64,000 bases of DNA, taken from positions 310,001-374,000 of the forward strand of contig NZ_QDKM01000004.1 in NCBI RefSeq assembly GCF_003076755.1, written 5' to 3'. Shown one piece after another: positions 1 through 64,000 of this stretch. Position 1 is the first letter of the stretch. Every line of letters starts with the position of its first letter. Below the pieces are notes generated by a model. That model was not told the origin of the DNA, made no database searches, and worked only from the letters and a program-made list of their open reading frames with translations. The position numbers and the translations under genes were made by a program. The DNA is from Pararhodobacter oceanensis. GTDB lineage: Bacteria; Pseudomonadota; Alphaproteobacteria; Rhodobacterales; Rhodobacteraceae.

Positions 1-213
1 CGTCGAGCGCCGCGATGGCCTGCGCGATCTGCGCCGCGCTCACCGCCAGCGCCACATATTGATCGGGCGGGCCGACCGGCTGCGGTAGTTCCACCGGCGC
101 TTGCGCCGCAAGCGGTGCGGCGAGGCAGAACGCAAGCGCCACCCCCGCGCCGACAGGCTTCAGGCGCAGCGACGGGTGCAACGTCGCGTCGGGTCGGGTT
201 GGTCTCGGCATCA
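1..213 (-). CDS. Exported protein of unknown function, N-terminal part only (runs off the window)
   Basis: Reading from an ATG at 213 there are 71 codons to the window edge with no stop. The N-terminus has basic residues, then a hydrophobic stretch (GAGVALAFCLAAPLAAQA) typical of a Sec signal peptide with a probable AxA cleavage site. The remaining mature part (VELPQPVGPPDQYVALAVSAAQ) has no motif I recognise. It follows the nor genes on the same strand after a 129-base gap, so it may or may not belong to that transcript. Only the start is visible and no function is assigned. Confidence 0.55.
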
Positions 214-342
214 TCGGCTCCTACTCGTTACACTTGCGCGCATCCGATGACGGCATCCGCCAGCGGTTGCGCGAGCGTAGCGCGTTGAAAGATCAGAGCA
301 ATGGGTTTTTCCGCTCAATTTGTCGCCAGATATCGGCTAGCC

Positions 343-576
343 TCAGCTCCCGGTGTCAGCCTTATCCATCAAGCCGCGAATATGGCGCGCGAACCACCAT
401 GTCAGCGGCAGGCCCAGTATCGCCCCGAGCCAGAGCGCGGTGAGGGGTTGCATCGCCGGCAAGCCCAGCCAAGTGCCGAAGAGGCCCAGCATAAACAGGT
501 TGATCACCGCCGCGCCCGCACCAAAGGGATATAGCACCAGCGCCAAGCGTCCGACGCCCCAGCCCTCCTGTTTCAT
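343..576 (-). CDS. Small two-helix membrane protein at the end of the nor cluster
   Basis: 77 residues starting MKQEGWGVG, with two predicted membrane segments (about residues 10-33 and 40-62) and a short charged tail. Its ATG overlaps the stop of the preceding small gene by four bases (ATGA), so the two are almost certainly translationally coupled. Small membrane proteins are common behind norD in denitrifying alphaproteobacteria (norF-like or nnrT/nnrU-like genes), and the position suggests a role in assembly or activity of the NO reductase. I cannot match it to one of these by sequence alone, so no symbol is given. Confidence 0.65.
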   Translation of the reverse strand: MKQEGWGVGRLALVLYPFGAGAAVINLFMLGLFGTWLGLPAMQPLTALWLGAILGLPLTWWFARHIRGLMDKADTGS

Positions 577-767
577 CTGCGCCGCACCAGCAGATGCACC
601 GCAACGAGCGCCAGCACAAAGCTGACCGAGGCGGCGAAAAACCACCATTCGGCGGTGGCGGATTGCGGCTGCGGGATCGGGCGGGTGAAGCCTTGCTGCG
701 CCAAAGCCAGCGTCGGTGCGGTCAGCATCGTAAAGAGCGCGGCAAGCGCGGTGCGGATGCGGGACAT
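573..767 (-). CDS. Small exported/membrane protein following norD
   Basis: 64 residues. An N-terminal signal-like segment ends in ALAQQ near residue 24, a short linker follows, and a single C-terminal transmembrane helix (WWFFAASVSFVLALVAVHLL) ends in RRR. This predicts a periplasmic loop anchored by the C-terminal helix with the tail inside. It begins two bases after the norD stop and overlaps the next small gene by four bases, so it is part of the nor operon. By position it is a candidate nor accessory subunit; in Rhodobacter a short gene called nnrT occupies a comparable place, but identity is not established here. Confidence 0.65.
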   Translation of the reverse strand: MSRIRTALAALFTMLTAPTLALAQQGFTRPIPQPQSATAEWWFFAASVSFVLALVAVHLLVRRR

Positions 768-769
768 GG

Positions 770-2668
770 TTAACTCTCCTGTGTCAGGCTGCGGTAGATA
801 TCGGGCAGAACGCGGGTCAGCCGGTCGGGGCGTGGCAACAGATGAAAGCCGCCGCGCCCGAATATCCGCGCAAACCAGTCCTGCCCGTCTTCGTCGATGA
901 TGATGCCGTGCACGGTCTGGCCGGTGCGGCGCGCCTCGCTGACCGCCATATGGCTGTCCTCAATCCCGTGCTGGCCCTCGTAATGGTCCAGATCATTGGG
1001 CTTACCGTCGGTCAGCACGATCAACAGCTTGCGCGCGGCGCTTTCCTCGGCCAGTTGCGCGCTGACATGGCGGATCGCGGCGCCAAGACGGGTGTAATGA
1101 CCGGGTTTCAGGGCGCAGATGTTTTCGGTGACCTGCGCGCTCATCTTTTGCTCGAAACTCTTGCAGCGGGTGACAAACACGCGGTCGCGCTTGAGCGAGG
1201 AAAACCCCCAGATGCCCAGCCGGTCACCGGCCACGTCAATGCCCCCGGCCAGCGCCGCCAAAGCATCGCGTGCCACGTCAATCACGCAGGTGTCACCCAC
1301 CGCCGATTCCGTCGAGCGCGAAGTATCGGCCAGGAAGGCCACGGTCAGGTCGCGCTGGGTCTGGCGCGAGGCCAGAAATACGCGGTCATCGCAGCGCCCC
1401 GAAGCGCGCAGGTCGATATGTGCGGCAATCGCTGCGTCGAGGTCCAATTCATTGCCGTCAATCTGGCGTGGCTGCAAAATCCGGCGCGGGCGCAGGGTTT
1501 CGAACTGGCGGCGCACCTGTTCCATCCGCTTGCGGTCGGGCTTGAACGCATGATGTGGATCAGGCTCGGCCTCGACCTCGAGCACGCGGCAATGGTCTGG
1601 CATGTAACTGCGCGACCGGTGGTTCCATTCAGGATAGGTGAATTCATCGGCCAGACGCTCATGGTCGGCATCGGCAGGCGACAGATCAAGGTGCAGTCGC
1701 AGGCGCGTCGCTGCGCGGCGGTCGTTTTTCGACAGGGTGATATTGTCCTGATCCTCGGCGGCCTTTTGGGCGTTTTCCTCATCGTCATCATGGATCGAGC
1801 GGTTGAGATTCATCGATTCCACCCATGAGAGGATCGACTCAAACCGGTGCAGGATGAAGCTATCCTTGCGGTTGGCCTGCTCTTGATCCTTGCGAAACCC
1901 CTGTTTGCGCGAGGTTGTGGCCGCCGCTGCCGGAGCCTCGGGCGCGTCCTCTTGCGGCTCATCCACTGCGTCACCGGAGCCGGGCGGATGCAACGCCAGC
2001 CAGAAGGGCACCGGCGCGAAAGGCATATAGCTGCGCGGTGCGTCGGGGGCTGGCGCGGTGGGCGGATCGCCCGCGTCAAGTGCACGGCGTAAGGCTGTCT
2101 CAACCGCCTGTTCCGAGGGCGGCAGGCTAACCTCGGGCCGTGTGGCCAAAGTATGCGCCTGCATTGCCGCGAAGGCTTTGCGTAACCCGGGGCATTCCTG
2201 ATGCGCGCGCGCGCCGGCTGCGAGATTGGCGCGGATCATCGCCATATCGCGCGCCGCTCCAGCCAGCGCGCCCGCCTGCAAACACTCCGGATCGCTCAGC
2301 GCCGCCACGGCCACCAGCCAGAAATAAACGGCGCGGTTGAGCGCTGGGTCGGGATATGCCTCGATCCGTGGCGGCAGGCGCAGCCGCTCACCGTCAAATG
2401 CGGGTTGAAAGATCTTGTCGCGCTCGGTTGCCAATCTGCGCAGATGCGGGCGGCGGTGCCGCGCGACCACGGCGGGCGCTTCGGTGAACTCCACCTGCGG
2501 TGCGCCGCCCAAAGCGCGAAACATCATCGCCAGACTGGGGCGGACCGTGGCCAATTCCGCCGCTGCCTCGGGGTAAGCGGCCTGCGCAGCAATCCCCACG
2601 GCATAGTCATGCCAGATATTGCCGACCGCCTCTTCGGGGTCCATCAGATCAAGGGGGCGCAGTGCCAT
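770..2668 (-). CDS. norD: NorD, von Willebrand factor A-domain protein for NO reductase maturation
   Basis: 632 residues, the usual size for NorD. The C-terminal third is a VWA domain with a MIDAS metal site: the DTSRS motif (DxSxS) after a hydrophobic strand (LTVAFLA), and a downstream LTDGKPND segment supplying the conserved Asp. The central region is acidic and lysine-rich (DDDEENAQKAAEDQD), as in other NorD proteins. NorD works with the MoxR-type ATPase NorQ as a chaperone pair that activates the NorBC reductase, probably by helping insert the non-haem iron. It starts three bases after the norQ stop, consistent with co-expression. Confidence 0.93.
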   Translation of the reverse strand: MALRPLDLMDPEEAVGNIWHDYAVGIAAQAAYPEAAAELATVRPSLAMMFRALGGAPQVEFTEAPAVVARHRRPHLRRLATERDKIFQPAFDGERLRLPPRIEAYPDPALNRAVYFWLVAVAALSDPECLQAGALAGAARDMAMIRANLAAGARAHQECPGLRKAFAAMQAHTLATRPEVSLPPSEQAVETALRRALDAGDPPTAPAPDAPRSYMPFAPVPFWLALHPPGSGDAVDEPQEDAPEAPAAAATTSRKQGFRKDQEQANRKDSFILHRFESILSWVESMNLNRSIHDDDEENAQKAAEDQDNITLSKNDRRAATRLRLHLDLSPADADHERLADEFTYPEWNHRSRSYMPDHCRVLEVEAEPDPHHAFKPDRKRMEQVRRQFETLRPRRILQPRQIDGNELDLDAAIAAHIDLRASGRCDDRVFLASRQTQRDLTVAFLADTSRSTESAVGDTCVIDVARDALAALAGGIDVAGDRLGIWGFSSLKRDRVFVTRCKSFEQKMSAQVTENICALKPGHYTRLGAAIRHVSAQLAEESAARKLLIVLTDGKPNDLDHYEGQHGIEDSHMAVSEARRTGQTVHGIIIDEDGQDWFARIFGRGGFHLLPRPDRLTRVLPDIYRSLTQES

Positions 2669-2671
2669 TGC

Positions 2672-3469
2672 CTAGCCGTAGACCGTGGTGACCAGATCGC
2701 GCAGGGCAATTTGCACGTCCTCGTCATCGCTCAAGGGCTCGATCACGGCAGCCTCAAGCGCCTTGTCGACGCCCATCCCACCCGCGATCAAGGTCGCGGC
2801 GTAAATCAGCAGACGGGTGGAAACCCCTTCCTCAAGATCCATGCCCGAGAGGTTGCGAATATGCCCGCCCAGCCGCACCAAGGGCGTCACCCGCGCCACA
2901 TCCAGCCCGCTTTCCTGCGCCACCACCGCGATCTCGGTCTCGGGCTTGGGAAAATCAAACGTAATCGCCAAAAACCGCTGCCGCGTTGAGGGCTTCATCC
3001 GTTTGAGCACATTCTGGTAGCCGGGGTTATAGCTGGCGACCAGCATGAAACCCGGCGGCGCTACCAGTTCCTCGCCGGTGCGGTCGATCATCAGGGTGCG
3101 GCGGTTGTCGGTCAGCGGATGCAAGACCACGGTGACATCCTTGCGCGCCTCGACCACCTCATCGAGATAGCAAATCGCCCCCTCGCGCACCGCTCGGGTC
3201 AGCGGGCCATCAACCCATTCCGTCTCGCCCCCGCGCAGCAGATAGCGGCCAATCAAATCCGCTGCCGAGAGATCATCATGGCAGGCCACGGTATAGAGCT
3301 TACGCCCCGAGCGCGCTGCCATATGCTCGATGAACCGCGTTTTGCCGCAGCCGGTCGGCCCCTTCAACAGAAGGGGCAAACCATTGTTTTGGGCGGCCTC
3401 GAAGAGCGCACATTCAGTCCCCGTCGCGGCGTAATAGGGAACAGCGGAGGGTTGAGCGTGCAGGTTCAT
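2672..3469 (-). CDS. norQ: NorQ, MoxR-type AAA+ ATPase for NO reductase activation
   Basis: 265 residues. Walker A is GPTGCGKT (about 37-44) and Walker B is the AICYLDEV segment; the DRTGEELVAPPGFMLVASYNP region with sensor-1 Asn is typical of the NorQ/CbbQ branch of MoxR ATPases. It remodels NorBC together with NorD. I chose the ATG at 3469 because GGGAG lies seven bases upstream; a GTG at 3475 overlapping the norB stop (GTGA) is the alternative. Either way norB and norQ are coupled. Confidence 0.94.
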   Translation of the reverse strand: MNLHAQPSAVPYYAATGTECALFEAAQNNGLPLLLKGPTGCGKTRFIEHMAARSGRKLYTVACHDDLSAADLIGRYLLRGGETEWVDGPLTRAVREGAICYLDEVVEARKDVTVVLHPLTDNRRTLMIDRTGEELVAPPGFMLVASYNPGYQNVLKRMKPSTRQRFLAITFDFPKPETEIAVVAQESGLDVARVTPLVRLGGHIRNLSGMDLEEGVSTRLLIYAATLIAGGMGVDKALEAAVIEPLSDDEDVQIALRDLVTTVYG

Positions 3470-3471
3470 TC

Positions 3472-4842
3472 TCACTCTCCCGGCATGCTATGCGAGACGG
3501 GCGGGGCCGGATTGGCCGAGCCGGGCTCGACGATCTCGCGGCGGCGCACCACAAAGATCGCATAGATGAACAGGAAGGCGCCCAGCACCACTGCTGTACC
3601 AGCGACAAAGCGCATGATGTAGAAGAGCCCAAGCTCATCCTGCACCTGCATGAAGTAATCGCCGAGCACCCGCTGCATATGGGTCTGGATCACACCGGCA
3701 AAGGTCAGCGTGAAGGTCATGAAGGCCATGCCACCGGTCATCAGCCAGAAAGCGCCCATATTGATCACCTGATTATAGGGCTCCCGGCCTTTGAGGATCG
3801 GCATCGCATAGGTGATGATCGCCAGATTGATCGCGACATAGGCGCCATAGAAGGCCAGATGCCCATGCGCGGCGGTGATCTGGGTGCCGTGGCTATAGAA
3901 GTTCACCCCGTGCATATTGTGCAGCACCCCCCAGACACCGGCGCCAAAGAAGGCAATGGTGGCCGAGCCCAGCGACCACAAGAGCGCGGCCTTATTGGGA
4001 TGGTTGCGCCGCCCCTTCCAGACCATGATGAAGGCAAAGGACATCATCAGGAAGAAGGGGATGATTTCCAGCGTGCCAAAGATCGTGCCGATCCACTGCC
4101 AGTAACCCGGCAGGCCGATCCAATAGTAATGGTGGCCGGTGCCCAGAATGCCGGTGAACAGCGCCGTGGCGACGATCACATAGAGCCATTTCTCGATCAC
4201 CTCGCGGTCGACGCCGGTCAGCTTGAGCAGCAGGAAGGCAAGGATCGAGGCCATCACCAGCTCCCATGTCGCCTCGACCCAGAGATGCACGACGAACCAC
4301 CAGTACAGCTTATCAAGGCTCAGGTTGTCGGGGTTGATGATCGCAAAGATCCACAACAGCGACAGCAACCACAGACCGGTGAGCAAGACGCCGGTGATCG
4401 CGGTTTTACGCCCCGAAAGCACGGTCATCGAAATGTTCAACAAGAACATCACCGCGGCGACCAGAATGCCGAATTTCACCCAGAGCGGCTGTTCAAGGAA
4501 CTCGCGCCCCTCGTGGATGCCGACGAGATACCCTGCAACGGCGCCCAGCGTGCCGACCATCAGAATGGCAAGCTGCGCATAGGCCAGCGCGGGCGACCAG
4601 ATTTCACGCTCGGATTCCTCGGGCACCATAAAGAATGCCGCGCCAAAGAAGCCCAGCAGCAGCCAGACAATCAGCGCATTGGTGTGGATCATCCGCGCGA
4701 TATGGAACGGCAAAAGCTCGGACAGGAAGTTGGGCTGGACATAAATCCAGCCGATGGTCAGCCCGCCGATCATCTGCACCGCAAACAGGGCCATGGCGCA
4801 GGCGAAATAGACATAGGCGATGGATTGGGTTCTATATTTCAT
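3472..4842 (-). CDS. norB: NorB, catalytic subunit of cytochrome c-dependent nitric oxide reductase
   Basis: 456 residues with about 12 transmembrane helices. It belongs to the haem-copper oxidase superfamily and reduces 2 NO to N2O at a haem b3/non-haem FeB centre in the inner membrane. Visible ligands: His53 (haem b), His186 plus the GTGHH pair His237/His238 (FeB), His326 and His328 in AAHGH (haem ligands), and the conserved glutamates 190 and 194 in HLWVEATWEL that separate NORs from oxygen-reducing relatives. The length and the absence of an N-terminal fused domain mark it as cNorB, partner of NorC, not the quinol-dependent qNor. It begins 12 bases after the norC stop. Confidence 0.97.
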   Translation of the reverse strand: MKYRTQSIAYVYFACAMALFAVQMIGGLTIGWIYVQPNFLSELLPFHIARMIHTNALIVWLLLGFFGAAFFMVPEESEREIWSPALAYAQLAILMVGTLGAVAGYLVGIHEGREFLEQPLWVKFGILVAAVMFLLNISMTVLSGRKTAITGVLLTGLWLLSLLWIFAIINPDNLSLDKLYWWFVVHLWVEATWELVMASILAFLLLKLTGVDREVIEKWLYVIVATALFTGILGTGHHYYWIGLPGYWQWIGTIFGTLEIIPFFLMMSFAFIMVWKGRRNHPNKAALLWSLGSATIAFFGAGVWGVLHNMHGVNFYSHGTQITAAHGHLAFYGAYVAINLAIITYAMPILKGREPYNQVINMGAFWLMTGGMAFMTFTLTFAGVIQTHMQRVLGDYFMQVQDELGLFYIMRFVAGTAVVLGAFLFIYAIFVVRRREIVEPGSANPAPPVSHSMPGE

Positions 4843-4854
4843 GTCAGCTCCCCC

Positions 4855-5307
4855 TTAGCCGGCGTCATTGGGCGGCCAGCCCTGCGTGTTGGTTTGATTG
4901 GCAAACCGCAAGAATTCGGCCAGCCCGCGCAGGTCTTCTTCGCTCAGGTCGAAAAACGGCATCTGGCGACGCCCTTCGACGCCGCTAGGCTGGGCCTGCA
5001 TCCAAGCCGCCAGCACCTCATAAGCCCCCTCGGGATCATCCGCGACGCCCCAGCGCGCCATCACATTGCCGACCTCGGGCGCAAAATAGGCGCCTTCGCC
5101 GTGGAGCGTGTGGCAGTTGATGCAGCTATTACGCTCCCAGACGTGCTTGCCGTGGCGCACTTCGGCGCTCAGGGCCATGCCCGCAGTCGAACTGTTCACC
5201 ACATAGTAATGGCTGTGGATGGTCAGCGCGATGAAGACCAGAACGAAGAATATCGAGCCTCCATAAAATATATTTCGCGCGCGTGATTTGGTCAGGAACT
5301 CTGACAT
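4855..5307 (-). CDS. norC: NorC, membrane-anchored cytochrome c subunit of nitric oxide reductase
   Basis: 150 residues. One N-terminal anchor helix (about 13-31) is followed by a periplasmic cytochrome c domain with a single haem motif CINCH (62-66) and a C-terminal MPFFDLSEEDL segment that carries the likely axial Met. It passes electrons from periplasmic cytochrome c or cupredoxin to NorB. I chose the ATG at 5307 (MSEFLTKSRARN) because it matches the family N-terminus and has a GGGAG ribosome site at the right distance; an in-frame upstream ATG at 5361 would add 18 atypical residues. It is first in the norCBQD operon. Confidence 0.96.
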   Translation of the reverse strand: MSEFLTKSRARNIFYGGSIFFVLVFIALTIHSHYYVVNSSTAGMALSAEVRHGKHVWERNSCINCHTLHGEGAYFAPEVGNVMARWGVADDPEGAYEVLAAWMQAQPSGVEGRRQMPFFDLSEEDLRGLAEFLRFANQTNTQGWPPNDAG

Positions 5308-5768
5308 TTGCGTCACTCCCTTGATAACTCCCTGTCGCCCCCACATTAGGCGATCTTGCATAGGAGTCTACCGCCTGCGTGATCCCCGCGACAATCGATC
5401 CGAAAAGGGGTGTGGCGGGTATTAGATGCAGGGCGAGGTGAGGTAAGATGCAAATCAAACACTGTAACATATTGATATTAAATGATTTACAAATACTTTC
5501 TGCAAAATATGTATTATACATTCATGTTATAAATCGACATTATGTGGAGTTTTACACTCAACCCAGAGAACACCTTTCAAAGCCGAAAACGCCCTTGCGA
5601 TTCGTCAATATCAACCCGCGACTGGTTAAAGTAGCTGCGGAAAACAGGTTATTTGCAGCATTATCCGCCGCTTAACTGACGACCTTATAGACACAGGCGC
5701 AGGCTGAATTCCCCACTGGACAGGCGCGGTGGAAGGCGGCAGGTTTTGCTCAGCCCAAAGGATTTCTT
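5308..5768. other. Divergent intergenic region norC / lysR, AT-rich
   Basis: 461 bases with no credible gene. It is much richer in A and T than its surroundings, notably 5450-5560. It holds the norC promoter (FNR-type box at 5445-5458 and TAATAC) and must also hold the promoter for the LysR gene that starts at 5769. I see no other clear repeat or small RNA. Confidence 0.6.
5445..5458 (-). promoter_or_regulatory. FNR/NnrR/Dnr-type box upstream of norC
   Basis: On the plus strand the site reads AAGAT-GCAA-ATCAA, that is TTGAT-N4-ATCTT on the coding strand. This matches 8 of 10 positions of the CRP/FNR-family consensus TTGAT-N4-ATCAA. A -10-like TAATAC lies on the same strand (5424-5419), which puts the box about 40 bases upstream of the implied start, the normal place for a class II activator. 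NO-responsive NnrR or Dnr proteins use such boxes before nor operons. No NnrR gene is in this window. Confidence 0.55.
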
Positions 5769-6674
5769 ATGCTGAACCCCGGTCATCTGCCGCTCAACGC
5801 GATGCGCGCCTTCGAGGTTGCCGCCCGCACCGGCAGTTTCAAAGCCGCGGGCGTCGAGCTTGGCGTCAGCGCGGCGGCGGTCAGCCAGCAGGTCAAGGCG
5901 CTCGAGCAGCAACTCGACAAGCAATTGTTTCACCGTTTGGGCAACCGCATCAGCCTGACCGACGCCGGTCGCACGCTCTATCCCAGCGTCGATATCGCCT
6001 TCACAAGCCTGCGCAGCGCCGCACGCAGCCTGCAAGATGCGCCGCGGCGCGCGCGGGTGGTGATCTCGGCCCTGCCCTCGCTATGTGAACATTGGTTAAT
6101 GCCGCTGCTCCGCGCCTATCCGCAAAGCGCGCATCTCGATCTGCACAGCGAGGAGGATCCGGTTGATCTGGCCCGCGCGGGCATTGATCTGCGCCTTGCC
6201 TACGGCGCCGAGCATTACCCCGACCATGTGATTGACCCGCTGTTCACCGATCATCTGGTCGCCGTGGCCGCCCGCGCCACCGATCATCCCGAGGACCTGC
6301 AGGAGATCCCCGATGCGGCGCTGATCCACACCAGTTGGGGCCGCGACTACGGGATCGAGCCGGATTGGGCGCAGCATTTCGAAGCCCTGGGCCTGCGCCG
6401 CTATCCCGATCAGGCGGTTGGGCTGCGGGTGGCCTCAAGCGCCATGGCCCTTTCGGCGGCGCGTATCGGCTTGGGCGTGGCTTTGGCGCCCTCAAGGATG
6501 GTCGCGGATGCGCTTTGCCGTGGCGAGTTGCGCCAGATCGGCGGCAACGGACGCAGCCTACCGCGCCCCTACGTGCTGGTCATGCCCAACGCCCGCGCCC
6601 GCAACCGCGCGGTGCAAGACGCGCGGGCATTTCTGCTGGCGACGGCAAGCGAGGCGGGTGGAGGCGTTCCGTAG
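5769..6674 (+). CDS. LysR-family transcriptional regulator, GcvA-like
   Basis: 301 residues. The N-terminal winged helix-turn-helix (about 8-66; LNAMRAFEVAARTGSFKAAGVELGVSAAAVSQQVKALE) is followed by a two-lobed periplasmic-binding-like effector domain. The opening LPPLNALRAFE-type motif and the overall length place it in the GcvA branch, common in Rhodobacteraceae and often controlling amino-acid or beta-lactam responses. It is divergent from the nor operon, but its closest downstream gene is over 400 bases away, so its target is not evident. Effector unknown. Confidence 0.88.
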   Translation: MLNPGHLPLNAMRAFEVAARTGSFKAAGVELGVSAAAVSQQVKALEQQLDKQLFHRLGNRISLTDAGRTLYPSVDIAFTSLRSAARSLQDAPRRARVVISALPSLCEHWLMPLLRAYPQSAHLDLHSEEDPVDLARAGIDLRLAYGAEHYPDHVIDPLFTDHLVAVAARATDHPEDLQEIPDAALIHTSWGRDYGIEPDWAQHFEALGLRRYPDQAVGLRVASSAMALSAARIGLGVALAPSRMVADALCRGELRQIGGNGRSLPRPYVLVMPNARARNRAVQDARAFLLATASEAGGGVP

Positions 6675-7086
6675 AGTTGCGCCGCCCCTGATCCGGTGGG
6701 CCGCGCCATAGCTTAGCGCCACGGCGATCAAACTCGGGCGGCGTGATCGGGACTTGGTGATTCCGAGCAATGCAAACGAGGCACTTAACGGGCCACTCAG
6801 GCGCAACGACCCGCTGAAACACGCGAGTAAGCAGGCGTTGCGCGTGATGCTGGCCATCATTGGCGGCTCCCTTGCCAAGGTGCAGCGGTATAATTTGCCC
6901 CTTCCGGTATAAACTTCAGTTTATTTCGCTATCCCGCCAGCGCCAGCCACCCCTGCCTGCAGTTTAAAACCGCCGCTTCAAACCAGGGTTGGCTAGGCTT
7001 TGGTGAACGCTCACGGCATCCCTCGGTTATCACTTGCGTGGCTCACAAGGCTGCGTTTTGCTCTTACCTACCGAAAGGAACCAGAC
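6675..7086. other. Intergenic region between lysR and the glycine-rich protein gene
   Basis: 412 bases. The first 230 bases are GC-rich and look like decayed coding sequence, but neither strand gives a convincing protein. Bases 6900-6990 are less GC-rich, and the ribosome site AAAGGAA precedes the ATG at 7087. I see no terminator hairpin or RNA gene. Confidence 0.4.
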
Positions 7087-7698
7087 ATGATGACCAAGAT
7101 GACCCCCCAAGCAACCGCCAACCGCGCAACCGCCCTGACCCGCGCCACCTGCGTTGCCGCGGCACTGATGACCGCCTCCGTGCCGGCGATGGTTTCGGCC
7201 CAAAGCGCCAACGGCCAGGCCCAAACCCAAGCCACCGGCGAGGCCAGCGCCAGCCAGGGCAGCGCCGCGGCGAATGCCAATCTTCTGGCCAAAACCCAGG
7301 TGCAACTGGCACAGGTGCGCGGTGAACTTGCCGTGGTGGCCGAGTTGGAAGCCGCCGGTTACCAGATGGTGTCGCGCTCGCGCACATGGTTGGGCCGCGT
7401 GCGTCTGCAAGCCCAGACCGAGACCCATATGCGCGAAGTCGTGGTGCACCAATCGACCGGCGAGATTCTCAGCGACTCGGTGATCGAGGTCTATACCAAT
7501 GCGACCGGCACCACTTCGGCCCAGACCACCAGCGAGACCGCGGGTGAAAGCGGATCGTCACGCGGCGGTGCCAGCGTGGGTGCCAGTGTCGGCGCATCGG
7601 TTGGCGGCTCGGTCGGTGGATCGATTGGCGGCGGTAGCGTCGGCGGCAGTGTCGGTGGCGATGTCGGCATTGACGGCGGCATCGGAATCGGAAACTGA
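7087..7698 (+). CDS. Exported protein with a glycine/serine/valine-rich repeat tail
   Basis: 203 residues. The signal peptide (about 1-40) ends SVPAMVSAQS. The middle is Gln/Ala-rich, followed by a predicted folded region (QVQLAQVRGELAVVAELEAAGYQMVSRSRTWLGRVR, then a short beta-rich part ending VVVHQSTGEILSD). The last 50 residues are imperfect copies of GASVG/GGSVG. Such tails resemble glycine-rich loops of surface or matrix proteins. Start chosen at the ATG pair at 7087, preceded by AAAGGAA. The next gene on the same strand, 115 bases on, is a membrane-anchored LuxR-type regulator. I do not recognise the family; a cell-envelope role is inference. Confidence 0.7.
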   Translation: MMTKMTPQATANRATALTRATCVAAALMTASVPAMVSAQSANGQAQTQATGEASASQGSAAANANLLAKTQVQLAQVRGELAVVAELEAAGYQMVSRSRTWLGRVRLQAQTETHMREVVVHQSTGEILSDSVIEVYTNATGTTSAQTTSETAGESGSSRGGASVGASVGASVGGSVGGSIGGGSVGGSVGGDVGIDGGIGIGN

Positions 7699-7813
7699 GA
7701 TTAGACTGATATAATGTTCGGGTTGGACCGCAAACGGGTGGGGGCAATGCCCTCACCCGCATCCCTCCCGCTCTGATCCAAGCCCCATCCGATCCTAACC
7801 AAGGTTGCGCCCC

Positions 7814-8341
7814 ATGTTCCGAAAGACCCCCGTCTCGATCGGACTGCTGATCGTCGTCGCCGTGCAACTCCTGCTGGCCGCGTTGTTTCTGGGCTTTGTG
7901 ATTGTCGATGTCACCACCATCCGCTCGCGCCCGGTCGGTTATAACACCCGCGAGCTGTTCGAGATTTTCGCCATTCTCGCGCTGGTCCTGAGCATCGCGA
8001 TCAATGTCGCGCTGATCCGCAATATGCTGCGCCGTGCCGATGCCGCGGAAAAGGGGCTGATGGTGGCGCGCGGTGCGTTTCAAGCGCTGGTCGAGACTGA
8101 ATTCGACCGTTGGGGACTGAGCCGCACTGAACGTGAGGTGGCGCTTTTCGCCATCAAAGGGCTGTCCAATGCCGAGATCGCAGAGATCAGCCAGAAAAGC
8201 GAAGGCACGGTCAAATCGCAAAGCGCGGCGGTGTTTCGCAAGGCCGGCGTGCAGGGCCGCATCGGCTTGGTGACCCATTTCATGGATGAGATCATCGGCG
8301 ATGTGCTGGTCACTGAGGGGAAACCCGCTAGCGAACGCTGA
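7814..8341 (+). CDS. Membrane-anchored LuxR-type helix-turn-helix protein
   Basis: 175 residues. Two transmembrane helices (about 6-30 and 48-70) are followed by a cytoplasmic GerE/LuxR helix-turn-helix (LSRTEREVALFAIKGLSNAEIAEISQKSEGTVKSQSAAVFRKAGV, about 100-145). The HTH has the usual TxxExxVxxLxxxGxSxxEIA pattern and the TVKxxxxxVFRK recognition helix. There is no receiver or ligand-binding domain, so signal input is probably through the membrane part. ATG at 7814 is preceded by AAGG; a TTG at 7805 is possible. It sits between the glycine-rich exported protein and the AtoE-like transporter, either of which it might regulate. Confidence 0.82.
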   Translation: MFRKTPVSIGLLIVVAVQLLLAALFLGFVIVDVTTIRSRPVGYNTRELFEIFAILALVLSIAINVALIRNMLRRADAAEKGLMVARGAFQALVETEFDRWGLSRTEREVALFAIKGLSNAEIAEISQKSEGTVKSQSAAVFRKAGVQGRIGLVTHFMDEIIGDVLVTEGKPASER

Positions 8342-8528
8342 CCCTGATACCTGCGACCCACAGTTTTCGTGTCGCCGGTAAAGGCAAGATGACGGGCGTT
8401 ACCACGCCAAGTGATTAACCCTGATCCGACCGGCATAAGGCCTGAAGGGCAGTTACTGGCAGGATAAATCCAGCCGCCCGAAACTTTCCTGCGCCTTTAG
8501 CTTAATTCGGGTAACTTTCTCCGTGACC

Positions 8529-8566
8529 CTCGAAGTAATTCGAACGCATTCGCTTTATTTCGAAAA
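8529..8566 (+). repeat. Four helically phased TTCG(AA) units upstream of the transporter promoter
   Basis: CG dinucleotides at 8531, 8541, 8551 and 8561 are each preceded by T or TT (CTCG, TTCG, TTCG, TTCG), and three are followed by AA. The period is exactly 10 bases, so all four units face the same side of the helix. They sit about 35-70 bases upstream of the -35 at 8601. This is the layout of a cooperative activator or repressor array; the protein is unknown. Confidence 0.5.
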
Positions 8567-8600
8567 CATACGGGGTGTTTTACCGCATAGATTCTCTGTC

Positions 8601-8630
8601 TTGCCAAAACTGATTTTCAGTTCCTATACT
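8601..8630 (+). promoter_or_regulatory. Sigma-70-like promoter with palindromic spacer
   Basis: -35 TTGCCA (8601-8606) and -10 TATACT (8625-8630) with an 18-base spacer. Inside the spacer is a perfect inverted repeat AACTGA-TTT-TCAGTT (8608-8622), well placed for a repressor or MerR-like protein. Transcription would begin near 8637, giving a leader of about 30 bases to the GTG at 8669. Confidence 0.6.
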
Positions 8631-8668
8631 CCGCCCTGCTTCAACAGCTCTTGAAACAGGTAAACCCC

Positions 8669-9976
8669 GTGCTTAATTTTCTATCTCGCCCGATGGTCCG
8701 GCTTATAGACCGCTATCTCCCTGATCCCTTCGTCTTTGTGATGGTGCTCACCCTTGTCGCGGGGGTTGCCGCCGTTGCGACGCAGGACAGCAGCCCGATG
8801 CAGGTTGTCACCATGTGGGGTGATGGCTTCTGGTCGCTGCTCACCTTCTCGATGCAAATGCTTCTGGTGCTGGTCACCGGCTATATGATGGCCTCGACGC
8901 CGCTGGTGCGCCGTGGTCTCTCAGCGCTGGCAGCACTGGCAGGAAGCGCGGGTGGCGCGATTCTGCTGGTCAGCGTGGTCTCGCTGGCGGCGTCCTGGAT
9001 CAACTGGGGCTTTGGCCTCGTGGTCGGCGCCCTCTTCGCACGGGAGTTGGCGCGCACGATCCGCGTGGACTACCGCCTGCTTGTCGCCTCGGCCTATTCC
9101 GGGTTCATCGTCTGGCATGGCGGGCTGGCGGGGTCGATCCCGCTGTCGATTGCCACCGCGGGCCACCCGTTCGAGGGGATCACCGGCGTGGTCTCGACCT
9201 CGGAGACGATTTTCTCGTTTTATAACATCGCCATCGTCGTCGCATTGTTTATCGCCGTGCCGCTGGTCAACCGCGCAATGATGCCGCGCGAAGAAGACAG
9301 CGTGTATATCGACCCCGCGCTTCTGGCCAAAGACGAGGCCGCGCGCGCCGAAAGCACGACGCCTGCCGAGCGGCTGGAAAACAGCTTTGTGCTGCCGGTT
9401 CTGATCGGCGCAGCGGGGCTGGCATGGTTGATCCAGTATTTCGCCGCCGGAAACGGTCTGTCGCTGAATGTGATCAACTTCCTGTTCCTGACGCTGGCGA
9501 TCCTGCTGCATGGCACGCCGCGTAACTTGTTGAATGCATTGACCGATGCGGTCAAAGGCGGCGCCGGTATCGTGATCCAGTTCCCGTTTTACGCGGGTAT
9601 CATGGCGATCATGGTGCAATCGGGTCTCGCGGCCAGCATTTCCGAAGGTCTGGTCGGCCTCGCCTCCTCGGCAACGCTGCCCTTCTGGACCTTCCTCTCG
9701 GCCGGTATCGTCAACTTCTTCGTGCCCTCGGGCGGTGGTCAATGGGCAGTGCAAGCGCCGGTGATCCTGCCGGCTGCCGAAGCGCTGGGCGCCGATCTGG
9801 CCCGCGCCTCGATGGCGGTGGCCTGGGGTGATGCCTGGACCAATATGGTGCAGCCGTTCTGGGCCCTGCCGATCCTCGGCATCGCCGGTTTGCGCGCCAA
9901 AGACATTATGGGGTTCTGCGTGATGCACCTCATTCTGTCGGGTATTATCATCACCATCGGCCTGACCTTCTTGTAA
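8669..9976 (+). CDS. Short-chain fatty acid transporter, AtoE family
   Basis: 435 residues with about 10-12 transmembrane helices. It opens with the family pattern RLIDRYLPDPFVFVMVLTLVAG and has the conserved WINWGFGLVVGALFARE and NFFVPSGGGQWAVQAP segments of the AtoE/ScfA group, which carry short-chain fatty acids such as acetoacetate or butyrate across the inner membrane. Start: GTG at 8669 has AACAGG eight bases upstream; a TTG at 8651 would add six residues. It is a single-gene unit closed by a hairpin terminator at 10042-10062. Substrate is inferred from the family only. Confidence 0.85.
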   Translation: MLNFLSRPMVRLIDRYLPDPFVFVMVLTLVAGVAAVATQDSSPMQVVTMWGDGFWSLLTFSMQMLLVLVTGYMMASTPLVRRGLSALAALAGSAGGAILLVSVVSLAASWINWGFGLVVGALFARELARTIRVDYRLLVASAYSGFIVWHGGLAGSIPLSIATAGHPFEGITGVVSTSETIFSFYNIAIVVALFIAVPLVNRAMMPREEDSVYIDPALLAKDEAARAESTTPAERLENSFVLPVLIGAAGLAWLIQYFAAGNGLSLNVINFLFLTLAILLHGTPRNLLNALTDAVKGGAGIVIQFPFYAGIMAIMVQSGLAASISEGLVGLASSATLPFWTFLSAGIVNFFVPSGGGQWAVQAPVILPAAEALGADLARASMAVAWGDAWTNMVQPFWALPILGIAGLRAKDIMGFCVMHLILSGIIITIGLTFL

Positions 9977-10041
9977 AACCGGTGTGGAAAATTCCCGGAC
10001 CTCACCGCAAGCGGTGATCGGGAAGACGCTAAAAAACAACC

Positions 10042-10070
10042 CCGGCGCAAAACCTGCGCCGGAGCTTTTT
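10042..10070 (+). terminator. Rho-independent terminator, probably bidirectional
   Basis: A perfect 8-bp stem CCGGCGCA/TGCGCCGG with loop AAACC (10042-10062) is followed by a run of five T. Six A precede it on the left (10031-10036), so it can also stop transcripts coming from the convergent pseudouridine synthase gene. Confidence 0.85.
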
Positions 10071-10194
10071 ATTAGCTTGCGATGCGTAAAAGCCGAGCGG
10101 CTTCCCTTTGTGCCTTGCGGCTTCCTCCCCGTCGCGACCTGCGAAGGACCAAGACATCGCGCGGGCGCTTTGGAATGGGGTTAACCCTCTTGTG

Positions 10195-10929
10195 TTATGC
10201 CAGCACCGAGGCAATCTCGCCCTCATTTAGCAGCCGCCACTCCCCCGGCGCCAGATCCTCGGGCAGGGTCAGCCCGCCCAGTACCTCACGGTGCAGCGCC
10301 TCGACATGGTTGCCAGCGGCGGCAAACATGCGCCGCACCTGATGATAGCGCCCCTCGACCACCGTCAGCCGCGCCTCCATCGGCGAGATCACCTCTAGTT
10401 CGGCCGGCGCCAGCGGCTTCTCCTCGCCATTCAGCAGCAAATCGCCCGAGGCAAATAGCGCCGCCTCGGTCCCATCCAGCGGGCGCGCCAGCGTCGCGCG
10501 ATAGGTCTTGCGGATATGGCGTTTCGGACTGGTGATCCGGTGCAAAAGCGGCCCGTCATCGGTCAGGAGCAACAGGCCCGAGGTGTCCTTGTCCAACCGC
10601 CCGATGCTGGAAATCGCCGGTTTGCGCCGCCGCCAACGCGCTGGCAGCAGGTCATAGACCAAGGGTCCGGCCTCCTTATGCGAACAGGTCGTGCCCAGCG
10701 GTTTGTGCATCAAGATCACCAGCCCCGCCAGCGGGTCCAGCCCCTCGCCGCTTACCTTCATCCGCTGGGGCAAATCCGGCGTCAACGCTACACGCGTGCT
10801 GACGTCATTCACCGCAGCACCATCCAGCGTGACACCGCCATAGCGCACCAATCGCGCGATATCGGGGCGCGAGCCATAGCCCATCGAGGCCAGCAGCCGG
10901 TCGATGCGGGAATTGGGGATCTTGGCCAT
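10195..10929 (-). CDS. Ribosomal RNA pseudouridine synthase, RsuA/RluB/E/F family
   Basis: 244 residues. The N-terminal S4 RNA-binding domain (RIDRLLASMGYGSRPDIARLVRYGGVTLDG) is followed by the pseudouridine synthase core. The catalytic motif is GRLDKDTSGLLLLTDDG with the nucleophilic Asp in RLDKDT; KTYRATL and GRYHQVRRMFAAAGNHV are the other family blocks. It isomerises a uridine in rRNA; the S4 domain and size fit RsuA (16S U516). Start placed at MAKIPNSRIDRLL (10929), matching family N-termini, rather than at an upstream ATG at 10962. Confidence 0.9.
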   Translation of the reverse strand: MAKIPNSRIDRLLASMGYGSRPDIARLVRYGGVTLDGAAVNDVSTRVALTPDLPQRMKVSGEGLDPLAGLVILMHKPLGTTCSHKEAGPLVYDLLPARWRRRKPAISSIGRLDKDTSGLLLLTDDGPLLHRITSPKRHIRKTYRATLARPLDGTEAALFASGDLLLNGEEKPLAPAELEVISPMEARLTVVEGRYHQVRRMFAAAGNHVEALHREVLGGLTLPEDLAPGEWRLLNEGEIASVLA

Positions 10930-11019
10930 AAGCGCTCCATCTACCGCCCCATATGGGCGCAATCTGGGTGCTGCATAGGGGTTGGCGCGGCGGGTGGCAA
11001 TGCGCCCTGCCCGTCCCGC

Positions 11020-11922
11020 CTAGCGGCGTTTGAGCCCCTCGGCGAGAAACTCATAGACCCTGCGGATGCGGCGGCTGGTGGTCAACTCACGGTGTGCGAC
11101 CAGCCAGATCGGAAACACCAGAGGCTCCAGATCCGGCAGCACCCGGCGCACCAAAGGATCGGCATCACCGATATGGGCGTCCAAGACGCCAATCGCCGCC
11201 CCTTGCCGCACCAACTCCCACATCACCAGAAAGCTCTCGGTGAGTAGCGGGAAATTCGCCTCAGTAAGCCCAAGCCCAAGCTGGTTGAGCCCTTTCCGCA
11301 TCGTATCGCTGTGATCCATGCTGATGAAATCGGCGCGTTGCAGGTCGGCGGGCGCACGCGGATTACCGAGCCGCGCGATATAGTCCGGCGTCGCATAGAG
11401 GACGGCCTGCGCCTCGCCGAGTTTGCGGGCGATCAGATCGGGTTCGGTGGGGCGGAAGTTGCGGATCGCGATATCGGCCTCGCGGCGGCGCAGATCGCTG
11501 GCGTGATTGGCGACCACGATCTCCACCTGAATCCCCGGCTCCTCTTGGCGCAACCGCGCGATCAAGGGCGGCAGCAACACAGTGGCATAGGTCTCGCTGG
11601 CGGAGATACAGATCGTGCCCTCGAGCGCCTGCGACTGGCCTAAAGCGGCCAAGGACACCCGCCCCGCCGCCTCGCCCATCGCCCGAACATGGTCCAATAA
11701 CTCCAAGCCACTGGGCGTCAGGGTCAAGCCGCGCCCGACCCGCTCGAACAGGACAATACCCAGTTCTTTTTCCAGCCCGTCAACTTGTCGTCCCAGCGTC
11801 GGCTGCGCCATGCCCAAGGCCCGCGCCGCCGCAGAGAGCGAGCCTTCTTCGGCGGTGACCAAAAACGCCCGCGCCTTGTTCCAGTCGAATTTCACCGCCC
11901 GCCAATCCATGCGTATTTGCAT
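11020..11922 (-). CDS. LysR-family transcriptional regulator
   Basis: 300 residues. Helix-turn-helix at about 12-70 (FDWNKARAFLVTAEEGSLSAAARALGMAQPTLGRQVDGLEKELG), then an effector-binding domain with the YATPDYIARLG region typical of LysR proteins. It is divergent from the NAD(P)-binding protein at 12012 with only 89 bases between the starts, the standard arrangement of a LysR regulator and its target. ATG at 11922 or 11910 (MDWRAVKFDW) are both possible; neither has a strong ribosome site. Confidence 0.88.
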   Translation of the reverse strand: MQIRMDWRAVKFDWNKARAFLVTAEEGSLSAAARALGMAQPTLGRQVDGLEKELGIVLFERVGRGLTLTPSGLELLDHVRAMGEAAGRVSLAALGQSQALEGTICISASETYATVLLPPLIARLRQEEPGIQVEIVVANHASDLRRREADIAIRNFRPTEPDLIARKLGEAQAVLYATPDYIARLGNPRAPADLQRADFISMDHSDTMRKGLNQLGLGLTEANFPLLTESFLVMWELVRQGAAIGVLDAHIGDADPLVRRVLPDLEPLVFPIWLVAHRELTTSRRIRRVYEFLAEGLKRR

Positions 11923-12011
11923 ATCAGATGAAGAACTCTAGTCAATTCGCATGAGCGTGCCGCTGGGTTATTCTGCCTGTATCTCGAAGCAACACAGCAA
12001 TTGGAGTGGTC

Positions 12012-12779
12012 ATGGAAGTTTTGGTTGTCGGCGCCAGCGGTGCCACGGGGCGGTTGTTGGTGGCGGATTTGCTGGCCCGCGGACATAGGGTCAGGGCAGT
12101 GCTGCGCGCCAAATCCTCCCTGCCCGAGGCGCTGCGCCAGCACCCCGATCTCAGCCTCACCGAAGCCAGTCTTCTGGTCCTGAGTGATGCCGAATTGATG
12201 CGTCTGGTGGCAGGTTGCGATGCGGTCGCTTCCTGTCTGGGCCACACGCTCAGCGTCAAAGGCATCTACGGAGCGCCGCGCCGCTTGGTTACCGATGCCA
12301 CCCGTCGCCTCTGCGATGCGATCCGCGCCAACGCCCCACAGCAGCCGGTGAAATTCGTGCTGATGAACACCTCGGGCAATCGCAACCGCGACCTCAATGA
12401 GCGCATCTCGCTGGCGCAGAAAGCGGTGATCGCGCTGCTGCGTCTGGTGCTGCCGCCCCATGTCGATAACGAGGCGGCGGCGGAGTATCTGCGGCTTGCC
12501 ATCGGGCAGAATGATCCGCAGATCGAATGGGCGGTGGTGCGCCCCGATGCGCTGGTTGACCACCCCGAGATCAGTGCGATCGAGGCGCATCCCTCGCCGA
12601 TCCGCAGCGCGATTTTCAACGCGGGCAAGATCAGCCGGATAAATGTCGCGCATTTCATCGCCGATTTGATCACCCGCGATGAACAATGGCAGCGCTGGCG
12701 AGGCCGGATGCCGGTGATTTACAATGACATGCGGGATCAAACCGCTAATATTTCGCAGCCACAACCCGCGCGGGTCTGA
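12012..12779 (+). CDS. NAD(P)-binding Rossmann-fold protein (atypical SDR)
   Basis: 255 residues. N-terminal dinucleotide-binding motif [21 protein letters not shown] (about 4-24; GxxGxxG form GASGATG) and a central [13 protein letters not shown] region, as in NAD(P)H-binding atypical SDRs (PF13460-like). The YxxxK catalytic pair of classical SDRs is not evident, so it may bind NADPH without simple alcohol dehydrogenase activity. ATG at 12012 is preceded by GGAG. It is probably regulated by the divergent LysR and followed 29 bases later by a classical SDR. Confidence 0.78.
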
Positions 12780-12808
12780 CCCCGTCGCCGCAAGGAATCG
12801 GAGCCGAT

Positions 12809-13603
12809 ATGCCAAGATTGCACCAGAAAACTGCACTCGTGACCGGCGGCGCGCGCGGCATCGGCGCCGCCATCGCGCAGGCCTTTGTCAATGAGGGCGC
12901 GGCGGTCATTCTCACCGATATCGACTCTGAGGCCGGTGCCGCCATGGCCGCGCGGATCGGGGCGGATTTCCTCCCGCTCGATGTCACGCGCGAGGATGAT
13001 TGGGAGGCCGTCGCCGCGCAGCATCCAAGCATTGACGTGCTGGTCAATAACGCCGGTATCACCGGCTTTGAGGGCCCGTTTGACGGCGCGCCGCCTGCCC
13101 ATGATCCCGAACACGCCAGTCTTGCCGATTGGCGCGCGGTGCATGCGGTGAATAGTGACGGCACATTTCTGGGGTGCCGCTTTGCGATCCGCGCGATGCG
13201 GGCAAAGGGCACGGGCAGTATCATCAATATCTCGTCGCGTTCGGGGCTGGTTGGCATTCCGATGGCGGCGGCCTATGCGGCGTCGAAAGCGGCGATCCGC
13301 AACCATACCAAGTCCGTCGCGCTCTATTGCGCGGCGCAGGGATTGGCGATCCGCTGCAACTCGATCCATCCGGCGGCGATCATGACCCCGATGTGGGAGA
13401 TGATGCTGGGCGACGGGCCGGACCGCGCCCAGCGCGAGGCGGCAATGGTCGCGGATACGCCGCTCAAACGCTTTGGCAGCGCCGAAGAGGTCGCCGCGCT
13501 GGCAGTCTTGCTGGCCTCGGATGAGGCCGCCTATATGACCGGCACCGAGCTGAATATCGACGGCGGGCTGCTCGCCGGTTCTGCCGCGACACCCGGTGGA
13601 TAG
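12809..13603 (+). CDS. Short-chain dehydrogenase/reductase (classical SDR)
   Basis: 264 residues, standard length. Cofactor motif TGGARGIG (about 12-19), an Asp ending the second strand (TDID) that favours NAD(H), structural NNAG, catalytic Ser in NISSRSG, YAASK for Tyr/Lys, and the C-terminal [12 protein letters not shown]. Reaction: NAD(P)-dependent oxidation or reduction of an alcohol/ketone; substrate not predictable. AAGGAA precedes the ATG. Likely co-transcribed with the Rossmann protein upstream. Confidence 0.9.
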
Positions 13604-13728
13604 GTGGCTTTGGCGCTGGGTTATGTGGTTACTTTAGGGCGCACGATTGAGGCCGAGAGCCAGTAGTCGCATGTGCCGCCGATTAAGCTCTCATAGAACC
13701 GAGGCGAGAGAGGCCAGCGCCATTCGCC

Positions 13729-15201
13729 TCAGCCAAGCGGGATCGCAGATAGCGCCGGTTTGCGGATTTTGCCCACTGAGGTCAGCGGCATCTCGTCCAA
13801 AATCACAATATGCTGCGGTCGTTTGTAAGGCGCCAGCCGCGCGCGCAATTGGTCCGCGATCATCGTCGCATCGGTGCTGCCATCGGTGGTGACAAAGCCC
13901 AAGACCTCCTCATTCCCCGCGACCGCGCGGCCAATCACCGCTGCCTGCAAGACGCCCGCACATCCCATCAGCGCGGCCTCGACCTCGGGCGGGTAGACGT
14001 TAAAGCCCGAGCGGATGATCAACTCCTTGCAGCGCCCGACCAGATGCAGCGCGCCGTCGGCATCCTGCCGCGCCAGATCGCCGGTGCGCAGAAACCCGTC
14101 CTCGGTGAACACGGCCGCCGTAGCCTCGCGGTTGCGGTAATAGCCCAGCATCACCCCCGGCCCGCGAAACAGCAGTTCGCCGGTGCCATCCTCGGCGGGC
14201 GCGTCAATCCGCGCCTCGCATTGCGGATAGACATAGCCGATCGCGCCATCCGTCCGCGGCGGTCCAAAGGCGGTCGAGGCCACGCCCGGCGCGGCCTCGG
14301 TCAGCCCGTAGCCGTTGTTCAGCGTCAGCCCGAAACGCGCCTCGACCTTTGCCTTCAGCGCCGGATCAAGCGGCGCGCCACCCGCCCCGATCAGCCGCAA
14401 GCGTGGCGCCTTGAGGTCGGCCTCGCCGCTCTCGATCCGGCGCAGCATCTGTTCGAACATCACCGGCACGCCCGAGAACACCGTCGCCCCCTCGGCCAGC
14501 GCTTTGAGCGTCTCATCCGCTGAGAACCGTGCCATCAGTTGCACCGTCGCTCCCGCAGAGAGCCCCGCCAAAAGCGCGGTTGAGAGCGCCATGATATGGG
14601 TGCAGGGGAGCGCCAGAAGGATCACCTCTTGCGGGGCAAACCCGCGCCGCTCGGCGGTGATCCGGGCGTTGAACATGAGATTCGTATGGCTCAGCATCAC
14701 CCCTTTCGGCGTGCCGGTGCTGCCCGAGGTATAGACCAGCGCGGCGACTTGCCGCTCGGGGCTGTCCGCCACAGGTTCGGCCTGAACTGTCGGGTCCGCC
14801 AAAAGGCAAGTCGCGCGCCCCAAAACCGGCCCGCCCCGCGTGGTGCCCAGCCGCGCGCCATGTGCCGCTGCCTCGTGGGAGGCGTGATCGGTGAAGAGGG
14901 TCACTCGTGGCTGCGCATCTTCGCGGATCGCGTCCAATTCAGCGTCCGAGAGCCGCGCGTTGACCGGCACGCACCACACCCGCAGGCGCATCGCCGCCAG
15001 AAACACCGCCACCAATAGCGCGCAGTTCTCTGCCACCACCAGCACGCGGTCACCCCCCTGCACGCCGTAAGTTTGCAAGAGGGCCTCGGCCTCCGACACC
15101 GCCACATCCAAGGCGCCGTAGTCGATCCGCGCGCCGTCATAATCGACCAGCGCGATGGCATCTGTCGGTGCGGTCGAGGTCAACTCGTCAAGCCAGCGCA
15201 T
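13729..15201 (-). CDS. AMP-forming acyl-CoA synthetase/ligase
   Basis: 490 residues. AMP-binding motifs: YTSGSTGTPKGVMLSH (P-loop), YGLTEAAPG (adenine/ribose site), GELLFRGPGVMLGYY, RTGDLARQDADGALHLVGRCKELIIRSGFNVYPPEVE (hinge region), and the catalytic lysine near GKIRKPAL. It activates a carboxylic acid to an acyl-adenylate and then the CoA thioester. It begins 80 bases after the RACo-like gene on the same strand, possibly one transcript. Substrate unknown; medium-chain or aromatic acids are both plausible. Confidence 0.9.
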   Translation of the reverse strand: MRWLDELTSTAPTDAIALVDYDGARIDYGALDVAVSEAEALLQTYGVQGGDRVLVVAENCALLVAVFLAAMRLRVWCVPVNARLSDAELDAIREDAQPRVTLFTDHASHEAAAHGARLGTTRGGPVLGRATCLLADPTVQAEPVADSPERQVAALVYTSGSTGTPKGVMLSHTNLMFNARITAERRGFAPQEVILLALPCTHIMALSTALLAGLSAGATVQLMARFSADETLKALAEGATVFSGVPVMFEQMLRRIESGEADLKAPRLRLIGAGGAPLDPALKAKVEARFGLTLNNGYGLTEAAPGVASTAFGPPRTDGAIGYVYPQCEARIDAPAEDGTGELLFRGPGVMLGYYRNREATAAVFTEDGFLRTGDLARQDADGALHLVGRCKELIIRSGFNVYPPEVEAALMGCAGVLQAAVIGRAVAGNEEVLGFVTTDGSTDATMIADQLRARLAPYKRPQHIVILDEMPLTSVGKIRKPALSAIPLG

Positions 15202-15281
15202 GGGTCACCCGATGTGGTTTCCCCATTGGTAGCCTGTTGCCGCGCCACGGGTCAAACCTGTTGAGATGGGAGCGCCCGCGC

Positions 15282-17024
15282 CTATTGCCTGCCCCGCATG
15301 CGGTCGGGGTTTTTGCGGCCGGAGCGTTTGCCAAAAGCGACCTCGGGCAAGACCACCCGTGCGGCGAGACTTGGAAAGCGGTCCTCGGCATTGGGAATGT
15401 CGGAGGCGCTCAGGAAATACGCCTGAAAATCCGCATGCGTCGCGGTCTCGACATTGCGCACATGCTGCACCGCGCGCTCGATCTGCCGCCGCGCCTCGAC
15501 ATCCATCAGCGCAACACAGGCCCCCGCGCCCGCGGCATTGCCCACCGCGCTGACATGTTCCAACGCGCAATCGGGGATCAGACCCAGAACCATCGCATGT
15601 TTGACCGAGATATGGCTGCCGAAGGCCCCCGCCAGCACGATCCGGTCAACGGAACTGACGCCCAGATCATCCATCAACAGGCGCAAACTCGCATAGAGCG
15701 CGGCTTTCGCCATCTGCACTTCGCGCACATCATTGTTGGTGACATAGATATGCCGCTTGCAGTGATAGAGCGTGACCGATGTGGTGCGCCCATCGGCAAA
15801 ACAGGCGGCGCAGCCGGTCTCGTCACGGGTGCCGATGCGCCCAGTCGGGTCAATCAGCCCCGCCATGCGCATTTCCGCCACCATCTCGATCACGCCAGAG
15901 CCGCAGATACCGGTGACGCCAATGCCGCGAATGGACGCCTCGAAGTCCGGTTCATCCGACCAAAGTTCCGAGCCGATCACCTTGAAACGTATCTCTTTGG
16001 TCAGCGGATGGATACGCACCCGCTCAATGGCTCCGGGCGCGGCGCGTTGCCCGTGGGTGATCTCGGCCCCCTCCAGCGCCGGACCGGTGGGCGAGGAGGA
16101 GGCGACAATGTCTTTGCTATTGCCCAGAAAGAACTCGGCGTTGGTGCCGATGTCGATCACCAGCGTCATTGCCTCACTGCAGTGCAGATCTTCGCAGAGC
16201 ATCACCGCCGCCGCATCCGCGCCGACATGGTTGCCGACTGCAGGCAGCAGATAGGCCTGCGCCAGCGGATGGATCGGCAGGTCAATGTCACGCGCCGCCA
16301 CGTGCAGCGCCTTGGAGGTGGCAAAGGTGAAGGGCGCCTGCCCCAGCTCATAGGGATCAAAGCCGAGATAAAGGTGGTGCATGATCGGATTGCAGACGAC
16401 CACCGCGTCGAGCACCTCTGCGGCCTCAATGCCACAACGCGCAGTCACCTCGGCGGTCAGGCGGCGCACTCCATCGCGGACCGCCGCTGTCATCTGCAGA
16501 TGCGCGCCGGGATACATCATCGAATGGCTGACCCGCGACATCACATCGGCACCATAAGAGACCTGCGGATTGACCATCTTGGCATTGGCGATCACCTCGC
16601 TGCTCATCAGATCGCAGAGATAGGCCGCCAGTGTGGTGGAGCCGATGTCGAGCGCCAACCCGTAGGCCCGCCGCGCCGGGTCTACGGGCCAGAGGTCGAT
16701 CACCCGCGGTGCCTGCCGCCCGTCGCCAAGGGCGATCACACAGGTCACCCGCCATTGCGCCGCCCGCAGACGCGCCTGCAGTGTCGTCATCACCGCGAAA
16801 CCGATCTCGGGGATCAGGCCGTTGGCCTCGCTGATCGCGCGGATCAATCGCTCGGCATCGCCATCGGTGTGGATGGCATTCGGCGGCGCAACCGTCACAT
16901 CCAGCAGCGTCACCGCGGGGTTAATGCCGTGACGCGGCGCGGCATCGAGGGGCGCCTCGGGTGCGGCGCACTCACCTGCAGCCGCATCCATGAGGAAAGA
17001 CGCCAGTTCCGGGGTTTCATTCAT
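15282..17024 (-). CDS. RACo-like ATPase (DUF4445, ASKHA fold), reductive activator of corrinoid proteins, lacking the ferredoxin domain
   Basis: 580 residues. ASKHA nucleotide-binding motifs are clear: GLALDIGSTTLAAYL (about 122-136), VIDIGTNAEFFLGN, TGICGSGVIEM, and near the C-terminus GNAAGAGACVALM. The linker INPAVTLLDVTVAPPN matches the segment that in RACo/RamA proteins follows an N-terminal [2Fe-2S] ferredoxin domain. Here the protein starts only 33 residues before it, and no cysteine cluster is encoded upstream. RACo proteins use ATP and an electron to return inactive Co(II) corrinoid to Co(I). ATG at 17024 has CAGGATA upstream. An MttB-family methyltransferase lies 40 kb away in the window; no corrinoid protein is seen. 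Confidence 0.82.
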   Translation of the reverse strand: MNETPELASFLMDAAAGECAAPEAPLDAAPRHGINPAVTLLDVTVAPPNAIHTDGDAERLIRAISEANGLIPEIGFAVMTTLQARLRAAQWRVTCVIALGDGRQAPRVIDLWPVDPARRAYGLALDIGSTTLAAYLCDLMSSEVIANAKMVNPQVSYGADVMSRVSHSMMYPGAHLQMTAAVRDGVRRLTAEVTARCGIEAAEVLDAVVVCNPIMHHLYLGFDPYELGQAPFTFATSKALHVAARDIDLPIHPLAQAYLLPAVGNHVGADAAAVMLCEDLHCSEAMTLVIDIGTNAEFFLGNSKDIVASSSPTGPALEGAEITHGQRAAPGAIERVRIHPLTKEIRFKVIGSELWSDEPDFEASIRGIGVTGICGSGVIEMVAEMRMAGLIDPTGRIGTRDETGCAACFADGRTTSVTLYHCKRHIYVTNNDVREVQMAKAALYASLRLLMDDLGVSSVDRIVLAGAFGSHISVKHAMVLGLIPDCALEHVSAVGNAAGAGACVALMDVEARRQIERAVQHVRNVETATHADFQAYFLSASDIPNAEDRFPSLAARVVLPEVAFGKRSGRKNPDRMRGRQ

Positions 17025-17230
17025 CGAATATATCCTGCTTTGGATGGCCGAGAGCTGACACCGCCGCATATCGAGCGGGCCTGCGTGTCAGAGGCAGGCC
17101 CCGCCCTTCCAGAGGAACGATATAGGGGCAAATGCGCATAGTAAATACCGATTAAAATCACCGCGCCGACCCCGGGGAATACCGACAGTTCCGCACCAAT
17201 TCGTGTGTGCTCAATACGCCGTGGGTATTT

Positions 17231-17250
17231 CGTTCAATCTTGACTGAACG
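17231..17250. promoter_or_regulatory. Operator CGTTCA-N8-TGAACG upstream of the first RND operon
   Basis: A perfect 6-bp inverted repeat with an 8-base spacer. It overlaps a -35 TTGACT (17240-17245), with TATGGT (17262-17267) 16 bases on as -10. The same palindrome (core GTTCA-N8-TGAAC) lies upstream of the GbsR/MarR-type gene at 22261-22280. Binding would block RNA polymerase, so repression is expected. Confidence 0.65.
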
Positions 17251-17294
17251 CTCATTATGCGTATGGTGCGCCGATCAAAGCTGGAGCACCATTG

Positions 17295-18578
17295 ATGAGC
17301 CCGCAGGATAGCCCCCCGCAGACCAATTCCTCGTCCACCAAGACACAGGTCACGACACCGCCGACCAGTGGCAAACCCGATTGGGCAAAGTCCGACCGGC
17401 AGTTGGGCCGCGAGCTGCGCGCCGCCTCGGGGCAAGTGCCAAAGCGGCGCGTCTGGCCTTGGGCCGTGGTGGCTCTAGCGGTGATCGGTGCGGGTGGCTT
17501 TGGCTATTACAGCACGCAACTCGCTGACCCCGCGTCGCAGGCCGAGGTTGGCGTTGAGGCCGCCAGTGACGCGCCGCCCGCTTTGGTCATGCAGATCAAC
17601 CCTGACGAGATGCAGGTTTTGGCGCCCGTAGCCCTCGAACGTCGTGTCCGCGCCAGCGGCACGCTCGCCCCTTGGCGTAACACGCAACTGTCGTCGCAGA
17701 CCGGCGGTGAGGTGCGGCAGGTGGCGGTGCGCCCGGGCGATCCGGTCACCGAGGGGCAACTTCTGGTGCAGATGGATGTCGAGACGCTGACGCTGGACCT
17801 CAACCAAGCCCAGAGCAGCGCCGCCGCGACGCAGGCGCAGCTGGATCTGGCGCTCAACCAGCTCGAGCGGGTGCAGACCCTCGTCGATCGCGGCGTCACC
17901 ACCTCGGCCAGTCTGGACGAGGCGCGCAATGCCGTAACCCAAACCCGCGCCAATCTCGACACTTTGCGCGATCAGGTGGCCAGCGCCGAGCTGCGCCTGC
18001 GCCATGCCACGGTGCGCGCGCCCTTCGCCGGTATCGTCGCCGCGCGTTCGGTCGAGCCGGGCCAATATGTCGGCGCCGGCACGCCCTTGATCAGCATCGT
18101 CGATCTGACCACCGTCGAGTTGCGCGCCAATGCCGCGGTCGCCGATGGTGCGCTATTGCGGCAAGGTCAGGCGGTGCAGGTCAGCGTCGACGGCATCGCC
18201 CAGCAAAGCTTTGACGGCGTGGTCGCGCGGATCAACCCAGTGGCGCAGGAGGGCACCCGCACGGTGCCGGTCTATGTCACCATCGACAACCCCGAGGGGA
18301 TATTGCTGGGCGGGATGTTCGCCACCGCGCAGGTGGTGATCGAGCGCGCCGAAGACGCGATTGCCTTGCCCACCGCCGCCCTGCGCGAAGACGCCGAGGG
18401 CGCCTATGTGCTGCGCATCACCGACGGGCGGCTCGAGCGCGTGGCGGTGGAGAGCGGTGGCACCTGGACCGGCGGCCTGACGCGGATCACGCAGGGGCTC
18501 TCGGCGGGCGACCGGGTGATCACCGCGCCCCTGCCCGGATTGCAACCCGGCGACGCGGTCGAATTGGTGGAGCGTTAA
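17295..18578 (+). CDS. RND efflux periplasmic adaptor (membrane fusion protein)
   Basis: 427 residues. A cytoplasmic N-terminus of about 55 residues and a single membrane helix (VWPWAVVALAVIGAGGFGYY) are followed by the lipoyl/barrel-sandwich halves, an alpha-hairpin (LDLALNQLERVQTLVDRGVTTSASLDEARNAVTQTRANL) and a beta-barrel with RATVRAPFAGIVAARSVEPGQYVGAGTPL-like family segments. It links the inner-membrane pump to an outer-membrane channel. ATG at 17295 is preceded by GGAG. Operon with the RND pump three bases downstream; no TolC-type gene is in the window. Confidence 0.93.
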   Translation: MSPQDSPPQTNSSSTKTQVTTPPTSGKPDWAKSDRQLGRELRAASGQVPKRRVWPWAVVALAVIGAGGFGYYSTQLADPASQAEVGVEAASDAPPALVMQINPDEMQVLAPVALERRVRASGTLAPWRNTQLSSQTGGEVRQVAVRPGDPVTEGQLLVQMDVETLTLDLNQAQSSAAATQAQLDLALNQLERVQTLVDRGVTTSASLDEARNAVTQTRANLDTLRDQVASAELRLRHATVRAPFAGIVAARSVEPGQYVGAGTPLISIVDLTTVELRANAAVADGALLRQGQAVQVSVDGIAQQSFDGVVARINPVAQEGTRTVPVYVTIDNPEGILLGGMFATAQVVIERAEDAIALPTAALREDAEGAYVLRITDGRLERVAVESGGTWTGGLTRITQGLSAGDRVITAPLPGLQPGDAVELVER

Positions 18579-18581
18579 GCG

Positions 18582-21500
18582 ATGTTCCTGACCCGTATCA
18601 GCGTCAACCAACCGGTGTTTGCCACGATGATCATGGTCGCGCTGACCGTCATCGGGCTCTATTCCTTCCAACGCCTGCCGATCGAGCAACTCCCCGATGT
18701 GGATTTCCCCGTGGTGGCAGTGGTGGTCTCTTACCCCGGCGCCTCGCCCGAGGCGGTCGAGAATGACGTGATCATCCCGATCGAAGATGCGGTGAACACG
18801 ATCAGCGGCATCGACAGCGTGCAGTCAACCGCGCGCTCAGGTCAGGCGATGGTCATCCTGATGTTTGATCTCGGCATCGATAGCGCCACCGCCGCGCAGG
18901 ATGTGCGCGACCGCATTGCCACCGTCGAGGCGACCCTGCCCGACACCGCCGATGCGCCCTTGTTGTTCAAATTCGACCCCGCCGAACTGCCGGTTCTGTC
19001 GCTGGCGGTCAGTGCGGATGATATGTCGCTGCGCGATCTGACCGCGCTGACCGAGGATGTGATCGAGCCGCGGCTGATGAACATCCCCGGCGTTGGCCGC
19101 GCCACTGTGGTTGGCGGCATCCCGCGGCAGTTGAATGTCGAGATTGACCCCGACCGGCTGACTGCCTTTGGCGTCGGCGTTGGCGAGGTGACCTCGGCGA
19201 TCCGCGCCGAGAACCAGAACATGCCCGCCGGGGATATCGAGCAGGGACTGATCGTCCAGACCCTGCAAATCGAGGGCCGCATCGAGCAATCGGCGGATTT
19301 TCTCGATATCATTGTTTCGCGCAGCGGTGGCCAGCCGGTGCGGCTGCGCGATGTCGCCACGCTGGTCGATGGCGAGGCCGAGCGCAGCTCGCTGGCGCTA
19401 CTGGACGGTGAACAGGCGCTGGCGGTCGATGTGGTCAAGACCCAAGGCGCCAATACCGTCGCCGTGGCGGAATCCGTGCGCCATGCGATTGCCAGCCTGA
19501 TGGCGGATGAACTGCCCGAGGGCGTCACCATTGAAGTGGTGCGCGACAACGCCCTGCCGGTCGAGCAATCCTACCACGGGGTGCAGAATATGATGGTCGA
19601 GGGCGCCGCGCTGGCGGTGCTGATCGTGTTCCTGTTCCTCAACTCCTGGCGCTCGACGGTGATCACCGGTCTGACGCTGCCGATTGCCGTGATCGGCACG
19701 ATGACGGTGATCTATGCCTTGGGGTTTACCCTCAATATCATGACCTTACTGGCACTCTCGCTGGCGATTGGCCTGCTGATCGATGACGCGATTGTGGTGC
19801 GCGAGAATATCATGCGGCATCTGCATATGGGCAAATCGCATCGGCAGGCGGCACTGGATGGCACCAATGAGATCGGGCTGGCGGTCTTGGCCACGACCCT
19901 GTCGATTGTCGCGGTGTTCCTGCCGGTGGCCTTTATGGAGGGTATCATCGGGCGGTTCTTCCTGCAGTTCGGGGTGACGGTGTCTGTCGCGGTGCTGATC
20001 TCGATGTTCATCGCTTTCACCCTTGATCCGATGCTGTCGTCGGTCTGGTATGATCCCGCCGCCGAACCTGGTGCCAAACGCGGGCCTCTGGGCCGGTTGG
20101 TGGCGCAATTCGAACGCTTCATGGTCTGGCTCGGCGCGCGCTATAGGGCCGTGCTGCGCTGGTCGCTGCGCTTTCGGCTGGTCACCATGGGCATTGCGCT
20201 GGCCGCGTTTGTCGGCAGTTTCGCGCTGGTGCCTTTGGTCGGGGTCGAGTTTATCCCGCCCGAGGACAACAGCCAGTTTCAGGTCAATGTGGAGACGCCG
20301 GTCGGCTCGTCGCTGGAATATACCGCCGGCAAGACCCGCCAGATCGAGCGTCTCTTGCGCGAGTTTGACGAGGTGATCGGCACCTATGCCACGATCAACG
20401 CCGGCACCGAGGCCAGCGGCCAGAATGCCGCCACGATCATCGCCAGCATGCGCCCACCCTCCGAGCGCAGCCGCAGCCCGCAAGAGATGACCGCGCCGGT
20501 GCGCGCCGCGCTGCGCGCGATCCCCGGCATCGACTATGTGATCGGCGCCGCCGGAGGCATGGGTGGCATTGAGGCGCCGGTGCAGGTCAATCTGTTTGGT
20601 GACAATCTCGATGTGCTGGCGCCCTTTGCCGACCGGCTGGTGCGGCAGTTGCAAGGGATCGAAGGGCTGGTGGATGTCGAAAGCAGCCTCAATGCCGCGC
20701 AGCCGGTCTTGGGCGTGCGTCTGCACCGCGATGCGGCCAGCGATCTCGGCGTCAGCCTGCAGCAATTGGGCGCCACCCTGCGGCCGATGCTGGGCGGTGA
20801 GGATGTCACCGATTGGACCGCGCCGGACGGGCGCAATTTCACCGTGCGGGTGCGGCTGCCGGCGGAGTTGCGCAATGATCTTGAGGTGTTGCGCGCCCTG
20901 CCGATTGCCCAAAGCGGCGCCACCGGCAGCCGCGAGATGGTGCGGCTGGATCAAGTGGCGGATATCGTGCCCTCCTTTGGCCCCTCACAGATCGAACGGA
21001 TGGATCTGTCGCGGCAAATCACCGTCAGCGCCAATCTCGAAGGCGTAACACTGGGCGATGTGACGCCGCAGATACAAGCGGCGATGGATGCGCTATCCCT
21101 GCCCGCAGGCTACCGCGTGCGCACCGGCGGCGACGCCGAGCAACTGGCCGAGACCGCCAGTTCCACCGCCTCGGCTCTGCTTTTGGCGGTGGTGTTCATC
21201 TATCTGGTGCTGGCCTCGCAATTCGGCTCGTTCCTGCAGCCCGTCGCGATCATGGTGGCGCTGCCGCTGGCGCTGATCGGGGTGCTCTCGGGGCTCTTGG
21301 TCGGCGGTTCCACGCTGAATATGTTCTCGATGATCGGGTTTATCATGCTGATGGGTCTGGTGGTCAAAAACGCCATTCTGCTGGTGGATAACGCCAACCA
21401 GCATGTGCGCGCAGGGATGAACCTTTATGACGCGCTACTGGAGGCGGGCAGCACGCGGTTCCGGCCGATCATCATGACCACGCTGGCGATGATCTTTGGC

Positions 21501-21719
21501 ATGCTGCCGCTGGCGCTGAACATCCATGAGGGCTCGGGCCAGAACGCGCCGATGGCCCATGCGGTGATCGGCGGGCTGATCTCGTCAACCCTGCTGACGC
21601 TGGTGGTGGTGCCGGTGGCGCTGACCTATGTCGACGGCTTCGGGCGCTTTGTCAGCCGGTTCCTGCCGAAAGGGCCGGATCATGATGAGGACAAGGTGAC
21701 CGCGCCAAAACAGGGCTAA
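18582..21719 (+). CDS. RND multidrug efflux pump, AcrB/MdtB (HAE-1) type
   Basis: 1045 residues, full length, with 12 predicted membrane helices and two large periplasmic loops. The proton-relay residues are present: IDDAIVVREN in helix 4 (two Asp) and VVKNAILLVDN in helix 10 (Lys). The N-terminal FLTRISVNQPVFATMIMVALTVIG is typical. It exports hydrophobic or amphiphilic compounds using proton motive force, with the adaptor encoded just upstream. The operon ends four bases before the convergent GbsR/MarR-type gene. Confidence 0.95.
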   Translation: MFLTRISVNQPVFATMIMVALTVIGLYSFQRLPIEQLPDVDFPVVAVVVSYPGASPEAVENDVIIPIEDAVNTISGIDSVQSTARSGQAMVILMFDLGIDSATAAQDVRDRIATVEATLPDTADAPLLFKFDPAELPVLSLAVSADDMSLRDLTALTEDVIEPRLMNIPGVGRATVVGGIPRQLNVEIDPDRLTAFGVGVGEVTSAIRAENQNMPAGDIEQGLIVQTLQIEGRIEQSADFLDIIVSRSGGQPVRLRDVATLVDGEAERSSLALLDGEQALAVDVVKTQGANTVAVAESVRHAIASLMADELPEGVTIEVVRDNALPVEQSYHGVQNMMVEGAALAVLIVFLFLNSWRSTVITGLTLPIAVIGTMTVIYALGFTLNIMTLLALSLAIGLLIDDAIVVRENIMRHLHMGKSHRQAALDGTNEIGLAVLATTLSIVAVFLPVAFMEGIIGRFFLQFGVTVSVAVLISMFIAFTLDPMLSSVWYDPAAEPGAKRGPLGRLVAQFERFMVWLGARYRAVLRWSLRFRLVTMGIALAAFVGSFALVPLVGVEFIPPEDNSQFQVNVETPVGSSLEYTAGKTRQIERLLREFDEVIGTYATINAGTEASGQNAATIIASMRPPSERSRSPQEMTAPVRAALRAIPGIDYVIGAAGGMGGIEAPVQVNLFGDNLDVLAPFADRLVRQLQGIEGLVDVESSLNAAQPVLGVRLHRDAASDLGVSLQQLGATLRPMLGGEDVTDWTAPDGRNFTVRVRLPAELRNDLEVLRALPIAQSGATGSREMVRLDQVADIVPSFGPSQIERMDLSRQITVSANLEGVTLGDVTPQIQAAMDALSLPAGYRVRTGGDAEQLAETASSTASALLLAVVFIYLVLASQFGSFLQPVAIMVALPLALIGVLSGLLVGGSTLNMFSMIGFIMLMGLVVKNAILLVDNANQHVRAGMNLYDALLEAGSTRFRPIIMTTLAMIFGMLPLALNIHEGSGQNAPMAHAVIGGLISSTLLTLVVVPVALTYVDGFGRFVSRFLPKGPDHDEDKVTAPKQG

Positions 21720-21723
21720 GCCG

Positions 21724-22200
21724 TCAGGGACGCCTGCGCAGGTGCTGCGCGGTTTCGGTCATCGCCTCGGTCATCGCGTGATAATAGCGGACGAATTCCG
21801 CCACCCGCTGCCGTGATCCGGCCTCGGTTACGGGGATCTCGCCCAGCGTCTCCTCGATATCGGCGGCGGCGCGGCGCATGCGCAACACCGAGGCTTCGAT
21901 CAGATTGGGAAAGGCGCTGGGTGCGATCTGGAAGTAATCCTGCCGGTCTCCGGGTTCAGCGACGCGTTTGATCAATTGCTGGGTTTCCAACAGCCGCACG
22001 CTGGAACTGATGCTGCCACGGCTGACCTGTAGCGCCTCGGCCAGCTGCCCAAAGGACACCCGCTCCCCGTCATATAGCAACAGCGCCAGCACCCGACCGG
22101 CGATCCGTGGCAGACCCTCGGACTGCACGATGACGCCGGTTTTCTCGATGAAATCGGCCCGCGCCTGCGCGGCGCTTTTGGGCTTGGCGGTGCTGTCCAC
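21724..22200 (-). CDS. GbsR/MarR-type winged-helix regulator, probable repressor of the adjacent RND operon
   Basis: 158 residues. Winged helix-turn-helix (GLPRIAGRVLALLLYDGERVSFGQLAEALQVSRGSISSSVRLLETQQLIKRV), as in the GbsR branch of MarR-like proteins, with a helical C-terminus for dimerisation. The start is taken as GTG at 22200 because GGAGAGA lies directly upstream; a TTG at 22230 is possible. It converges on the RND operon. A TGTTCA-N8-TGAACA palindrome 61 bases upstream of its start is the same motif as the one at the RND promoter, which supports autoregulation and control of the pump. Confidence 0.85.
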   Translation of the reverse strand: MDSTAKPKSAAQARADFIEKTGVIVQSEGLPRIAGRVLALLLYDGERVSFGQLAEALQVSRGSISSSVRLLETQQLIKRVAEPGDRQDYFQIAPSAFPNLIEASVLRMRRAAADIEETLGEIPVTEAGSRQRVAEFVRYYHAMTEAMTETAQHLRRRP

Positions 22201-22525
22201 GGCTCTCTCCGGTCTTGGTCGCCTTGCCAAACTGCCATAGTTGGCGGGGCCTGTCCAATGTGTTCAGTTGATATTGAACAACATTACTTTGCGGCCAAAC
22301 CACCGGTTATCGCCCTGATACACCTGCCAAAGGATGCGCCGAGATTGCCCACGCCATGCACCCGCCCGAGGGTTCACTTCGCGCAGTTTCGCCGCCTTTT
22401 TCGATCACGCCAATGATTGACGGGCCGCCGCCCATCCCCCTAATCTGCGCGCCTGACCAGCGTGGCGCGAAGGGCGCCGATGGGTAACGCCGCCGCCGGA
22501 TTGATCGCAACACAGGGAGAGCGCG
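22201..22525. other. Divergent intergenic region regulator / VOC protein
   Basis: 325 bases without a gene. It holds the palindrome at 22261-22280 and the ribosome site GGGAGAG before the ATG at 22526. Nothing else recognisable in 22300-22510. Confidence 0.5.
22261..22280. promoter_or_regulatory. Operator TGTTCA-N8-TGAACA upstream of the GbsR/MarR-type gene
   Basis: A perfect 6-bp inverted repeat with an 8-base spacer. Read on the minus strand it shares 15 of 20 bases with the site at 17231-17250. It is placed for autoregulation of the regulator gene. Confidence 0.65.
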
Positions 22526-22975
22526 ATGACTGAAAAAGGCTTTGCCGTCCAAGGCTTGGGCGAAATCGCCATCCGCTGCATTGAGTTCGACGCGATGATC
22601 GCCTTCTACCGCGATGTGATCGGGCTTGCACCGTTCAACGATCCGCGCGGCGGCGATATCGCCTTCTTTCGCATCTCCGAGGGCGTCGCGGGGCATACCG
22701 CGGTGCTGGCACTTTTTCGCCATGACATCGCGGCGGCGGGCGGCGTGGAGGCCGCCGAGACACCGCCCCGGACCGGCCCTGCCTCCTCGCTGCATCATCT
22801 GGCGCTGAGCCTGCCTTGGGCAGAGCAAGACGCGGTGATCGCATGGTATGAACGGCTCAAACAGCCCTATAGCATCCAGCGCTTTGACTGGGTCGGCTGG
22901 CGCGGCATCTTTACCCAAGACCCTGATGGCAATACCGTCGAACTTGTCGCCAAAGACCCGCAGTGGCGCCCTTAA
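22526..22975 (+). CDS. VOC-superfamily (glyoxalase/dioxygenase fold) protein
   Basis: 149 residues, one VOC unit built of two beta-alpha-beta-beta-beta modules: IAIRCIEFDAMIAFYRDVIGLAPF in the first and LHHLALSLPWAEQDAVIAWYERL in the second, ending with DPDGNTVELVAKDP, the classic VOC tail with a metal-ligand Glu. Such proteins act as glyoxalases, ring-cleavage dioxygenases, epimerases or resistance binders; substrate not predictable. A GGGAGAG ribosome site precedes the ATG. No clear operon partner. Confidence 0.87.
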   Translation: MTEKGFAVQGLGEIAIRCIEFDAMIAFYRDVIGLAPFNDPRGGDIAFFRISEGVAGHTAVLALFRHDIAAAGGVEAAETPPRTGPASSLHHLALSLPWAEQDAVIAWYERLKQPYSIQRFDWVGWRGIFTQDPDGNTVELVAKDPQWRP

Positions 22976-23159
22976 GCCCCGCGAAATCACCCGCATTCGC
23001 GCCTTTCGAGCAGCGCACAAACCAAGCCCGCCTCAGCTGCCCGTGCAATTTACCGCCACAGCGCGCAACAAAATGCACATCTGAGGGTTACATATTAGAA
23101 ATGCAAAGGTCATAACGCCCGAAAACCGCCCCCGCCCCTCCAGACCCGAGGAAATGCAG

Positions 23160-24554
23160 ATGCAAAACACCGCCATGAGTGACGATCTGTCCGGCATGCT
23201 GGATATTTTGCAGGCGCTCGATGACGAGGTGGTCGTGCTCGACGCCGGTGGCCAGATCATCGCCTCGAATGCGGCTTGGGAGAATTTCTGCATCGACAAC
23301 GGCGGCGACCTGAACCACTGCTCGATCGGCAGCAATTATATGGCGGTCTGCGCGCAGGCCGAGGGGCCGTCGAGCACCGCCGCGCGGATCGTGCCGCAGG
23401 GGCTGCAGGAAACCCTCGCCACCGGCAAGAGTTTCCGTTGCGAATACCCCTGCGACAGCCCGACCGAGAAACGCTGGTTCGAGCTCAGCGCTAACCGCTT
23501 TGAAAAGGGCGAGAGGCGCTATCTGGTGGTGCAGCACCGCAATATCACCCGCCGCCACGTCGAAAGCAAAGCCGTTGAGGACGCCTATATCAACGCCAAT
23601 GCGATGACCGCGCTGGTCGCCTCGACCAGTGACGCGGTGATCAGCTATGATCTCGATGGCAATATCATCACCTGGAACCCCTCGGCCGAGCGGCTCTATG
23701 GCTACCGCTCCGAGGAGATTCTTGGCAAATCGCTGGAAACGCTGTTTCCCGAGGATTGGCCCAAGCGGATCACCTATTACCGCGACGAGATCATCGCCGG
23801 TCGCCTGCCCGATTTCGAGGCCACGCGGATTGCCAAGGACGGCGCTGAACGCGAGGTATGGATCAGCTGCGCGCCGATCCGCAACCCCGAGGGCGAGGTG
23901 ATCGCGATCTCCAACATCCACCGCGATGTGACCGAGGTCCGCAATGCCGAACGCGCCCGCGATCTGATCGCCAATGAGGTGATCCACCGCGCCAAGAATA
24001 TGCTCAGCGTGGTGTTGGCCATTCAGGGCCAGACCGCGCGCAATGCGCCCTCGCTCGAGGCGTTCAACCGCAGCTTCGGGCAGCGGCTGGCCTCGCTGGC
24101 GAAATCCACCGATCTATTGGTGCATAACGCCTGGACCAGTGTCTCGCTGGAGGCGGTGGTGGCCGGTCATCTCGAACCCTTCACCACGCTTGAAGCCGAG
24201 AGCCGCGTGACGATCACGGGCCCGCGGGTCAACCTGCAGCCCGAGGCGGTGCAGACCATCGGCATGGCGATCCATGAGCTGGCCACCAATGCGGCGAAAT
24301 ACGGGGTGTTGAGCCAGGAACGTGGGCAGATTACGATCACCTGGCAGGTTGTGCCTGAGGCGGAGCAGTTGCATTTTGACTGGCGCGAGACCGGCATGGA
24401 GATCGCCGCACAACCCGCCAAAACCGGCTTTGGCCATACGGTGCTCACCGCCCATGCCTCGGCGGTGCTCGAGGCCGAAGCCGCCTATCAGATGGGTGCC
24501 GAGGGCATCCTCTGGGCGATACAGATCCCGCCGGCGCATTTCACTCTACACTGA
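23160..24554 (+). CDS. PAS-domain sensor histidine kinase of the HWE family
   Basis: 464 residues and no membrane helix, so a cytoplasmic sensor. A PAS-like region (about 8-125) contains ILQALDDEVVVLDAGGQIIASNAAWENFC. A typical PAS/PAC follows (about 145-265; SDAVISYDLDGNIITWNPSAERLYGYRSEEILGKS). The H-box is VIHRAKNMLSVVLAIQGQTAR with the phospho-accepting His, the N-box HELATNAAKYGVLS, and WRE in FDWRETG, which define the HWE kinase group. Several alphaproteobacterial members are LOV or PAS light/redox sensors; no LOV cysteine motif is evident here. No response regulator is adjacent. ATG 23160 has GAGG eight bases upstream; ATG 23154 is an alternative. Confidence 0.9.
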   Translation: MQNTAMSDDLSGMLDILQALDDEVVVLDAGGQIIASNAAWENFCIDNGGDLNHCSIGSNYMAVCAQAEGPSSTAARIVPQGLQETLATGKSFRCEYPCDSPTEKRWFELSANRFEKGERRYLVVQHRNITRRHVESKAVEDAYINANAMTALVASTSDAVISYDLDGNIITWNPSAERLYGYRSEEILGKSLETLFPEDWPKRITYYRDEIIAGRLPDFEATRIAKDGAEREVWISCAPIRNPEGEVIAISNIHRDVTEVRNAERARDLIANEVIHRAKNMLSVVLAIQGQTARNAPSLEAFNRSFGQRLASLAKSTDLLVHNAWTSVSLEAVVAGHLEPFTTLEAESRVTITGPRVNLQPEAVQTIGMAIHELATNAAKYGVLSQERGQITITWQVVPEAEQLHFDWRETGMEIAAQPAKTGFGHTVLTAHASAVLEAEAAYQMGAEGILWAIQIPPAHFTLH

Positions 24555-24583
24555 CCCAAGGCACCACAAAGCCACCGCCGCGG

Positions 24584-25177
24584 CTATGGTTCCAGCAGCG
24601 CTATCTGCACATCGAACAGACGCAGCCCTTCATCGACCAGCGCAAAGCCGCGTGCCCCCAAGGTCCAGCGGATCGCCACCCCCTGCACCAATGAGGTCAG
24701 CAGCATCGCGATATCCTCGGCAGCTATATCCTGACGCGCGCTGCCGCCTGCCTGTCGCTCTTGGATTGCCGCAACCAGCCGCGCCTGAAACTCGCCCAGC
24801 ACCCTGATGAAGACCGCGCGCAGCGCCGGATTATCAACCTGCAACTCGCGCGAGAACAGGATCGAGGGCATCGCCGGTGTCTGCGCGATCTGTGCCAGTT
24901 GCGCGCCGATCAACGCCCTGAGCCGCGCCTCGGGTGTCGCCGCCCCGGCTTCGGCCTGGCGCCAGGCGGCGGTGAGTTGCAGCGCGATCTCCTCGGCCAC
25001 CGCCAGCCACATCTCGCCCTTGGTCGGAAAATGCCGGAAAATCGCCGGTTGGCTCAGCCCAACCGCGCGCGCCACATCATTGGTGCTCAGCCGGTCCGGC
25101 CCGATTTCATCGGCCAGTTGCAGCACCTCGCGCACGATCTGCGCCTTGCGGGTTTTGGCGTTCAAACGGATGGACAT
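24584..25177 (-). CDS. TetR-family repressor divergent from the second RND operon
   Basis: 197 residues. The N-terminal TetR helix-turn-helix (RKAQIVREVLQLADEIGPDRLSTNDVARAVGLSQPAIFRHFPTKGEMWLAVAEE, about 10-60) is followed by an all-helical ligand domain. The start is ATG at 25177 (MSIRLNAK). A perfect GTTAG-N10-CTAAC palindrome lies just upstream (25190-25209) in the short divergent region with the RND genes. A second, 16/20 identical copy sits before the P1B ATPase operon at 41241, suggesting that this protein controls both. Confidence 0.88.
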   Translation of the reverse strand: MSIRLNAKTRKAQIVREVLQLADEIGPDRLSTNDVARAVGLSQPAIFRHFPTKGEMWLAVAEEIALQLTAAWRQAEAGAATPEARLRALIGAQLAQIAQTPAMPSILFSRELQVDNPALRAVFIRVLGEFQARLVAAIQERQAGGSARQDIAAEDIAMLLTSLVQGVAIRWTLGARGFALVDEGLRLFDVQIALLEP

Positions 25178-25189
25178 TGCGACTCTCTT

Positions 25190-25209
25190 GTTAGCAATCA
25201 CTCACTAAC
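25190..25209. promoter_or_regulatory. TetR-type operator GTTAG-N10-CTAAC, copy 1
   Basis: A perfect 5-bp inverted repeat spanning 20 bases, 12 bases upstream of the tetR start and about 115 bases upstream of the RND adaptor start. Sequence: GTTAGCAATCACTCACTAAC. Its near-copy is at 41241-41260. Confidence 0.7.
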
Positions 25210-25323
25210 ATATACTCACCCCACCCACAACCACACGCCCCGAGTCGCGCGCCGCCAAATTGGCGCCCGCCACGCCAACCGCCGCCGCTTCGCATCCACT
25301 CTCAGTAGCCAAGGGTTAACCCT

Positions 25324-26622
25324 ATGCGCCTCGCTCCACTCCTCGCCCTGCCGCCCGTCGCGCTCGCTGTGGCCTCCGCCGCATGGATGATCTCCACCGC
25401 GCCGGGTCCGGCGCAGATCGAGGGCGAGGCAGAGGCGCTGGCGGTGCGCACACTCACCGTCACGCCCGAGGATATCCGCCCAAGTGCCACGGTCTGGGGC
25501 AACCTGCGCGCGGCGCAAACCTGGGTGGCGGTGGCCGAGGTGCAGGGCGAGGTGATCTGGCGCCATGACGATCTGCAAGCGGGCCGGTTGATCCCAGCGG
25601 ATACGCAGGTGTTGCGCGTCGATCCCGCCGATTACGCACTGGCTTTGGCGCAGGCCGAGGCCGATCTCGCCGCCCTTGGTGCCGAGGCCGCGCAACTCGA
25701 GGCCGAAGCTAGCAACACCACCCGCATTCTGGCGCTCGAGCGTGAACGTCTGGCGCTCTCCGAGGCCGATCTGACCCGCACCAACACCCTGATCGCGCAG
25801 GGCACCATGCCGCAAGCGCGGGCCAATGAGGTCGAGCGCGCGACGCTTCTGGCGCGGCGCACGGTGGCCGAACTGGAGAACGCGCTGGCGCTGGTCCCCG
25901 CCCGCGAGGCCCGTATCGCTGCGCAGCGCGCCCGCACCCAAGCCGCGCTCGCCCGCGCCCGCCGCGCGCTGGAGCGCACCACATTAACCACGCCGTTCGA
26001 TCTGCGCGTTACCGAGGTCAGCGCCGAGCGCTTCCAGACCATCGCCCCCGGCCAAGTGGTGATCCGTGGCGATGCGCTCGCCAGTGTCGAGGTCGTCGCG
26101 CATCTGCCGATTGCCAGTTTTCGCCGCCTTCTCGGCAGCGCCACCGAGGGGCTGTCGCTTGAGGACATGATGCGCGACATCCCCGCCCGTCTGATTGATG
26201 TGACGCTTAGTCCGCTGGCCGATCCCTCGCAGCTTTGGGCCGCGCGGGTCAGCCGGATCGAGGGCGCCGTTGACGCTCGTGCCCGCAGCGTGCCGGTGGT
26301 GGTCACTGTCGAGGCGCCCTATGCCGGTGCCAACCCGCCGCAGCGCCTGCCCTTGGTGCCGAATATGCAGGTCAACCTGACCTTTGCCGGTGCGCCAATC
26401 GCCGATGCCTTCGCCTTGCCCGAAGCCGCGTTGCACGCCGGAATGCTGCGCATCGTTGGGCCGGATAACCGGCTGGAACTGCGCCCCGTCACGCCCGAGT
26501 TCACCCAGAACGGGCGCGTTGTGCTGACCCAAGGTCTGGTGGCGGGCGAGCGTGTGGTCTTGGATGATATCGCGCTTGCGATCCCCGGTTTGCCCCTGCA
26601 CCCCGTTGAGGTCATGGAATGA
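25324..26622 (+). CDS. RND efflux periplasmic adaptor (membrane fusion protein), second system
   Basis: 432 residues. Short signal/anchor (APLLALPPVALAVASAAWMI), lipoyl half-domain (AEVQGEVIWRHDDLQAGRLI), a long alpha-hairpin rich in Ala/Glu/Arg (about 100-205), and a beta-barrel. The family blocks are weaker than in the first adaptor, so it belongs to a more divergent HlyD/MexA subgroup. Its stop overlaps the start of the pump gene by four bases (ATGA). It is divergent from tetR, with the GTTAG palindrome between. Confidence 0.9.
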   Translation: MRLAPLLALPPVALAVASAAWMISTAPGPAQIEGEAEALAVRTLTVTPEDIRPSATVWGNLRAAQTWVAVAEVQGEVIWRHDDLQAGRLIPADTQVLRVDPADYALALAQAEADLAALGAEAAQLEAEASNTTRILALERERLALSEADLTRTNTLIAQGTMPQARANEVERATLLARRTVAELENALALVPAREARIAAQRARTQAALARARRALERTTLTTPFDLRVTEVSAERFQTIAPGQVVIRGDALASVEVVAHLPIASFRRLLGSATEGLSLEDMMRDIPARLIDVTLSPLADPSQLWAARVSRIEGAVDARARSVPVVVTVEAPYAGANPPQRLPLVPNMQVNLTFAGAPIADAFALPEAALHAGMLRIVGPDNRLELRPVTPEFTQNGRVVLTQGLVAGERVVLDDIALAIPGLPLHPVEVME

Positions 26623-29600
26623 TCCGCTGGTTCACCGGCCATCCGACGGCGGGCAATCTTCTGCTACTGGTGATCCTCGCGGCGGGGCTTTTTGCCGTGC
26701 CGAACCTGCTGCGCGAGACTTTCCCCGATTTTCGCTCAGTCGAGGCCGAAATCACCGTGCCCTACCGCGGCGCCGCAGCCGAGGATGTGGAGCGGGCGAT
26801 CTGCGCGCCGCTTTGGGACGGGGTGCAGGGTGTCGAGGGGCTGCAAACCCTGAGTTGCAGCGCACACTCCGGCCGCGCCCGCGCCGTAGCCACCATGGGT
26901 TCGGGCAATGATCCGCTGCGGTTTATCAGCGCCCTGCGCAGCGAAGTCGCGGCGATTGACAGTTTCCCTGCCCGCGCCGATCCGGCGATTGTGCGCGAGA
27001 TGCACCGCTCCGATCCGATCGCCTCGGTGGCGATTTCGGGTGATTTGCCGCTCTCGGAACTGGACCTTTACGCCGAGAGCCTTGCCGACCGGATCACCGC
27101 GCTTTCGGGTGTCGCCACGGCCACGCGCAGCGGGCTTGGCACCCGCACGCTCAGCATCAGCGCCGACCGTGTGGTGCTCGAGGGCTACGGGCTGACCCCT
27201 GCCAGTTTGGCCAATGCGATTGCGGCGCAGAATATCGACCTGCCCGCCGGCACATTGGAAGGCGCGGGCCGCGATCTGACCCTGCGCGTCACCGCCGCCC
27301 GCGACAGCGCTGCGGGGCTGGCGGCGATCCCTGTGCTGGTGCTGCCCAGCGGCGCCACGCTGAGTCTGGGCGAGATTGCCACGATCACCGAGCGTTTCGA
27401 GCCGCCCCATGACCGCGCGAGCATCGACGGGGCGCCCGCGATCCTCATTGATGTCGCCAAGGCGCTGGATGCCGACGCGCTGCGGGTGCTCGACGCGGTC
27501 ACCGCATTAGTCGCGCAGGAAACCGCCCGTCTGCCACCCGCCCTGCGCATTGAAGTGGTACAGGACGTGACCTCGATCATCCGCGACCGCCTGCTGATGC
27601 TGGTGCAAAACGGCGTCATCGGGCTGGTGCTGGTCGTCGTCGTGATGTCCCTCTTCTTCCGCCCCGGTTTCGCGATCTGGGCGGCGATGGGCCTGCCCGC
27701 GGCCTTTGCCGGTGCGTTCATCTGGATGGCGGTGACGGGGCTCAGCCTGAACATGATGACGCTGGTCGCGCTGTTGATGGCGATCGGCATTGTGATGGAC
27801 GATAGCATCGTCATCGCCGAATCCATCGCCGTGCATACCAAGGGTTCCACCAGTGTCGCCAATGTCGCGGCGGGCGTGGCGGCGGTGGCGCCCGGCGTCA
27901 TCTCGTCCTTTCTGACCACGCTGGCGGTGTTCCTGCCGCTGGCCTTTCTCGCCGGTGAACTCGGCGCGGTCTTGCAGGTGCTGCCGGTGGTCCTGCTGGC
28001 CGCGCTTGCTGCCTCCTTGATCGAGGCCTTCCTGATCCTGCCGCATCATCTCTCGGGCAGCAAAACACAGGACAATCCATCACGCTTTCGCCGCGCCTTC
28101 GACGCCGGTTTCAACGCCCTGCGCGATCAAGGCGTGGGGCGTCTGGCCGATGCCGCGATCCGCTTTCGCTGGCTGGTCTCGGGGCTGGCCATCGCCGCGC
28201 TGATCGTCACCGTCGGCGCCTTGGGCGGCGGGGTGGTCAAGCGCGAGGCCCTGCCCGAGATCGACGGCGATGTGCTTGAGGCGCGTATCTTGATGCCCGC
28301 CGGCACCCCCCTCGCCCGCACCATGGAGGCGGTGGCGCAGGTCGAGGCGGCGGTTGACCGGGTAAATACGCAAATGTCCCCCGACCCTGCCGCGGCGCCG
28401 CTGGTGATCCGCCGCATCACCCGCATGGGGCGCAACCTGTCGGCGGGGGAAAGCGGCGCCCATGTCGCCACCGTCGCGGTCGATCTGCAAAGCGCCGGCA
28501 CACGGAGCCAAACGCTTGATCAGATCATCACCCTTTGGCGCGCCGAGATCGGACCGCTGGCCGGCGCCTCCTCGCTGATCCTCACCGAACCGGGCATCGG
28601 CCCGCAGGGCGTCGCAGTGGAGTTGCGCCTGAGCCATCCCGACCTCGCCACCCTGCAAGACGCCGGTCGCGCCACGCTGGCCGAACTCTCCAGCTATGCC
28701 GGTGTGCGCAACGCGATCCTTGATCTGCGCCCCGGCGCGCCGGAACTGCGACTGACGCTTTCACCGGGGGCCGAGGCTCTGGGCCTCACCGCTGCCGATA
28801 TCGCCAGCCAATTGCGCGCCGCCTTCCTTGGCACGCAGCTTGAGGAAATCCGGCGCGGCGACAGGGCGTGGGATCTCGAGGTGCGCCTCTCCGACGCCGA
28901 CCGTGCCAACCGCGCCGGTCTTGAGGCCTTTGAAATCGCGCTCCCCGCAGGTGGTAGTGTGCCGCTGTCCAGCGTCGCCAGCCTCACCGAGGCGCGCGGT
29001 TGGGGCAGTATCACCCAGCGCAACGGGCGCCGCACCCTCACCGTTTCGGCGGATGTCGACGGGCAGATCGGCAATGCCGATGCGATCACCGCCCGTTTGG
29101 CCAGCGGCTACCTGCCCGCGCTCGCTGCCGAGACCCCGGGGCTGAGTTTCGAGATCGGCGGACAGGCCGCCAATGCCGCCGAGACCGTCGCCTCGATCCT
29201 GCGCGGGTTTCTGATCGGGCTGGTCGGTATCTATGCCGTGCTCAGCTTCCAGTTCCGCAGCTATATCGAGCCGGTGATCGTGATGATGACCATCCCGCTG
29301 GCCTTCCTCGGGGTGGTCTGGGGGCATGTGCTGATGGGCTATAATATCTCGATGCCCTCGCTGGTCGGCGCGGCATCATTGGCGGGGATCGTGGTCAATA
29401 ACGCGATCCTCTTGGTCGGCGTGATCAATGCCCGCCGCGCCGAGGGCCGCACAGCTGCCGAGGCTGCGGGCGATGCGGTGCGGGCGCGGTTCCGGCCGAT
29501 CTTTGTCTCGGTCTCGACCACGATTTTCGGCATGGCGCCCTTGCTGTTCGAGACCTCGACGCAGGCGCAAACGCTGAAACCTTTGGTGATCGCGGTGGTC

Positions 29601-29714
29601 TTCGGGCTGCTGGCGGCGACGGTGCTGATCCTTGCCGTGCTGCCCGCCTTCTATGCCGTTCTGGATGATTTGCGCCCCGCGACAGGGCGCAAATCAGGGC
29701 AAACTCTCAAGTGA
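26619..29714 (+). CDS. RND efflux pump, inner-membrane subunit, second system
   Basis: 1031 residues with 12 predicted membrane helices. Helix 4 carries IVMDDSIVIAES (the Asp pair). In helix 10, where AcrB-type pumps have VKNAILLV with the proton-relay Lys, this protein has VVNNAILLVG, with Asn instead. That substitution is found in a recognised side-branch of RND proteins, so this pump may use a modified relay or different substrates. Coupled to the adaptor gene by ATGA overlap. It converges with the DUF805 gene with no intervening base. Confidence 0.93.
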   Translation: MIRWFTGHPTAGNLLLLVILAAGLFAVPNLLRETFPDFRSVEAEITVPYRGAAAEDVERAICAPLWDGVQGVEGLQTLSCSAHSGRARAVATMGSGNDPLRFISALRSEVAAIDSFPARADPAIVREMHRSDPIASVAISGDLPLSELDLYAESLADRITALSGVATATRSGLGTRTLSISADRVVLEGYGLTPASLANAIAAQNIDLPAGTLEGAGRDLTLRVTAARDSAAGLAAIPVLVLPSGATLSLGEIATITERFEPPHDRASIDGAPAILIDVAKALDADALRVLDAVTALVAQETARLPPALRIEVVQDVTSIIRDRLLMLVQNGVIGLVLVVVVMSLFFRPGFAIWAAMGLPAAFAGAFIWMAVTGLSLNMMTLVALLMAIGIVMDDSIVIAESIAVHTKGSTSVANVAAGVAAVAPGVISSFLTTLAVFLPLAFLAGELGAVLQVLPVVLLAALAASLIEAFLILPHHLSGSKTQDNPSRFRRAFDAGFNALRDQGVGRLADAAIRFRWLVSGLAIAALIVTVGALGGGVVKREALPEIDGDVLEARILMPAGTPLARTMEAVAQVEAAVDRVNTQMSPDPAAAPLVIRRITRMGRNLSAGESGAHVATVAVDLQSAGTRSQTLDQIITLWRAEIGPLAGASSLILTEPGIGPQGVAVELRLSHPDLATLQDAGRATLAELSSYAGVRNAILDLRPGAPELRLTLSPGAEALGLTAADIASQLRAAFLGTQLEEIRRGDRAWDLEVRLSDADRANRAGLEAFEIALPAGGSVPLSSVASLTEARGWGSITQRNGRRTLTVSADVDGQIGNADAITARLASGYLPALAAETPGLSFEIGGQAANAAETVASILRGFLIGLVGIYAVLSFQFRSYIEPVIVMMTIPLAFLGVVWGHVLMGYNISMPSLVGAASLAGIVVNNAILLVGVINARRAEGRTAAEAAGDAVRARFRPIFVSVSTTIFGMAPLLFETSTQAQTLKPLVIAVVFGLLAATVLILAVLPAFYAVLDDLRPATGRKSGQTLK

Positions 29715-30167
29715 TCAGGTGGCCGGCACCGGCCCGAACTGGTTTGCCTCAGGCTCGGACGGGCGGGTCAGCCACCACAGGAACACCAGCCCGACCACCA
29801 GTTGCACAAGGCCAAACAGCGCCATGAACCCCATGCTGCCCATGCTCGGCATATTGGTCACCTGCCCGCCATCGACCACCGGCGCCGAGGGCATGAACAA
29901 CATGCCGATCAAGCCAAGCCCCATCGGGATGAAGATCTGCCAGCCCGGCCGTCCGGTATCTTGCAAGCGCCGGTATCCCGCCGCCGCCATCGGGCTGAGC
30001 AAGGCGAGGTAATAGATCAATACGATCCACGATCCCAGCAGTGAGGCAATGATCCCGCCGATCACCACAACCAGCACGAACCACCAATATTCCGACCGGC
30101 TCGCGCGCCCGCTGAAACCGACATATTTTTGCGTCAGACAGGTTTTAACCGAAGTTTGCAGGTCCAT
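29715..30167 (-). CDS. DUF805 inner-membrane protein
   Basis: 150 residues. Opens with the family signature KYVGFSGRASRSEYWWFVL (about 15-33), followed by three more membrane segments; YRRLQDTGRPGW is the conserved DUF805 loop. Function is unknown across the family (YhaH/YhaI-like). AGGGAGAG precedes the ATG. Single gene, back-to-back with the end of the RND operon. Confidence 0.88.
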   Translation of the reverse strand: MDLQTSVKTCLTQKYVGFSGRASRSEYWWFVLVVVIGGIIASLLGSWIVLIYYLALLSPMAAAGYRRLQDTGRPGWQIFIPMGLGLIGMLFMPSAPVVDGGQVTNMPSMGSMGFMALFGLVQLVVGLVFLWWLTRPSEPEANQFGPVPAT

Positions 30168-30454
30168 AAAATTCTCTCCCTTTCAATGGTTACTCTCAAA
30201 TACGATCACGATTTGACCGCAGCATTGCCCGAATTCCTTTTGCAATCAAGTCGGCTGCGCTCAGGTTGCAGTGAGGCGCGGAGGGCGCCGAAAAACCAGC
30301 AGCAGCAAAAGCCCTCGCTATTCGGGACAATCAGCGCCAAGATTAATCTGATCCAAAACCCGCGCGGCGCCGTATGATCCTCAAGGCGTTGAGAAATGAA
30401 ACCACGTCGCGCCACCATCTAACCCGCTGGGATAGCACTCGAAAAGGACACGCC

Positions 30455-31174
30455 ATGCGCATTGGAACTCTCGCCATTCTGGTGCTGGTCGCCACCATCG
30501 CCTTTGTGATTTCGCCGCTATTTTCCAGCGGTTTCAACGGCTTTTCCGCCGATCAATTCCCGATCCCGCAGACCGACCCGCCGGTGCAACCTGCGGGTTA
30601 TGCGTTTGCGATCTGGGGGGTGATTTACCTCTGGCTGGTGATCAGCGCCGCTTACGGCGTCTGGCGCGCACCCGACGACGCAGGCTGGCAGGCGATGCGG
30701 ATCCCCTTGTTGATCAGTCTGACTATCGGCGCGTTCTGGATCGCGGCGGCAAATTCCGCGCCGGTTCTGGCGACAGTGATGATCGTGGTGATGGCGGCCA
30801 CAGCAATCGCGGCCCTGCTGCGCGCGGGGCCACAGGATGTCTGGCTGCAGGCCCGCCCCGTCGCGCTCTATGCAGGCTGGCTGACCGCCGCGACCGGCGT
30901 CGGCATTGGCGTCACGCTGGCCGGATACGGGGTGCTTTCGGCGCAGGCAGCGGCGCTCTTGTGCCTTGGCGCGGTGCTGCTGGTCGCGCTGATCGTGCAG
31001 GCCGCGCGCCCCCGCGAATGGGGGTATGCGGCGGCGATTATCTGGGCGCTGGTCGGTGTGATCGTCAGCAATCTGCCGACGATGAATCTGCCGGTGCTGG
31101 CGCTCGCCGCGCTTGGCATCGCCCTGCTCGCATGGCGCGCTGCGGTGCCGTTCGTCAAATCTGAGACTCGTTAA
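30455..31174 (+). CDS. TspO/MBR-related tryptophan-rich membrane protein
   Basis: 239 residues, seven to eight predicted membrane helices. The segment VQPAGYAFAIWGVIYLWLVISAAYGVW is the hallmark of TspO-like proteins found in many Rhodobacteraceae, longer than classical five-helix TspO. TspO proteins bind porphyrins and act in tetrapyrrole or stress signalling; for this branch the role is not established. ATG at 30455 has AAAAGGA upstream; an earlier in-frame ATG at 30374 would add a hydrophilic stretch without a ribosome site. Confidence 0.72.
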   Translation: MRIGTLAILVLVATIAFVISPLFSSGFNGFSADQFPIPQTDPPVQPAGYAFAIWGVIYLWLVISAAYGVWRAPDDAGWQAMRIPLLISLTIGAFWIAAANSAPVLATVMIVVMAATAIAALLRAGPQDVWLQARPVALYAGWLTAATGVGIGVTLAGYGVLSAQAAALLCLGAVLLVALIVQAARPREWGYAAAIIWALVGVIVSNLPTMNLPVLALAALGIALLAWRAAVPFVKSETR

Positions 31175-31263
31175 GCCCTGCCCTGATCAAGGAAAATAGC
31201 GCCGCGGCTGCACCCCCTCGCCGCGCCCCGCAGGTCAGCCTGCGCTTTAGTGCGCCTCACCCG

Positions 31264-32481
31264 CTACGCCGCCATACAGACGATCAGCGGGCGCAACCGG
31301 TGCAGCACCTCCACCGTGCCCGCATGCGCCTCGAGAACCTTATCGAGATCCTTATAGACCTCGGGCGCCTCATCCGCGCCGCCACCGCGCAGGATGATCC
31401 CCTGCCGCGCAAGCTCCTTTTGAACAGCCGGAAAATCCACCTGACCGCCGCTCTGCACCCATTCGGTCACATTGACCACGCGCCCGTCCTTGCGGGTGGC
31501 CTGCCGCTTGACCCGTCGCCGCCGCCCCGCCGCCGCCGAGCGTGACATCACCCGCCCCGCGCCATGCACGGTCGAGTAATAGAGCCCGCGTGACTGGGCG
31601 CTGTCGACGCCTTGCAAGATCACCGAGACCCCGCCCATCGACGCACCTACAAACCCGCGCTGGCCGGGAAACGCAGGTGTCGCGCCCTTGCGCACCACCC
31701 AGCGGTTCTGGCCGCCGTGCTCTTCGTGCCAAGCGAAATTATGGTGGTTGTGCACCTCGTCCACTATCTCGCCGCCAAGGATCTCGACCACCCTGTCACA
31801 GGCCCAGTCACGCCCCGCATAGGCATAGCGACCGGCCAATTGCATACAGGCGATATAATCGCGCCCCAACGCCGAATTCACCGGCAGTGTTTTCGGCGCC
31901 GCATCCGCCGCATTGGGCTTATCGCCCGCCTGTTTCATAAAATGCGACGCAATTGCATGGCCCAATGAGCGCGAGCCGAAATGGACCCCGACCCAAATCC
32001 GCTCCTCCTCATCGGCGAACACATTGACATAATGATTGCCCGCGCCGATCGAACCCAATTGCGCCCGCGCCGTCGCTTTCAGATCGCCCGAAGCGCGCAG
32101 AAACGGCGAGGTCTGCCAAAGTGGATCGTCAAACAGCGCATCCTCGACGCGGGTCTTATTCGCCTGCCCGACGCCGAAGGCCAGTTGCGCATACATCTCA
32201 TCCGCCAAGGGCGCGAGCCGCCCGCTGACATCCGCCCGCGTCAGATTGGTCCGCACCGCTTTGTTGCCACAGCCGATATCGAAGCCGACACCCGCCGGAG
32301 CGATCCTATCGGTTTAGACCGCCACACCGCCGACCGGCATGCCGTAGCCTTGGTGATTATCTGCCATCAACAGCATCGCTTCGGCTTCGATCCGGCAGTT
32401 TTGCGCCTGCGCCAACGCGCCCTCGCTGGCCTCGCCCATAATTACGATCTCGGGCTTTGGGCTCCGGTCTTGCATCACCAT
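31264..32481 (-). pseudogene. rtcB: rtcB (RNA-splicing/repair ligase) interrupted by a single in-frame TAA
   Basis: Reading from the ATG at 32481 (AGGAAGGA upstream) there are 55 codons ending MADNHQGYGMPVGGVAV, then TAA at 32316-32314, then the same frame continues TDRIAPAGVGFDIGCGNKAVRTNL to a normal RtcB C-terminus (stop 31264). There is no frameshift: one codon breaks an otherwise intact gene of about 405 codons. Metal ligands are retained downstream: Asp/Cys of GFDIGCG, His of GAGNHY, GVHFGSR, EVHNHHNFAWHE, and STVHGAGR with the guanylylated His. RtcB joins RNA 2',3'-cyclic phosphate to 5'-OH ends. Either this is a recent pseudogene, a sequencing error, or the stop is read through. No rtcA or archease gene is adjacent. 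Confidence 0.85.
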
Positions 32482-32773
32482 TTTGGGGTCCTTCCTGCCT
32501 CCGCACAGGCAAATCGCCCCCGCGAAACCTGCGGGTCGGCGTGCCGGTGCTGTGGCGTTCATATGTATAGGCTCTGCCGGTAAGAGCCAATGCGCTGCGA
32601 GCGAACCGCGCATCGAAGGACATGCCGGTTTTTCAGCATATGAAGCTGTTTGACTGGGTTTTAGACCTTGGTGCTGGAGAAATTAAAGAACTTTGAAGTT
32701 CAAAAACCAAACAGCCTAGCGGAAAAATGCCGAGCTGCTTGAAAACCTGCGCACATACGTTAGTTAAAGCGCC

Positions 32774-33208
32774 ATGATCAGCAGACCCTCCCGCCCCGCA
32801 ACATTCCGCGCCCGTTTTCAAGCCGCGCTCTCCCGCCCTGCCCTCGGCGGCGCGGTTCTGGCGCTGGCCCTCGCCGTGCCGATAAGCGCCGCTGCGTCCA
32901 GCGTGGTGCAGGATTGGATCCCCTCGGAACTGGTTTTTCCTGACGATATCGAAGTGGTTACCGACCGCGCCATCGGCTCGAGCATACGGATGTTTGCGAT
33001 CACCACCGAGGCCGATCTCGACGCGCTTTTTGGCGACTGGATGGACAGTCTGAGCAGCACCGATTATTCGGTCAGCCTGAACACCGAAGACCGGCTCGGG
33101 CAATCCATCGAATTCTCTGGCCCGGGGATTTTCAACGCTAAAATCATCGCCGCGCCGGTCACCGATGAGGGCCGCAGCATCATCGAATTCGACGCCACGC
33201 TGAATTGA
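32774..33208 (+). CDS. Small exported protein of unknown function
   Basis: 144 residues. A long N-terminus with basic residues and a hydrophobic core (LGGAVLALALAVPISAAASS) makes a signal peptide of about 42 residues. The mature part of about 100 residues is acidic, with alternating beta-like stretches (IRMFAITTEADLDALFGDWMDSL; FNAKIIAAPVTDEGRSIIEFDATLN). No family recognised and no strong ribosome site. The 160 bases before it are AT-richer than average. It may be a lineage-specific periplasmic protein. Confidence 0.6.
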   Translation: MISRPSRPATFRARFQAALSRPALGGAVLALALAVPISAAASSVVQDWIPSELVFPDDIEVVTDRAIGSSIRMFAITTEADLDALFGDWMDSLSSTDYSVSLNTEDRLGQSIEFSGPGIFNAKIIAAPVTDEGRSIIEFDATLN

Positions 33209-33302
33209 GGCACCACGGGTTATAAAGACCCGCAGGTTTTGGTTAATCGGTTTTCGTGCTCGGGTGATTTACGCGCCGCACCAGCCGCCAATCCCGGCAA
33301 TG

Positions 33303-33554
33303 CTACCCGCTCACCATCCCCGCCACCATGGCGCCGAGGGCGACGAGATGGACCAGCATCAGCGCGTTATCCTTCCACATGGCGCCGACCGCAAACCAGC
33401 CCAAGACACCGATCAGAAACAGATAGAGGTTCCACGGCGTCCAGCCGAATCCGGTGGCGGTATAGCCCATGATCTGGATGATCGAGGCGCCCCATTTGAC
33501 CGCGAACACCATGCGGTCGAATTGCGGGCGCCTCATGGCGGCGTCAGCGGACAT
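33303..33554 (-). CDS. DUF6552-like small membrane protein
   Basis: 83 residues starting MSADAAMRRPQFDRMVFAVKWGAS. Two to three membrane helices: ASIIQIMGYTATGFG, WNLYLFLIGVLGWFAVGAMW and ALMLVHLVALGAMVAG. The layout WGASxxQIxGYxxTxxGxTPWNxYxFxxGxxGW is that of a conserved Rhodobacteraceae small membrane family of unknown function. GGGAGG lies at the right distance from the ATG at 33554. It is divergent from the LysR gene at 33789. Confidence 0.78.
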   Translation of the reverse strand: MSADAAMRRPQFDRMVFAVKWGASIIQIMGYTATGFGWTPWNLYLFLIGVLGWFAVGAMWKDNALMLVHLVALGAMVAGMVSG

Positions 33555-33788
33555 GAGCCAAGCCTCCCGCTGCAGCGCCGTTGCCTTGTGCAGACAAGGA
33601 CCGGCTACCCGGATCAATTCCAACTACCGACGCTATACGCGCGGCGCCGGTGCCGCTGCCGGCGATATGCACCATGTTATCTACAGTCATTACTCACTCC
33701 ATCTCGTCATTGGCATGAATATAATCTTATGGACGCGCCGCATCGCCCGAGAATTGATCTTTCATGACAGTAGAAATACTATCTCCAA

Positions 33789-34667
33789 ATGACCCAGCTT
33801 CCTCCCCTTAACGGGCTGCGCGCATTTGATGTGGCGGGCCGGTTCCTGAACTTTCGCGCCGCGGCCGATGAGTTGCGCGTGACGCAGGGCGCCATTGCCC
33901 AGCAGGTGCGCCAGCTTGAGGCGCATTTGGGAGTGCCCTTGTTTGAGCGACTGCCGAAGGGTCTGGCCTTCACCGCCGCGGGGCGAAGCTATCACGCGGG
34001 CATCGCCAGTGCGTTTGACGCGCTGCGCAATGCCACCGAGCAGCTCAGGCCGGAACCCGGCAAGGTGCTGATCAGCGTCACTCCGACCTTCGCGGCGAAA
34101 TGGTTGATCCCCAATCTGCCCGATTTCTCGACCCATCACCCCGATATCGACCTGCGCATTCTGGCGACCGAGAAACTCTCGAGCTTTCACAGCGACGGGA
34201 TCGACCTTGCGGTCCGACAGGGCGAGCCGCCCTTTGGCGCCGCGCTCGACGCTCATCTGCTGTTTGATCAAGAGGTTATCGCGGTGTCAACGCCCGATCT
34301 GGTCGCGGAGCAAGGCGTGCCGGTCACTCCGCAGGCCCTCTCGGCCCTGCCCAAACTGCACGACGCGCATGATCTCTGGCCGGAGTTCCTGAGGTCGCTG
34401 AACATCGCAGATACCGCGGGCCACGGGCTGCGCTTGAGCCAGACCTCATTGGCTGTCGATGCCGCGCTTTCCGGTCAGGGCGCGGCGCTGGTGAGCCGGT
34501 TTCTGGTGGCTGCGGAGCTTGCAAGCGGGCGTTTACTGCAGATCACACCGCAAATCTTGCGCGGCAGGCAGGATTTCTACCTGCTTGCCACGCGCAAACC
34601 CAAGCAATCACCGGCGATTGCCAAGGTCATATCATGGTTTCTCGCGCGCGCCGCTGACCGGTCGTAG
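33789..34667 (+). CDS. LysR-family regulator, GcvA-like
   Basis: 292 residues. Opens with LPPLNGLRAFDVAGRFLNFRAAADELRVTQGAIAQQVRQLEAHLGVPLFERLPKGLAFT, a typical GcvA-type DNA-binding domain, and ends with a LysR effector domain. It is divergent from the DUF6552-like gene and convergent with the SDR gene, 32 bases from its stop. The leader lacks a clear Shine-Dalgarno site. Effector and targets unknown. Confidence 0.88.
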   Translation: MTQLPPLNGLRAFDVAGRFLNFRAAADELRVTQGAIAQQVRQLEAHLGVPLFERLPKGLAFTAAGRSYHAGIASAFDALRNATEQLRPEPGKVLISVTPTFAAKWLIPNLPDFSTHHPDIDLRILATEKLSSFHSDGIDLAVRQGEPPFGAALDAHLLFDQEVIAVSTPDLVAEQGVPVTPQALSALPKLHDAHDLWPEFLRSLNIADTAGHGLRLSQTSLAVDAALSGQGAALVSRFLVAAELASGRLLQITPQILRGRQDFYLLATRKPKQSPAIAKVISWFLARAADRS

Positions 34668-34699
34668 CGCCGAAACCGCATTGCGCGCATCGCAGCCGT

Positions 34700-35650
34700 T
34701 CAAAGCGCCCATTGATACCCCGTCGCCGCCTCGGAGACCTCCCACAGCCGCGCCATCACCGGCTTGTCATAGGCATGGGGCCGCAATTCCCCCTTGCCGA
34801 CGGGGCCGCCGAACCCCAGCCAGCCCGTGGGACCGTAAAGCGCACGAGGCTCCAGCCCCTCTTCGGTGGCGCACATCACCTCGGGCCAAGAGCCCTTTTC
34901 GGCAGATTGCACCAAGGGCGACAGCGACATCAGCCCAAACATGATCCGCGTGGTCAGATTGCCGCTGGTGGTGATCAGCGAGGTGCGTGACGAACCGGGA
35001 TGACAGACATAGACGCCGACATCACTGCGACCTGCCGCGGCCAGCCGGTCCTGCAACTCATAGGCGAACATCATCTGCGCCAGTTTGCTTTGCGAGTACG
35101 TGCGGTTTTGGTGATAGTTCTGATCCCAGTTCATATCGTCGAACTGGATGGTTTTGATCCCCATATTATAGCCAAGGCTCGAGACCACCACGATCCGGCC
35201 CTTGGTCTCGGCCACGCGCTCGAATACCAGCCCGCAAAGCAGGAAATGGCCGTAGTGGTTGGTGCCCAGCATGCTTTCGAACCCGTCAACCGTCAGCACT
35301 TGTTTGGGCACCTGCGCGATGGCAGCGTTGCAGATCAGCGCGTCAATGCGCGGAACCGTGGCCAAGATCTCCGCCGCCGCCGCGCGCACAGAGGCCAGCG
35401 AGGCAAGGTCCATGCGGATATAGCTGACCTTGGCCTCGGCGCCGAATTCGGCCTTTAGCTGCGCCTGTGCCGCCTGCGATTTCGCGTCCGAGCGGTTCAG
35501 CATCACCACTTTCGCGCCTTTGCCCAGCAGCGTCCGCGCCGCCTGAAACCCCGCGCCGGCATTGGCGCCGGTGATCACATAGGTCTTGCCGCCAAGATCA
35601 CTCAGGCGGTCCGGCGTCCAGCCTTTGGGTCCAAATCTGGTATCCGACAT
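34700..35650 (-). CDS. Short-chain dehydrogenase, retinol-dehydrogenase/WWOX-like
   Basis: 316 residues, longer than classical SDRs. TGANAGAGFQAARTL (cofactor site), LNRSDAKS with Arg after the second strand favouring NADP(H), ICNAAI (in place of NNAG), catalytic VVSSLGYNM Ser, and YSQSK Tyr/Lys. This pattern matches the retinol dehydrogenase/protochlorophyllide reductase-like branch. It is divergent from an AraC-type regulator with a 21-base-period direct repeat in between, which suggests regulated expression. Substrate unknown. Confidence 0.88.
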   Translation of the reverse strand: MSDTRFGPKGWTPDRLSDLGGKTYVITGANAGAGFQAARTLLGKGAKVVMLNRSDAKSQAAQAQLKAEFGAEAKVSYIRMDLASLASVRAAAAEILATVPRIDALICNAAIAQVPKQVLTVDGFESMLGTNHYGHFLLCGLVFERVAETKGRIVVVSSLGYNMGIKTIQFDDMNWDQNYHQNRTYSQSKLAQMMFAYELQDRLAAAGRSDVGVYVCHPGSSRTSLITTSGNLTTRIMFGLMSLSPLVQSAEKGSWPEVMCATEEGLEPRALYGPTGWLGFGGPVGKGELRPHAYDKPVMARLWEVSEAATGYQWAL

Positions 35651-35739
35651 TATCTTGCTCCTTTGAGCGCGGGCAAAGGGCCGCGCAACTTATATCCTGA
35701 AGCTGTAAATACCTCTCACAGGCGCGCAGAAACAGCCAA

Positions 35740-35771
35740 GATTGTCGCAAAAACTTGCCTGATTGTCTCAA
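35740..35771. promoter_or_regulatory. AraC-type direct repeat, GATTGTC-N-CAA twice with a 21-base period
   Basis: GATTGTCGCAA at 35740-35750 and GATTGTCTCAA at 35761-35771 differ at one base and start exactly 21 bases apart, two helical turns. AraC-family proteins bind such tandem half-sites. The site is between the SDR gene and the AraC-type gene, 42 bases before the latter's start. Confidence 0.6.
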
Positions 35772-35812
35772 GCCGGTTGCAACGCGCGGGGTTCCTCGGT
35801 TAGATCGCCGCC

Positions 35813-36712
35813 ATGAGCAAACAGGCCATCAAAGATATTATCGCCGCAAACGCAGCCCGTGAGGGGCTGACCGAGAGCGGCATCAAAGGCGTGCAACTGT
35901 TCCGCGCGACGCAGGCCATTCCCTGCGTTCCGGTGGTCTATGATCCCTGCATCGTGGCCATCGTCAGCGGCGAGAAAGAAGCCATTTTTGACGGGCAAAG
36001 ATATGTCTACGACGATAGCAAATACCTCTGCTGTCCGATGTCGATGCCGGTCATGGCCGGAACCCCTGCCGCCGCGCCGGATACCCCGCTTTACGGCGTG
36101 CTCATCGCGCTTGACCCGCGGGTGATGTCGGCATTGGCGATGGATATGCAGATGGAGGCTTCTGCCAGCCCCGATCCGATGGTCAAAACCGATCCGCCTG
36201 CGCAGGGGATCAGGCTGGCGCGCTGGGATGATGGTTTCACCAATGCCCTGCTGCGGCTGTTGCAGCTTGCAAAGAACCGGGCGGATATGGCGATCCTTGG
36301 CGAGGCGCGGCTGCGAGAGCTATATTACGCGATCCTCAAGGGCGAGGCGGGCGGGTTTGCGCGGCAAGCCTTTGGCGCCGGAAATGCCATTGCGCGATCG
36401 ATTGCGGATCTGTCGTCAAATCTGGCGGCGCCGGTCTCGATTGACGAGATGGCGGGCCGCGCCGGGATGAGCCGCGCGGTGTTCCACCGCAAATTCAAGC
36501 AGGTGACCACGATGGCGCCGATCCAATTCGTCAAATCCATGCGGCTCAACAACGCCGCGATGAAGATCGCCGGCGGTTTGGCGGTCACCGAGGCCGCGAT
36601 GGACGTCGGATATCTGAGCGCCTCGCAATTCAGCCGCGAGTTCAAGCGCCACTATGGGCAGTCACCACGGCAATGGGCCGAGGCGCAGCAACTACCGCTG
36701 GGCGTGGCGTGA
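35813..36712 (+). CDS. AraC-family transcriptional regulator with AraC_N-type sensor domain
   Basis: 299 residues. The N-terminal cupin-like AraC_N domain (about 10-180; TESGIKGVQLFRATQAIPCVPVVYDPCIVAIVSGEKEAIF) is followed by the AraC HTH pair (about 195-290): MAGRAGMSRAVFHRKFKQVTTMAPIQFVKSMRL and VGYLSASQFSREFKRHYGQSPRQW. Divergent from the SDR/retinol-dehydrogenase-like gene, its likely target, with the direct repeat between. Confidence 0.9.
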   Translation: MSKQAIKDIIAANAAREGLTESGIKGVQLFRATQAIPCVPVVYDPCIVAIVSGEKEAIFDGQRYVYDDSKYLCCPMSMPVMAGTPAAAPDTPLYGVLIALDPRVMSALAMDMQMEASASPDPMVKTDPPAQGIRLARWDDGFTNALLRLLQLAKNRADMAILGEARLRELYYAILKGEAGGFARQAFGAGNAIARSIADLSSNLAAPVSIDEMAGRAGMSRAVFHRKFKQVTTMAPIQFVKSMRLNNAAMKIAGGLAVTEAAMDVGYLSASQFSREFKRHYGQSPRQWAEAQQLPLGVA

Positions 36713-36851
36713 GTATGTCGCCGCTGAGGGTTTCCGGTGTGGCAGGCATGGCTCGGATATCCCGACCGTGGCCGGCAAATTTGATGGTTAAGCACCTATG
36801 GCCTGCAAGCACCCGCATTGTTGCGCAGACCACCAGCGGAGGGCATGGAGG

Positions 36852-38720
36852 GTGACGCGCCGACCGGTCACATATATCTGCGCGGCCATCCTCTTGGCCG
36901 TCATTGGTGCCCCTGCACAGGCAGCCACTCCCGAGGACGGGCGGGCGATTTTCGGCCTTGTCGGGCTGGAACTGGCCTTTCTCGAGGCCCTAGCCCTGAT
37001 CGCGCTGGCCTGTGTATTCGTGCCGTTGTCGCGCGCTGTGGGGCTGGGCACGGTGATCGGCTATCTCGTCGCGGGTGTGGTCGCGGGGGCCGGCCTGTCG
37101 ATTTCCTTCACCGGCGACCCTGAGGAACTGCTGCATTTCGCCGAGTTCGGGGTGGTGCTGTTTCTCTTTGTGATCGGGCTGGAGTTCCGCCCCGCACGGC
37201 TTTGGGCGATGCGCGGCACAATCTTCGGGCGGGGGCTTGCACAGGTGATGACCTGCGCGGCCCTGCTAACGTCGGCGGCATTGCTGTTCGGGCTTGAGTG
37301 GCGTGTCGCGGTGATCATCGGCCTCGGTTTGGCGCTCTCCTCTACGGCGCTGGTCATGCGCGGCATCGACGAGAGCGGCGAGCGCAATTCCACCTTTGGA
37401 CAGACCGCCATCGCGGTTTTGTTGTTCGAGGATCTGGCAATTGTGCCCTTTCTTTTGCTGGTCACATTGCTCGCCCCCTCTGGCGAGGATGCGACGCTGG
37501 CTGGCAACCTGTGGGCCACCGCTATCGGCATCGGCGCCATCGCGCTGCTGATCCTGATCGGGCGTTATGCGCTTGATCCGGTCTTTCGCATCATCGCCCG
37601 CACGCGCACCCCGGAACTGATGACCGCCGCCGCGCTTGGCGTGGTGGTCTTTGCCGCGCTGATCATGGCTTCGGCGGGGTTATCCTATGCGATGGGCGCC
37701 TTTATCGCCGGTGTGATGCTCGCAGAATCCTCTTATCGGCACGAGATGGAAGCCGATATCGAGCCCTTCCGCGGCTTGTTCATGGGGCTATTCTTTATGG
37801 CGGTCGGCCTCTCGCTGGACCTCTCGGCGGTGGCCCAGAACTGGCAGGTGATCTTGCTGGCGGTGCCACTTACCATCAGCCTCAAGGGGCTTGGGGCTTA
37901 CGGCGTGAACCGCGCCTTTGGAACCCCTCATCCAACCGCGCTGCGCATCGCCCTGACCATGGGCCAGCATGGCGAATTCGGCTTTGTCCTGTTTTCGGCG
38001 GCGACTTCGGCCCTGCTTTTGCCCGGAGACCTCGCTTCGGTGGTGGTGGCGATTGTCACCCTGTCGATGGCGCTCTCGTCGCAATCCGACCGCGTCTATC
38101 GTTTTGTCTCCCGCAAAACGGCGCCTGAGACCATCGACGAGGATTTCACCGATGCCGCCGGATCGGTGCTGATCATCGGTTTTGGACGGGTCGGGCAATT
38201 GGTAGCGCAGCCGCTCATCGCCGAGGGGGTGCCGGTGACATTGCTCGACCACGACACCGACCGCATCCGCAAAGCGCACCGGTTTATCGAGCGGGTGTAT
38301 TTCGGTGACGGGCGGCGGCCCGAGGTGCTGGCCGCGGCAGGCGCGGGATCAGCCAAGGTGATTGTGGTGGCGACGGGCAAGCCGGAGATCACGCTCCAGA
38401 TCGTCGCCACCATCCAGCGCAAGTTTCCCGATGCCGCTTTGCTGGTGCGCGCACACGACCGGATACATGCGGTTCGTCTGGCCAGCGAAGGCGTGCCCGC
38501 AGAGGCGATCATCCGCGAAACCCAACTCTCGGCTCTGGCGCTGAGCGGGCGGGCGCTGCACGCATTGGGCTATCCCGAAGACGAGGCCGAAGAGCTCATC
38601 GCCCAGTTGCGCAAGCTCGATGCGGCACGGTTGAACGAGCAGATCATCGCGGCGAGCAATGCGGAAACGCGCGATGCCGTGATCACCGCTATCGCGCCTG
38701 AGCAGATACGGCGGAGCTAG
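36852..38720 (+). CDS. Kef-type cation:proton antiporter with C-terminal RCK (TrkA-N) domain
   Basis: 622 residues. A cleavable-looking signal helix (AAILLAVIGAPAQA) precedes about 12 CPA2 antiporter helices (VIGYLVAGVVAGAGLSISF; LGLALSSTALVMRGIDE; MTAAALGVVVFAALIMASAGLSYAMGAFIAGVMLAES). A TrkA-N nucleotide-binding domain starts near residue 450 (GSVLIIGFGRVGQLVAQPLIAEGVPVTLLDHD). KefB/KefC proteins are glutathione-gated K+ efflux systems against electrophiles; no KefF/KefG ancillary gene is nearby, so gating is uncertain. Start taken as GTG 36852 with GGAGGG eight bases upstream; ATG 36798 is possible. Confidence 0.88.
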   Translation: MTRRPVTYICAAILLAVIGAPAQAATPEDGRAIFGLVGLELAFLEALALIALACVFVPLSRAVGLGTVIGYLVAGVVAGAGLSISFTGDPEELLHFAEFGVVLFLFVIGLEFRPARLWAMRGTIFGRGLAQVMTCAALLTSAALLFGLEWRVAVIIGLGLALSSTALVMRGIDESGERNSTFGQTAIAVLLFEDLAIVPFLLLVTLLAPSGEDATLAGNLWATAIGIGAIALLILIGRYALDPVFRIIARTRTPELMTAAALGVVVFAALIMASAGLSYAMGAFIAGVMLAESSYRHEMEADIEPFRGLFMGLFFMAVGLSLDLSAVAQNWQVILLAVPLTISLKGLGAYGVNRAFGTPHPTALRIALTMGQHGEFGFVLFSAATSALLLPGDLASVVVAIVTLSMALSSQSDRVYRFVSRKTAPETIDEDFTDAAGSVLIIGFGRVGQLVAQPLIAEGVPVTLLDHDTDRIRKAHRFIERVYFGDGRRPEVLAAAGAGSAKVIVVATGKPEITLQIVATIQRKFPDAALLVRAHDRIHAVRLASEGVPAEAIIRETQLSALALSGRALHALGYPEDEAEELIAQLRKLDAARLNEQIIAASNAETRDAVITAIAPEQIRRS

Positions 38721-38954
38721 CAAAGGGGGGCGGGATTGCCCCGCGAGCGTGGTCAGGCTGCAAAGGGTTCGACCAGCACCGCCGAGAGCTTTTCGATGGG
38801 TGTCGCGCCCGCAATACTCATGGCAAAGCGGACCGTCCATCTCCGCATCGTCGCAACGGTTTCTTTGGCGGTATATCAGCCGCTATGGCGCAGCGATCAT
38901 CGCGGACCGGCCACCTATCGACGTAGCAGCTCTGACACCTGTAACCGCCCTTCC

Positions 38955-40844
38955 CTACCGATCCACCCCTTTGAGCAGCCGCAGGCCATTGAGCACCACC
39001 AGCACCGTCCCGCCTTCGTGGCCGATCACCGCCAGCGGCAAGGGCAGATCGAAAAACAACCCGCCGGTGACCAACACGCCCATGGCGCCGATAGCGAAAG
39101 TCAGGTTCTGGCGGATGATCTTGGCGGTGCGGCGCGCCATCATATGGGCCTCGGCCAATCGCTCCATATCCTCGGACAAGAGCGCGACATCGGCGGCCTG
39201 CAGGGCCACATCCGATCCCGCCGCGCCCATCGCGATCCCGACATCGGCCCGCGCCAAGGCAGCGGCATCATTCACCCCGTCGCCGACAAAGGCCACCCGC
39301 CCCTTGGCGGCAAGCTCGCCGATCAGCCGCAGCTTGTCCTCGGCCAGCAAATCGGCGTGGATATCGCCAGCCTCAAACCCCAGTTCCGCCCCGATCCGCA
39401 TCGCCACCAAGCGGCGGTCGCCGGTCAACATCAGGATTTTGCTCACGCCACTGTCGCGCAGCATGGCCAGCGCCGGAGCCGAACTCGCACGCGCCTGATC
39501 CGCGATACTCACCGCGCCAAGAAGCTGCGCGTCCTGCCCGAAATAGATGACGCTCTGCGTGTCCTCGACCATCGCCGCGAGGGCCGGATGCTCAATCGTC
39601 GCGCCCATCCGCGCCGCGATCCGCGGGTTTCCGGCCCAAAGGGTGCGGCCCTCAAAGGCGCCGGTGATCCCCTCGCTCGGCCAAGCCACCACATCCTCCA
39701 CCGCCACCGGCGCAATCCCGTGATGCTTGGCTTCCGCGCGGATCGCGGCGCCGCTGTGATGCTCGGACTCCGCCTCGAGCCCGGCCAGCAGCGCGAGGAA
39801 CTCCCGCGCGTCGATCTCGAGGGCGACGGTCTCGCTGACCGAGGCTTTGCCGGTGGTCAATGTGCCGGTCTTGTCAAAGGCGAATGTATCGACCGCGGCC
39901 AGTGTTTCCAGCGCCGCCCCGCCTTTGAACAACACGCCGCGCCGCGCTGCCGCGGATAGCGCCGAGAGGATCGCGGCAGGCACCGAGATCACAATCGCGC
40001 AGGGGCTGGCCGCAACCAGCAAGACCGCCGCGCGGTAGAGCGCATCATGCCAGTCGCGCCCGAGAAAGAGGAAAGTCGCAAAGGCAAGAATGGCACCGAG
40101 GAGCACCGCAACCGTATACCTCTGGCCGAACCATTCGCTGAAACGTTCCGAGGGGGCTTTGGCCGCCTGCGCCTCGGTGACCAACGTGATCATCCGCGCG
40201 ACGGTGCTATCGGCGACGCTTTTGGTGACCCTTGCCTCCAGCACCCCGTCGAGGTTCACCGTTGCCTCAAAGACCTGCGCGCCCTGTTGTTTGCTGACCG
40301 GCATGGATTCGCCGGTGATATTGGCCTCATCCAGCGCGCCATGCCCCGCGATGACCTCGGCATCGGTGGGCACACGCGCACCGGGGCGCAAGACGATGAT
40401 ATCACCGACGGTCAGCTCTGCGACCGGAACCTCATGGACATGCCCGTCTTCGGCTTTGCGCAAGGCGGTTTCGGGGCGCAGCGCCATCAGTGCTTCGACG
40501 GCGCGGCGGGCGCGGCCCATGGCGCGCTCTTCCAGCGTTGTCGAGATGCTGAACAGGGTCAGCAGCACCGCGCCTTCGAGCGGCGCACCCACCGCCGCCG
40601 CCGCCATTGCCGCCACCACCATCAGCAGGTCGATATCCAGAACCCGCTCTCGCCACAGAACGGTGACGGCCCGCCAAGCCGCGGGCAGCCCGCCGGCCAG
40701 ATAGACCAGCGTCAATCCGGTGAGTGAGGCCACATCCGCCGCGCTACCTTGCAGTGGCCAGAGGCCCAGCCCCGCCAGAACCAGCCCGAGGCCGGTTGCA
40801 ATTGTCAGCACCAGCGCGCCGTCTATGGGGGATGCGGTTTTCAT
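38955..40844 (-). CDS. P1B-4-type transition-metal efflux ATPase (Co/Zn/Fe class)
   Basis: 629 residues with no N-terminal metal-binding domain. Catalytic blocks: ITGES (A domain), SPC in the metal-path helix, DKTGT (phosphorylated Asp), TGDRR, and GDGVNDAAAL. The C-terminal helix carries HEGGT. SPC together with HEGGT and a lacking N-terminal domain defines P1B-4 ATPases such as CoaT, CtpD, CzcP and PfeT, which export Co(II), Zn(II) or Fe(II). Odd point: the nucleotide-domain SEHP motif reads SEHHSGAAI, so the Pro is His here. Coupled to the upstream small membrane gene by ATGA overlap. A TetR-type palindrome lies before that gene. Confidence 0.93.
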   Translation of the reverse strand: MKTASPIDGALVLTIATGLGLVLAGLGLWPLQGSAADVASLTGLTLVYLAGGLPAAWRAVTVLWRERVLDIDLLMVVAAMAAAAVGAPLEGAVLLTLFSISTTLEERAMGRARRAVEALMALRPETALRKAEDGHVHEVPVAELTVGDIIVLRPGARVPTDAEVIAGHGALDEANITGESMPVSKQQGAQVFEATVNLDGVLEARVTKSVADSTVARMITLVTEAQAAKAPSERFSEWFGQRYTVAVLLGAILAFATFLFLGRDWHDALYRAAVLLVAASPCAIVISVPAAILSALSAAARRGVLFKGGAALETLAAVDTFAFDKTGTLTTGKASVSETVALEIDAREFLALLAGLEAESEHHSGAAIRAEAKHHGIAPVAVEDVVAWPSEGITGAFEGRTLWAGNPRIAARMGATIEHPALAAMVEDTQSVIYFGQDAQLLGAVSIADQARASSAPALAMLRDSGVSKILMLTGDRRLVAMRIGAELGFEAGDIHADLLAEDKLRLIGELAAKGRVAFVGDGVNDAAALARADVGIAMGAAGSDVALQAADVALLSEDMERLAEAHMMARRTAKIIRQNLTFAIGAMGVLVTGGLFFDLPLPLAVIGHEGGTVLVVLNGLRLLKGVDR

Positions 40845-41224
40845 GTCTGCCGTCTGCGCACAGCCGCGCGGGCCACCAATGCGATGCCCAGCCAGATCGC
40901 GCAGCGCAGGGTCATGGCGAAGACGGTGCGCATCTCATATGCCCCGCCGCGCAGGACGACATAGAGGAACCCCGCAAAGACCAGCAATGTCGCCAGACAG
41001 ATCGCCAGTGACAGCGGATAGGCCCAAGGCTTTGCCCGCCAGAGGCCGAGCCCCGCTGCGATATAGGCCACGCCCGCCAAGGTGTTGAACCACAAGACGA
41101 AGCCGACCACCGCCCCCATGTCGAGAGCGCCCAGCAATGTGGTGCCGCCCGACAGCAGGGTCAGCCCGCCAAAGCCGATCGCGATGCCGCCCGTGATACG
41201 CAGGGCCAAATCTGATCTATCCAT
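40841..41224 (-). CDS. Four-helix membrane protein co-transcribed with the metal ATPase
   Basis: 127 residues, four predicted transmembrane helices (about 9-27, 37-58, 68-90, 100-120) and an Arg-rich end. No metal-binding motif and no family I recognise with confidence. It is first in a two-gene unit and overlaps the ATPase start by four bases. The GTTAGT-N8-ACTAAC palindrome is 17 bases upstream of its ATG. A helper role in metal efflux or stress is inference from position. Confidence 0.72.
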   Translation of the reverse strand: MDRSDLALRITGGIAIGFGGLTLLSGGTTLLGALDMGAVVGFVLWFNTLAGVAYIAAGLGLWRAKPWAYPLSLAICLATLLVFAGFLYVVLRGGAYEMRTVFAMTLRCAIWLGIALVARAAVRRRQT

Positions 41225-41240
41225 CCACAGCGCCCCATCG

Positions 41241-41260
41241 GTTAGTGATCAATAACTAAC
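41241..41260. promoter_or_regulatory. TetR-type operator GTTAG-N10-CTAAC, copy 2
   Basis: GTTAGTGATCAATAACTAAC is a perfect 6-bp inverted repeat (GTTAGT/ACTAAC), 17 bases from the start of the ATPase operon. It matches the tetR/RND site at 25190-25209 at 16 of 20 positions. Confidence 0.7.
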
Positions 41261-41424
41261 ATCTTATCGAGCGCCCCGCAACATTTGTCGGAGTGGTGAA
41301 GACGCGGCGGAAGTTATCCGCCGCGTAGACCCCGTGAGGTTTATAGGGTGACAGCCGCGGAGCAATGAAACCGGATCAGCGGCAGGTGATCTCCGACCGC
41401 GCTACGATGACCTGCGCCAGCCCG

Positions 41425-42453
41425 TCACTGCGGCAAAAGCGTCAATCCGAACAACACAAACAACGCGATGAAGGCGGTTTCCGCGACCAGCAGCGTGATC
41501 GCCGGATAGCCGACCTGCGCCACATCCCGCAGCGAGGTCTTCAGCCCCACCGCGCCAATCGCACAGAGAAGCGCCCAGCGGGAGATCTCTTCGGAAACGT
41601 CAATCAGCACCGGGGGAAATACGCCCAATGAGTTGAGCCCCACCACCGCGATGAAACCGGCGACGAAGGCGGGCATGATCGGTGGCCGCGCGCCACCGCT
41701 GCTGTCACTGCTACGCCCCGCGCGCATAACCGAATGGCGGATCACCAAAGAGGCCAGCAGAATGATCGGCGCCAGCATGGTCACGCGGATCAGTTTGACG
41801 ATGGTCGCAACCTCGCCCGCCTCATCCGAGATCGAGAAACCCGCGCCGACCACCTGCGCCACATCATGGATCGTGCCGCCGATGAACACGCCCGCCGCCG
41901 CGTCGCCCAGCTCCAGCCAGCCGGTGAGGATCGGGTAGAAGATCATCGCCAGCGTCGACAACAGGGTAACACCGACCACGGTGAACACCAGCCGCTCTTC
42001 GCTACGCTCGTCCTGCGGAAGGATCGCCGCGATTGCCATGGCCGCCGAGGCGCCGCAGATCGCCACTGATCCCGCCGAGAGAAAGGCGAATTTTGGCCCG
42101 TGGCCGGTGACCCGTGCGAACAAGAGGCCGAAACCGATGGTCAGCGCCACGCCCAGCACGACCAGCGCGATGATCTCCCACCCCAGCGCCGCCGCCATTT
42201 CCAGCGAAATCCGCATGCCCAGCAGCACCACGCCAAAGCGCAACACCGTGCGCGCCGAAAACGCGATACCGGCAGCGCAGGGTCCATCGTCGGACAGGAA
42301 GTTCAGCGCCATACCGAACAAGAGCGCCATCAGCATCGCCGGCGCGCCGTAGTGCTCGGAGATGAATTGCGCCGCCAATGCGATCAGCGCCGCCACCAGA
42401 AAGCCGGGAAACAGCGCCCGCAGCCGGGGCACGAGGGAGAAAGGACCGGACAT
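41425..42453 (-). CDS. YeiH-type putative sulfate/anion exporter family membrane protein (UPF0324)
   Basis: 342 residues, about 10 membrane helices. LLFGMALNFLSDD, LRFGVVLLGMRISL, LSAGSVAICGASAAMAIAAILP and FIGGTIHDVAQVVGAGFSISDEAGEVATIVKLIRV are the conserved blocks of the putative sulfate exporter (PSE, YeiH) family. Some members sit with organosulfur catabolic genes and are thought to remove sulfite or sulfate, but transport has rarely been measured. Start is ATG 42453 (MSGPFSLVPRLRAL). It is the last same-strand gene after the LLM-monooxygenase island. Confidence 0.85.
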   Translation of the reverse strand: MSGPFSLVPRLRALFPGFLVAALIALAAQFISEHYGAPAMLMALLFGMALNFLSDDGPCAAGIAFSARTVLRFGVVLLGMRISLEMAAALGWEIIALVVLGVALTIGFGLLFARVTGHGPKFAFLSAGSVAICGASAAMAIAAILPQDERSEERLVFTVVGVTLLSTLAMIFYPILTGWLELGDAAAGVFIGGTIHDVAQVVGAGFSISDEAGEVATIVKLIRVTMLAPIILLASLVIRHSVMRAGRSSDSSGGARPPIMPAFVAGFIAVVGLNSLGVFPPVLIDVSEEISRWALLCAIGAVGLKTSLRDVAQVGYPAITLLVAETAFIALFVLFGLTLLPQ

Positions 42454-42524
42454 GTCAGAAAAACCTTTGGTAAATTGGCGGAGGCCGCGTGTCAGAGCCG
42501 CGAGACCTGCCGCCGGATGTTCAG

Positions 42525-43973
42525 TCAGATGCTCAGGCAGCAATATTTGATCTCGAGATAATCTTCGATCCCGTATTTCGACCCTTCACGCCCCTGCCCG
42601 CTTTCTTTGACCCCGCCGAAGGGCGCAACCTCGGTCGAGATCAGACCGGTGTTCACCCCGACCATACCGTAATCCAGCCCCTCCATCATCCGCCAGACCC
42701 GCGACAGCGTGTTGGTATAGACATAGGAGGCAAGGCCGAATTCGCTGGCATTGGCGGCCTCTAGCACCTCGTCCTCACTGTCAAAGCGGAACACCGCCGC
42801 CAGCGGGCCGAAGGTCTCGTCCCGCGCCACCGCCATTTGCGAGGTCGCCTCGGCGATCACCGTTGGCTCAAAGAAAGTACCGCCCAAAGCGTGTGCCGCG
42901 CCGCCCAAGGCGATGCGTGCGCCCTTGGCCAGCGCGTCGTCGATATGGGCGCGCACCTTGTTCACCGCCGCATCGCTGATCAGCGGGCCGATTGCGGTGC
43001 CCGCCGCGAAGCCGTCGCCGACCGGCAGTTTCGCCACCGCCGCGCTTAGGCGTTCGACAAAATCCTCATAGACCCCGTTATGCACATAGATCCGGTTGGT
43101 GCAGACGCAGGTTTGTCCGGCGTTGCGAAATTTCGAGACAATCGCGCCTTCGACCGCCGCATCCAGATCGGCGTCGTCAAACACGATGAAGGGCGCATTG
43201 CCGCCCAGTTCCAAGGACAGTTTCTTCAACTGCGCCGCGCCCTGCTGCATCAGGATCTTGCCGACCCGCGTCGAGCCGGTGAAGCTGATCTTGCGCATCT
43301 TGGGATGGGCGCAGAAGGCCTGTCCGGTCGCCGCTGCGTCCGAGGACGGCAGCACCGAGAACACCCCCGGCGGGATACCCGCCTCTTCGGCCAGCCGGGC
43401 CATCGCCAGCGCCGAAAGCGGCGTTTCACTGGCCGGACGCACCACCATCGTGCAGCCCGCCGCCAGCGCCGGAGCCGCCTTGCGGGTGATCATCGCATTG
43501 GGAAAGTTCCACGGGGTGATCGCGCCGACCACGCCGACCGGCTGTTTGAGCACCAGAATCCGCTTGTCGCGCTGGTGGCCGGGGATGGTATCGCCGTAGA
43601 CGCGTTTGGCTTCCTCGGCGAACCATTCGATAAAACTGGCGCCATAAAGCACCTCGCCCTTCGCCTCGGCCAGCGGTTTGCCCATCTCGGCGGTCAGGAT
43701 CATGGCCAGATCATCGGCATGCGCGATCATCAGATCGTGCCACGCCCGCAAGAGTGCCGCGCGCTCTTTGCCGGTCCGCGCGGCCCAGTCACGCTGGGCT
43801 ATCGCGGCGGCGTCAATCGCGTGGTTGACCTCCTCCACCGTGCAGTCGGCAACCTCGGCGACCAGCGCACCTGTGGCGGGGTTATGCACCGCAATCCGCG
43901 CTGTGCCATCCAGCCAGAGGCCATTCGCATAGGCTTGGGTTACCAATAGATCGGGGCGGGAAAGCTGCAGCAT
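42525..43973 (-). CDS. gabD: Succinate-semialdehyde-dehydrogenase-type NAD(P)-aldehyde dehydrogenase
   Basis: 482 residues, family length. [22 protein letters not shown] (cofactor region), [26 protein letters not shown] with the general-base Glu, and [12 protein letters not shown] with the catalytic Cys are all intact; [30 protein letters not shown] is the typical GabD tail. It oxidises succinate semialdehyde or a similar omega-functional aldehyde to the acid. Start ATG 43973 ([10 protein letters not shown]). It follows the BCCT carrier gene after 128 bases containing a stem-loop. In this neighbourhood it may serve the island's own aldehyde rather than GABA breakdown. Confidence 0.88.
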
Positions 43974-44034
43974 GTTGGATATCTCGGCGCGTGAAAAATG
44001 GAAAATTCTGTGGGGATTGGAACCCGTCAGGGCC

Positions 44035-44081
44035 TCGCACCCCGGACCCGGCGCAAGGCCGGATCGCATTTAGGGGTGCGA
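44035..44081. repeat. Long stem-loop between the BCCT and gabD-like genes
   Basis: TCGCACCCC (44035-44043) pairs perfectly with GGGGTGCGA (44073-44081); inside is a second CCGG/CCGG hairpin. It lies in the 128-base gap between two same-strand genes. It could be a processing or attenuation element, or an intergenic repeat. There is no T-run, so it is not a typical intrinsic terminator. Confidence 0.5.
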
Positions 44082-44101
44082 CGCATTCTTGAAAGGCGTG
44101 A

Positions 44102-45763
44102 TTACTCAGCCGCTTGCTCGGCGGGCATGACCGTCGAGGGCACGCCATTGGCCATCCGGCGGGTGTCGTTGAACACCGCTTTGAGCAAGGAGACGCACAT
44201 CAGAGCCATCACCACGCTGAACGGCAATGCTCCGATCACCATCGCGGTCTGGATCGCGCCGATGCCACCGATCAGCAGCAAGGCTGCGACCACGCCGCCC
44301 ACGGCAACGCCCCAGAAGATGATATGCGGACGTGCTTTCGGCCCCTCGTAGCCACCGGCGTTGATCGTGTTCACCACCAGCACCGCGGAATCCGCCGAGG
44401 TCACCAGATAGGTCATCAGCAAGACCACAATCAGCGCCGCCATCAGCCAGCTCAGAAAGGCCGAGGGGATCAGCACATCCATCATCGCAAAGATCTTGCC
44501 GCCATCGGTGGCGCCGGAGATCGCGCCCGCCGCCTCGCCGGTCATCTCGAGATGCATCGCCGTGCCACCTGCCAGCGAGAACCAAACACAGGCGATCAGC
44601 GAGGGCACCGCAACCACACCGATGACGAATTCACGCACCGTGCGGCCTTTGGAGATCCGCGCCAGAAACAGGCCGACGAAAGGCGCAAAGGCAATCCACC
44701 ATGCCCAGTAGAACACCGTCCAGCCGCCCTGCCAGCCGACCAGCGCATCGCCGGTCTCGGTGCCGCCTTCATAGACGGTGAACAGCAGCGCAGGCAGATC
44801 GAGGATATAGACCCAGAGCCCTTGGAACAGCGAGGTCAGGCCAAAGGTTGTTGCGCCGAAGACCAGCAGGAAGGCCAGCACAAAGAACGAGAGCACCATA
44901 TTGATGTTCGACAGCCATTTGATCCCGCGGCCAACGCCCGAGACCGCCGATAGGGTCGAGGCGCCCATGATCAGCACAATCGCCACGATGATCCCCGCCG
45001 CCGAGGGCGTGCCATCGGCCAGCGTCAGATAGCCGCCCAGACCAATGCGGCTGAGCCCGTCGACCAACTGGTTGACGCCAAAGCCGAGGGCCTGCGCAAC
45101 GCCAAACACCGTCGCCACCACCGCGAAAACGTCGATCGCATGGCCGAGCGGACCCGAAAGATGGCGCCCGAACAGCGATACCAGCGACGAGCGCATGGTC
45201 ATCGGCAGACCGCGCCGGTAGGTGAAATAGGCCAGACAGAGACCGGCCACCGCATAGGTCGCCCAAGCGGAAATGCCCCAATGCAGGAACGACCACTTGA
45301 AGGCGTTGGTGATATTATCCGCCCCGCCGGAACTGGCCAGCCCGAGCAGAACATCGGGGTTGTTGTTGAAATTATACGACGGTTCGGCCACCGCCCAAGT
45401 CAGCATGCCGACCCCGATCCCGGCGCCGAACATCATCGAATACCACGAGAAGCTGGAAAACTCGGGCGTGTCACCCGCTAGACCCAGCTTCAGCCGCCCC
45501 GAGGCGGGCCAGAGCGCGAGAATGCCGCATACCACGACAAAAGCGCCCATGACATAGATATACCATGTGGCAAAGCTCGACAGGATATAGCCGTTGATCG
45601 CGGCCAGAACCCGACCGGCTTCTTCGGGATAGGCGACCGCCCAGATCACCACGATGGCGATGATCATCGTCGAGGTCATGGTCACAGCACGCGAAAAACC
45701 GTTGTAGAACCCTTTGTCATGGGTCGGTATCGGCAGATGCAATAGCGGAGGTTTCTTAGACAT
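44102..45763 (-). CDS. BCCT-family transporter (betaine/carnitine/choline or sulfonium type)
   Basis: 553 residues, 12 predicted helices. MMFGAGIGVGMLTWAVAEPSYNF and GWTVFYWAWWIAFAPFVGLFLARISKGRTVREFV are the signature BCCT blocks; the WxxWWIAF stretch lines the aromatic substrate box. BCCT carriers import quaternary ammonium or sulfonium compounds such as glycine betaine, carnitine, choline or DMSP with Na+ or H+. The C-terminus is short, without the osmosensing tail of BetP, which fits a nutrient importer. It lies between the hydrolase gene and the aldehyde dehydrogenase gene on the same strand. Confidence 0.93.
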   Translation of the reverse strand: MSKKPPLLHLPIPTHDKGFYNGFSRAVTMTSTMIIAIVVIWAVAYPEEAGRVLAAINGYILSSFATWYIYVMGAFVVVCGILALWPASGRLKLGLAGDTPEFSSFSWYSMMFGAGIGVGMLTWAVAEPSYNFNNNPDVLLGLASSGGADNITNAFKWSFLHWGISAWATYAVAGLCLAYFTYRRGLPMTMRSSLVSLFGRHLSGPLGHAIDVFAVVATVFGVAQALGFGVNQLVDGLSRIGLGGYLTLADGTPSAAGIIVAIVLIMGASTLSAVSGVGRGIKWLSNINMVLSFFVLAFLLVFGATTFGLTSLFQGLWVYILDLPALLFTVYEGGTETGDALVGWQGGWTVFYWAWWIAFAPFVGLFLARISKGRTVREFVIGVVAVPSLIACVWFSLAGGTAMHLEMTGEAAGAISGATDGGKIFAMMDVLIPSAFLSWLMAALIVVLLMTYLVTSADSAVLVVNTINAGGYEGPKARPHIIFWGVAVGGVVAALLLIGGIGAIQTAMVIGALPFSVVMALMCVSLLKAVFNDTRRMANGVPSTVMPAEQAAE

Positions 45764-45820
45764 GATTTGGTCCCTGTTGCAGTTTGTTATTCTTATTTTT
45801 GGGTTGAGGCGACCCCTTCC

Positions 45821-45844
45821 GGGCGCGCCGCAAGACGCGCCCGA
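45821..45844. repeat. GC-rich stem-loop downstream of the hydrolase/SnoaL gene
   Basis: CGGGCGCG (45821-45828) and CGCGCCCG (45837-45844) form an 8-bp stem with an 8-base loop in the 145-base gap before the BCCT gene. There is no adjacent T-run on the minus strand; partial termination or mRNA end protection is possible. Confidence 0.45.
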
Positions 45845-45908
45845 GAGTGGCCGGTGACATCTGACGGCGCGATACGCGACCTGTCAGCAATTGGATTTCA
45901 GTGGAAAA

Positions 45909-47195
45909 TCAGGTGTTTCGGATTTTGTAATAGGTATCTTTGTAGACCATCTTGCCGTCTTTGAAGGTCATGATGTCGATGCTCTGATACTCTTCTTTGG
46001 TGCCGTCCTTATGGGTCGCGGTGCGCAGATATTCGCAATAGGCTTTGTCGCCCGCGATCCGGCAATCGAGGGTTTTCCAATGGACGTTCTCGACCTTGTC
46101 GAACAGCCCCTTGAACACGCCGCGCACGGTCTCGGCGCCCTCAAAGCGCACACCATATGCCTCGGGGCCAGCGGCGTGGTCAAAGACGATATTGTCGTCG
46201 ATATAGGCCATCACCGCATCGACATCATTGGCGTTGAAGGCATCGCCCACGGCGTCAACGAATTCGCGGGTAAGTTCGGTCATTGTCTGGTCTTTCATAG
46301 TCGGGTCTTTCCTGTTGAGGCCAAGCATGGCGCAGGTTTTGTGAAAGAAATCGCTGGCCGGATCGGCCAAGGTGTTGAGTTCGTCGAAATGGTCCACATC
46401 GGGCACCACATAGACGTCAATGCGGCGCGCCTCGGTGGCGTATTTCTCGGCGTAGATACGAGCCTGACGGTGGAACTCGTCGGTTTCCTTGCCGCCCACC
46501 ACCACCAGTTGCGGGGCATTGGTTAGCGGCGGGTGCTGGGTCATCGGGCTTTCGCGCTCGGCCTCTGCGGCATCCATGCGCAGCGCCGCGTTGAGCGCCT
46601 CGGTCAGCCGCACCGGCTCGAGATAGCTGAGCGGCGAGACCGGCACGCCGGTTTTCACCAGATCAGCGGGCAGATCGGCGCCATAGGCGGGCCAATCCGT
46701 CGCCATCATCATCTGCGTCAGATGACCGCCCGCCGAATGCCCCATCACCGTCAGCCGCTCGCGGTTGACGCCCAGTTCCGCCGCATGGCGGTAGACAAAG
46801 GCGACCCCCTCGCGGATTTCAGCGGAGATATGGGTGATGGTGACCTCGGGGCAAAGATCATAGCCCAAGAGCACCACATTCACGCCCGCCGCGATGAACG
46901 GCTCGGCGATAAAACTGTAGACGGATTTGTCGCCGCGCTGCCAATAGCCGCCGTGGATAAACACCAAAGTCGGGGCCTGCGCATCGCCACAATGGAACAC
47001 ATCAAGCAGTTGCTTGGGCCCGTTGCCATAGCGCACGTCCAGTTTGCAGGCGCGGGCCTCGCGAGTGGCGGCGCTGCGCGCGATCCAGTCAGGGACTACG
47101 GTTTCTTCATAATTCGGACGTCCGGCGCGCAGGTTATACTGCGCGTCAAACTCCGCGGGCGAAAAGCGCTGGTGATAGTTCAAAGCGTCGCTCAT
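45909..47195 (-). CDS. Alpha/beta hydrolase fused to a SnoaL-like (NTF2-fold) domain
   Basis: 428 residues. Residues 1-295 are an alpha/beta hydrolase of the BD-FAE/kynurenine-formamidase type: oxyanion motif HGGYW (81-85), nucleophile elbow GHSAGG (Ser154), and PDVDHFDEL supplying the His. Residues 300-428 form a SnoaL-like NTF2-fold domain (TREFVDAVGDAFNANDVDAVMAYIDDNIVFDHAAGPEAYGVRFEGAETVRGVFKG). The join contains ATG at 46298 preceded by CAGGAAAG, a good internal ribosome site, so the second domain could also be made separately. ATG 47195 overlaps the flavin reductase stop by four bases. Likely role: hydrolysing an ester or amide made in the LLM pathway. Confidence 0.87.
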   Translation of the reverse strand: MSDALNYHQRFSPAEFDAQYNLRAGRPNYEETVVPDWIARSAATREARACKLDVRYGNGPKQLLDVFHCGDAQAPTLVFIHGGYWQRGDKSVYSFIAEPFIAAGVNVVLLGYDLCPEVTITHISAEIREGVAFVYRHAAELGVNRERLTVMGHSAGGHLTQMMMATDWPAYGADLPADLVKTGVPVSPLSYLEPVRLTEALNAALRMDAAEAERESPMTQHPPLTNAPQLVVVGGKETDEFHRQARIYAEKYATEARRIDVYVVPDVDHFDELNTLADPASDFFHKTCAMLGLNRKDPTMKDQTMTELTREFVDAVGDAFNANDVDAVMAYIDDNIVFDHAAGPEAYGVRFEGAETVRGVFKGLFDKVENVHWKTLDCRIAGDKAYCEYLRTATHKDGTKEEYQSIDIMTFKDGKMVYKDTYYKIRNT

Positions 47196-47686
47196 GCTTG
47201 CACCTGTGCTGGCTCTTGCGGTTGGGCGGCGAAAAACACGCCGCGGCAATAGGTCAGCGGCGGGTTGGCGGTATGGGTGTAATGCACCACTCGGCCCAGA
47301 AGGATCTCGTGATCGCCCGCATCCACACGCTCATGGACCACGCAGTCCAGACAGGCGGCGGCTTCGGGGAACAGCGGCGCGCCCTCGCCCTGCCGCTGCC
47401 ACGGCGTGCCGGCAAAGCGGTTCTCGGTGTTGCTGGCGAAATGCATCGCCAGATCGCGCTGTTCGTCGGCCAGAATGTTGACCGCGAATGTCGAGGCCTT
47501 GGCCAGCGTCGGAAACACCCGCCCGTTTTTGGCCACGCAAACCGAGATTATCGGCGGGTCCAGCGACACCGAGGTAAAGGAATTTGCGGTCAGCCCCCAA
47601 GGCTCGCCTTGCTCGTCAAAGGCGGTGACGATGGTCACACCGGTCGGAAACGAGCCGAGCGCGCGGCGATAATCTTTCACGTCCAT
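47192..47686 (-). CDS. Flavin reductase (HpaC/RutF-like), partner of the LLM monooxygenase
   Basis: 164 residues. DYRRALGSFPTGVTIVTAFDEQG, LTANSFTSVSLDPPIISVCVAK and NILADEQRDLAMHFAS are the FMN-binding blocks of the split-barrel flavin reductase family. It uses NAD(P)H to supply reduced FMN or FAD to a two-component monooxygenase, here most likely the LLM protein two genes upstream. One base separates it from the GST gene and it overlaps the hydrolase start, so it is an internal operon member. Confidence 0.92.
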   Translation of the reverse strand: MDVKDYRRALGSFPTGVTIVTAFDEQGEPWGLTANSFTSVSLDPPIISVCVAKNGRVFPTLAKASTFAVNILADEQRDLAMHFASNTENRFAGTPWQRQGEGAPLFPEAAACLDCVVHERVDAGDHEILLGRVVHYTHTANPPLTYCRGVFFAAQPQEPAQVQA

Positions 47687-47687
47687 C

Positions 47688-48365
47688 TCAAATCACTCCT
47701 TCCGCAGCGCTGGCTTTTTCCAGTGCCTGCCAGTCGTCGGGGTTTCTGCCGAAAAACCGCATCACATGCGCCTGATAGGCGGGACGCGCGCTGAGCCGTT
47801 GATACCAAGCCTCAACATGCGGCAGCGACGGGCGCTCGACCTCGATGTTGAAGAACCGGTAGGCGATACAGCCCAAGGGAATATCCCCCATGGTGAAGTG
47901 ATCGCCCGCCACATAGGCCTGCTCTGCCAGATGCGCGTCGAGAATGCGCAGGGCTGCAACGCTGGCATCACGCAGCTCGGCGATCTTCGCCGGATCGCGG
48001 TCCTCGGGCTGGCAGCGCACGGTGGCAAAGAACAGCTGGATCACCGGCGGGAAGGCAATCGAGGCGCTCCAGTCCATCCATTGCTCGGCCACCGCGCGTT
48101 GTTGCAGATCACGCGGATAAAGCGTGCCTTCGCCGTAGCGGCTGCACAAATAGCGCACGATGGTCAGGCTCTCCCAGAGCGGGAAATCACCGTCGCGGAT
48201 CGCGGGGATCATTTTATTCGGGTTGATCTTGGCAAACTCGTCGGTATCGAGCTTGCCAAAGCTGCCACCGGCGAGCTGCAACTGGTAGTCCAGTTGCAAC
48301 TCGTTGGCCGTCCAGATCACTGGAATCACATTCGAGGAATAGGGCCGCCCCCAGATCTCAAGCAT
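47688..48365 (-). CDS. Glutathione S-transferase
   Basis: 225 residues. An N-terminal thioredoxin-fold half (MLEIWGRPYSSNVIPVIWTANELQLDYQL, then NPNKMIPAIRDGDFPLWESLTIVRYL with the ES glutathione-binding pair) is followed by a helical C-terminal half (VAGDHFTMGDIPLGCIAYRFF). The motif SSNVIPVIW is close to the Ser-type GSTs of the theta-like/bacterial group. It may add or remove glutathione on an electrophilic intermediate. ATG 48365 overlaps the end of the LLM gene by eight bases. Confidence 0.9.
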   Translation of the reverse strand: MLEIWGRPYSSNVIPVIWTANELQLDYQLQLAGGSFGKLDTDEFAKINPNKMIPAIRDGDFPLWESLTIVRYLCSRYGEGTLYPRDLQQRAVAEQWMDWSASIAFPPVIQLFFATVRCQPEDRDPAKIAELRDASVAALRILDAHLAEQAYVAGDHFTMGDIPLGCIAYRFFNIEVERPSLPHVEAWYQRLSARPAYQAHVMRFFGRNPDDWQALEKASAAEGVI

Positions 48366-49548
48366 CGACCAGCTCCCGCTTCTGCGCGATCGACTGGGTG
48401 CCAAAACGCGGCACCACATGCTCGAACAGCCGGTTCCAGCTGGCGAGGATCTTCTCGTAGGGAACGCCGGTGTATTGCTGCATCAGCATCAGATGGTCGA
48501 GCCCGATGGTCTCCTGCTTTTCGGCGAATTTATCGGCGACGAACTCGGCGTCACCGACCACGATGATCCCGCGCTTGTTGAGGAAATCGAACCAATCCAT
48601 GCCCTCGTCTTCGGGGGTCATCTCTTCGCCGATATCCAGATAGCCGCGCTTGGTCCATTCGCCAGCCGGACGCGAGCCGCCGAGGAATTCATAATAGGCG
48701 TTGATGCTCGGGCGGATCGTGTCGATCGCCTCTTGCATGCTTTCGCCGACATAGACCGCGGTGCAGACGCCGACGCCTTCGCCCAGCGGCACCTCGCGCC
48801 CCTCGCGCTTGCCCAAAGCCTCGCGATAGGCTTCCCAGCAGGCCAGCGTGCTTTTCGGCCCCGCCGACATCGAGATCACGCCCCAGCCTTTTTCACCGGC
48901 CAGTTTGAAGGTCGGCGGCGCGTTCGACATCAGCCAGACCGGCGGATGGCCGGGCGTATAGGGCCGCGGATGCACATACATCGCTTTATATTCGCCGTCC
49001 TCGTCGTGATAACGCGGATCGAGCGGCTCGAAGAAACGGTTGGTTTCCTTCCAGCCCGGCACCGGGAACTGATAGAATTCGCCCTTATGGGTGAAGGCCT
49101 CATTGGTCCAGGCCTTGAGGATGATCTCCAGCGATTCCTGATAGAGCCGCATCACCTTGCCGTTGTCGCGGCGGTCAGCGTCGATGTTGAACTGGATCGT
49201 CGAACGCTCGTTGATGCCTTTGGCAACGCCGAAATCCACCCGCCCGAGGGTCATATTGTCCAGCATCGCGACATCTTCGGCGACGCGCAGCGGATGCCAG
49301 TCGGGCAGAATGATCGGCGCCGTGCCAACCCGCAGCTTTTTGCAATGCGCGGCGACATGGGTGCCCATCTGAATCGGGTTGGGCGGCGCATTCATGTAAC
49401 CGTTATGCGCAAAATGGTGCTCGGTGAACCACGCGGTGGTGAATCCGGCCTGCTCGGCAAGCGAGCATTGTTCCAGAATCATCTCCAGCGTGCGGGTCCA
49501 CGGAATGGTTTTGCCAGGGCTGAAATTGGCAATCAGATCAAATCGCAA
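48358..49548 (-). CDS. Bacterial luciferase-like (LLM) flavin-dependent monooxygenase
   Basis: 396 residues, a TIM-barrel LLM protein. RFDLIANFSPG, TAWFTEHHFAHNGYMNAPPNPIQMG, VGTAPIILPDWHPLRVAEDVAMLDNMTLGRVDFGVAKG and PPVWLMSNAPPTFKLAGEKGWGVISM are the family blocks; EHHF is the luciferase-like catalytic segment. With reduced flavin and O2 it inserts oxygen into a C-S, C-N or carbonyl-adjacent bond; exact substrate unknown. Start chosen as TTG 49548 because GGAGGA lies five bases upstream and gives the family N-terminus MRFDL; an ATG at 49560 is the alternative. First gene of the GST/flavin reductase/hydrolase operon. Confidence 0.9.
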   Translation of the reverse strand: MRFDLIANFSPGKTIPWTRTLEMILEQCSLAEQAGFTTAWFTEHHFAHNGYMNAPPNPIQMGTHVAAHCKKLRVGTAPIILPDWHPLRVAEDVAMLDNMTLGRVDFGVAKGINERSTIQFNIDADRRDNGKVMRLYQESLEIILKAWTNEAFTHKGEFYQFPVPGWKETNRFFEPLDPRYHDEDGEYKAMYVHPRPYTPGHPPVWLMSNAPPTFKLAGEKGWGVISMSAGPKSTLACWEAYREALGKREGREVPLGEGVGVCTAVYVGESMQEAIDTIRPSINAYYEFLGGSRPAGEWTKRGYLDIGEEMTPEDEGMDWFDFLNKRGIIVVGDAEFVADKFAEKQETIGLDHLMLMQQYTGVPYEKILASWNRLFEHVVPRFGTQSIAQKRELVDA

Positions 49549-49891
49549 TGTATCCTCCATGAAGTTGAATTTTTGAATCATCTTCAACTTGGTTGATTTT
49601 ATTGCGACAATTCAACTGCATTGCAATACAAAAGATGCATCAATGATGAAAGAATTTTATGTGTTTGTTTTCAGTATGTTGGCTCGGTTTTTTGATGCAC
49701 TTTCTGCACCCGCATTCATCGCTGCACTGCGGCGCGAGAAAGGAAAACACCCGATTCCGACCCGTGCCCAGCTCCCGCCTCACGACCATCGCGCCGGTGC
49801 GGCAAGGCCGGTTTTGCAGCCGCAGAATTGTCGCGTCACCGAACACACTCACCGATTGAATCTGGGTGCCAAAAACCGCTAAATACGCCGC
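49549..49891. other. Divergent intergenic region LLM operon / XRE-cupin regulator
   Basis: 343 bases, clearly AT-richer than the genes on either side (especially 49555-49710). It contains the AAGTTGAA/TTCAACTT palindrome and a GATGCATC palindrome near 49632. Short open frames here have no ribosome site or recognisable product. Both operon promoters must be inside it. Confidence 0.55.
49562..49590. promoter_or_regulatory. Palindrome AAGTTGAA-N13-TTCAACTT upstream of the LLM operon
   Basis: A perfect 8-bp inverted repeat with a 13-base spacer, starting 14 bases upstream of the LLM start. It lies in AT-rich divergent DNA between this operon and the XRE-cupin regulator gene at 49892, which is its most likely reader. 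Confidence 0.55.
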
Positions 49892-50518
49892 ATGAGCACA
49901 GCAGACACAAAAGCCGACGCCGAGCGTCTTGGCGCCGAAATCCGCGAAGTTCGCAAGGCGCGCGGCATGACGTTGAAGGACCTCAGCGCGCAGCTTTCCT
50001 GTTCGGCGGCCTATCTGAGCCGTATCGAATTGGGCACGGCGCGGGTCTCGAAGGCGCTGCTTGACGAGATCAGCGCAGCGCTACAGGTCGATGCGGATTG
50101 GTTCTTTCCCAAACGGCCCGGTGCCGGACCTTTGGAATCACGCCATGTGGTGCGCGCCGAAAACCGGCGGCCTTTGTCCGGCATGTATACCCGCTCCAAA
50201 GAGGAATTGGGTTTTGAGGACGCGCTGCTGTCTTCGACCCTCTCAGGCCAATGCTATCTGATCCTCTCGCGCTTCCCCCCCTGCGAGGGGGCGCCACCCG
50301 AGCCGCCGGAACCTCTCGAAGGCTATGCCTTTGAAGGTGAGCAACACGCCATCGTGCTCAGTGGCGAGGTCGAATTGCGCCTCGGTGATGAGGTGATCGT
50401 CTTGCGCGCCGGTGATAGTTTCTCCTATCCGGCCACCATCGCCCACCGCTTCCGCAACCGCCGCTCCGAAGAAGCAACCATGGTCTGGGCCATGTCTCCG
50501 GTCCGCATCACCTGGTGA
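49892..50518 (+). CDS. XRE-family regulator with C-terminal cupin sensor domain
   Basis: 208 residues. XRE helix-turn-helix at about 12-68 (LGAEIREVRKARGMTLKDLSAQLSCSAAYLSRIELGTARVSKALLDEISAALQV), then a cupin at about 115-205 (GYAFEGEQHAIVLSGEVELRLGDEVIVLRAGDSFSYPATIAHRFRN). This is the PuuR-like design, where a small molecule bound in the cupin controls DNA binding, often for amine or solute catabolism. It is divergent from the LLM operon. Confidence 0.9.
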   Translation: MSTADTKADAERLGAEIREVRKARGMTLKDLSAQLSCSAAYLSRIELGTARVSKALLDEISAALQVDADWFFPKRPGAGPLESRHVVRAENRRPLSGMYTRSKEELGFEDALLSSTLSGQCYLILSRFPPCEGAPPEPPEPLEGYAFEGEQHAIVLSGEVELRLGDEVIVLRAGDSFSYPATIAHRFRNRRSEEATMVWAMSPVRITW

Positions 50519-50661
50519 GCTAGAAATATCCGCTGCGATCAGCTCGGGGAACTTGTTTCTAGCCTTGCCTCACCAACTGCGATTTTCTGCGCCTTGCGGG
50601 TGGCGACAGGATTGATTTCGCGAAACAAATCCAGACACCACCCCGCCAACAATCCTTGCAC

Positions 50662-51603
50662 TCAGACATAGCGCGCGATGGTCGGGTCGGCCTGTTGCGC
50701 GGCCTCGATCTCGGCGTCGAACAGGCTCAGGAATTCCTGCGCCGCCACCGACAAAGGCGCTTCGGGCGAGGAAATGATACGGATATCAAAGGGGATCGTG
50801 GCTTTGAGCGGGCGCACGATGATCCCGTGCGGCGCGTAGTGGCGGGCGGTGAACGGGTCGACAATCGCCACGCCGGTGCCTTCGCTGACCATCGCGCAGG
50901 CAGCTATCGACTGGTGCACAGTGATCCGCAGGCTTGGCTCAAGCGCGGCGTAGAGTTCCGCGCCCGAAGGGTGATGGGTCAGGAATTCGCGCTGCAGACC
51001 AATCACCGTCTCGCCCGCCAGATGCTCGGCGGTGATCACCTTATGACGCGCCAGCGGATGGCCCACGGGCAGCGCGCAAACGCAGCGGAACTGCCATTCG
51101 CGCTCGACCCGCACGGCGCTGGTCACCGCGCTCGGATCGACGATCCCCAGATCGGCAAAACGAGCGGTGACCAGATCGACAATCTGCCGCGACTGGCTGG
51201 TTTTGCACGAGACATGGATCTGCGGATGCGCCTGATTGAACCGGCGCAACACCCGCGGCGTGATCGAGATTGCCAGCGCAATAAACGAGCCCAGCCGCAA
51301 CTGCCCATGCGCCAGCGTGCGAATGTCATTCGCGGTATGCGCCAGCCGCTGCATGGTGTGAAAATACTTCTGGATCTCGTCATAAAACAGCATCGCTTCG
51401 GCGGTGGCGACCAGACGCCCTTTGCGGCGCTCGAACAGCGCGAAACCGATGCTGTCCTCAAGGCTACGCAGCAGGCGGCTGACGCTGGGTTGCGAGATAT
51501 GCATGAGGTTGGCGGCGGCGGTGACCGAGGCGGCTTCGACCACCGCTTTGAAGGCCTCAACCTGCCTCGGGCTGATCGTATCGCTGCGGCTTGGCTGGTC
51601 CAT
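50662..51603 (-). CDS. LysR-family regulator divergent from the AfuABC/Phn-type ABC operon
   Basis: 313 residues. HTH at about 10-70 (ISPRQVEAFKAVVEAASVTAAANLMHISQPSVSRLLRSLEDSIGFALFERRKGRL), then a LysR effector domain. ATG 51603 has GAGGA nine bases upstream; a GTG at 51609 is also in frame but too close to that site. The divergent region holds a 22-base palindrome 17 bases from this start. By position it regulates the ABC importer operon at 51741-56693. Confidence 0.9.
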   Translation of the reverse strand: MDQPSRSDTISPRQVEAFKAVVEAASVTAAANLMHISQPSVSRLLRSLEDSIGFALFERRKGRLVATAEAMLFYDEIQKYFHTMQRLAHTANDIRTLAHGQLRLGSFIALAISITPRVLRRFNQAHPQIHVSCKTSQSRQIVDLVTARFADLGIVDPSAVTSAVRVEREWQFRCVCALPVGHPLARHKVITAEHLAGETVIGLQREFLTHHPSGAELYAALEPSLRITVHQSIAACAMVSEGTGVAIVDPFTARHYAPHGIIVRPLKATIPFDIRIISSPEAPLSVAAQEFLSLFDAEIEAAQQADPTIARYV

Positions 51604-51619
51604 TTGCACGGTTCCTCCC

Positions 51620-51641
51620 CATCAAAGCTATAGCATTGATG
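51620..51641. promoter_or_regulatory. 22-base palindrome (20/22 symmetric), probable LysR operator
   Basis: CATCAA (51620-51625) and TTGATG (51636-51641) are perfect arms, and the centre GCTATAGC (51627-51634) is itself palindromic about the same axis; only one base pair breaks the symmetry. It sits between the LysR start at 51603 and the ABC promoter at 51666-51694. Confidence 0.62.
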
Positions 51642-51665
51642 AATGACTGACAGAAAAATTGCTCT

Positions 51666-51694
51666 TTGACTATATGGAATTTGCTTCCGATACT
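51666..51694 (+). promoter_or_regulatory. Sigma-70-like promoter of the ABC importer operon
   Basis: TTGACT (51666-51671) and GATACT (51689-51694) with a 17-base spacer. The implied start near 51701 leaves a 40-base leader with GGGAGGA before the ATG at 51741. The LysR palindrome is about 25 bases upstream of the -35, right for activation. Confidence 0.6.
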
Positions 51695-51740
51695 CCTGTG
51701 ACAAGAAACGCAAAACATAGAAAATCGGGAGGACAACATC

Positions 51741-52790
51741 ATGGTAAAGCCCCTTGTGCCGCACCCTTTCCGCGCGCTCTGCGCCACGCTTATGGTCTCG
51801 GGCGCCGCGCTGCTTGGCACCGCGCAGACCGCCGAGGCAGAGGAACTGACCGTCTATAGCGCCATGGCCAAAGGTCATTTCGCCGAGTTGATGGAAGCAT
51901 TCCAAGCGCTGGAGCCGGACCTGCAAATCAACCAGTTGATCGATTCCAACGGGCCAATTATGGCGCGGCTACTGGCCGAACAGGAGAACCCGCGCGCCGA
52001 TATCATCTTTGGCGCCTCGGTGCCCGGTCTGGTGATGCTCGAAGAACGCGGGATGCTGGAACAATATGCGCCCGCCGGTCTGGATCAAATCAAGGACCGG
52101 TTCCGCGACAACCGCTCGGATCCGCCGCATTGGGTCGGCACCGACGCTTGGGCCTCGGCAATCTGCTTCAATGAAGCCGAGGGTGAGCGGCTCGGGGTTG
52201 AGGCACCAACCAGCTGGGAGGATCTGCTGCGCCCCGAATACGCCGGTATGATCACCATGCCGAACCCGAACTCCTCGGCCACCGGTCTCTTGGCGATTGT
52301 CGGCTGGGCCGAGATTTTCGGCGAAGAGGGCGCTTGGGACTATATGGACGCGCTGCACGAAAACGTCACCCAATACGTGCACTCGGGCTCCAAACCCTGC
52401 CGCATGGCGGCTTCGGGCGAGGCGGTGATCGGGATTTCCTATCCGGCTCCGGGGGTCAAGGCGATCAACGATGGCGTGCCTCTGAGCGTGATCATCCCCG
52501 CCGAAGGGGTCGGCTCCGAGGTTGAGGGCGTGGCGATCATCGCCGGTGCGCGCAACCCCGATGCCGCCCGCCGGTTGGCCGATTTCGCCACCAGCTTCGA
52601 GGCGCATCAGATCCACAACAGCTATTACGCGCTGGTCGGGCGCGAGGGTGTCACCAATGACGTGCCGAACTACCCCGCCGGCGAAGAAGAAGCGCTGGTC
52701 GATGTGGATTTCTACTGGGTGGCCGAGAACCGCGACCGCATTCTCGAAGAATGGCAAGAGCGTTACGGGCGTAAGGACGAGCCGCGCTAA
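51741..52790 (+). CDS. ABC transporter substrate-binding protein, AfuA/FbpA/PhnS-like
   Basis: 349 residues. Signal peptide about 1-33 (ALCATLMVSGAALLGTAQTAEA). The mature part has the iron/phospho-compound-binding fold of the bacterial extracellular solute-binding type 1 group: ELTVYSAMAKGHFAELMEAFQ, QENPRADIIFGASVPGL, and NSSATGLLAIVGWAEIFGEEGAWDYMDALHENV. AfuA relatives bind hexose phosphates and PhnS binds 2-aminoethylphosphonate; the paired Tyr of iron-binding FbpA is not evident. A phosphatase gene in the same operon favours a phosphate-bearing ligand. Confidence 0.87.
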   Translation: MVKPLVPHPFRALCATLMVSGAALLGTAQTAEAEELTVYSAMAKGHFAELMEAFQALEPDLQINQLIDSNGPIMARLLAEQENPRADIIFGASVPGLVMLEERGMLEQYAPAGLDQIKDRFRDNRSDPPHWVGTDAWASAICFNEAEGERLGVEAPTSWEDLLRPEYAGMITMPNPNSSATGLLAIVGWAEIFGEEGAWDYMDALHENVTQYVHSGSKPCRMAASGEAVIGISYPAPGVKAINDGVPLSVIIPAEGVGSEVEGVAIIAGARNPDAARRLADFATSFEAHQIHNSYYALVGREGVTNDVPNYPAGEEEALVDVDFYWVAENRDRILEEWQERYGRKDEPR

Positions 52791-52940
52791 CACCCGCGAC
52801 TCAACGCACCTAAGCGCTTGATATGACACATCATCGGTCCGGCATCTGCCGGGCTGATGCCCCCGCAGGTCATGACGCCAGCGGCGGGCAATGAGCGACG
52901 GCACGCAATTCCCCAGACAATGTGAGAAGGCTGACGGCAA

Positions 52941-54656
52941 ATGGTCACGACGGTTTCGGCGATTGAGCCCCCACAGCGCAAGATACGAATTTCGACCAGC
53001 GGCGAGGACCTGTTGTTGAGGCTTTGCCTGATCGCACTGGCCGCGTTTCTGGTGGTTGCGCTCTTGCTGCCGATCTACACGCTCTTGTCCAAAGGGGTGC
53101 AGGATGTCGACGGCAATTTCGTCGGCTTGCAAAACTTCATCGCCTATTTCAACGAGCCGCGCGTGTCGGTGGTGTTCTTCAACAGTCTGCGCATTTCGGT
53201 GGTCTCGACCGCGATCACCCTGCTGTTGGCGGGTACCTATGCTTTCGCGCTAACCCATTCGCGGATGCCCGGGCGCGGGTTCTTTCGCGCCGTGGCCTTG
53301 GTGCCGCTGCTGACCCCGTCCCTGCTGCCCGGCATTGCGCTAATCTATCTCTTTGGCAACCAAGGTTTTTTCCGCGATTTCATGTTCGGCTATAGCCTGT
53401 ATGGCCCGATCGGCATCGTCATCGGCGAGGTGTTTTTCACCTTCCCGATTGCCCTGATGATCGTGCTGACCTCGCTATTGACCATCGACCGGCGGCTTTA
53501 TGAGGTCGCCAAAACCCTGCGCGCCGGGCGGCTGCGGTCATTCTTCACCGTGACGCTACCGGCGATGAAATTCGGCCTCAGCGCGGCGTTCTTCGCCACA
53601 TTCACCAAGGTTTTCACGGATTTCGGCGTGCCGATTGTGGTCGGCGGCTCCTATCCGGTGCTGGCCACCGACCTCTATCAAAAGGTGATCGGCGGGTTTG
53701 ATTTCCAGATGGGCGCGGTGGTCGGCATTTTGCTGTTCATCCCCGCCGCCATTGCCTTTCTGATCGGGCATTTGCTGCAACGCGGGCGCGGCGCCGGCAT
53801 CGACGGCAGCGCGGTGATCTATATCCCCGAGAAAAGCCGTGGCCGCGATCTCGCCTGTTTCATCTTTTGCACCGCAATTGCGGTGGCGATCCTCGGCATC
53901 CTGCTGATGGCAGTGCTCGGCTCGATGTTCCGGCTCTGGCCCTATAATCTGAGCCTCTCCCTGGCCAGCTATAATTTCTCCGAGCATGATTCCAGCGGCT
54001 GGGGCGCTTACCGCAACAGCTTGAAACTGGCCGGCGGCACCGCGCTCTTTGGCACCGCATTGATCTTTTTCGGCGCCTATCTGCTGGAACGGATGCCCGG
54101 CGCGCGGCTGTTGCGGGCCATGATCGGCTTCATTGCCATGGTGCCCTTGGCAATGCCGGGGATGGTGCTGGGCCTGTCGTATATCTTTTTCTTCAACGAT
54201 CCGGCGAACCCGCTGGGCGGCATCTACGGCACGATGATGATCCTGATCCTCAGCACCGTCGTGCATCTTTACACGGTGCCGCATCTGACCGCGCTGACCG
54301 CGCTCAAGCAGATTGATCCGGGGATCGAGGCCGCGGGCGCGTCGCTCAAGGTCTCGCGGTTCAGCACCTTCGGACGGGTGATCCTGCCGGTCTGTCTGCC
54401 GACCATCCTGCGCATCGCCAGTTACCTCTTCATGAACTCGATGACCACGATCTCGGCGCTGGTGTTCCTCTATTCGGCAAACTCGAAGGTCGCGACGATC
54501 TCGGTATTGCTGATGAATGACAACGCGATGCTGGGGCCTGCGGCGGCGATGAGCGTGCTGATCGTGGCCACTTCGGCGGGCGTGGTCAGCCTGCAATGGT
54601 TGCTGATGCGCGGGCTCTTGGGCCGCACCCAGGCCTGGCGCGGCAGCGAGCGCTGA
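52941..54656 (+). CDS. ABC transporter permease with two fused membrane domains, AfuB/PhnU-V-like
   Basis: 571 residues, about 12 helices. Two homologous permease halves, each with its EAA-type loop: EVAKTLRAGRLRSFFTVTLPAMKFGL in the first half and EAAGASLKVSRFSTFGRVILPVCLPTI in the second. This tandem form is typical of FbpB/AfuB and the 2-aminoethylphosphonate permease PhnV group. It follows the binding-protein gene after 150 bases that contain a weak stem-loop (52841-52861), a common way to make less permease than binding protein. Confidence 0.9.
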   Translation: MVTTVSAIEPPQRKIRISTSGEDLLLRLCLIALAAFLVVALLLPIYTLLSKGVQDVDGNFVGLQNFIAYFNEPRVSVVFFNSLRISVVSTAITLLLAGTYAFALTHSRMPGRGFFRAVALVPLLTPSLLPGIALIYLFGNQGFFRDFMFGYSLYGPIGIVIGEVFFTFPIALMIVLTSLLTIDRRLYEVAKTLRAGRLRSFFTVTLPAMKFGLSAAFFATFTKVFTDFGVPIVVGGSYPVLATDLYQKVIGGFDFQMGAVVGILLFIPAAIAFLIGHLLQRGRGAGIDGSAVIYIPEKSRGRDLACFIFCTAIAVAILGILLMAVLGSMFRLWPYNLSLSLASYNFSEHDSSGWGAYRNSLKLAGGTALFGTALIFFGAYLLERMPGARLLRAMIGFIAMVPLAMPGMVLGLSYIFFFNDPANPLGGIYGTMMILILSTVVHLYTVPHLTALTALKQIDPGIEAAGASLKVSRFSTFGRVILPVCLPTILRIASYLFMNSMTTISALVFLYSANSKVATISVLLMNDNAMLGPAAAMSVLIVATSAGVVSLQWLLMRGLLGRTQAWRGSER

Positions 54657-54750
54657 GCCTCCGCGATCCAAAGATGAGCGGCGGCACCGTGATCTGCCGC
54701 CGCATGTGAAACACCACGCCCGCAAGCGGGCAAACAACAGGGAACATAGC

Positions 54751-55566
54751 ATGACGGCTTCGACGACTGCGGCAGTGGCGCAGGAATTCATCGACTTCTC
54801 GCAAGAGCTGGCCGAGGCAAGCCGCGCGTTGATCCGGTCGCGGTTTCGCGGCACGATTGATGTCGAGATGAAGCCCGACAACACGCCGGTGACGCCCACC
54901 GATTTCGAGGTTGAAACGCTGCTGCGCGAGATGATCGCCACGCGCTACCCCGACCACGGGGTGATTGGCGAGGAACATCCCGACAGCGCCGCCGAGGCCG
55001 AGCATGTCTGGGTGATCGACCCGATTGACGGCACCCGCTCGTTCATCGCCGGCCGTCCGGTCTTCGGCACCTTGATCGCGCTGACCCGCGCGCAGGTGCC
55101 GGTGCTCGGAGTGGTCGATATCCCGATCACCCAAGAACGCTGGATCGGTGCGAAAGGCCATGAGACGCGCCTTAACGGCAAGCCCACGCGCACGCGGGCC
55201 TGCGCCTCGATGCGCGACGCGATCCTCTTGTCCACATCGCCCGAGTATTTCGATGGCGACGCCGCAATGCCCTTTGCACGGCTGGCGGAAAGTGCGCGGT
55301 TCACCATCTATGATGCGGGCACGCAGGGTTACGGGCTGGTCGCGAGTGGCTATGCCGATGCGATGGTGGTCGCACGCTACGGGATCGTCGATTATCTGGC
55401 CGCGGTGCCGGTGATCGAGGGCGCGGGCGGCGCGGTCTGCGACTGGAACGGTGCGCCACTGAGCGTGCACTCGGGCGAGCGGATCGTCGCGGTCGGCGAC
55501 GCCGCACGGCTGCCCGAGGTGTTGGAATTGCTGGAACTAGAAGAAGCAAAAGGGCTCAGAGCATGA
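54751..55566 (+). CDS. Inositol-monophosphatase-family phosphatase in the ABC operon
   Basis: 271 residues. Mg-binding motifs complete: IGEEHPD (Glu), WVIDPIDGTRSF (DPIDGT) and GIVDYLAAVPVIEGAGG (the VD-EGAGG block). The KPDNTPVTPTDFEVE start region resembles HisN-type histidinol-phosphate phosphatases and other IMPases, so the specificity is open. It starts 94 bases after the permease and overlaps the ATPase gene by four bases, showing it is an operon member. Probable job: removing phosphate from the imported compound in the cytoplasm. GGGAA precedes ATG 54751. Confidence 0.9.
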   Translation: MTASTTAAVAQEFIDFSQELAEASRALIRSRFRGTIDVEMKPDNTPVTPTDFEVETLLREMIATRYPDHGVIGEEHPDSAAEAEHVWVIDPIDGTRSFIAGRPVFGTLIALTRAQVPVLGVVDIPITQERWIGAKGHETRLNGKPTRTRACASMRDAILLSTSPEYFDGDAAMPFARLAESARFTIYDAGTQGYGLVASGYADAMVVARYGIVDYLAAVPVIEGAGGAVCDWNGAPLSVHSGERIVAVGDAARLPEVLELLELEEAKGLRA

Positions 55567-56693
55567 TGAATATGGTCGACAATTCCGTGAACCCATCGCG
55601 CCCCGTTGAGGTGACAGAGGCTGAAAAAGCGCTGCGCATCTCGGGTCTGTCAAAATCCTTTGGCGCGTTTCAAGCGCTGCGCGACATCGAGCTGGAGATT
55701 GAAAAAGGCGAATTCGTCTGCTTTCTCGGCCCCTCGGGCTGTGGCAAAACCACACTCCTGCGCGCCATCGCCGGGCTTGAACCGCAGGATTACGGGCTGA
55801 TCGAGCAAAACGGCGAGGATGTCTCCAGCCTGCCGGTGCATCGGCGCGACTTTGGCATCGTGTTCCAGTCCTACGCGCTGTTTCCCAATCTCTCGGTCAC
55901 CCGCAACGTCGGCTACGGGCTGCGCGGCACCGGCATGAGTAAAGCCCAACGTCATGCGCGTATTGACGATTTGCTGGCGATGGTCGGGCTTGAGGGGCAA
56001 GGGTCGAAATACCCCGCGCAGCTATCCGGCGGGCAGCAACAACGCGTTGCCTTGGCGCGGGCGCTGGCCCCCTCGCCGGGGCTTTTGCTGCTGGACGAGC
56101 CACTCAGCGCGCTGGATGCTCAGGTGCGGCTGCATCTGCGGGACCAGCTGCGGCAGTTGCAGCGCGATCTCGGCGTCACCACGATCATGGTGACCCATGA
56201 TCAGGACGAGGCGCTGGCGATTGCCGACCGAATCGTGGTCATGCGGCAGGGCGAAATCGAGCAGATCGGCTCGCCCGAGGAAGTGTTCACCGCGCCCGCG
56301 ACGCCCTTTGTCGCGGGCTTTCTGGGCGATATGAATTTCATTCCTGCGAATGTGCATGAGGGTGGCACGCTTCGGATCGGCACATTGCCGGTTGCGGGCG
56401 CCCATGCACATGGTTTCGGCTCCGGCGCGGCGGTCAACCTCTGTATCCGGCCCGCCAATATATTGGTCGGTACGGCGGCGGAGGGCGCGCCGAACCAGTT
56501 GCAAACCCGCATCGAGACGATCTCCTTTCGTGGCAACGTCCACCGGCTCGTGGTGCGTTGCGATGCCATTGACCAATCGCTGGAACTCGAGTTTCGCCAC
56601 AAGGGGCAAAGCGGGTTCGAGCTGACCGAAGGCGCGCCGCTAACCGTTGCGCTGCCGCCCGAAGATCTGGTGGTATTCCGCGCCGAGGGTTGA
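55563..56693 (+). CDS. ABC transporter ATP-binding protein, AfuC/FbpC/PhnT-like
   Basis: 376 residues. Walker A GPSGCGKTT, signature LSGGQQQRVALARAL, Walker B LLLLDEPLSALD and switch His in MVTHDQDEAL; a TOBE domain follows (VNLCIRPANILVGTAAEGAPNQLQTRIETISFRGNVHRL). It powers the permease encoded two genes upstream. ATGA overlap with the phosphatase gene. Confidence 0.95.
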   Translation: MMNMVDNSVNPSRPVEVTEAEKALRISGLSKSFGAFQALRDIELEIEKGEFVCFLGPSGCGKTTLLRAIAGLEPQDYGLIEQNGEDVSSLPVHRRDFGIVFQSYALFPNLSVTRNVGYGLRGTGMSKAQRHARIDDLLAMVGLEGQGSKYPAQLSGGQQQRVALARALAPSPGLLLLDEPLSALDAQVRLHLRDQLRQLQRDLGVTTIMVTHDQDEALAIADRIVVMRQGEIEQIGSPEEVFTAPATPFVAGFLGDMNFIPANVHEGGTLRIGTLPVAGAHAHGFGSGAAVNLCIRPANILVGTAAEGAPNQLQTRIETISFRGNVHRLVVRCDAIDQSLELEFRHKGQSGFELTEGAPLTVALPPEDLVVFRAEG

Positions 56694-56883
56694 AGCAGCG
56701 CCGGTTTTAGCGTCAGGCGCATGGTCCGGTGTGACCTCTCGAACGAGTCCATCCGCCTGAAAGGTGGTTTTCCGCGTCTCTCGATTGCGTCCACCACCCG
56801 ATGCTCTTGCATCGCGCGGCTGGCCCGAACTGCCATCTCCATACAGGTTTGATTTTCACTAAACACCCTTGTATGTTCGATGC

Positions 56884-57519
56884 ATGAAAGCACTGGAAAT
56901 CCGCACCGAACCTGCCCAAAAGCCGCAACTCGGCAGGGCCGACTGGCTGCGCGCCGCCATCGCCTGCCTGATGGATGAGGGGATCGAAGCGGTTCAAATC
57001 ACCCGCCTCGCCACCGCAATCGGCGCCAGTCGCGGCAGCTTTTATTGGCATTTCAAGTCGCGTCAGGAATTGCTGGACGGGTTGCTGGATGAATGGTTCG
57101 CGGTCAACGGCCAGCGCATCAAAGAGGTGATGAGTAAAGCCGACAGCCTTGATCAGGGTATTTTGTCGTTCTTTGCAATCTGGACCAACCCCGCCCATTT
57201 CAACGCCGCCTTGGAGCAAGCGGTGCGCGATTGGGCGCGGCTCGATGACCGCGTTCTTGCCAAAGTGCGCAGCGAGGACGCCAGCCGCGTCGCCGTCATC
57301 ACCACGCTTTTTGAACGCTCGGGCTATGCGCCACAAGACGCCGATGTGCGTGCTCGGGTGCTGTATTTCGCGCAGGTGGGTTATTTCGCGATGAACCCAG
57401 ATGAGGCGGAAAAAGACCGAATGTCGCGGCTCGAGAACTACTTTTTCGCCTTCACCGGCAGGGAGTTAGACGAAGATCTCTCCGCGTCATTCCGGCGCGA
57501 TCTGGAGGCGTTTTGCTAG
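56884..57519 (+). CDS. TetR-family regulator upstream of the MttB-family gene
   Basis: 211 residues. TetR HTH (WLRAAIACLMDEGIEAVQITRLATAIGASRGSFYWHFKSRQELLDGLLDEW, about 22-72) and a helical ligand domain. ATG 56884 lacks a clear ribosome site. A GTTT-N10-AAAC repeat lies 20-38 bases upstream and could be its own operator. Its end comes 29 bases before the MttB-family start, so the two are probably one transcript. Confidence 0.88.
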   Translation: MKALEIRTEPAQKPQLGRADWLRAAIACLMDEGIEAVQITRLATAIGASRGSFYWHFKSRQELLDGLLDEWFAVNGQRIKEVMSKADSLDQGILSFFAIWTNPAHFNAALEQAVRDWARLDDRVLAKVRSEDASRVAVITTLFERSGYAPQDADVRARVLYFAQVGYFAMNPDEAEKDRMSRLENYFFAFTGRELDEDLSASFRRDLEAFC

Positions 57520-57548
57520 CGCACAGGGACAAAGACACGGGGAACAGG

Positions 57549-59090
57549 ATGTTGAGTAACAATAGATCGCGCCGTTCCGGCGGCCGCCGCAGAGCGCAAT
57601 CCGAGGCGGCAAACCCCCTGCGTGAAACCCGCTATAAGCAACTGCGGCATCCGTTCCAGCCCCAGAGCATCTTTAGCGAGGATGAGGTCGCCAATATCCA
57701 CCAGACCGCCTTGCGCGTGCTCGAAGACCTGGGGATCAAGGTCTTGCTGCCCGAAGCCCGCGAGATTTTCCGCACGGCAGGCGCGCGCGTCAAAGATGAC
57801 ATGGTGTTCATCGGTCGCGATATCGTGGCGGCAGCGCTGAAAACCGCCCCTGCCGCGATCCGCCTGCGCGCCGCCAATCCTGCCCGCGAGCAGATATATG
57901 AGACCGGCGCGATGCTGTTCATGGCGGGCGCTGGCTGCCCCAATGCCACCGACCTGAAACGCGGGCGCCGAGCGGGCGATCTGCAGGCCTTTGTCGAGAC
58001 GCTGAAACTCGCGCAGACCTATGATGTCATCCATATGCTCGGCCCCTGTGTCGAGCCGCAGGATGTGCCGATCCAGTTTCGCCACTATGAGATGATGCGC
58101 GCGCAGCTGGTCCATTGCGACAAGCCGATGTTTGTCTATGCGCGCGGCTCGGCGCAGGTGAGCGAGAGTTTCGAGATGATTCGCAAGGCGCTGAGCCTGT
58201 CGGAGGGGGATTTCACCGACGGGGTCTGGGCGACAACGGTGATCAACTCGAATTCGCCGCGGATGCTGGATATTCCGATGGCGCAGGGGCTGATCGATTT
58301 CGCCCGCGCGGGCCAGATGTCGATCATCACCCCGTTCTGTCTCGCGGGGGCAATGGCGCCGATTACCGTAGCGGGCGCCTTGACCTTGCAACACGCCGAG
58401 GCCTTGACCGGCATCGCCTTGGCGCAGCTATCGCGCAGCGGCGCGCCGATCAGCTACGGTGGCTTCAGTTCGAATGTGGATATGAAATCCGGCGCCCCGG
58501 CCTTTGGCACGCCCGAGCATGTCAAGATGCAGATCGGCGCCGGTCAATTGGCGCGCTATATCGGCCTGCCCTGGCGTTCGGCGACCGGCGCCGCCTCCAA
58601 TACCGCCGATATGCAGGCCGCGACCGAGACCAATATGGCGCTTTGGGGGGCGGCCATGGCCAATGCGACGCTGACGGTCCATGCGGCGGGCTGGCTGGAG
58701 GGTGGTTTGAGCTTTGGCTATGAAAAATTCATCAATGATATCGAGGCGCTGCAGACCATGGCCGAGCTCTGCACAAAGCCCCTCGGCAGCGACGCAGAGA
58801 TCGGCTTTGATGCGCTGGCTGAGGTCGATCCGGGCGGGCATTTCTTTGCCACCCAACACACGATGGATCGCTATCAATCGGCCTTCTATGCGCCGCTGGT
58901 TTCCGACCTCACGAATTTCGGCGCATGGAGCGAGGCGGGCGCCCAGACTTCCACACAGCGGGCCACGGAGATCTGGACCAAAGACCTCGCGCAGTTTCAG
59001 AACCCCACCCATGGCGCCAGCGCCGATGAGCGCCTCGCACCCTTCATCGAGACCCGCAAACAGCAAGGCGGCGCCTACCCGCAAGGATAA
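57549..59090 (+). CDS. MttB-family (trimethylamine/betaine methyltransferase-like) protein without pyrrolysine
   Basis: 513 residues, COG5598/MttB superfamily. Family blocks: FSEDEVANIHQTALRVLEDLGIKVL, GGAGCPNATDL-type loop (AGAGCPNATDLKRG), IINSNSPRMLD-type (VINSNSPRMLDIPM), and MQIGAGQLARYIGLPWRS; the C-terminal barrel ends with EIGFDALAEVDPGGHFFATQHTMDRY. There is no in-frame TAG, so it is a non-Pyl member such as those acting on glycine betaine, proline betaine or carnitine. Those members move a methyl group from a quaternary amine to a corrinoid protein. No corrinoid protein gene is nearby. Start ATG 57549 (MLSNNRSRRSGG). Confidence 0.88.
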   Translation: MLSNNRSRRSGGRRRAQSEAANPLRETRYKQLRHPFQPQSIFSEDEVANIHQTALRVLEDLGIKVLLPEAREIFRTAGARVKDDMVFIGRDIVAAALKTAPAAIRLRAANPAREQIYETGAMLFMAGAGCPNATDLKRGRRAGDLQAFVETLKLAQTYDVIHMLGPCVEPQDVPIQFRHYEMMRAQLVHCDKPMFVYARGSAQVSESFEMIRKALSLSEGDFTDGVWATTVINSNSPRMLDIPMAQGLIDFARAGQMSIITPFCLAGAMAPITVAGALTLQHAEALTGIALAQLSRSGAPISYGGFSSNVDMKSGAPAFGTPEHVKMQIGAGQLARYIGLPWRSATGAASNTADMQAATETNMALWGAAMANATLTVHAAGWLEGGLSFGYEKFINDIEALQTMAELCTKPLGSDAEIGFDALAEVDPGGHFFATQHTMDRYQSAFYAPLVSDLTNFGAWSEAGAQTSTQRATEIWTKDLAQFQNPTHGASADERLAPFIETRKQQGGAYPQG

Positions 59091-59133
59091 CACCGCCGCC
59101 CGCCGCCTCAGTCGGAGCCGATTGCCTTGAGAC

Positions 59134-59231
59134 CGCCGCCAAGCCGGGCCTGATCAAACACCCTCGATAGGGCAAGCAAGGGCAAACACCGCCCTTCCCC
59201 GCCCAATTTCAACGCCGCCAAGCCGGGCCTG
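59134..59231. repeat. 19-base direct repeat CGCCGCCAAGCCGGGCCTG
   Basis: Perfect copies at 59134-59152 and 59213-59231, 79 bases apart, in the gap between the convergent mttB-like and dctM genes. The second copy is half of the hairpin at 59213-59237. Confidence 0.6.
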
Positions 59232-59237
59232 GCGGCG
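59213..59237 (-). terminator. Hairpin at the 3' end of the TRAP operon
   Basis: CGCCGCCA/TGGCGGCG, 8-bp stem with a 9-base loop. It lies 6-30 bases beyond the dctM stop on the minus strand and between convergent genes. The T-run is weak, so it is a probable but not strong terminator. Confidence 0.5.
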
Positions 59238-59242
59238 CTTGG

Positions 59243-60553
59243 TTACATCAAGCTAGGCAGCCATAGGATGATGCCGGGAAAGGCGATCATCAGTCCCATC
59301 AGCATAATGTTGATCACAATGAAGGGCAGCGCGGCCTTGTAGATATCGCCAATCGTGACTTCGGGCGGCGCGATGCCTTTCATCACAAACAGCGACAGAC
59401 CAAAGGGCGGCGTGATGGTGGCCATCTCCAGATTGAGCATCATGATCGTGCCGAACCAGATCGGATCCCAGCCGAGCGCATGGATCACCGGCAGAAAGAT
59501 CGGGATCGTCACCAGCACAATCGAGGTTTGCTCAAGGAACATCCCCATGATCATCACCACCAGCTGCATCAGCAGCAGCAGGATGATCGGATGCACCGGC
59601 AGATCGGTGGCGAAACTGGTGATCGCGCTGGTCACACCGGCAAAGCTAAGCAACTGGCTGAACCCTGCCGAGCCGGTCAGGATGATCAACACCATGATCG
59701 ACAATGTTGTCGCCGAGGCCACTGCCGAGATGATCACCGCCTTGCTAAGCCGCCCGTAGAGCGCCGCGAGTATCAGGGTGATAAAGGTCCCCAGTGCCGC
59801 GGCCTCTGTCGGGGTGGCGATGCCAAAGAAGATCGAGGCAATCACCATCACGATGATCGACACCGGCGGCAGCAGATGCACGAAGGTCTCGCGCAGGCGC
59901 AGAGTCAGGCGCACATGCGGCACCTCATAGGCTGGCGCCAACTCGGGGTTCAAGGTGCAGCGGACAACGATATAGGTGGCGAACATCAGCGCCAGCAAAA
60001 GCCCGGGCACGACGATTGCGACCAATATCTTGGCGACCGAAAACCCGCCCAGACTGGCCATGACAATCGCCAAAGTGCTGGGTGGGATCAGGATCGCCAG
60101 GCTACCGCTGGCCAAAATCGGCCCGATCGTCATGGATTTGGCGTAGGCGCGTTCTTTCATCTCGGGCAGCAAGGCCGAGCCGAGGATCGCGACGCTGCCC
60201 ATGGCGACGCCGGTCAGCGCCCCCAGAACCGCGCCGGTCAGGATCGCCAATACCGCCAGTCTCCCGGCAACAAAACCGATCCAATGGTCAAGCACGTCGA
60301 TCATTTTGCGTGCGATGCCGGAATGGAACATAATCGTGCCCATCAGCACGAACATCGGGATCGGCACCAAGACAAAGGTCGAAATCGAGCTTTCGATGCT
60401 CAACACGATCTGGTTAAAGCCACTGGTGCCCCCCCAGAGGTAATAGACGCCGACAAGGTTGACCAAGAGAAAGGCGAAGGCCACCGGCAATCCGATGATC
60501 AAAAGCCCTCCAAGGCCGGAGAAGAAAAGCGCCAGAAATTGCCACCATTCCAT
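59243..60553 (-). CDS. dctM: TRAP transporter large permease subunit (DctM)
   Basis: 436 residues, 12 or more predicted helices. FSGLGGLLIIGLPVAFAFLLVN, PIPMFVLMGTIMFHSGIARKM, LTGVAMGSVAILGSALLPEM and ITPPFGLSLFVMKGIAP are typical DctM blocks. It is the Na+-coupled channel of a tripartite ATP-independent periplasmic transporter for organic acids or related solutes. ATG 60553 is four bases after the dctQ stop. Confidence 0.94.
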   Translation of the reverse strand: MEWWQFLALFFSGLGGLLIIGLPVAFAFLLVNLVGVYYLWGGTSGFNQIVLSIESSISTFVLVPIPMFVLMGTIMFHSGIARKMIDVLDHWIGFVAGRLAVLAILTGAVLGALTGVAMGSVAILGSALLPEMKERAYAKSMTIGPILASGSLAILIPPSTLAIVMASLGGFSVAKILVAIVVPGLLLALMFATYIVVRCTLNPELAPAYEVPHVRLTLRLRETFVHLLPPVSIIVMVIASIFFGIATPTEAAALGTFITLILAALYGRLSKAVIISAVASATTLSIMVLIILTGSAGFSQLLSFAGVTSAITSFATDLPVHPIILLLLMQLVVMIMGMFLEQTSIVLVTIPIFLPVIHALGWDPIWFGTIMMLNLEMATITPPFGLSLFVMKGIAPPEVTIGDIYKAALPFIVINIMLMGLMIAFPGIILWLPSLM

Positions 60554-60557
60554 AGCT

Positions 60558-61073
60558 TCAGGCCTCCGCTCTGAGTTCTTGATCGCCATCGAACCCGCCA
60601 CGTGCGGCCACCACCGCGCGACGCAGGAATTCAATGCCCAACAGACCGGCCCCGATCGGGATCGGGATCAGGCCAATGGCACGCGGGATTTCCAACTCCT
60701 GCACCACCATTGTGCCGCGCATGTAGGTCGTATGCAGTGCGCTGAACCCGTAGTAGCACAGTGCAAAACATACTCCCGCGCCAACCAGCGAATTGAGCAC
60801 GATCAACCCGCGTTTGGTCGGGTTGCGCACCGCGCCAAGCAGCAAATCGACGGTGACATGCCCATTATGGCGCAGCACCCAGACTGCGCCCAGAAAGGTC
60901 ATATAGATCATTGCCATACCGCTTAGCTGGTCGATGCCGATGATGCCGCGTCCGGCTATGGCGCGCAGACCCACTTTGAAAACGGTGGCCATCATGATGG
61001 CCACCAAGAGAAGTCCGGCAACGACCGCAAAGAAGTTGACGATGCCGGTGAAGAGCTTTTCCAGAAACTTCAT
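60558..61073 (-). CDS. dctQ: TRAP transporter small permease subunit (DctQ)
   Basis: 171 residues, four helices. FLEKLFTGIVNFFAVVAGLLLVAIMMATVFKVGLR and GAVWVLRHNGHVTVDLLL fit the DctQ family. ATG 61073 has AGGAAG just upstream; a GTG at 61091 overlapping the dctP stop is possible. Lies between dctP and dctM as usual. Confidence 0.92.
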   Translation of the reverse strand: MKFLEKLFTGIVNFFAVVAGLLLVAIMMATVFKVGLRAIAGRGIIGIDQLSGMAMIYMTFLGAVWVLRHNGHVTVDLLLGAVRNPTKRGLIVLNSLVGAGVCFALCYYGFSALHTTYMRGTMVVQELEIPRAIGLIPIPIGAGLLGIEFLRRAVVAARGGFDGDQELRAEA

Positions 61074-61087
61074 CAATCTTCCTGCGT

Positions 61088-62092
61088 TCACTCGCGACCG
61101 AGCAGCTGTGCGACTTCGGCGGCGCGCGCTTCACCCAACACTTCGGCATAATATTGCCACTGCGAGTCATTCGCGACCTGAGTCCATTGCGCGGCAGCTT
61201 CATCCGACAGCGACAGGAACTCCATCCCTGCTGCCTGCATCCGTTCGCGCTGTGTGTCTTCGGTCTCGCGGAACCAGTCGAGCGCAAACCCCTGCGCCTC
61301 TTGTGCGGCTTCGGTCAGAATGTCCTGCACCTCGGGCGAAAGACCATTCCACACCTCAAGGTTCATCGCGAGGCTGGCGCCGCTGCGATACATCCCATGG
61401 TCAACCAGATAGCTGGTGACTTCTTCCCAACCATTGTTGGTGTAGTTATCCGCAACCGGCCAGCTGAAACCGTCGACCGTCCCGCGGTCGATGGCAAGAA
61501 AGATGTCACTCGGCGGCAGAGTGATCGGCTCGGCGCCCACATCCTCGATAAAGTGGCGCAGGATCGGCGAGACGCGGATTTTGGTGCCGCTCAGATCGTC
61601 GACCGAGGAGACCTCGAAGTTGGTGCTCAACATATGGGTGCCGACGCCGACATCACCGGCAGCATGCGCCAGATACCGCACACCTTGTTCGGCGAACATT
61701 TCAACCAGATAGTTATAGATCTCGTGACCGGGGCCACCATCAGGAATTTGCAAGGAGGAAAGTTCGGTGAAATCGCCGCCGGGCACAACACCGGCCCAAT
61801 AGTTCGGCGCGCCATACCAGACATCAAAGATGCCGTTCACCAAAGCCTCGGGCTGGTCAAAGGTCGGGATCACATCGGAGGCACCGATATAGCGGATCTG
61901 CACCACGCCTTCACCGAGCCGGTTGGTGGCTTCCATGAACCGGTTGCCGATTTCGGCGGTCGCCGAGGGCCCGATGGGGAACGAACCAACCATTCTGAGC
62001 GTCACTTGGCTGTGGGCAACATTGGCGGTGGTGAAACTCGCGAGCGTGCCTAGCACCACGGCGCCCATCGTCTGAGTAAAAGGGATGTTCAT
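61088..62092 (-). CDS. dctP: TRAP transporter substrate-binding protein (DctP family)
   Basis: 334 residues. Signal peptide about 1-27 (MGAVVLGTLASFTTANVAHS). The mature protein carries the DctP pattern: NRFMEATNRLGEGVVQIRYIGASDVIPTFDQPEALVNGIFDVWYG, SVDDLSGTKIRVSPILRHFIEDVGAEPITLPPSDIFLAIDRGTVDGFSWP. The Arg in TKIRVSP is the usual carboxylate-binding residue, favouring an organic acid ligand. AAGGAG precedes ATG 62092. First gene of dctPQM. Confidence 0.93.
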   Translation of the reverse strand: MNIPFTQTMGAVVLGTLASFTTANVAHSQVTLRMVGSFPIGPSATAEIGNRFMEATNRLGEGVVQIRYIGASDVIPTFDQPEALVNGIFDVWYGAPNYWAGVVPGGDFTELSSLQIPDGGPGHEIYNYLVEMFAEQGVRYLAHAAGDVGVGTHMLSTNFEVSSVDDLSGTKIRVSPILRHFIEDVGAEPITLPPSDIFLAIDRGTVDGFSWPVADNYTNNGWEEVTSYLVDHGMYRSGASLAMNLEVWNGLSPEVQDILTEAAQEAQGFALDWFRETEDTQRERMQAAGMEFLSLSDEAAAQWTQVANDSQWQYYAEVLGEARAAEVAQLLGRE

Positions 62093-62420
62093 TGTATACT
62101 CCTTCTGTTGGAACTTCAGCTTGTCGCGACGCACCTCGAAAACAGCGCGCCACCCGCCGAGTTGTAGAGTGAGCCTAGCAATCACATTTCAACATGTCGA
62201 CACTTTTATTGGTCATGCATACACATACTGAGCTACCGCACTCCAGCTGCCGAATTCAGTAGCCATTGCAGTCTCGCTTGCCGTGATATTGTGCACCAAA
62301 GAAATGGGGTGCCCCGCCCCAACACCACCGCAAGGTCACGCCCTAGGCTCAGCCCAACAAAATAGGCGGCGAGGTTTCCCTCGCCGCCTTGTTTTCGGAC
62401 CCGGTTCTTTGCCGCAAGCG
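62093..62420. other. Intergenic region between tctA and dctP with the dctP promoter
   Basis: 328 bases. The part at 62160-62260 is AT-rich and has a TGTCGACA palindrome (62195-62202), a possible regulator site. The tctA terminator is at 62365-62388. No gene seen. Confidence 0.5.
62365..62388 (-). terminator. Rho-independent terminator of the TTT operon
   Basis: A perfect 10-bp stem GGCGGCGAGG/CCTCGCCGCC with a 4-base loop is followed on the minus strand by TATTTTGTT. It lies 33 bases beyond the tctA stop. Confidence 0.82.
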
Positions 62421-63935
62421 TCAGTCGCCGTCGGCCACGCCTCCGGCGCGTTTGCGGGCGCGGAGGTTGCGCAGGCCAGGCAGGACCATCAGCAGGATCG
62501 CCAGCACCAAGAGCGCCAGTGTCATCGGCCGCTCGAGGATGAAGTCGAAACCGCGATAGAGTTGCATCGCGCGGGCGAAGTTGTTCTCCAGCATCACCCC
62601 GAGGATAAACCCGATCAGCAGCGGCGCCAGCGGGTAGTCGGCAAACCGCAGGATCGTTGCGACCACGCCAAAGCCGACGAGGATCAGCAATTCGGTGGAG
62701 TTGTTCTGCCCCAGATAGCTGCCCATCAAGGTGAAAAACAGGATGAAGGGGATCAGGAAGGTGCGCGGGATGGTCAGGATTTTCGCGATATAGGGGATCA
62801 GCGGCAGGTTGAGGATCAACAGCACCAGATTGCCCAAATACATCGAGATGATCACCGCCCAGAACACGCCCGGTTCATCGACCATCAGCCGTGGTCCCGG
62901 CGTCACATTGAGCGCAAGCAGCGCGCCCAGCAGGATCGCCGTGGTGCCCGAACCGGGGATGCCCAGCGTCAACAAGGGCACGAAGGAGCCGGTGCAGGCG
63001 GCGTTATTTGCGCTCTCGGGTGCGGCGACGCCTTTGATCGAGCCCTTGCCGAATTCGTCCTGCTCAGCGCCCTTGGCGATATTGCGCTCCACCGCATAGC
63101 CCAGAAACGAGGCAATCGTGGCCCCCGCGCCGGGCAAAACGCCGATGAAAAACCCTTGAATGGACTGGCGTCCGATCACCGGCGCAATGCTGCGCGCCTC
63201 CGCCCCTGAAATCCGCAGTTTGCTGATCTTGCCGCCCTCGCCGGTGGCGGCGCGGGCCGGATTCATCACCAGAAACAGCGCCTCGGGCAGGGCAAACATC
63301 GCCATCGCCAAGGTGATGAAAGAGAACCCCGACTGCAGCTCCATCAACCCGAAGGTGAAGCGCGGCGTGTTCGACAAAGCCCCCTCGCCCACCGAGCCCA
63401 GCATCAGGCCCAAGAGCGTCATCATCAGCGCTTTGGCCACCTGTCCGGTGCCGGCGAAGGCGGCGATCGCCGAAAGGCCCACCACCATCAGCGCGAAATA
63501 CTCGGCCGAGTGGAACAACAACGCCACGGTCGAGAGCGCCGGTGCGAAAATCATCAGCAGGATCGCACCGATGGTGCCGCCGGCAAAGCTGGCGATGGCG
63601 GCGATGGTCAGCGCTTTGCCCGCCTGCCCCTTGCGGGCCAGCGGATAGCCGTCAAAGGCGGTGGCGACGGTGCCCGCGACCCCCGGCGCATTCAGCAGAA
63701 TGGAGGAGGTCGAGCCGCCAAAAATCGCCCCGTAATAAACCCCCGACAAGAGGATCAGTGCCGAGGTCGGATCGCCGATGCCAATCGCCACCGGAATCAT
63801 GATCGCGATGATCGACATCGGCCCCAGCCCCGGCAACATGCCGATGAGCGTGCCGATCACACAGCCTGCCACAACCATCATCAGGTTGAACGGTGTTACG
63901 GCTGTTGCCAGCCCGATGAGAATTCCTTCAAGCAT
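62421..63935 (-). CDS. tctA: Tripartite tricarboxylate transporter large permease (TctA)
   Basis: 504 residues, about 11-12 helices. GTLIGMLPGLGPMSIIAIMIP, GVYYGAIFGGSTSSILLNAPGVAGTVATAFDGYPLARKGQAGKAL and PESANNAACTGSFVPLLTLGIPGSGTTAILLGAL are highly conserved TctA blocks. With TctB and a periplasmic TctC protein it imports citrate, other carboxylates or related compounds using a cation gradient. ATG 63935 follows GAGGGGG and is 12 bases after the tctB stop. No tctC gene is in view. Confidence 0.95.
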   Translation of the reverse strand: MLEGILIGLATAVTPFNLMMVVAGCVIGTLIGMLPGLGPMSIIAIMIPVAIGIGDPTSALILLSGVYYGAIFGGSTSSILLNAPGVAGTVATAFDGYPLARKGQAGKALTIAAIASFAGGTIGAILLMIFAPALSTVALLFHSAEYFALMVVGLSAIAAFAGTGQVAKALMMTLLGLMLGSVGEGALSNTPRFTFGLMELQSGFSFITLAMAMFALPEALFLVMNPARAATGEGGKISKLRISGAEARSIAPVIGRQSIQGFFIGVLPGAGATIASFLGYAVERNIAKGAEQDEFGKGSIKGVAAPESANNAACTGSFVPLLTLGIPGSGTTAILLGALLALNVTPGPRLMVDEPGVFWAVIISMYLGNLVLLILNLPLIPYIAKILTIPRTFLIPFILFFTLMGSYLGQNNSTELLILVGFGVVATILRFADYPLAPLLIGFILGVMLENNFARAMQLYRGFDFILERPMTLALLVLAILLMVLPGLRNLRARKRAGGVADGD

Positions 63936-63947
63936 CTTCTGGCCCCC

Positions 63948-64000
63948 TCACATGAACATTGCGGGCAAGGGGCGCAAGAAAATCCCCAAGACCTCTTGCA
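63948..64000 (-). CDS. tctB: TctB small permease, C-terminal fragment (runs off the window)
   Basis: The minus strand from the window end reads QEVLGIFLRPLPAMFM then TGA (63948-63950). The hydrophobic end and the place directly before tctA are those of TctB, the four-helix small subunit. Only 16 residues are visible, so the identity rests mainly on position. Confidence 0.55.
   Translation of the reverse strand, partial: QEVLGIFLRPLPAMFM

Follow-up and report, generated by a model that had tools for sequence, protein, structure and literature searches.

Predicted TetR operators before an RND efflux locus and SMP-P1B-4 ATPase operons of Pararhodobacter oceanensis

Do the RND efflux genes and the P1B-4 ATPase operon of this locus answer to a common repressor? 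A sequence-only reading of the window, by which we mean the whole stretch of 64,000 nucleotides analysed here (GC 62.8%; from a genome of 4.08 Mb in 32 contigs, 99.9% complete), had proposed that one TetR protein controls both through the palindrome GTTAG-N10-CTAAC. As set out below, comparison with the rest of the genome and with relatives supports a joint regulon well, but one with two TetR paralogues and three predicted operators.

Three predicted operator sites and two TetR paralogues

Both occurrences of the palindrome, at 25190-25209 and 41241-41260 (neither assigned to a strand), were confirmed, and they agree at 16 of 20 bases. The former (GTTAGCAATCACTCACTAAC) lies between tetR and the RND genes, the latter (GTTAGTGATCAATAACTAAC) before the genes of a small membrane protein (SMP) and the ATPase. 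Their description as perfect inverted repeats is right for the 5-base arms, but taken at full length the sites are self-symmetric at 12/20 (25190) and 16/20 (41241) positions. Similarly, a position just upstream of start codons holds for the tetR ATG (12 bases from 25190) and the SMP ATG (16 bases from 41241), but not for the adaptor ATG, which is 114 bases from 25190. The window contains these two copies only, with a maximum of 0 in any of 100 dinucleotide shuffles.

The tetR gene beside the first site (24584-25177, minus strand; start chosen to fit homologues) encodes 197 amino acids. Divergent from it are the genes of an RND periplasmic adaptor (25324-26622, plus strand), which matches HlyD_3 and, at 91.1 bits, falls just below the curated RND_mfp cut-off of 94.9, and an RND permease (26619-29714, plus strand; ACR_tran, E 5.8e-145); adaptor and ACR_tran permease together mark these as RND efflux genes. 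A second RND permease, at 18582-21719, lies about 5 kb from the first and has the higher ACR_tran score (901 versus 485 bits).

The second site heads an operon on the minus strand, with a hydrophobic SMP of 127 amino acids (40841-41224), whose membrane nature is read from its sequence, and the P1B-4 ATPase (38955-40844), for which the best solved match is 7qbz (E 1.2e-106). Convergent with the ATPase gene is a gene for a KefB-like cation/proton antiporter (36798-38720, plus strand; Na_H_Exchanger and TrkA_N), which has no operator.

Across the whole genome, GTTAG-N10-CTAAC occurs at three places, the third (GTTAGTGATCTATAACTAAC) at 8631-8650 of contig C17, 10 bases before a second tetR (C17:8661-9275). 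The reversed control pattern occurs at eight, so the bare motif is not over-represented genome-wide; what is special is the location of its three places, not their number. The genome scan that had been called for gave two matches immediately ahead of tetR paralogues and a third at the head of the SMP-ATPase operon. The pattern GTTAGTNANNNATNACTAAC (14 fixed bases, up to two mismatches) returned the same three places, against one forward and one reverse control match. Frequent occurrence at unrelated places, which had been named as evidence against a shared repressor, was seen genome-wide neither with the exact pattern nor with up to two mismatches.

On C17 the order is operator-tetR-SMP-P1B-4 ATPase, and 41241 heads a copy of this type of operon that lacks tetR. 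As written on the plus strands, the C17 operator and 41241 agree at 19 of 20 bases, and relative to their genes they are turned round. The encoded SMPs are 74% and the ATPases 84% identical. Both ATPases contain the strings SPC and HEGGT; SPC in M4 and HEGxT in M6 define P1B-4 ATPases in the excerpted text of PMC8880997. At E 0.001 neither SMP matched any family of Pfam or NCBIfam; among solved structures no credible match was found (best E 0.54). DNA identity between window and C17 is ~80% over the kefB and ATPase-SMP stretches and 74% over tetR and its operator. The KefB homologue of C17 (L004 13810-15642; 87% over 611 amino acids) lies beyond the ATPase gene, reads towards it and has no operator; kefB was not found near ATPases in the other loci searched. 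An IS66 transposase gene on the same contig (L004 832-2592) is in keeping with mobility.

The proposal of one TetR therefore has to be replaced by two paralogues, 74% identical, with three operators; the C17 tetR itself lies within an SMP-ATPase operon. The window protein has a TetR_N helix-turn-helix scoring above the cut-off and an all-helical ligand domain, as TetR family repressors do, and its AlphaFold model (pLDDT 92) has the TetR fold. SlmA was the closest solved sequence in a PDB sequence search and stood first among tied rows in the comparison of the model. These two proteins are the only members of their family in the genome (no further match exceeds 26% identity), and their recognition segments, GLSQPAIFRHF and GLTQPAIFRHF, differ by one Ser/Thr.

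Operator matrix and the tetR-SMP module in relatives

A matrix was trained on the tetR operators of 43 relatives (L013-L055), none from this genome; the training sites had a median score of 35.7 and a lowest of 24.9. Scores were 34.2 for 41241, 34.3 for the C17 operator and 21.1 for 25190, while the best place in the window overlapping neither of its two sites reached -6.4. The chance per position is ~4e-12 at 63% GC (2e-10 at 40%) for the score of 41241 and ~3e-9 at 63% GC for that of 25190. The window tetR's own operator, 25190, is thus the weakest of the three, and the paralogues may have drifted apart.

A promoter register accompanies the operator. All 43 relatives carry TTG 21 bases before it; the window tetR has TTGTGG at this distance (25225-25230, minus strand), and TTGCGG stands in the same register before SMP (41276-41281, minus strand) and on C17. 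The TTG is probably part of a -35 element, which would place the operator over the -10 region.

The 43 relatives come from a scan of species genomes that gave 49 loci; of the other six, three belong to distant relatives, two are fragmentary and one is an unrelated match. In all 43 the operator precedes a TetR 69-76% identical to that of the window, and the adaptor, where in reach, is divergent. SMP adjoins tetR in 35 of the 43. A cytochrome b561 gene, which the window lacks, was found in 35 of the 43; in the two loci read in detail it separates the operator from the adaptor gene. In a family survey the strict motif occurred in 22 of 394 genomes (393 genera) and the reversed control in three. 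Among the 23 survey places, 21 adjoin a TetR of the same family (42-75% identical), one is 41241 itself and one (L098) is unrelated. Within the window's genus, the motif with at most one mismatch is present in 3 of 18 genomes, so the module is accessory there.

A wider set of 65 longer loci includes window and C17. Duplicates were not removed from it (L051 and L180 seem to come from one genome), and neither this set nor that of 43 contains L059, which is fragmentary, L060, which is cut, or L061, which is unrelated. Of these 65 loci, 61, among them the 43 used for training, have a site scoring above 12 no more than ~90 bases from tetR; none was found at L056, L057, L058 and L176. In L057 and L058, two distant relatives, a weaker site precedes SMP and not tetR.

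SMP stands beside this tetR in 50 of the 65 loci, and the exporter within 9 kb varies: RND in 44, a MacB-type ABC transporter in nine, ABC plus P1B-4 in one and P1B-4 alone in one, with no exporter within that distance in ten, some of them cut by contig ends. (Pfam confirmed the MacB domains in L164; the other ABC loci were assigned by similarity to it.) Since SMP is part of the TetR/pump module in relatives, the pairing of a TetR-linked pump with an SMP-ATPase operon in the window is not arbitrary. Plasmid copies of tetR-SMP-ATPase were also sought, and the sole plasmid record with an SMP, from Thioclava, is arranged like the RND loci. A more distant TetR class (~51%) with the same operator type heads adaptor-permease-ABC-SMP in L167-L171, and a HemN-type gene lies beside this class in L091 (by Pfam) and in L097 and L100 (by eye).

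Predicted operators at P1B-4 ATPases of other genomes

We compared ~1.5 kb of flanking DNA of 38 P1B-4 ATPases from 37 genomes (cut-offs E 1e-200, 1e-150, 1e-150 and 1e-245). The operator precedes three of them, those of the window, C17 and an Oceaniglobus genome (G183). The G183 ATPase, 78% identical, has the site GTTAGTGACCTATAACTTCC, which has a damaged arm with two mismatches and scores 17.6, the next best place in the locus reaching -13.7; its chance per position is ~1e-8 at 63% GC and 4e-7 at 40%. Its promoter lacks TTG at -21. With two mismatches allowed, the whole G183 genome yielded four places, namely tetR/RND, the ATPase and two others scoring 2.7 and 6.1, while controls at this laxity gave one to two. 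The tetR-SMP/RND operator of G183 lies ~360 kb from the ATPase on the same contig, so that a genome for which the search found just one TetR of this family has operators at both RND and ATPase genes.

In trees of TetR and SMP, window, C17 and G183 form one clade (99/98 and 98/93), and histidine 89 is absent from these three SMPs and kept by the other 39 of 42 aligned. The ATPase tree joins the window and C17 copies as sisters, has G183 and G152 as their nearest neighbours (90/84) and places ATPases of their own genus elsewhere, which suggests that the ATPase was gained horizontally. A further combination occurs in G398, where one strand carries operator (score 21.8), tetR, adaptor, MacB-type permease, ABC ATPase, SMP, a VIT1-family gene and P1B-4; a gap of ~380 bases between SMP and VIT1 makes a single transcript uncertain.

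The association is not a general one. A search for the TetR in 33 other ATPase genomes (E 1e-40; G369 and G399 were left out) found a member of the family in ten, and nine of these ten have no operator at the ATPase. Calculated by hand over 34 genomes, two of which have the operator and both of these among the 11 with TetR, presence of the TetR did not significantly predict an operator at the ATPase (about 0.1). We rejected a general coupling of P1B-4 ATPases to this TetR, the operator being found at 3 of 38 relatives and, among the ten TetR-carrying genomes, in G183 only.

A probable joint regulon, its alternatives and its possible signal

We put at about 0.85 the probability that the sites are operators of one TetR family, with both paralogues expected on all three and the RND and SMP-P1B-4 genes joined in one regulon. 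The third site, the relatives and the damaged operator of G183 argue for it. Because the recognition segments differ by one Ser/Thr, each paralogue should bind the operators at tetR/RND (25190), SMP-P1B-4 (41241) and tetR-SMP-P1B-4 (C17) alike. TetR family proteins generally repress by covering a promoter and are released by a ligand. Since the operator would lie across the probable -10/start region, bound TetR would block transcription, and the ligand would switch on the RND pump, the SMPs and the P1B-4 ATPases together. As to history, an operator-tetR-SMP module, which in relatives would serve a divergent RND pump or a MacB-type ABC pump, may in this lineage have captured a P1B-4 ATPase, and the 41241 copy, having no tetR of its own, would depend on TetR made elsewhere.

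Three other explanations were weighed against this one. Chance palindromes without any link deserve next to no credence: a bare 5-base-arm pattern that is outnumbered by its own reversed control would fit them, but all three places lie at this gene family, and the genome count, the matrix probability of 41241 and the operators of relatives rule them out. We consider it improbable that 41241 is a relic left after loss of tetR from an operon that is now constitutive or under another regulator. The ~80% DNA identity of kefB, ATPase and SMP to C17, where tetR remains, is what such a loss would leave behind; yet 41241 fits the operators of relatives better than does the window tetR's own site, and the -35 register has been kept while the surrounding sequence differs, as expected for a site in use.

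The most serious contender, unlikely as we judge it, is a pair of separate circuits, in which the window TetR would act on tetR/RND only and the C17 TetR on both P1B-4 operons, with no joint regulon. Here the sites themselves pull towards separation, since 41241 resembles the C17 operator at 19 bases and 25190 at 16, and the matrix likewise sets the first two apart from 25190. The proteins point the other way: their recognition segments are nearly the same, TetRs only 42-56% identical to that of the window share the operator type elsewhere, so that specificity looks broadly conserved, and G183 has operators at both kinds of exporter with one family TetR found.

If the joint regulon is real, an operator also before P1B-4 genes and a repressor-less copy controlled in trans would make the growth of a regulon by module capture readable. 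TetR repressors of pumps are commonplace. AcrR, TtgR and MtrR, which repress RND pumps, resemble the window protein in their fold, in a tetR gene divergent from adaptor-permease and in the palindromic operator between; they differ in that here the same operator type also precedes SMP and a P1B-4 ATPase, that there are two paralogous repressors and that the window TetR is nearest SlmA among solved structures. The site of SlmA, a nucleoid occlusion factor, is GTGAGTACTCAC. Unlike SlmA, the protein studied here scores 56.8 bits against a cut-off of 120 for the SlmA equivalog of NCBIfam, and its predicted operators are three and local.

P1B-4 ATPases are known to be controlled by regulators of the MerR, ArsR or PerR types. 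Those described here share the SPC and HEGxT motifs with sCoaT of Sulfitobacter, as given in the excerpted text of PMC8880997, and differ from it and other P1B-4 ATPases in lying behind a predicted TetR operator. None of the open-access titles and abstract openings among the matches listed mentions a TetR regulon that includes both RND and P1B-4 pumps. The SMP, uncharacterised, gains a solid genomic setting and a role that can be tested. PacL of M. tuberculosis is likewise small and encoded beside P-type ATPases. Both are membrane proteins in such a context, PacL being described as membrane-associated and linked with metal resistance in the excerpted text of PMC13043812; the likeness drawn here is one of context. 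Over the 65 loci, RND or ABC pumps are the commoner partners of SMP.

Tentatively, and with the odds against it, we propose that tetR and SMP form a module whose portable operator recruits exporters of three unrelated kinds, RND, MacB-type ABC and P1B-4, to one signal, with SMP rather than the pump as the constant effector. The signal would be one that either an organic or a metal exporter can answer, for instance a metal-carrying ionophore or chelate. Organic export would then be linked with metal export: the organic moiety would leave through the RND or ABC pump and its metal through the P1B-4 ATPase. Such a module with interchangeable exporters would be the more interesting result and is the one most worth testing.

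A metal as inducer, which the sequence-only reading had suggested, is unsupported by the TetR proteins: in 51 sequences, H49 of the DNA-binding helix is the only conserved Cys or His. Metal sensing through Cys/His ligands is not supported; this conservation pattern makes it less likely that a soft metal is sensed directly, but leaves room for acidic sites or an organic chelate. Neighbouring genes offer leads, not tests, and hint at iron or manganese as the cargo, which would be the likeliest metals if the proposed module exists. In G398 (L164 4711-7328) the VIT1-family gene lies directly before the P1B-4 ATPase gene and downstream of operator-tetR-ABC-SMP, and G283 has a VIT1-like stretch near P1B-4 that is interrupted by a stop. 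In G106 (L133 2295-5953), where DUF2271 is present as well, genes for a PepSY-flavodoxin reductase and ApbE directly precede the P1B-4 relative; in G288 (L128 1457-4610) a PepSY-flavodoxin reductase and ApbE are encoded near it, with a di-haem peroxidase gene between. The neighbourhoods in G106 and G288 are possibly an iron-linked context.
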